This document shows positions 1 through 19,901 of a DNA stretch of 19,901 nt, piece after piece (the stretch's first letter is position 1; each line of letters starts with the position of its first letter). This DNA comes from Actinomycetota bacterium. GTDB lineage: Bacteria > Actinomycetota > Acidimicrobiia > IMCC26256 > JACDBD01. A program made the translations under genes and the position numbers. The stretch is taken from assembly GCA_013695115.1 (NCBI GenBank), contig JACDBD010000245.1:1-19901 (forward strand). Direction: 5' to 3'. The notes under the pieces are model-generated. The model worked only from the letters and a program-made list of their open reading frames with translations, did not search any database and was not told the origin of the DNA.

Positions 1-1
1 G

Positions 2-526
2 CCCCGCCGGATCGTCCTCCTGTTCGACGTCAGTGGGTCGATGGAGCCCTACGCCCGCGCCATCCTGCGCTTCCTGCACGCCGCTGTTGCCGGTCGTACC
101 CGCGTCGAAGCGTTCGCGCTCGGCACCCGGCTCACCCGCATCACGCGCGAGCTGTCGTCACGTGATCCCGACGCCGCCTTGGCATCGGCCGCCCGTCGCG
201 TCCCGGACTGGTCCGGAGGCACCCGGCTCGGCACCGGGATGCGGGAGTTCAACGATCGGTGGGGCGTTCGCGGCATGGCGCGTGGCGCGGTGGTCGTGAT
301 CGTGTCGGACGGGTGGGACCGGGGCGACCCGAGCCAGCTGGGTGAGCAGATGGCGCGGCTGGCACGCGTGGCGCACCGCGTCGTCTGGGTGAACCCGCTC
401 AAGGCGTCGCCCGGCTTCGCCCCCCTTGCCGGCGGGATGGCAGCCGCGCTCCCGTACGTCGACGAGTTCGTCGAAGGCCACTCGCTCGCCTCGCTCGAGC
501 ATCTCGCCGAGGTCATCGCCCGATGA
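2..526 (+). CDS. CoxE-like VWA-domain protein, C-terminal part (5' end outside window)
   Basis: The reading frame is open from the first bases of the window, so only the C-terminal ~174 residues are present. The visible part begins inside a von Willebrand A domain: a beta strand (RRIVLLFDVSGSM) carries the MIDAS metal-binding motif DxSxS, followed later by a conserved Thr (GGTRLG) and an Asp in VIVSDGWDRGD, the usual MIDAS positions. The end (RVVWVNP...ALPYVDEFVEGHSL) resembles the CoxE/DUF58-like VWA family. CoxE proteins work with a MoxR AAA+ ATPase (CoxD) in maturing the Mo-Cu active site of aerobic CO dehydrogenase and related molybdenum hydroxylases. The stop overlaps the next start as ATGA (523-526), so it is coupled to the XdhC/CoxF-type genes that follow, which supports the assignment. 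Family call is confident; substrate enzyme is inferred. Confidence 0.85.
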   Translation, partial: PRRIVLLFDVSGSMEPYARAILRFLHAAVAGRTRVEAFALGTRLTRITRELSSRDPDAALASAARRVPDWSGGTRLGTGMREFNDRWGVRGMARGAVVVIVSDGWDRGDPSQLGEQMARLARVAHRVVWVNPLKASPGFAPLAGGMAAALPYVDEFVEGHSLASLEHLAEVIAR

Positions 527-840
527 AGGAAGTCCTGGACGACATCGAACGGTGGCGCGCTGACGGCCACCGGGTCGCGGTCGCGCGGGTGGTGGGTGTC
601 GAAGGCTCGGGCCCACGCGACCCGGGAGCGACCATGGTTGTGAACGACACCGGGGAGGTCGCGGGATCCGTCTCGGGCGGGTGTGTCGAAGGAGCGGTGG
701 TCGAGGAGGCGCTAGCGGTGTTGGCGGGCACCCATGACCGTGGGGTCGTGAGCTTCGGGTACTCCGATGACGAGGCGTTCGCGGTCGGCCTCACCTGCGG
801 GGGAACGATTCACGTGTTCGTCGAGCCCCTCGACTGGTAG
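523..840 (+). CDS. XdhC/CoxI-family protein, N-terminal domain only
   Basis: A 105-residue protein made solely of the XdhC_CoxI N-terminal domain. It shows the family signature: VxGSGPRDPGATMVV followed by GSVSGGCVEGAV, with the conserved Cys in SGGC, then LTCGGTIHVFVEP. The C-terminal Rossmann domain of full-length XdhC is absent here but is present in the next gene. XdhC-type proteins bind molybdenum cofactor and help insert the sulfurated form into xanthine dehydrogenase/CO dehydrogenase-type enzymes; here that is inferred from family and from the CoxE-like neighbour. It starts in a 4-bp ATGA overlap with the VWA gene and is separated from the next gene by only 3 bp, so all three are one operon. 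The small size is probably natural and not a truncation, since the next start is independent and well placed. Confidence 0.85.
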   Translation: MKEVLDDIERWRADGHRVAVARVVGVEGSGPRDPGATMVVNDTGEVAGSVSGGCVEGAVVEEALAVLAGTHDRGVVSFGYSDDEAFAVGLTCGGTIHVFVEPLDW

Positions 841-843
841 CGC

Positions 844-1632
844 ATGAGCGACTCGATCTACGAGCTGCTCCGTGACGCGCTGCGAGCCGAGGAGCCGGCC
901 GCGCTCGCGACCGTCACCGCCGGGCCGACAGTCGGGGCGAAGCTTCTGGTCCGGCCGGACGTCGCTCCTGTCGGGACGCTGGGTGACCCCGACCTCGACC
1001 GCGTCGTAGCCCGGGACGCGCGGGGCGAGCTCGAGTCCGGCTTGACCACGACCCGCCACTACGGCACCCGCGGCGAGGCTCGAGAGCACGAGGTCAGCGT
1101 CTTCATCGAATCGTTCGCGCCGCCGCCCCGCATGGTCATCTTCGGCGCGGTCGACTTCACCGCCGCGCTGGTCAAGGCGGGCAAGGTGCTGGGTTTCCGC
1201 GTGACGGTGTGCGACGCTCGAGCCGTCTTCGCCACCCGGGCGCGGTTCCCGGACGCCGACGACGTCGTCAACGACTGGCCCGATCGGCACCTGGCCAAGA
1301 TCGGCTCGGAGCTCGGGCCGCGCGACGCGGTGTGCGTGCTGACGCACGACGCCAAGTTCGACGTGCCCGCGCTCGTTGGCGCGCTCGACACCGACGCCGG
1401 GTATGTCGGTGCCATGGGATCGCGACGAACCCACGCCGACCGGGTGGCGCGGCTGCGGGAAGCCGAAGTCGGCGAGGACGCGATCCGCCGGGTGATGGCG
1501 CCGATCGGTCTCGACATCGGGGCCCGGACGCCGGAGGAGACCGCCATCGCGATCTGCGCCGAGATCATCGCCCTCCGGACGGGCCGGCCGGCCCCGTCGC
1601 TGCGCGACACCGACGGATCGATCCACGGCTGA
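844..1632 (+). CDS. XdhC/CoxF-family protein with C-terminal Rossmann domain
   Basis: A 262-residue XdhC-family protein. Residues ~1-85 look like a diverged XdhC_CoxI domain that has lost the SGGC cysteine seen in the preceding gene. From ~95 onward there is an XdhC C-terminal Rossmann-like domain: PPRMVIFGAVDFTAALVKAG, the acidic strand end VTVCDAR, VCVLTHDAKFDVPAL, and the highly characteristic YVGAMGSRRTHADRVARL and PIGLDIGARTPEETAIAI. Such proteins act in the cytoplasm in molybdenum-cofactor handling for xanthine/CO dehydrogenase-type enzymes. It follows the N-terminal-only paralogue by 3 bp, and its stop overlaps the next start by one base (TGATG). The pair could form a heteromeric equivalent of one full XdhC. 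Target enzyme not visible in the window. Confidence 0.88.
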   Translation: MSDSIYELLRDALRAEEPAALATVTAGPTVGAKLLVRPDVAPVGTLGDPDLDRVVARDARGELESGLTTTRHYGTRGEAREHEVSVFIESFAPPPRMVIFGAVDFTAALVKAGKVLGFRVTVCDARAVFATRARFPDADDVVNDWPDRHLAKIGSELGPRDAVCVLTHDAKFDVPALVGALDTDAGYVGAMGSRRTHADRVARLREAEVGEDAIRRVMAPIGLDIGARTPEETAIAICAEIIALRTGRPAPSLRDTDGSIHG

Positions 1633-2378
1633 TGGATCTCGGGATCGCGAGGAGGCGCGCCGCGGTCGCCGCCGCCAGCCGGGGTCTCGGATTCGGCGTG
1701 GCCGCGGCCCTGGTGGCCGAAGGCGCGCAGGTGGCGATGTGCGGCCGCAACCGCGACACGATCGAGGACGCCGCTCGTCGCGTGGGCCACGACGCGGTGC
1801 CGCTCGTTGCCGACGTCTCCACTCCAACGGCCGCCGCCGCGTTCGTCACCGCGGCGCACGACGCCCTCGGTGGCGTCGACATCCTCGTCACCAACGCCGG
1901 TGGCCCGCCGCCGGGGACCTTCGCCACCACCGAGCTCGAGCAGTACGTGGCTGCCATCGAGCTCAACTGCCTGTCGGTCATCGCGATGTGCGACGCCGCC
2001 GTGCCGGCCATGCAGGCCCAGCGATGGGGCCGGGTCGTCGCGATCACGTCGATCGCGGTCCGCCAGCCGATCGCCGAGCTCATCCTCTCCAACACCGCCC
2101 GCGCCGGCGTCACCGGCTTCCTCAAGACGCTGGCCCGCGAGGTCGCCGGCGACGGCGTCACCGTGAACTCGCTCCAGCCCGGGTTGCACGACACCGAGCG
2201 GATCCGAGAGCTCCACGGCGGCGGCCCCGCGGCCACGGCCGCCACCGTGCCGGCAGGGACGCTGGGGCGGGCGGAGGACTTCGGCGCCTTCGCCGCGTTC
2301 CTGTGCTCGGAGCACGCCCGCTATGTCACCGGGACCGCCATCCCCGTCGACGGCGGCGCCTACGGAGGATTGCTGTGA
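1632..2378 (+). CDS. SDR-family protein with non-canonical active site
   Basis: A 248-residue short-chain dehydrogenase/reductase by fold: Rossmann start at residues 10-22, GRN at 38-40 and NAG at 88-90, VNSLQPG, and a C-terminal YVTGTAIPVDGGAYGG typical of 3-oxoacyl-ACP reductase-like SDRs. Two key motifs are altered. The usual TGxxxGxG reads AAASRGLG (13-20), losing the TG, and the catalytic YxxxK aligns with SNTAR (153-157), so both Tyr and Lys are replaced; Ser140 of the TSI strand is kept. The start is the ATG overlapping the previous stop (TGATG); an upstream in-frame extension would lie entirely within the XdhC gene and is rejected. Its stop overlaps the next GTG. Atypical SDRs of this kind occur elsewhere in Actinobacteria as far as I recall; the substrate is unknown and ordinary reductase chemistry is doubtful. 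Confidence 0.85.
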   Translation: MDLGIARRRAAVAAASRGLGFGVAAALVAEGAQVAMCGRNRDTIEDAARRVGHDAVPLVADVSTPTAAAAFVTAAHDALGGVDILVTNAGGPPPGTFATTELEQYVAAIELNCLSVIAMCDAAVPAMQAQRWGRVVAITSIAVRQPIAELILSNTARAGVTGFLKTLAREVAGDGVTVNSLQPGLHDTERIRELHGGGPAATAATVPAGTLGRAEDFGAFAAFLCSEHARYVTGTAIPVDGGAYGGLL

Positions 2379-2668
2379 CCTTTCGGCACGTCGTCTGTTT
2401 CCGGTGGGCGGACGACACGACCGACGAGGACGTGGCGCGCTTCACCGAGATGCTGGTCGGCCTCCCCGGTGTGATCCCCGAGCTCCGCCGGTACCACTTC
2501 GGTCGCGACGCCGGCGCGGCCGAAGGCAACTTCGATTACGCGGTCGCGGCCGAGTTCGACGATCGCGACGGCTGGGTCGCGTACCAGGAGCATCCTGAGC
2601 ATCGGCGCTGCATCGAGTACGTCCGGCCCCTGATCCGCGACCGCGTGGCGGTGCAGTTCGACGTCTGA
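2375..2668 (+). CDS. Dabb (stress-responsive alpha/beta barrel) domain protein
   Basis: A 97-residue protein starting TFRHVVCFRW, the typical first strand of Dabb-domain proteins (dimeric alpha-beta barrel), with YAVAAEFDDRDGWVAYQEHPEH in the middle and a C-terminal strand RVAVQFDV. The histidines (HPEHRR) are in the place where this fold often has pocket residues. Members range from plant stress proteins to polyketide cyclases; the function here is not known. The start is GTG at 2375 in a 4-bp overlap (GTGA) with the SDR stop, with a good ribosome-binding site GGAGG (2364-2368) six bases upstream. It closes the cox/SDR operon: the next gene has its own promoter-like element. Confidence 0.82.
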   Translation: MTFRHVVCFRWADDTTDEDVARFTEMLVGLPGVIPELRRYHFGRDAGAAEGNFDYAVAAEFDDRDGWVAYQEHPEHRRCIEYVRPLIRDRVAVQFDV

Positions 2669-2677
2669 GCGACCACC

Positions 2678-2692
2678 TACGCTTGTAACGTG
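2678..2692 (+). promoter_or_regulatory. Leaderless-type promoter (-10 TACGCT) for the pgsA-like gene
   Basis: TACGCT (2678-2683) matches the actinobacterial TANNNT -10 element and is followed by six bases (TGTAAC) and then the GTG start. Transcription would begin at or next to the start codon, and there is no Shine-Dalgarno sequence. No convincing -35 is seen. The same arrangement recurs at four other genes in the window. Confidence 0.5.
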
Positions 2693-3289
2693 CCGGGCTC
2701 CGACCGCGTCGTCACGATCCCCAACGCGATCTCGATCGCCCGGCTGGCGTGCGTCCCCTGGTTCGTCTGGCTCCTCTTGAGCGAGGACCGGCCGGTCGCG
2801 GCGGCGATCCTGCTCGCCGTCCTCGGCGCCACCGACTGGGTCGACGGATGGATCGCCCGCCAGTTCGACCAGGCGAGCGAGGTGGGGAAGGTGCTCGACC
2901 CGACCGCCGACCGGGTGCTCCTGGTGGCAGCGGCGGTGGCACTGATCGTCGACGGCCGCGTGCCGCTCTGGGTGGGGTGGGTGGTGCTCGCGCGCGAGGC
3001 CGCGATCAGCGTGGCCGTGCTCGCGCTCGCCGCCGCCGGTGCCCGGCGCATCGATGTGCAATGGGCGGGCAAGGCGGGGACACTGGCCCTGATGTTCGCC
3101 CTCCCGGGGTTCCTGCTCGTCGACGCCATCGGCGACAGCCTGGGGCGGACGCTCCTGCTCGTCGGCACCTGGGGCTTCACCATCGGCGGCCTCGCGCTGG
3201 GCTACTGGGCCGCGGGGATGTATGTCCCGCTCGCCCGCCGGGCGCTGAGCGAGGGCCGGGCCGCCCGAGGCGCGGAGGTCGCACGGTGA
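2690..3289 (+). CDS. pgsA: CDP-alcohol phosphatidyltransferase (PgsA-like)
   Basis: A 199-residue integral membrane enzyme with the CDP-alcohol phosphatidyltransferase signature D-x2-D-G-x2-A-R-x8-G-x3-D-x3-D: D49, D52, G53, A56, R57, G66, D70, D74. The N-terminus VTIPNAISIARLACVPWFVW is typical of phosphatidylglycerophosphate synthase, and about six hydrophobic helices follow (roughly 17-31, 36-48, 76-88, 94-115, 125-143, 148-170). It would transfer the phosphatidyl group from CDP-diacylglycerol to an alcohol, most likely glycerol-3-phosphate; the exact acceptor is inferred. M. tuberculosis has a pgsA paralogue (Rv1822) in the same relative place upstream of gcvH-garA. GTG start without ribosome-binding site but with a -10 box six bases upstream. 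The stop overlaps the next gene's GTG. Confidence 0.88.
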   Translation: MPGSDRVVTIPNAISIARLACVPWFVWLLLSEDRPVAAAILLAVLGATDWVDGWIARQFDQASEVGKVLDPTADRVLLVAAAVALIVDGRVPLWVGWVVLAREAAISVAVLALAAAGARRIDVQWAGKAGTLALMFALPGFLLVDAIGDSLGRTLLLVGTWGFTIGGLALGYWAAGMYVPLARRALSEGRAARGAEVAR

Positions 3290-5778
3290 AGACGGTGATC
3301 ATGGCCGGGGGCGAGGGGACCCGCCTGCGGCCGCTGACCAGCAACCAGCCCAAGCCGATGATGCCGCTCGTCAACCGCCCGATGATGGAGCACATCGTCC
3401 GGCTCCTCGCCCAGCACGGCTTCGACGACATCGTCGTCACGGTGGCGTTCCTCGCCAACCAGATCCGCAACTACTTCGGGGACGGCTCCGACTTCGGCGT
3501 CCGCCTCCGCTACGCCACCGACGAGACCCCGCTCGGGACCGCCGGCTCGGTCCGCAACGCGTCGGAGGAGCTCGACGACACTTTCCTCGTGATCTCCGGT
3601 GACGTGCTCACCGACATCGACCTCAGCGGGTTCGTCAAAGCGCACCGCGCCGCCGGTGCGTTCGCGTCGATCGCGCTCAAGCGGGTCGAGAACCCACTCG
3701 AGTTCGGGATCGTCATCACGCGTCCCGACGGGTCGGTCGAGCGCTTTCTCGAGAAGCCGACCTGGGGGCAGGTGTTCTCCGACACCGCCAACACCGGCAT
3801 CTACGTCCTCGAGCCGAGCGTCTTCGACTTCATCCCCGAAGGCGAGGTCGTCGACTTCGCCGGCGACGTCTTCCCGAAGGTGTTGGCGAAGGGGCTGCCA
3901 TTGCTCGGCCAGGTGGTCGACGGCTACTGGGAGGACGTCGGGACGCTCGAGGCCTACCTGCGCGCCCATCAGGACGTGCTCGACCAGCGAGTGAGCGTCG
4001 AGATCGACGGCTTCCGGATGGGCGAGGGCGTCTGGCTGGGGGAGAACGCCGACGTCGACCCCGACGCCCGCATCGAAGGCCCGGTGGTGATCGGCGACAA
4101 CTGTCGCATCGAGGCCGGCGCGCACCTGTCGGGCTACACGGTGCTGGGCACCGACGTGATCGTGAAGCCCGACGCCTTCCTCGAGCGCGCCGTCTGTCAC
4201 GACCACGTGTACGCGGGAACGAGCACGAGCCTCCGGGGTTGCGTCATCGGCCGGAGGACCGACCTGCGCGACCACGCCCGAGTCGAGGAGGGCGTCGTCG
4301 TCGGCGACGAGTGCTTCGTCGGCGAGCGGGCTGTCATCAACCCGGGCGTGAAGATCTACCCGTTCAAGACGGTCGACGCCGGCGCGGTCGTCAACTCGTC
4401 GATCGTCTGGGAGAGCCGCGGCATCCGGACCCTCTTCGGCCGCCGGGGGGTGCGGGGCCTGGCCAACGTCGACGTGACCCCCGAAGTGGCCGTCCGGCTC
4501 GCGATGGCCTACGGCACCGCGCTCAAGAAGGGCTCAGTCGTGACCACGAGCCGCGACACCAGTCGCATCGCCCGGGCGCTCAAGCGCGCGCTCATCGGCG
4601 GCCTGAACCTCGCCGGCACCAACGTCGAGGACGTCGAGCTCGCCAGCGTCCCGCTCACCCGTTTCCAGGTCCGCAACGGCCAGTCCCACGGCGGGATCAC
4701 GGTGAGGCTGGCGCCGGGGGAGCCCGACAGCGTCGAGGTCCGGTTCTTCGACAGCGACGGCCGCGACATCGACGAGTCGACGCAGCGCAAGATCGAGCGC
4801 CTGCTCTACCGCGAGGATTACCGCCGGGCGTTGGCGGGGGACATCGGCGACATCGTCTTCCCGCCGCGGTCGCTGGAGTTCTACACCGCCGCCCTCGAGC
4901 GCAGTGTGGACGCCGAACGGCTGCGCGAGCGGGCCTTCAAGGTGGTGCTCGACTACTCGTTCGGCGCGTCGTCGATCGTGATGCCGACCGTGCTGGCCAA
5001 GATCGGCGCCGAGGTCCTGGCGGTGAACCCGTTCGCCAGCACCGCGTCGGCGACGGCGGCGTTCGGCGAACCGACCGCGCGTGCCACCCGCATCTCGGAC
5101 CTCGTCCGCGCCTCCGGCAGCCACCTCGGGCTGGTCGTCGACCCCGACGGCGAGACCGCCATCCTGATCGACGACGAAGGGGTCGTGCTCCGGCCCGAGC
5201 AAGCGCTCCTCGCCCTGGTCGCGCTGGTGGCCTCGGCCCACCCCGGGGCGTGCATCGCCTTGCCGGTCTCGGTGAGCCGCGAAGCCGAACGGATCGCGGC
5301 CGAGCACGGCGCCAAGATCACCTGGACGAAGCTGTCACCGGCCCACCTCATGGAGGTCGCCTCGACCGGCGAGGTGGAGTTCGCGGGCTCGCTCGACGGT
5401 GGGTTCATCTGGCCCGACTTCCTCCCCGCCTTCGACGCCACCGCCACGCTGGTGAAGGTGCTCGACCTCCTGGCCGAGACCGGCCAGTCGCTGTCGTCGT
5501 TCGTACGTCAGCTGCGGCGAGTGCACATGGCCCACGAGACCGTCGCGACTCCGTGGGAACGCAAGGGCGCGGTCATGCGCGAGATGGTGGAGCAGGCGGC
5601 GGGGGAGGAGGTCGTGCTCGTCGACGGGGTGAAGGTCCTCCACCCCGACGGATGGGCGCTGGTGCTGCCCGATCCCGAGGACGCGGTGACCCATGTCTGG
5701 GCCGAGGCGGGCAATGACCAGGACGCCCGCCGCCTCGCGCAGGAGTACGCCAAGCGCATCCGCCAGGTGGTTCGGTAG
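3286..5778 (+). CDS. Fused mannose-1-phosphate guanylyltransferase-like / left-handed beta-helix / phosphomannomutase-like protein
   Basis: An 830-residue three-part protein. Residues ~1-235 are a nucleotidyltransferase: MAGGEGTRLRPLT (6-18), K23 in QPKPMMPL, metal-binding D106 in ISGDVLTD, EKPTWG and YWEDVGT. Residues ~245-365 are left-handed beta-helix hexapeptide repeats (VVIGDNCRIEAGAHL...). Residues ~375-830 follow the phosphoglucomutase/phosphomannomutase fold. In that half the expected active-site loops are absent: the phosphoserine loop (TASHNP type) is replaced by S467-HGGITVRL, the metal loop DGDxDR reads DPDGET (619-624), and the sugar loop GExSGH reads GSLDGGF (701-707). It should make an NDP-sugar, probably GDP-mannose, for glycan assembly; mutase activity is uncertain. 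GTG start with GGAGG (3274-3278), overlapping pgsA. No internal frameshift: one frame throughout. Confidence 0.87.
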   Translation: MKTVIMAGGEGTRLRPLTSNQPKPMMPLVNRPMMEHIVRLLAQHGFDDIVVTVAFLANQIRNYFGDGSDFGVRLRYATDETPLGTAGSVRNASEELDDTFLVISGDVLTDIDLSGFVKAHRAAGAFASIALKRVENPLEFGIVITRPDGSVERFLEKPTWGQVFSDTANTGIYVLEPSVFDFIPEGEVVDFAGDVFPKVLAKGLPLLGQVVDGYWEDVGTLEAYLRAHQDVLDQRVSVEIDGFRMGEGVWLGENADVDPDARIEGPVVIGDNCRIEAGAHLSGYTVLGTDVIVKPDAFLERAVCHDHVYAGTSTSLRGCVIGRRTDLRDHARVEEGVVVGDECFVGERAVINPGVKIYPFKTVDAGAVVNSSIVWESRGIRTLFGRRGVRGLANVDVTPEVAVRLAMAYGTALKKGSVVTTSRDTSRIARALKRALIGGLNLAGTNVEDVELASVPLTRFQVRNGQSHGGITVRLAPGEPDSVEVRFFDSDGRDIDESTQRKIERLLYREDYRRALAGDIGDIVFPPRSLEFYTAALERSVDAERLRERAFKVVLDYSFGASSIVMPTVLAKIGAEVLAVNPFASTASATAAFGEPTARATRISDLVRASGSHLGLVVDPDGETAILIDDEGVVLRPEQALLALVALVASAHPGACIALPVSVSREAERIAAEHGAKITWTKLSPAHLMEVASTGEVEFAGSLDGGFIWPDFLPAFDATATLVKVLDLLAETGQSLSSFVRQLRRVHMAHETVATPWERKGAVMREMVEQAAGEEVVLVDGVKVLHPDGWALVLPDPEDAVTHVWAEAGNDQDARRLAQEYAKRIRQVVR

Positions 5779-5823
5779 GGGGCGAAGGGCTCCCACGGCG
5801 GGGCGCTGTGCGAACATCTCGGC

Positions 5824-6108
5824 ATGATCATCGTGTCCGGCGCCATCTACGTCGACGAGGCCGATCGCGACTCTTACGTCCGCGACTGCCGAGAGGTGAT
5901 CGTGGCGGCCAGGGAGTCCGAGGGTTGTGTCGACTTCCATCTCGCGCCGGATCCGATCGAGCCTGACCGCATCAACGTCTACGAGCAGTGGGAGTCCGTC
6001 GCAGCCGTGGAAAGATTCAGGGGCTCGGGGCCATCATCGGCGCAGACGGCCGCAATCCGTGATGCCCCAGTGTTCCAACACGAGATCGCATCATCGACGA
6101 GGCTGTAA
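5824..6108 (+). CDS. Antibiotic biosynthesis monooxygenase (ABM)-domain protein
   Basis: A 94-residue dimeric alpha-beta barrel protein of the ABM/YgiN type: opening strand IIVSGAIYVDEADRDSYV, then REVIVAARESEGCVDFHLAPDPIEPDRINVYEQWESVAAVERF, the classic helix-strand order ending in the YEQW motif. The region usually carrying a conserved HxxxxHF-type helix is shortened (FRGSGPSSAQTAAIRDAP). Relatives include quinol monooxygenases and cofactor-free oxygenases, while others are of unknown role, so the reaction here is not assigned. It begins 45 bp after the nucleotidyltransferase fusion and is followed by 236 bp without a gene, which probably ends the transcription unit. No good ribosome-binding site is visible before the ATG. 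Confidence 0.78.
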   Translation: MIIVSGAIYVDEADRDSYVRDCREVIVAARESEGCVDFHLAPDPIEPDRINVYEQWESVAAVERFRGSGPSSAQTAAIRDAPVFQHEIASSTRL

Positions 6109-6173
6109 CGACTGTCCCCGAACGGCGACGTCCCGCTCGAGATCGTCGCCGAGCTCCGGTCGGTGGCGAAGAA

Positions 6174-6203
6174 GCCGGTCGACCGACCCACCGCCCGACC
6201 GGC
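6174..6203 (+). terminator. 8-bp stem hairpin downstream of the ABM gene (possible terminator)
   Basis: GCCGGTCG (6174-6181) is perfectly complementary to CGACCGGC (6196-6203) with a 14-nt loop. It lies 66 bp after the ABM stop codon. There is no U-tract, so a factor-independent terminator is only a possibility; it could also be part of the gcvH leader or its upstream regulatory DNA. Confidence 0.35.
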
Positions 6204-6214
6204 CGAGAGGACGG

Positions 6215-6242
6215 GAGGGAAGGCAAAGGCCTGCCATCCCTC
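6215..6242 (+). promoter_or_regulatory. Second hairpin in the gap upstream of gcvH
   Basis: GAGGGA (6215-6220) and TCCCTC (6237-6242), then an A-A mismatch, then GGCA (6222-6225) and TGCC (6232-6235) around a 6-nt loop AAGGCC. This gives a symmetric 10-bp stem with one internal mismatch. With the hairpin at 6174-6203 and the palindrome at 6290-6312, it makes the 236-bp gap unusually structured. It does not match the glycine riboswitch core that I would expect ahead of gcv genes. Confidence 0.35.
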
Positions 6243-6289
6243 GCATCGCGCGGTGAACTGCGCGGGAGCGGCGAGCGACCCGTTGTGGC

Positions 6290-6312
6290 GGCGGGCAGGT
6301 ACCCTGCCCGCC
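6290..6312 (+). promoter_or_regulatory. Palindrome with 10-bp perfect arms overlapping the putative gcvH -10 box
   Basis: GGCGGGCAGG (6290-6299), centre TAC, CCTGCCCGCC (6303-6312): the arms are exact reverse complements. The -10-like TACCCT (6300-6305) starts in the centre of the palindrome. The gcvH ATG is at 6345, preceded by AAGGAGG (6327-6333). The dyad could be an operator at the promoter or, if transcription starts further upstream, a strong RNA hairpin ahead of the ribosome-binding site. Confidence 0.55.
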
Positions 6313-6344
6313 GAGCGAGCCCGACCAAGGAGGACGGCCGCCCG

Positions 6345-6728
6345 ATGGACTACCCCGAGCAGCTCCGCTATAGCGCCGAACACGAGTGGGTGGCGGCCGA
6401 CGGCAACCGCGCTCGGATCGGGATCACCGACTACGCGCAGGACGCGCTGGGCGACGTCGTCTACGTGCAGCTCCCCGAGGTCGGCGCGACCGTGGCCGCG
6501 ATGGCGCGCTGCGCCGAGGTCGAGTCGACCAAGTCGGTGAGCGACATCTACGCGCCGGTGGGCGGCACAGTCGCCGAGGTCAACCAGGCCCTCGACGGAG
6601 CGCCGGAGAAGCTCAACCAGGATCCGTACGGCGACGGCTGGATCTTCGTGCTCGAGATGTCCGACCCGTCCGAGCTCGACAGCCTGATGGATGCCGCCGC
6701 CTATCGGCAGCTCGTCGAGGAGCAGTAG
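6345..6728 (+). CDS. gcvH: Glycine cleavage system H protein
   Basis: A 127-residue lipoyl carrier protein of normal length for GcvH. It shows the family path YSAEHEWV, IGITDYAQDALGDVVYVQLPEVG and the lipoylation site at K63 in EVESTKSVSDIYAP, then GTVAEVN, LNQDPYGDGWIFVLEM. The lipoyl-lysine arm carries the aminomethyl group from P protein (GcvP) to T protein (GcvT) in glycine breakdown. The start is the ATG at 6345, preceded by AAGGAGG; a longer in-frame start at 6285 would add 20 non-conserved residues and skip this ribosome-binding site. The next gene, nine bases on, is a LipM-type octanoyltransferase whose usual target is GcvH. gcvT and gcvP lie downstream at 11203 and 12329. Confidence 0.96.
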   Translation: MDYPEQLRYSAEHEWVAADGNRARIGITDYAQDALGDVVYVQLPEVGATVAAMARCAEVESTKSVSDIYAPVGGTVAEVNQALDGAPEKLNQDPYGDGWIFVLEMSDPSELDSLMDAAAYRQLVEEQ

Positions 6729-6737
6729 ACGCCGATC

Positions 6738-7454
6738 GTGACGACCACATGGCGTCTGGTGGATGATCTCGACGCTGAGCTGGATGCGGCCGGGCAGATG
6801 GCGGCCGACCGTGCGCTGCTCGACGAGGTGGCGGCGGGCGCGTCGCCGGCTCTGCGCCTGTACCGCTGGTCGCCCCCGGCGCTCTCGCTCGGTCGCTTCC
6901 AACCCGAGGACGACGTCGACCACACCGCGTGTCGGGACCGCGGCGTGGAGATCGTGCGTCGGCCCACCGGAGGGCGAGCGCTGCTTCACGGCGCCGACCT
7001 GACGTACGCGGTGGCGATGCCCCGCCCCGAGCGCGCCGCGAGCGTCGACGCGGTGTACCGGCTGCTGGCGCGGGGGCTGACGAGAGGGTTGGCCTGCCTG
7101 GGTGTCGAGGCCGCGGTCGCGCGCGCCGATGGTCCCGCCGGGCCGCTCTGCTTCGCGAGCCAACAGGGTGCCGACCTGAGGGTGGGGGAGCAGAAGGTGT
7201 GTGGGTCGGCGCAGGTCCGCCGCGACGATGCCGTGCTCCAGCACGGCGCGCTCCTGCTCGACCGGCTCCCGTTCGACGAGACCGACCTGCTTCGGGGCGC
7301 CGCGGACGACGACGGGCGGGCGCGACTGCGCGTCGCCACCGTGACCCTGCGCGAGCTCGGCGCGCCCGTCGATGCACGCGTCGTCGCCAATGCGCTGGCC
7401 GACGGCTTCGCCGAGGCCCTCGATCTCCGGTTCACCGCCGCCGTTCGCGGCTAG
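6738..7454 (+). CDS. lipM: Octanoyltransferase, LipM type (biotin/lipoate A/B protein ligase family)
   Basis: A 238-residue member of the biotin/lipoate ligase fold. The motif RRPTGGRALLH (74-84) has the Arg after the Gly pair that is usual in LipM/LipL-type enzymes, in contrast to GGGT of lipoate ligases. GPLCFAS places a Cys at 138 where LipM carries its catalytic cysteine, and GEQKVCGSAQ supplies the conserved Lys (K153), followed by LQHGALLLD. LipM moves octanoyl from acyl carrier protein to GcvH, the first step in lipoate synthesis. GTG start at 6738, nine bases after gcvH. The gene position next to its expected substrate supports LipM over a salvage ligase, but family separation by eye is imperfect and the gene symbol is a proposal. 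Confidence 0.75.
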   Translation: MTTTWRLVDDLDAELDAAGQMAADRALLDEVAAGASPALRLYRWSPPALSLGRFQPEDDVDHTACRDRGVEIVRRPTGGRALLHGADLTYAVAMPRPERAASVDAVYRLLARGLTRGLACLGVEAAVARADGPAGPLCFASQQGADLRVGEQKVCGSAQVRRDDAVLQHGALLLDRLPFDETDLLRGAADDDGRARLRVATVTLRELGAPVDARVVANALADGFAEALDLRFTAAVRG

Positions 7455-7476
7455 GTCGTTGCCGCGCCTGGTCGAG

Positions 7477-7492
7477 TAACCTCGACGGGATG
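7477..7492 (+). promoter_or_regulatory. Leaderless-type promoter (-10 TAACCT) for the garA-like gene
   Basis: TAACCT (7477-7482), seven bases, then ATG at 7490. There is no Shine-Dalgarno motif in the 35-bp gap after lipM, so this looks like a TANNNT-driven leaderless start giving garA-ftsR-hpt their own promoter. Confidence 0.5.
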
Positions 7493-7984
7493 ACCTGCCG
7501 GCGTTGCGGTCACGCGAACGAGGCCGGCGCCAACTTCTGCTCCTCGTGCGGGGCACCGCTCGCGGCGGGCGCCGGCCCCGACGACACCACCGCGAGCCTG
7601 GCCGCGCTCGAGGAGCGGCACGAGCTCGACGAGGAGCTCGGCAGCGCACTGGCCGAGCTGCCGGTCGGGATGGGCATGCTGGTCGTCCGGCGCGGGCCCA
7701 ACGCCGGGAGCCGCTACCTCCTCGACGACGACACGATCGCGGTGGGGCGTCATCCCGACTCGGAGATCTTTCTCGACGACATCACCGTGTCGAGACGGCA
7801 CGCCGTCGTCCGCCGTCTCGGTGCCGGCGGCTACGACGTCAACGACGTCGGCTCGCTGAACGGCACCTACGTGAACCACGAGCGGGTCGAGACCGCGCCG
7901 CTGCACTACCTCGATGAGCTCCAGGTGGGACGGTTCGTGCTCACGTTCCTCGTCGGCGGCGCCGCCGAGAGCGGGGAGGCATGA
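7490..7984 (+). CDS. garA: GarA/OdhI-like FHA protein with N-terminal zinc ribbon
   Basis: A 164-residue protein. Residues 1-22 are a zinc ribbon with two CxxC pairs (C3/C6, C17/C20). An acidic linker carries DDTT (Thr 33-34), and residues ~60-155 are an FHA domain: LVVRRGPNAGSRYLLD, GRHPDSEIFLDD (R87), VSRRHA (S101, H104), DVGSLNGTYVN (N124). The FHA part is strikingly like mycobacterial GarA and corynebacterial OdhI, which bind and restrain 2-oxoglutarate dehydrogenase and glutamate dehydrogenase and are switched off when a TT-motif threonine is phosphorylated by Ser/Thr kinases. Thr 33-34 sit at about the right distance for that role, which is inference. In M. tuberculosis garA also follows gcvH. 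The stop overlaps the next start as ATGA. Confidence 0.85.
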   Translation: MTCRRCGHANEAGANFCSSCGAPLAAGAGPDDTTASLAALEERHELDEELGSALAELPVGMGMLVVRRGPNAGSRYLLDDDTIAVGRHPDSEIFLDDITVSRRHAVVRRLGAGGYDVNDVGSLNGTYVNHERVETAPLHYLDELQVGRFVLTFLVGGAAESGEA

Positions 7985-8814
7985 GCACGCGGGCGGAGAC
8001 TCCTCACCTCTCCATCGGTGAGGTGCTCGAGCACCTCCGCGACGAGTTTCCCGACATCACGATCTCGAAGATCCGCTTCCTCGAGAGCCAGGGGCTGATC
8101 GACCCGGAACGGACGCCGTCGGGGTACCGCAAGTTCTACGACGCCGACGTCGCGCGCCTGCGCTGGATCCTGTACCAACAGAAGGAGCACTTCCTCCCGC
8201 TCAAGGTGATCAAGGAACGGCTCGACGGCCTCGACGACGGCGATCTGCCCGCCACCGCCCACGCGCCCGAGCCCGCCGTCGAACCGGCGGGCGGGAACGG
8301 GAGCAGCGCGTCGCCGTCACCCGGGGACACCGTCGCCGACCTCTCGCTCGACACCGCGACACCGGCCCCGGTCGCCGCGGTCGAGACCGACGAGCGTTCG
8401 ACACCGGCGCCCCGGGAAGTGTCATCCGGCGGGATGAGTCTGACCCGCACCGAGCTGGCCGGGGCCGCCGGCCTCGACGACGAGCAGGTCGCCGAGCTCG
8501 AGTCGTTCGGGCTCCTCGCCCCTTACTCGCGGGTGGGGGAGCAGGAGCTGTTCGACGAGGAGGGCCTTACCATCGCCCGCACCGCGGGCGAGCTCTACAA
8601 GCACGGATTCGAGGCCCGGCACCTGCGGATGTACAAGCACTTCGCCGAGCGGGAGGCCGACCTGTTCCAGCAGGTGCTCCTGCGCTACCTGCGCCAGCGC
8701 AACCCGCAGGCGCGAGCGAAGGCCCGGGGGGAGCTGGGCGAGCTGGCCCGGCTGGGTCGGGACCTGCGGGCGGCGCTGCTCGTCACGGCGCTGCGCGAGT
8801 CGCTGACCGAGTGA
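7981..8814 (+). CDS. ftsR: MerR-family regulator, FtsR/Rv1828-like
   Basis: A 277-residue transcription factor. The N-terminal winged helix-turn-helix (about 10-75: LSIGEVLEHLRDEFPDITIS, then KIRFLESQGLIDPERTPSGYRKF) is MerR-like. A Pro/Ala-rich linker of ~60 residues follows (85-145), then a C-terminal segment (GMSLTRTELAGAAGLDD...YLRQRNPQARAKA) matching the architecture of mycobacterial Rv1828 and Corynebacterium glutamicum FtsR, an activator of ftsZ. Those proteins lie directly after the GarA/OdhI gene, as here. The linker looks longer than in those relatives, whose overall length I recall as about 250 residues. Translation is coupled to garA (ATGA) and to hpt (GTGA at 8811-8814). The regulatory target in this organism is not visible. 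Confidence 0.83.
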   Translation: MSTRAETPHLSIGEVLEHLRDEFPDITISKIRFLESQGLIDPERTPSGYRKFYDADVARLRWILYQQKEHFLPLKVIKERLDGLDDGDLPATAHAPEPAVEPAGGNGSSASPSPGDTVADLSLDTATPAPVAAVETDERSTPAPREVSSGGMSLTRTELAGAAGLDDEQVAELESFGLLAPYSRVGEQELFDEEGLTIARTAGELYKHGFEARHLRMYKHFAEREADLFQQVLLRYLRQRNPQARAKARGELGELARLGRDLRAALLVTALRESLTE

Positions 8815-9395
8815 CCGCGGCGTCTCCCGCGGTCCTGCTCGACCGGGCCGCCCTCGGCGACATCGTGCGCCGGCTCGCCGACGAGATTACCGCCGACCAT
8901 TCCGAAGGGGTCGTCCTCGTGGGCGTGCTGAAGGGCGCGATGATCTTCCTGTCGGACCTCGCCCGTGCGATCACCGACATCGACGTGACCGTCGACTTCC
9001 TCGCGATCTCGCGGTACGCGCCCGACTCGGGGCGCGTACGCATCCTCAAGGACCTCGATGTCGAGGTCGCGGGGCGGGACGTCGTCATCGTCGAGGACAT
9101 GGTCGACACCGGCCTGACGCTGGGCTACCTGCTCGGGCACGTCCGGGACCTGGGCCCGCGCCAGGTCGAGGTGTGTACGTTGCTGGACCGGCCCGTGCGC
9201 CGGATCGTGCCGCTGCGCGCCCGCTACGTGGGGGAGGAGATCCCCGACGTGTTCGTGCTCGGATACGGGCTGCACTTCGCCGACCTGTACCGCAACGTGC
9301 CTTACGTCGTCGACGCCGACCGGGCCGTCGTGAGTGCGCGGCCGGACGCCTACGTCGCCGAGCTCTATGGCCGGGGCAGCGCCAGTTCGAGCTGA
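8811..9395 (+). CDS. hpt: Hypoxanthine(-guanine) phosphoribosyltransferase
   Basis: A 194-residue purine salvage enzyme that attaches hypoxanthine or guanine to PRPP. The PRPP-binding loop is VVIVEDMVDTGLTL (91-104), with both acidic residues followed by DTG. Other family marks are VLVGVLKGAMIFLSDLAR, the flexible-loop region SRYAPDSGRVRILKDLD, and the C-terminal VPDVFVLGYGLHFADLYRNVPYV-type segment (here EEIPDVFVLGYGLHF), which stacks on the base. GTG start in a 4-bp overlap with the MerR gene. In mycobacteria hpt is elsewhere, next to tilS/ftsH, so its place between the FtsR-like and bifunctional nuclease genes is an insertion into an otherwise conserved block. Confidence 0.93.
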   Translation: MTAASPAVLLDRAALGDIVRRLADEITADHSEGVVLVGVLKGAMIFLSDLARAITDIDVTVDFLAISRYAPDSGRVRILKDLDVEVAGRDVVIVEDMVDTGLTLGYLLGHVRDLGPRQVEVCTLLDRPVRRIVPLRARYVGEEIPDVFVLGYGLHFADLYRNVPYVVDADRAVVSARPDAYVAELYGRGSASSS

Positions 9396-9465
9396 TCCCG
9401 CCGCCCAGGCGCACCGGCGCCAGGGAGGGCCGATGGTAGGGTTTCGGCGTCGAGTCGGAGGCGCC

Positions 9466-9948
9466 GTGATCCGTCTGTCCCTGGTGGGAGTCCGAGTCGA
9501 GGTTCCGACGAACCAACCGATCGTCCTCCTGCGCGAAGAAGAGGGCCAGCGCTACCTGCCGATCTTCATCGGCCCCCCGGAGGCGACCGCAATCGTGTAC
9601 GCGCTCCAGGGCATGGAGACGCCGCGGCCGATGACCCACGACCTGTTCAAGACCGTGCTCGACGACATGTCGATCGAGCTCCAGCGGGTGGAGATCACCG
9701 AGCTCCACGACGGGACGTTCTTCGCCGAGATCGAGCTCGCCAGCGACGGGACCAACTACCGGATCTCGTCCCGGCCCTCCGACGCCATCGCCTTGGCAGT
9801 TCGCTACGAGGAGCAGGTGCCGATCTTCGCCGACGAAGCCGTGCTCGAGGAAGCCGGGGTGCTCTTCGAGAGCGACGAGGAAGAGGAGCAGGTCGAGGAG
9901 TTCCGCGAGTTCCTCGAGAACGTGCGGCCCGAAGACTTCGCCCAGTAG
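9466..9948 (+). CDS. Bifunctional nuclease family (DUF151) protein, Rv1829-like
   Basis: A 160-residue protein with the DUF151 pattern: LVGVRVEVPTNQPIVLLREEEG, RYLPIFIGPPEATAIVYALQG, PRPMTHDLFKTVL, FFAEIELA, ISSRPSDAIALAVR and VPIFADEAVLEEAG. The tail is strongly acidic (ESDEEEEQVEEFREFL) and ends NVRPEDFA, as in the mycobacterial homologue Rv1829. Members were described as having DNase and RNase activity in plants, but the bacterial role is unclear. I chose GTG at 9466, which follows GGAGG (9457-9461) and fits the family start; an ATG at 9433 with its own GGAGG would add 11 residues (MVGFRRRVGGA). TAGGGT (9437-9442) could be a -10 box, which would favour the shorter form. Confidence 0.87.
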   Translation: MIRLSLVGVRVEVPTNQPIVLLREEEGQRYLPIFIGPPEATAIVYALQGMETPRPMTHDLFKTVLDDMSIELQRVEITELHDGTFFAEIELASDGTNYRISSRPSDAIALAVRYEEQVPIFADEAVLEEAGVLFESDEEEEQVEEFREFLENVRPEDFAQ

Positions 9949-9980
9949 CTCCTGCGCCCGAACCGCAGCGCGCCGCCCCC

Positions 9981-10003
9981 GCCCGGCCCGAGGCCCGGCC
10001 CGA
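9981..10003 (+). repeat. Short tandem repeat GCCCGGCCCGA x2
   Basis: GCCCGGCCCGA occurs at 9981-9991 and again at 9993-10003, a 12-base period, in the 221-bp gap between the DUF151 gene and the second MerR gene. It is very GC-rich and self-complementary in part (GGCC), so it may add to transcription termination after 9948. No other role is apparent. Confidence 0.3.
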
Positions 10004-10011
10004 CCCTCAGC

Positions 10012-10024
10012 CGGCGGTCCGCCG
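10012..10024 (+). terminator. Small GC hairpin after the DUF151 gene (weak terminator candidate)
   Basis: CGGCG (10012-10016) pairs with CGCCG (10020-10024) around GTC. There is no U-tract and the stem is only five base pairs, so this is a weak candidate for ending the garA-ftsR-hpt-DUF151 transcript, 63 bp after the stop. Confidence 0.2.
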
Positions 10025-10075
10025 ACTCCGGATCCACTTCTGCGGGCCGTAGCCGGCCGCTCCGGGCCGCGGACC

Positions 10076-10120
10076 GGGTGTCGTTGACGGTCGGGGGAGA
10101 GGGCGGTACCGTCGACACCC
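10076..10120 (+). promoter_or_regulatory. Promoter embedded in an inverted repeat, upstream of the second MerR gene
   Basis: TTGACG (10084-10089) and TACCGT (10107-10112) are separated by exactly 17 bp, the best sigma-70-like promoter in the window. Both boxes lie in the arms of a dyad: GGGTGTCG (10076-10083) pairs with CGACACCC (10113-10120), and, after a TTG bulge, ACGGT (10087-10091) pairs with ACCGT (10108-10112). The gene starts at 10170, giving a leader of about 50 nt. A regulator bound to the dyad would cover the promoter; autoregulation by the MerR protein is a guess. Confidence 0.6.
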
Positions 10121-10169
10121 CCGTAACTACCGCCGTGTGATTCGGGCCTTCCAGAGCGAGGAATTCCTC

Positions 10170-10709
10170 ATGGGTACCACCGCCAACCGCAACCAACCCC
10201 CGCGGATCACCCAGGGCTCGCTCCTGGACCGCGACGGCGACGAGGTCGGCTTCCGGGGGCCGCAGGTGTGCAAGATCGTGGGCATCTCCTACCGCCAGCT
10301 CGACTACTGGGCCCGAACCGACCTGGTCCGTCCCTCGCTCGCCGACGCCCACGGCAGCGGCACGCAACGGCGCTACTCCTATCGCGATCTCGTCCGTCTC
10401 AAGGTCATCAAGAATTTCATCGACGCGGGCGTGAAGCTCCAGACCGCCCGCAAGGCGATCGAGTACCTCCGCGAGGACCTCGGCGACGACTGGGCAACGG
10501 CCAGCCTCGTGCTCAACGGTGCCACCTCGGTGCTGGCGCGCGACGGCGACGCGCTGGTCGACGTGGTGCGCCACGGCCAGGGCGTCCTCAACATCGTGTC
10601 ACTGGGACAGGTCGTCGACGAGCTCGAGGCCGGCATTCACGAGCTCGCGCCCGACGAAGGTGCCCCGTCGCCGCCGGCCGAGCGCGGCCGGCGCGCCGAG
10701 AGCGGATAG
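10170..10709 (+). CDS. MerR-family transcriptional regulator, Rv1830-like
   Basis: A 179-residue regulator with a MerR winged helix-turn-helix at about 30-100: FRGPQVCKIVGISYRQLDYW, ARTDLVRPSL, GSGTQRRYSYRDLVRLKVIK, FIDAGVKLQTARKAIEYL. The remainder (SLVLNGATSVLARDGDALVDVVRHGQGVLNIVSLGQVVDEL) is the conserved C-terminal part of the family to which mycobacterial Rv1830 belongs; that gene likewise follows the DUF151 gene and precedes gcvP. No metal-binding cysteines typical of metal-sensing MerR proteins are present. The chosen start is ATG 10170, with AGGA about seven bases upstream; a GTG at 10137 in frame would add MIRAFQSEEFL. The gene has its own promoter with an overlapping inverted repeat. 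Confidence 0.86.
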   Translation: MGTTANRNQPPRITQGSLLDRDGDEVGFRGPQVCKIVGISYRQLDYWARTDLVRPSLADAHGSGTQRRYSYRDLVRLKVIKNFIDAGVKLQTARKAIEYLREDLGDDWATASLVLNGATSVLARDGDALVDVVRHGQGVLNIVSLGQVVDELEAGIHELAPDEGAPSPPAERGRRAESG

Positions 10710-10730
10710 CCGCCGGGCGGGCGGAACCGG

Positions 10731-11174
10731 ATGACCGACGATCGCCTGCCCCACGAGGACGTTCGCTTCGCGCACAACTCGGAGCGCCAGTTCGCGAAGC
10801 TGCTCGACTTCTACGGGATCGCGTGGGAGTACGAGCCGCGCACGTTCACGCTCGAGACCGACCGCGAGGGCCGGCCGGCGCAGGCGTTCACCCCCGACTT
10901 CTACTTGCCGGCGTACGACCTCTACATCGAGATCACGACGCTCAACCAGAAGCTCGTGACCAAGAAGAACCGCAAGGCACGCCGCCTCCAGGAGCTGTAC
11001 CCCGACATACGCGTGAAGGTCCTGTACCAGCGCGACTACCTCCACCTGCTCGTGAAGTACGGGCTCGAGCCGCCGTCACAGCTCAGCGAGCAGCTCGGCG
11101 AGGGCGGACCGCTGCGCCTCGACGTCGAGCCCGGCCGGGACGCCGACGGCGATCAAGCGGCGGAAACGGCATAA
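10731..11174 (+). CDS. Conserved protein with PD-(D/E)xK nuclease-like core
   Basis: A 147-residue protein not assignable to a named family by eye. The core resembles restriction-endonuclease-like folds: an N-terminal Glu on a helix (NSERQFAKLLDFYGIAWEYEP, E18), a strand and turn TPDFYLPAYDLYIEITT with P55-D56 and E67, then LNQKLVTKKNRKARRLQEL and the strand VKVLYQRDY. The canonical ExK reads E67-I-T69, so the usual Lys is missing or may be replaced by a nearby one (K74, K78 or K79). I recall similar proteins, with a VTTMKQSLVTRKNRK-type motif, in many actinobacteria. The C-terminal ~40 residues are low-complexity. It is 21 bp after the MerR gene and probably co-transcribed. Cellular role unknown; DNA repair or RNA/DNA processing are speculative. 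Confidence 0.65.
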   Translation: MTDDRLPHEDVRFAHNSERQFAKLLDFYGIAWEYEPRTFTLETDREGRPAQAFTPDFYLPAYDLYIEITTLNQKLVTKKNRKARRLQELYPDIRVKVLYQRDYLHLLVKYGLEPPSQLSEQLGEGGPLRLDVEPGRDADGDQAAETA

Positions 11175-11188
11175 ACGGCAGCCCCACC

Positions 11189-11205
11189 TAGGCTGCCGCG
11201 GCATG
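11189..11205 (+). promoter_or_regulatory. Leaderless-type promoter (-10 TAGGCT) for gcvT
   Basis: TAGGCT (11189-11194), eight bases, then the gcvT ATG at 11203; no ribosome-binding site. Just upstream, AAACGGCA is repeated in tandem at 11164-11171 and 11173-11180 (9-base period) and spans the preceding stop codon, in the area where a -35 element or an operator would sit. Confidence 0.45.
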
Positions 11206-12315
11206 ACTGAGATCGACGGGCCCCTCCGACAGAGCCCGCTGGACGCCGAGCACCGGGCGCTCGGCGCGCGCATGGTGCCGTTCGGCGGCTGGGACATGCC
11301 GATCCAGTACGAGAGCGTCTTGGCCGAGCACCGGGCCTGCCGCGAGCGCGCCGTCGTGTTCGACGTCTCGCACCTCGGCTCCGTGCGCGTGCACGGCAGC
11401 GGCGCGCGTCCCCTCCTGCAGTGGGCGCTCACGAACGACCTCGGCCGGATCGAGCCCGGAAAGGCGCAATACACGCACCTGCTCGATCCCGACGACGCCC
11501 ACGTCGTCGACGACATCATCGTCTGGTGGGTCGCCGATGACGACTTCCTGGTGATGCCGAACGCCTCCAACACCGGGCCACTGGTGGCGGCGCTCGAGGA
11601 CGCGGTGTCCGACCCCGCCGACGGTGCCGCGTGCCGGGTGGAAGACGTCACCGCGACCCGCGCCGTTCTGGCGGTGCAGGGCCCCGAGGCGCGGGCGCTG
11701 ATCGAGCCGCTCGCGCGCGCGCTCGCCGCGGTTCCGCGGTTCGCGGTGCGGCCGGCGGCCTACGACGGGCACGAGGGGTTCGTGGCCGGCACCGGCTACA
11801 CCGGCGAGGACGGGATCGAGCTGCACATCCCCGCGCCCGCGGCGCCGGCGTGGTGGCGAAAGCTCATCGGCGCCGGGTTGGTGCCGGCAGGACTCGGAGC
11901 CCGCGACACGCTGCGACTCGAGGCCGGCCTCCCGCTGCACGGCCACGAGCTCGGGCCGGGTATCACCCCTCTACAGGCGGGGCTGGCCTGGGTGGTGCGC
12001 TTCGATAAAGGCGCGTTCCGCGGTCGTACCCCGCTCCTGGCCGAGCGCGAGCAAGGCGTGCATCGCAAGCTCCACGGGTTGCTCGTCGACGGCCGCCAGG
12101 TGCCCCGGTCGGGTCAGGCGGTGCTGCGCGGCGACGGCGACGACGTCATCGGCGAGGTCACCAGCGGGAACTTCTCCCCGGTGCTCGAGCGGGGGATCGC
12201 GCTGGCGTTCCTTCACCCCGACATCGAGGAGGGCGCCGAGGTCGCGGTCGACGTCCGCGGCCGCCGGGCCGCCGCAAGGGTGGTCCGACCGCCATTCGTG
12301 CGACGAGACGGGTAA
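11203..12315 (+). CDS. gcvT: Glycine cleavage system T protein (aminomethyltransferase)
   Basis: A 370-residue T protein of usual length. It shows [24 protein letters not shown] at the start, [13 protein letters not shown], the Asp pair at 103-104 in VVDDIIVW (position of the catalytic Asp in GcvT), [39 protein letters not shown] and the C-terminal [12 protein letters not shown] barrel domain. It transfers the methylene carbon from aminomethyl-lipoyl H protein to tetrahydrofolate, releasing ammonia. It is followed after 13 bp by gcvP, and gcvH lies about 5 kb upstream, so three of the four cleavage-system genes are in this window. Start chosen at ATG 11203, directly downstream of a TAGGCT box. 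Confidence 0.95.
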
Positions 12316-12328
12316 TAGGCTCCGACGG

Positions 12329-12331
<3 letters not shown>
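12316..12331 (+). promoter_or_regulatory. Leaderless-type promoter (-10 TAGGCT) for gcvP
   Basis: TAGGCT (12316-12321) abuts the gcvT TAA stop (12313-12315) and is followed by seven bases and the gcvP ATG at 12329. It is the same hexamer as in front of gcvT, so the two genes may be under shared control even though each appears to have its own start site. Confidence 0.5.
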
Positions 12332-15208
<2,877 letters not shown>

Positions 15209-15216
15209 TCAGGCGC

Positions 15217-15233
15217 CCTCAGCCGGCCTGAGG
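15217..15233 (+). terminator. Hairpin immediately after gcvP
   Basis: CCTCAG (15217-15222) and CTGAGG (15228-15233) form a perfect 6-bp stem with a CCGGC loop, eight bases after the gcvP stop. No U-tract follows, as is common for actinobacterial terminator candidates. It probably ends transcription from the left arm before the dif-like site. Confidence 0.5.
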
Positions 15234-15300
15234 ACCCCTGGAGCTCACCGGGCGGGGGAACGGTGCCGCCCAGCAGGCCGAATCCTCACGATCCTCGTCT

Positions 15301-15328
15301 ACTTGACATAACCGGGATTATGGGCGTT
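15301..15328. other. dif: Candidate chromosomal dif site (XerC/XerD recombination site)
   Basis: The 28 bp divide as 11+6+11: ACTTGACATAA (15301-15311), CCGGGA (15312-15317), TTATGGGCGTT (15318-15328). Read on the minus strand the right-hand XerD-type arm is TTATGTCAAGT, close to the E. coli arm TTATGTTAAAT and, as I remember it, identical to the arm conserved in actinobacterial dif sites. The XerC-type arm is AACGCCCATAA, keeping the inner CATAA. The inner TTATG/CATAA bases are palindromic around a 6-bp centre, as required for XerCD. The site is intergenic, flanked by hairpins, and lies exactly where coding strand changes from all-plus to all-minus, as expected of a replication terminus. An integrative element using a dif-like att site is the alternative, but no integrase or element genes are present. 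Confidence 0.82.
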
Positions 15329-15336
15329 GCGCAGTG

Positions 15337-15353
15337 GGCCGCCTGCGGCGGCC
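15337..15353. repeat. Perfect 7-bp GC hairpin beside the dif-like site
   Basis: GGCCGCC (15337-15343) and GGCGGCC (15347-15353) are exact reverse complements around TGC. It begins eight bases after the dif-like core. It may act as a bidirectional transcription stop protecting the site, or it may be a protein-binding dyad. Confidence 0.4.
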
Positions 15354-15375
15354 GGAGTGGCGCCGCTCATAGTCC

Positions 15376-15398
15376 CTGAGGGTGGCGGAAGCCCTCAG
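15376..15398 (-). terminator. Terminator-like hairpin at the 3' end of the minus-strand SDR gene
   Basis: CTGAGGG (15376-15382) pairs with CCCTCAG (15392-15398) around a 9-nt loop. The stem overlaps the stop codon of the minus-strand SDR gene (15395-15397), so transcripts coming from the right would end before reaching the dif-like site. Confidence 0.5.
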
Positions 15399-16111
15399 AA
15401 GGGCGCTCCGGTCGAGTCGATCACCTGGCCGTTGATCCAGCAGGCGTCGTCAGTACAGAGCCAGGCGATGAGACGGGCGGCGTCGTCGGGGTGACCCCAG
15501 GCCGGCACCCGCTCACGCTGCTCGGGGGTGGCCCAGCCGGTGTCGGTGGCTCCCGGGTTCACGGTGTTGACGGTGATCCCCCGAGCGAGCAGCTCGGCCG
15601 CCAGGGTGCGGGTGACCTGATGGATGGCGCCCTTGGTCGCGACGTAGCCGAGCTCGCCCGGCATCGGCCCGCGATGTTGGCCCGACGTCATCATCACGAC
15701 GCGGCCGCCGGTGCGGCCGTCGTGTTGCGCTGCGAACGCCTGCACGAGGAGCAACGTCGCCCGCGTGTTCACCGCCCACTGGGCGTCGAGCTCCTCGGCA
15801 TTGGTCTCCAATAGACCGAGGTGGTCACTTCGGGCGTGGTTGGCAACCAGCACGTCGACGTGACCGAGCGACGCGACCGCCGCCGCCATAACCTCCGCAG
15901 GCGCCGCCGGGTCGAGGAAGTCGGCTTCCATCGCCTCGATGCCATCGGGGTCCGCTCTCCACGGTTGGGCGGCGTCGTGCGCGGACCAGCCGCACAGGAA
16001 CAGGTCGGCGCCCAGGTCGGCCAGACGGCGCGCGATCGCAGCGCCGATACCGATGCGACGCGAGACGCCAGTCACGAGCGCGCACCGACCCTCGAGTGAA
16101 GGTTGAGACAT
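15395..16111 (-). CDS. SDR-family oxidoreductase (3-oxoacyl-ACP reductase-like)
   Basis: A 238-residue classical short-chain dehydrogenase. It has the coenzyme motif VTGVSRRIGIG (13-23), NHA (91-93) in place of NAG, S143 in MMTSG, and the catalytic pair Y156-x3-K160 in GYVATKGA, then TVNTVNPGATDTGW and a C-terminal WINGQVIDSTGAPF. It is thus expected to be active, unlike the SDR at 1632. The substrate is not predictable. ATG start at 16111 with AGAAAGG seven bases upstream on the minus strand. It is separated from the Nudix gene by 136 bp that hold repeats and dyads, so it seems to have its own regulation. Its 3' end carries a hairpin facing the dif-like site. Confidence 0.9.
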   Translation of the reverse strand: MSQPSLEGRCALVTGVSRRIGIGAAIARRLADLGADLFLCGWSAHDAAQPWRADPDGIEAMEADFLDPAAPAEVMAAAVASLGHVDVLVANHARSDHLGLLETNAEELDAQWAVNTRATLLLVQAFAAQHDGRTGGRVVMMTSGQHRGPMPGELGYVATKGAIHQVTRTLAAELLARGITVNTVNPGATDTGWATPEQRERVPAWGHPDDAARLIAWLCTDDACWINGQVIDSTGAPF

Positions 16112-16125
16112 GCGAGAGCCTTTCT

Positions 16126-16162
16126 GAGACCTGCCGTCGAAGCCGACGGCGACACCTGCCGT
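16126..16162 (-). repeat. Direct repeat pair and hairpin in the leader of the minus-strand SDR gene
   Basis: GAGACCTGCCGT (16126-16137) and GACACCTGCCGT (16151-16162) match at 11 of 12 bases with a 25-bp period. Between and overlapping them GCCGTCG (16133-16139) pairs with CGACGGC (16144-16150) around AAGC. They lie 15-51 bp upstream of the SDR start codon. Tandem sites on about two helical turns suggest a regulator operator; an RNA hairpin in the leader is the alternative. Confidence 0.45.
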
Positions 16163-16176
16163 TGGTCAGAGGCTCA

Positions 16177-16200
16177 GCGCACAATCCGACGTTAGTGCGC
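16177..16200 (-). promoter_or_regulatory. Inverted repeat with possible -10 box upstream of the SDR gene
   Basis: GCGCAC (16177-16182) and GTGCGC (16195-16200) are a perfect inverted repeat with a 12-bp spacer. On the minus strand the spacer contains TAACGT (16194-16189), a TANNNT-type -10 candidate; no convincing -35 is seen. This would give a leader of about 70 nt including the repeats at 16126-16162. Confidence 0.3.
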
Positions 16201-16221
16201 CACCGGGTCGACCGCCGGTGG
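16200..16221 (-). terminator. Hairpin after the Nudix gene
   Basis: CCACCGG (16200-16206) and CCGGTGG (16215-16221) form a perfect 7-bp stem with an 8-nt loop, 26 bp beyond the Nudix stop on the minus strand. It probably ends the minus-strand operon; no U-tract. Confidence 0.45.
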
Positions 16222-16247
16222 ATACACGACGCCGTCCCGGAGGTGCA

Positions 16248-16694
16248 TCACGCTCGCGGCGGCGGTTCGACGCCGAGGTCCACCGGTTCGGCCGGCTCGA
16301 GAATGTCGTGGTCGACGAGGAAGTCGAGTAGCCCGTGGACCAGGTGCATGCCGTCGAGCTCGGTGAGCGACACCCACGCAACCTCGGCGGCGTCGTCACC
16401 CGCAACCGGGGTCTGCGCGGGGTCGAGCACCGACACGGCGAAGTCCAGGATCACAAAGTGATGCGCGTCCCCGATGCGCTCCACCCAGCCGAGGAACCGC
16501 TCCACGACCACCTCGATGCCGGTCTCCTCGGCGACCTCGCGCACGACCGCCTCGTGCAGTTCCTCGCCCACCTGCACCCGGCCGCCCGGCACCGACCACT
16601 CCCCCGCCGCCGGGCCCCGCCCCCGGCGGACGAGCAGTACCTCGTTGTCTCGGAGCGCGACCCCGCCGACGGCAACCTCGACGACGTCACTCAC
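16248..16694 (-). CDS. Nudix hydrolase
   Basis: A 148-residue MutT/Nudix protein. The Nudix box G-x5-E-x7-REVAEETGI is complete at about residues 38-60 (GGRVQVGEELHEAVVREVAEETGI), preceded by VLLVRRGRGPAAGEWSVP. It should hydrolyse a nucleoside diphosphate linked to another group; substrate unknown. The C-terminal part (EVAWVSLTELDGMHLVHGLLDFL) is ordinary for ADP-ribose pyrophosphatase-like members. GTG start at 16694, in a 4-bp overlap (GTGA) with the stop of the upstream GNAT gene, so the two are co-translated. Confidence 0.92.
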   Translation of the reverse strand: MSDVVEVAVGGVALRDNEVLLVRRGRGPAAGEWSVPGGRVQVGEELHEAVVREVAEETGIEVVVERFLGWVERIGDAHHFVILDFAVSVLDPAQTPVAGDDAAEVAWVSLTELDGMHLVHGLLDFLVDHDILEPAEPVDLGVEPPPRA

Positions 16695-17170
16695 GCGTCG
16701 CTCGATCCCGCGCGCCGGTGCATGACGATGGCGCGGGCAGTGAAGCCCGACCTCTCGAAGAAATTCTTGGCCGACCGATGCCCCGGCAGAGCGAGCGCAT
16801 CGATCCCGACGCAGTCGTGCCGGCCGCAGAACGCCACCAGGTCGCCCGCCAACGCCTCGCCTACCGCCACGCCGCGCGCCTCGGGCTCGACGAAGAGGTC
16901 GGTGATCACTCCCAGGGTCGCGCCCGAGCGCAACTGCTCTAACTCGGCCGCGCCGAAGCCGATGATCGCGTCGTCGATCGTCCCCACGAGCAGACAGGCG
17001 TCGTCCCGGTCGAGCAGCACACCGTACGAGTCCTCGAGCGGCTCGGGCCGGCTTTCACGCACTGCCCACAGGGCGCCGCCCTTCATGGCGGCGAGCTCGG
17101 TACGCATGAGGCGGGCGAGCTCGGCGATGCGGCTCAGGTCGGCGGGTGCGGCCGCGCGGCTCGCCTCCAC
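16691..17170 (-). CDS. GNAT-family N-acetyltransferase
   Basis: A 159-residue acetyltransferase-like protein. The acetyl-CoA binding motif A is GVITDLFVEPEARGVAVGEAL, where the usual R/QxxGxG/A reads ARGVAVG; a beta4 strand DDAIIGFGAAEL precedes it, and NFFERSGFTARAIVMHR near the end is the normal motif B. N-terminal ADLSRIAELARLMRTEL fits the GNAT first helix. Acetyl acceptor unknown. GTG start; the gap to the preceding gene's stop is two bases, and its stop overlaps the Nudix start, so it sits in the middle of a tight minus-strand operon. Confidence 0.83.
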   Translation of the reverse strand: MEASRAAAPADLSRIAELARLMRTELAAMKGGALWAVRESRPEPLEDSYGVLLDRDDACLLVGTIDDAIIGFGAAELEQLRSGATLGVITDLFVEPEARGVAVGEALAGDLVAFCGRHDCVGIDALALPGHRSAKNFFERSGFTARAIVMHRRAGSSDA

Positions 17171-17172
17171 CG

Positions 17173-17745
17173 CTAGGTGATGAGCTGGTCGATCTTGAAC
17201 AGGATCGTGCGGCGACCGCGGTGCGCTTCCTCGTAGGCCCGCACAGCGGCGAGGTCGCGCGCCGATAGGCCGTCGAGACGCTCCACCACCTGGGACGCCG
17301 AGAGCTCGTCGTAGTCGGGGATCGCCAACGCCTGCGCCTCGGCCCGCTGCACCGTGGTGTCGACCGCCGGCTCGGACTGGCGACCACGGTCCGGTGCCGC
17401 GGTGGCCGGCCGGCCGTTCGTGGTCTCGGGAGCCGCATTCGACCCGTCACCCGGTACCACGAGGCCGGAGAACGCCTGCTCGGCCAGCTGGCGGGCGCCC
17501 CGCAGGCCGTCTTCGACCCGGCGGCGCACGTCGGGACCGAGAGTGAGGGCAGCTTCGCCGAGTGAGCGCGCCCCCGACGCCTGCTCCCCCACCTTGCGTC
17601 GGCGCGACGTCAGCTCGGAGCGCCCGCGCGAGACGAAGACCTTGAGGAACGTCGGGACGGTGTCGCGCACGTACAGCGCGAGGCCGACCGGCCCGTACAC
17701 GAGGAGGTCGAGCGCCCGTTCCGCCGGGTTTTGGTCGTCGCTCAC
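17173..17745 (-). CDS. Conserved actinobacterial protein of unknown function
   Basis: A 190-residue protein I cannot assign with confidence. The N-terminus (ERALDLLVYGPVGLALYVRDTVPTFLKVFVSRGR) is amphipathic to hydrophobic and could lie on a membrane. The middle is helical and charged, followed by a low-complexity Ala/Pro/Thr linker (~100-130). The end, IPDYDELSASQVVERLDGLS and RDLAAVRAYEEAHRGRRTIL, is a conserved small motif that I recall from actinobacterial proteins, some annotated as lipid droplet-associated; that link is weak. GTG start at 17745, six bases after a TAGGAT box that overlaps the lnt stop codon. It is followed by the GNAT gene after two bases. Confidence 0.75.
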   Translation of the reverse strand: MSDDQNPAERALDLLVYGPVGLALYVRDTVPTFLKVFVSRGRSELTSRRRKVGEQASGARSLGEAALTLGPDVRRRVEDGLRGARQLAEQAFSGLVVPGDGSNAAPETTNGRPATAAPDRGRQSEPAVDTTVQRAEAQALAIPDYDELSASQVVERLDGLSARDLAAVRAYEEAHRGRRTILFKIDQLIT

Positions 17746-17757
17746 GCGCCCATCCTA
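17743..17757 (-). promoter_or_regulatory. Leaderless-type promoter (-10 TAGGAT) overlapping the lnt stop codon
   Basis: On the minus strand TAGGAT (17757-17752) is followed by six bases (GGGCGC) and the GTG start at 17745. The first three bases of the hexamer are the TAG stop codon of lnt. It would give the unknown-protein/GNAT/Nudix genes a start site independent of lnt. Confidence 0.5.
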
Positions 17758-19365
17758 GGACGCGCCCGGTGACGCGATGCGAGGCGGAGGAACCCACCGC
17801 CAGCGGCCGTACGCGGCCGAGGCGACGAGCGCGAGGGCACTGGCCCAGATCACCCAGTCGCCGTAGCGGACGTAGGGCGTCTGGCCGGTCGTCGTGACCA
17901 CTTCGGACGTCACCACCTCGTTCTCGAAGAGCTCGGTCGTGTGGCTCACGTCGCCGCGCGCGTCGATCCGCCCACTGATACCGGAGATCGAGGCCTGCAC
18001 GACCGGCCGCCCGGTCTCCGCGGCGCGCATCTGGCCCAGCGCGATGTGCTGTTCGGAGTTGGCCGACCGACGGTACGACCGGTTGTTGGTGGTGACCACG
18101 ATGATCTCGGATCCGTCCCGTACGAAGTCGCGCACGAGCGGACCGAACGCCGACTCGAAGCAGATGATCGTGCCCACCCGATGCCCGGCGACCTCGAAGA
18201 GGCTGCGCCCCTTCCCGGGCGCGTAGTCGTACGGGATCCGGTCGAGAATCCCGCCCCAGTCGAGGAAGCGCCGGAGGGGCACGTACTCCCCGAACGGCAC
18301 GAGATGCTGCTTGGCGTAGGTCCCCTGGAGCTCGCCGTCGGGGTCGAAGAGGAGGTTGGTGTTGTAGTCACGCCCGTCGGGCGCGGGCAGCAGCGCGTTC
18401 ACGAGCATGGCGGAGTCGTGGGCGGCGCCGATGTCGGTGATCCGCTTGCGGAGGTCCGGATCCTGCTCCGGGTTGCGGTTCAGCGACGACTCGGGGAACA
18501 CGATCAGGTCGTACTTCCCCTCGATCGTGTTGGCCAGCTCGAAGTGCTGCTCAACCACGACCGCCTCGAACTCGATTGGGTCGGTGATGTCGCGGTTCTG
18601 GTCGTTGCCCTGGATGGTCGCGATCCGAAGGTGGCCGGTCTCGGTCGGTTCGTAGCGGAACCCGTGGCCGAGGCCAACGGCCACGACGACCCCCGCGAGG
18701 CCGGCAGCGGCGAACGACAGCGGCCGCCACGACCGGGTGCGGGCGTCCATGAACGCGTCGAGGAGCAGACCGTTCACTGCCACGACCAGGAACGTCACCA
18801 GCGCGATGCCACCCCAGCTCGCAAGCGACCGGGCCACGGGGAAGTCGTGGAGTGCCGCCCCCGTCTCCCCCCACGGCAAGCCACCGAACGGGAAGCGACC
18901 GCGCAGCTGCTCGAAGAGCACCCACGTCCCCGCGGTGAGCCATGGCGATCGAATCCCGAAGCGGGCCAGGCCGGCGATCAGTGCTCCCGGCGCGGCGATG
19001 TACGCCCCGCCCGCCACGGTCAACGGAAGGTACGCGACCGCGCCGAAGTACCAGATCCAGGAGAGGATCACGCCGAAGAACGCGAGCCCGAAGCAGAACC
19101 CGTACAGGGCAGCCCGTCGGGGGGTTGCGTCCCGCCACGCCCACAAGAGGGGTACCAGTGCCACCAGCGCGAGTGGGCCGAGGTCGAGTCCGGGGAACGC
19201 GGCGGAGAGGAGCAGGCCCGACCCGATCGCGGCCGAGATACGCCACCGGACCGGCGCATCCCACCGGGGCCAGTGCGGCCGCCAGTGTCTCCGGGCGCGT
19301 CGTGAGGGGGTGGGCTCGGGTCGGTCTGCCTCCGAAGGGGCAGCCGCCGCGACACGTGTGGTCAT
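17755..19365 (-). CDS. lnt: Apolipoprotein N-acyltransferase
   Basis: A 536-residue membrane enzyme that adds the third acyl chain to lipoproteins. Residues 1-42 are an Arg/Pro-rich cytoplasmic tail; about six to seven membrane segments follow between 43 and 235 (for example 60-75, 88-108, 112-132, 184-202, 217-233). Then comes a nitrilase-like periplasmic domain with the catalytic triad in family context: E292 (FPESSLNR), K352 (YAKQHLVPFGEYVP, with E360) and C402 (IICFES). A last membrane helix is near 505-520. There is no fused dolichol-phosphate mannose synthase domain, which mycobacterial Lnt (Ppm1) can carry. ATG start at 19365 without a clear ribosome-binding site, 28 bp after the DUF4193 gene. 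Confidence 0.93.
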   Translation of the reverse strand: MTTRVAAAAPSEADRPEPTPSRRARRHWRPHWPRWDAPVRWRISAAIGSGLLLSAAFPGLDLGPLALVALVPLLWAWRDATPRRAALYGFCFGLAFFGVILSWIWYFGAVAYLPLTVAGGAYIAAPGALIAGLARFGIRSPWLTAGTWVLFEQLRGRFPFGGLPWGETGAALHDFPVARSLASWGGIALVTFLVVAVNGLLLDAFMDARTRSWRPLSFAAAGLAGVVVAVGLGHGFRYEPTETGHLRIATIQGNDQNRDITDPIEFEAVVVEQHFELANTIEGKYDLIVFPESSLNRNPEQDPDLRKRITDIGAAHDSAMLVNALLPAPDGRDYNTNLLFDPDGELQGTYAKQHLVPFGEYVPLRRFLDWGGILDRIPYDYAPGKGRSLFEVAGHRVGTIICFESAFGPLVRDFVRDGSEIIVVTTNNRSYRRSANSEQHIALGQMRAAETGRPVVQASISGISGRIDARGDVSHTTELFENEVVTSEVVTTTGQTPYVRYGDWVIWASALALVASAAYGRWRWVPPPRIASPGAS

Positions 19366-19393
19366 GCTGCCGGACAGGATCGCGCCGCGTGCG

Positions 19394-19901
19394 CTAGGCG
19401 CAGTCGCGGCACAGCATCCGTTTCTCGTCGGCGAGCTGGTTACGAGTCAGCACGAGGAAGCACGACGCGCAGAGGAACTCGCCCGGGCGCCGCGGAAGGA
19501 TCTTGGCGGGTCCCTCGCCCGGCTCGTCCGTGTCGGCCTCCTCTTCCTCGACCGCCTCCTCGTCGTCCTCGAGGGTCGCGGCCGCCGTGCGCTCCTTGAG
19601 CAGTACGTCGAGCGGCTCCTCGACATCGTCGGGATGGAGCTCGTCGTCGAGCTCGACGGCGACTTCTTCCTCTTCTTCGGCGCTCTCGGTCGCCGGCGCC
19701 GCCGCCGGCGCCACGGCCGGGACCGCCACCGGCTCGGCGTCGTCGGCTACGTCGGCGGCCGCGTCGAGATCGACGATGTCGACCACAGTCTCGTCGAGGT
19801 CGGGGTCGGGGTCGTCGATCTCTTCTTCGAGCTCGTCGTCGAGGTCCTCTTCCTCCTCGAGATCGTCCTCATCGAGGTCGGGCTCCTCCTCGAGCTCGTT
19901 C
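19394..19901 (-). CDS. DUF4193-type zinc-ribbon protein with long acidic region (5' end outside window)
   Basis: The frame is open from the right edge, giving at least 168 residues; an internal GTG at 19786 could start a 130-residue form, but the coding-like acidic sequence upstream of it argues for a longer protein. The C-terminus GEFLCASCFLVLTRNQLADE with MLCRDCA has the CxxC...CxxC zinc-ribbon pattern and wording of actinobacterial DUF4193 proteins (around ~100 residues, unknown function). Before that, nearly all is Asp/Glu with Ala/Val/Pro spacers (EEEEEVAVELDDELHPDD; upstream LEEEPDLDEDDLEEEEDL). DUF4193 proteins I know have a shorter acidic stretch. Neighbour to lnt by 28 bp. Function unknown. 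Confidence 0.75.
   Translation of the reverse strand, partial: NELEEEPDLDEDDLEEEEDLDDELEEEIDDPDPDLDETVVDIVDLDAAADVADDAEPVAVPAVAPAAAPATESAEEEEEVAVELDDELHPDDVEEPLDVLLKERTAAATLEDDEEAVEEEEADTDEPGEGPAKILPRRPGEFLCASCFLVLTRNQLADEKRMLCRDCA

Follow-up and report, generated by a model that had tools for sequence, protein, structure and literature searches.

The window, i.e., the whole stretch of 19,901 nucleotides that was analysed, is one entire contig of a 2.65-Mb assembly, which is 87.9% complete and split into 454 contigs; with this number of contigs the window's position on the organism's own chromosome is not mappable. Sixteen named or conserved genes lie on the plus strand to the left of a 28-bp sequence at 15301–15328, and six lie on the minus strand to its right. 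The initial annotation had described a switch of gene strand at this point; for named or conserved genes the switch holds, with six genes on the right as claimed but 16 rather than 18 on the left, and a crude gene caller also places 2,049 bp of frames with opposite orientation in the window. The 28-mer lies within the 186 bp that separate the gcvP stop (15208) from a short-chain dehydrogenase gene (15395); these flanking genes are convergent, their stops lying 92 bp before and 66 bp beyond it, respectively. The features referred to below are as follows.

797–15259, plus strand: 12 polar octamers, all pointing to the 28-mer, the nearest starting at 15252
6285–6728, plus strand: GcvH, glycine cleavage H protein (PF01597, 1.6e-42), absent from the query set used for relatives
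6929–7984, plus strand: FHA protein of the OdhI/GarA type (NF041660, 5.6e-44, below the curated cut-off)
7981–8814, plus strand: FtsR, MerR-type regulator (NF050798, over the cut-off), the landmark gene tested across the phylum
9334–9948, plus strand: bifunctional nuclease (BFN) domain protein (PF02577), the query for named relatives
11203–12315, plus strand: GcvT (profile match)
12329–15208, plus strand: GcvP (TIGR00461)
15301–15328, minus strand: putative dif site, 28 bp, AACGCCCATAA / TCCCGG / TTATGTCAAGT, 11+6+11 layout
15301–15311, minus strand: XerD-type arm TTATGTCAAGT, the same sequence as the Frankia alni arm given in the available part of PMC3025954
15312–15317, minus strand: central hexamer TCCCGG, the expected region of strand exchange
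15318–15328, minus strand: XerC-type arm AACGCCCATAA, the arm being named by analogy with known dif sites
15395–16111, minus strand: short-chain dehydrogenase (SDR; profile match), first gene beyond the 28-mer
16248–19786, minus strand: NUDIX, GNAT, a conserved unknown, apolipoprotein N-acyltransferase (Lnt) and DUF4193, the block on the XerC-arm side
16599–17591, minus strand: two polar octamers, both pointing to the 28-mer

As a separate observation, a frame of 1009 amino acids at 2749–5778 fuses a ManC-type nucleotidyltransferase with a phosphoglucosamine mutase-like part.

Read on the plus strand, the 28-mer is ACTTGACATAACCGGGATTATGGGCGTT, and chance cannot plausibly account for its presence with the proposed 11+6+11 organisation. 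When three mismatches are allowed to the pattern CATAAN6TTATGTNAANT, 0.01 matches are expected in the window; there is one, which is exact and on the minus strand. A scoring matrix built from 26 relatives' loci, with the window left out, gives the site 47.4 bits; no other place in the window exceeds –3.2, and 20 shuffles reach at most 2.7 bits. Averaged over 27 loci, a column within the 28-mer carries 1.67 bits of information and one outside it 0.12, a contrast that is partly built in because the core columns served to find the sites; two elements outside the site-picking pattern, GCC in the XerC arm and CG at the end of the centre, are conserved too. A search of the 87.9%-complete assembly for further copies, as suggested initially, returned this single copy at up to three mismatches.

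Predictions of dif for 66 single-chromosome actinobacterial genomes are given in PMC3025954, as is a proposed dif of F. alni, CACGCCGATAATGCACATTATGTCAAGT. To judge from the available part of that paper, the F. alni site and the 28-mer share the 11+6+11 layout, an XerD arm that is identical at 11 of 11 bases, in keeping with the proposed fit of the minus-strand arm to the conserved dif arm, and an XerC arm of the type GCC(C/G)ATAA. They differ in that the XerC arm starts with AACGCCC in the window and CACGCCG in F. alni, and in the central hexamer, which is TCCCGG in the window and TGCACA in F. alni. The word Acidimicrobi is absent from the main text of PMC3025954 in the form available to us, and what PMC13277299 and PMC11898615 say, in their available portions, about dif and KOPS is of a general kind and concerns mycobacteria and Corynebacterium.

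The strongest new evidence for dif comes from a polarity switch known from corynebacteria, where the available parts of PMC2830990 and PMC3219685 describe octamers with a strand bias, G(A/T/C)GGGGGA and (T/C)GGGGGAG, whose preferred strand changes at dif; for C. aurimucosum, 856 leading versus 61 lagging copies are given (PMC2830990). Counting GHGGGGGA and YGGGGGAG with overlapping copies merged, all 14 copies in the window are aimed at the 28-mer and the switch falls between 15252 and 16599, whereas the number 14 is not unusual in itself (shuffles have a mean of 9.4 and a largest value of 18). Within 400 kb around dif, 130 of 154 octamers point to it in one relative (G018) and 105 of 109 in another (G059), and dif falls inside the interval of the best switch, whose two bounds are 49 bp and 1.3 kb away in the window, 0.35 and 1.3 kb in G018, and 0.8 and 1.5 kb in G059. 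Pooled over 21 loci, the window included, the ratios of copies directed toward and away from dif are 113 to 9 and 142 to 8 for the two octamers. Twenty stretches sampled along each of the G018 and G059 chromosomes carry mostly plus-strand octamers before dif and minus-strand octamers after it, the bias becoming weaker with distance; exceptions are the stretches at 0.30, 0.54, 1.26 and 4.61 Mb in G059, which are tied, reversed or empty, and those from 0.74 to 1.34 Mb in G018, which are mixed. The architecture imparting sequences of Corynebacterium are the same octamers and likewise switch orientation at a dif-like 28-mer (PMC2830990 and PMC3219685, as far as available); here they are seen in another class, the Acidimicrobiia.

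An octamer bias of this kind could also mirror codon use on co-oriented genes rather than guidance, in which case the site would be dif regardless. All named genes in the window point to the site, so that the window alone cannot separate the two readings. In the relatives, however, the octamers still point to dif inside genes directed away from it (49 to 1 in G059 and 34 to 6 in G018) and between genes (18 to 1 and 21 to 5, respectively), all with crude gene calls. Since polarity is held in opposite-strand genes and between genes, it is not just a matter of gene strand, and we regard the explanation by codon use as unlikely.

Other terminus-related signals are less informative. The initial annotation had reported one E. 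coli-type KOPS on each side, both pointing in; our data do not lend support to this claim, as the window holds three copies of GGGNAGGG, of which two point toward dif and one, at 6302–6309 on the minus strand, points away, with a chance mean of 4.3. E. coli KOPS was for this reason set aside as support. The corresponding counts toward and away are 34 to 19 around dif in G018, 25 to 19 in G059, and 57 to 20 in the 21 pooled loci including the window; the word is thus at most weakly polar, and overlap with the G-rich octamers (e.g., at 14460–14470) may be part of this. A SpoIIIE-type word, GAGAAGGG, was rejected, as it is not polar (10 to 9 and 5 to 4 in two relatives, 4 to 3 in the pooled loci). 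A sharp local GC-skew turn, suggested as a check, is not supported either, with no clean turn seen within the window. In G018 the skew is in broad agreement, being mostly positive before dif and negative after, with the cumulative maximum in the central 400 kb lying 36 kb away; in G059 there is no local turn, and the sampled maximum lies near 1.74 Mb versus dif at 2.23 Mb. Only nine of 21 loci have higher skew in the left than in the right flank. Local GC skew is accordingly a weak terminus test in this class, and the polar octamers mark the site more sharply in the two relatives tested.

The setting of the site is shared by relatives. A 16-letter core, with up to two mismatches, was searched in 61 genomes; it matched in 37 and had no match in 24, and some matches are clearly due to chance, examples being the seven in one genome (G010) and a second, poor one in the window's own genome. 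The surroundings of 22 sites were compared by tblastn of 21 window genes, GcvH not being among the queries. In 14 of the 22 loci the FHA, FtsR, HPRT, BFN, MerR, GcvT and GcvP genes lie on one side of dif and the NUDIX, GNAT, Lnt and DUF4193 genes on the other, with dif oriented as in the window. Only the first side was found in L090, L093 and L048 (with GcvP on the other strand in L048), only the second in L081, L088 and L097, and neither in L098, which belongs to another order; several short loci stop at a contig edge, though L048, L093 and L098 do not. In L083 (genome G006) the NUDIX-GNAT-Lnt-DUF4193 block lies across dif from its side in the 17 other loci that have the block, an arrangement that an inversion breaking close to dif would leave. 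The GcvP match comes in two or three pieces at ~40% identity in several loci, and the SDR gene had no tblastn match near dif in any of the 22.

Searching named genomes with the BFN protein yielded 28 loci, in which dif was sought with up to three mismatches (a shuffled control gave 3 matches in 140). Where the full 10-kb flank is available, a minus-strand dif lies 4.0–9.7 kb downstream of BFN in 10 of 12 loci, the two without being from Actinocorallia and a Chloroflexi; among loci with shorter flanks, two more have dif and the other 14 (0.1–8.0 kb of flank) have none. Eight of the 12 dif-bearing loci are contigs already in the set of 61 genomes. One BFN locus (L100, CAMDCC010000144.1), filed under 'Bifidobacterium breve', encodes a protein 80% identical and is probably of this lineage.

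In four loci (L079, L080, L092 and L095) extra genes separate dif from its usual neighbours; their families include enoyl-CoA hydratase, BpsA_C, glycosyltransferase, amidohydrolase, M3 peptidase and others. No integrase was found among the 10 long frames scanned in these insertions, of which seven belong to ordinary enzyme families and three had no match.

Two readings that deny the site the role of a resident dif have to be weighed. Integrative elements that exploit XerCD (IMEX type) leave flanking dif-like 28-mers, and the site might be such an att remnant. The initial annotation had itself named an integrated element bounded by the site as evidence that would count against dif; the assembly, however, contains no second flanking 28-mer, no recombinase family occurs among the scanned window frames, and most of the 22 relatives' loci have the same genes near the site. 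Although some phages do integrate at dif via XerCD, as stated in the available part of PMC5357621, we consider an att origin of the present 28-mer highly improbable. It might otherwise be a conserved palindromic operator or terminator that is merely dif-like, for which its place between two convergent genes would be suitable. Against this, the letters match dif, the polar octamers switch at the site, and the site stays while its neighbours vary: dif is up to 6 kb from the conserved genes in relatives and, in two families (f63 and f88), mostly 165–480 kb from ftsR. Such a regulatory role has, in our estimate, hardly any chance of being the explanation.

Candidates for the recombinases are present in the same assembly. 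Seven proteins match PF00589 (tyrosine recombinase), two of them strongly: an XerD (L032) over the TIGR02225 cut-off, and an XerC-like protein whose best match is TIGR02224, at 291.6 versus a curated cut-off of 335.15. The suggested check for xerC, xerD and ftsK is thus answered in part, with XerD over its cut-off, the XerC-like protein below it, and FtsK motor and gamma families without a match in the profile search of the 87.9%-complete assembly. The gamma domain is present in 56 of the 61 genomes; the window's genome is among the five without, and a member of the same family (G001) has it. In relatives the recognition helix of the gamma domain reads GF(A/S)RAGR(L/I)MD (seven sequences from this class and one from another lineage), a sample of 8 of 14 domains that fitted an expression which itself fixes part of the helix. 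The equivalent helix in the closest solved FtsK structure is GYNRAARMIE. We take the E. coli residues R1300 and E1303 to fall on this helix, with R kept and E replaced by D. Both residues are important for the reading of KOPS by E. coli FtsK, according to the available part of PMC2680272.

The supported and best reading is that of a dif-like XerCD site at the replication terminus, because the letters fit actinobacterial dif, there is one copy, relatives share the setting and polar octamers switch there. We put the probability that 15301–15328 is the chromosome's dif site, resolving dimers by XerCD under FtsK control, at about 0.95. Points that count against it are the lack of an FtsK match in the assembly, the below-cut-off score of the XerC-like protein, the GC-skew results, and the genomes in which the core pattern (24 of 61) or a looser one (214 of 396) has no match. 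By analogy with the known pathway, each sister site of a dimeric chromosome would have its two arms bound by XerC and XerD; FtsK, loading at the G-rich polar octamers and guided by them from both chromosome arms, would bring the sister sites together and activate XerD, and recombination would give two monomers, presumably close to where the replication forks meet. As in the E. coli XerCD/dif-FtsK-KOPS system, polar octamers converge on a single site and XerD and XerC-like genes are present; unlike in E. coli, the strongly polar word is GHGGGGGA/YGGGGGAG and not KOPS. The site type is well known, and the 28-mer adds a typical dif from an uncultured actinobacterium. A dif as such is no surprise on a circular chromosome; of more interest are its strikingly conserved setting, with linkage and orientation kept across families, and the shared polar word.

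For ftsR, the proposal of an old terminus landmark in this neighbourhood is borne out in 34 genomes from 18 families. FtsR is over the family cut-off in 362 of 396 genomes of the phylum, and a looser dif pattern matches in 182 and not in 214; in one genus with genomes of 6–11 Mb it matches in 1 of 19, with two mismatches. Linkage was measured in 36 genomes, i.e., G018 and 35 others that have a dif among the matches listed and are assembled into no more than about 10 contigs, all chosen for having a dif match and not for the distance to ftsR. FtsR was found in 34 of the 36 (E ≤1e-15; 33 over the cut-off), in all 34 on the same contig as dif, at distances of 9.5–480 kb that are below 35 kb in 19. 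In families f63 and f88 the distances are mostly 165–480 kb. The gene is directed at dif in 33 of the 34, and in 31 it is found on the side of the XerD arm. Twelve of these 34 dif sites have two mismatches, and the sites in G134 and G432 look doubtful, G134 being the one exception to the direction. Expressed as a share of half a chromosome, the medians of the 18 families range from 0.005 to 0.134, and uniform placement of ftsR is rejected with p ~4e-16, a value that ignores the relatedness of families.

In one genome of this sample (G435:C1:2492341-2503119) there are two equally good dif-like sites of opposite orientation, separated by ~11 kb and each with one mismatch, possibly with a captured element; choice of the other site changes the XerD-arm-side count to 30 of 34.

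The identity of the actinobacterial terminus may have been kept since before the families split, the ftsR arm having stayed on the XerD side, reading toward dif, because octamers that guide FtsK make nearby inversions and insertions costly; we give this proposal even odds. According to an idea in the available part of PMC5993296, inversions are held back by polar sequences close to dif, and the kept dif neighbourhood fits it. A terminus inversion has been reported for C. aurimucosum (PMC2830990, as far as available), and the arrangements in L083, G286, G305 and G336 suggest terminus inversions here. The count covered ftsR alone, which may not be special among terminus genes. Among the matches listed, a literature search gave no title or abstract on an ftsR-dif linkage. 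If the proposal is true, the left and right chromosome arms are recognisable across the phylum and ftsR is a terminus marker in fragmented genomes. One marker gene may locate dif and its direction in fragmented assemblies of uncultured actinobacteria, and the question of whether FtsK guidance freezes terminus gene order becomes testable over the phylum.

Extra Xer half-sites accompany dif in a few relatives only and were not seen in the window. An inverted XerC half-site (TTATGGGCG, or the variant CTATAGGCG where the XerC arm reads CGCCTATAA) lies 9–34 bp outside the XerC arm in L082, L086, L087, L088, L091 and L183, and L086 and L091 have a second one at 75 bp; with one more, weak, in L168 at 131 bp, there are nine matches versus 1.1 expected in 67 loci. 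On the opposite flank, in L195, the XerD half-site TTATGTCAA recurs twice beyond the XerD arm, at distances of 10 and 31 bp, each time as an exact direct copy.
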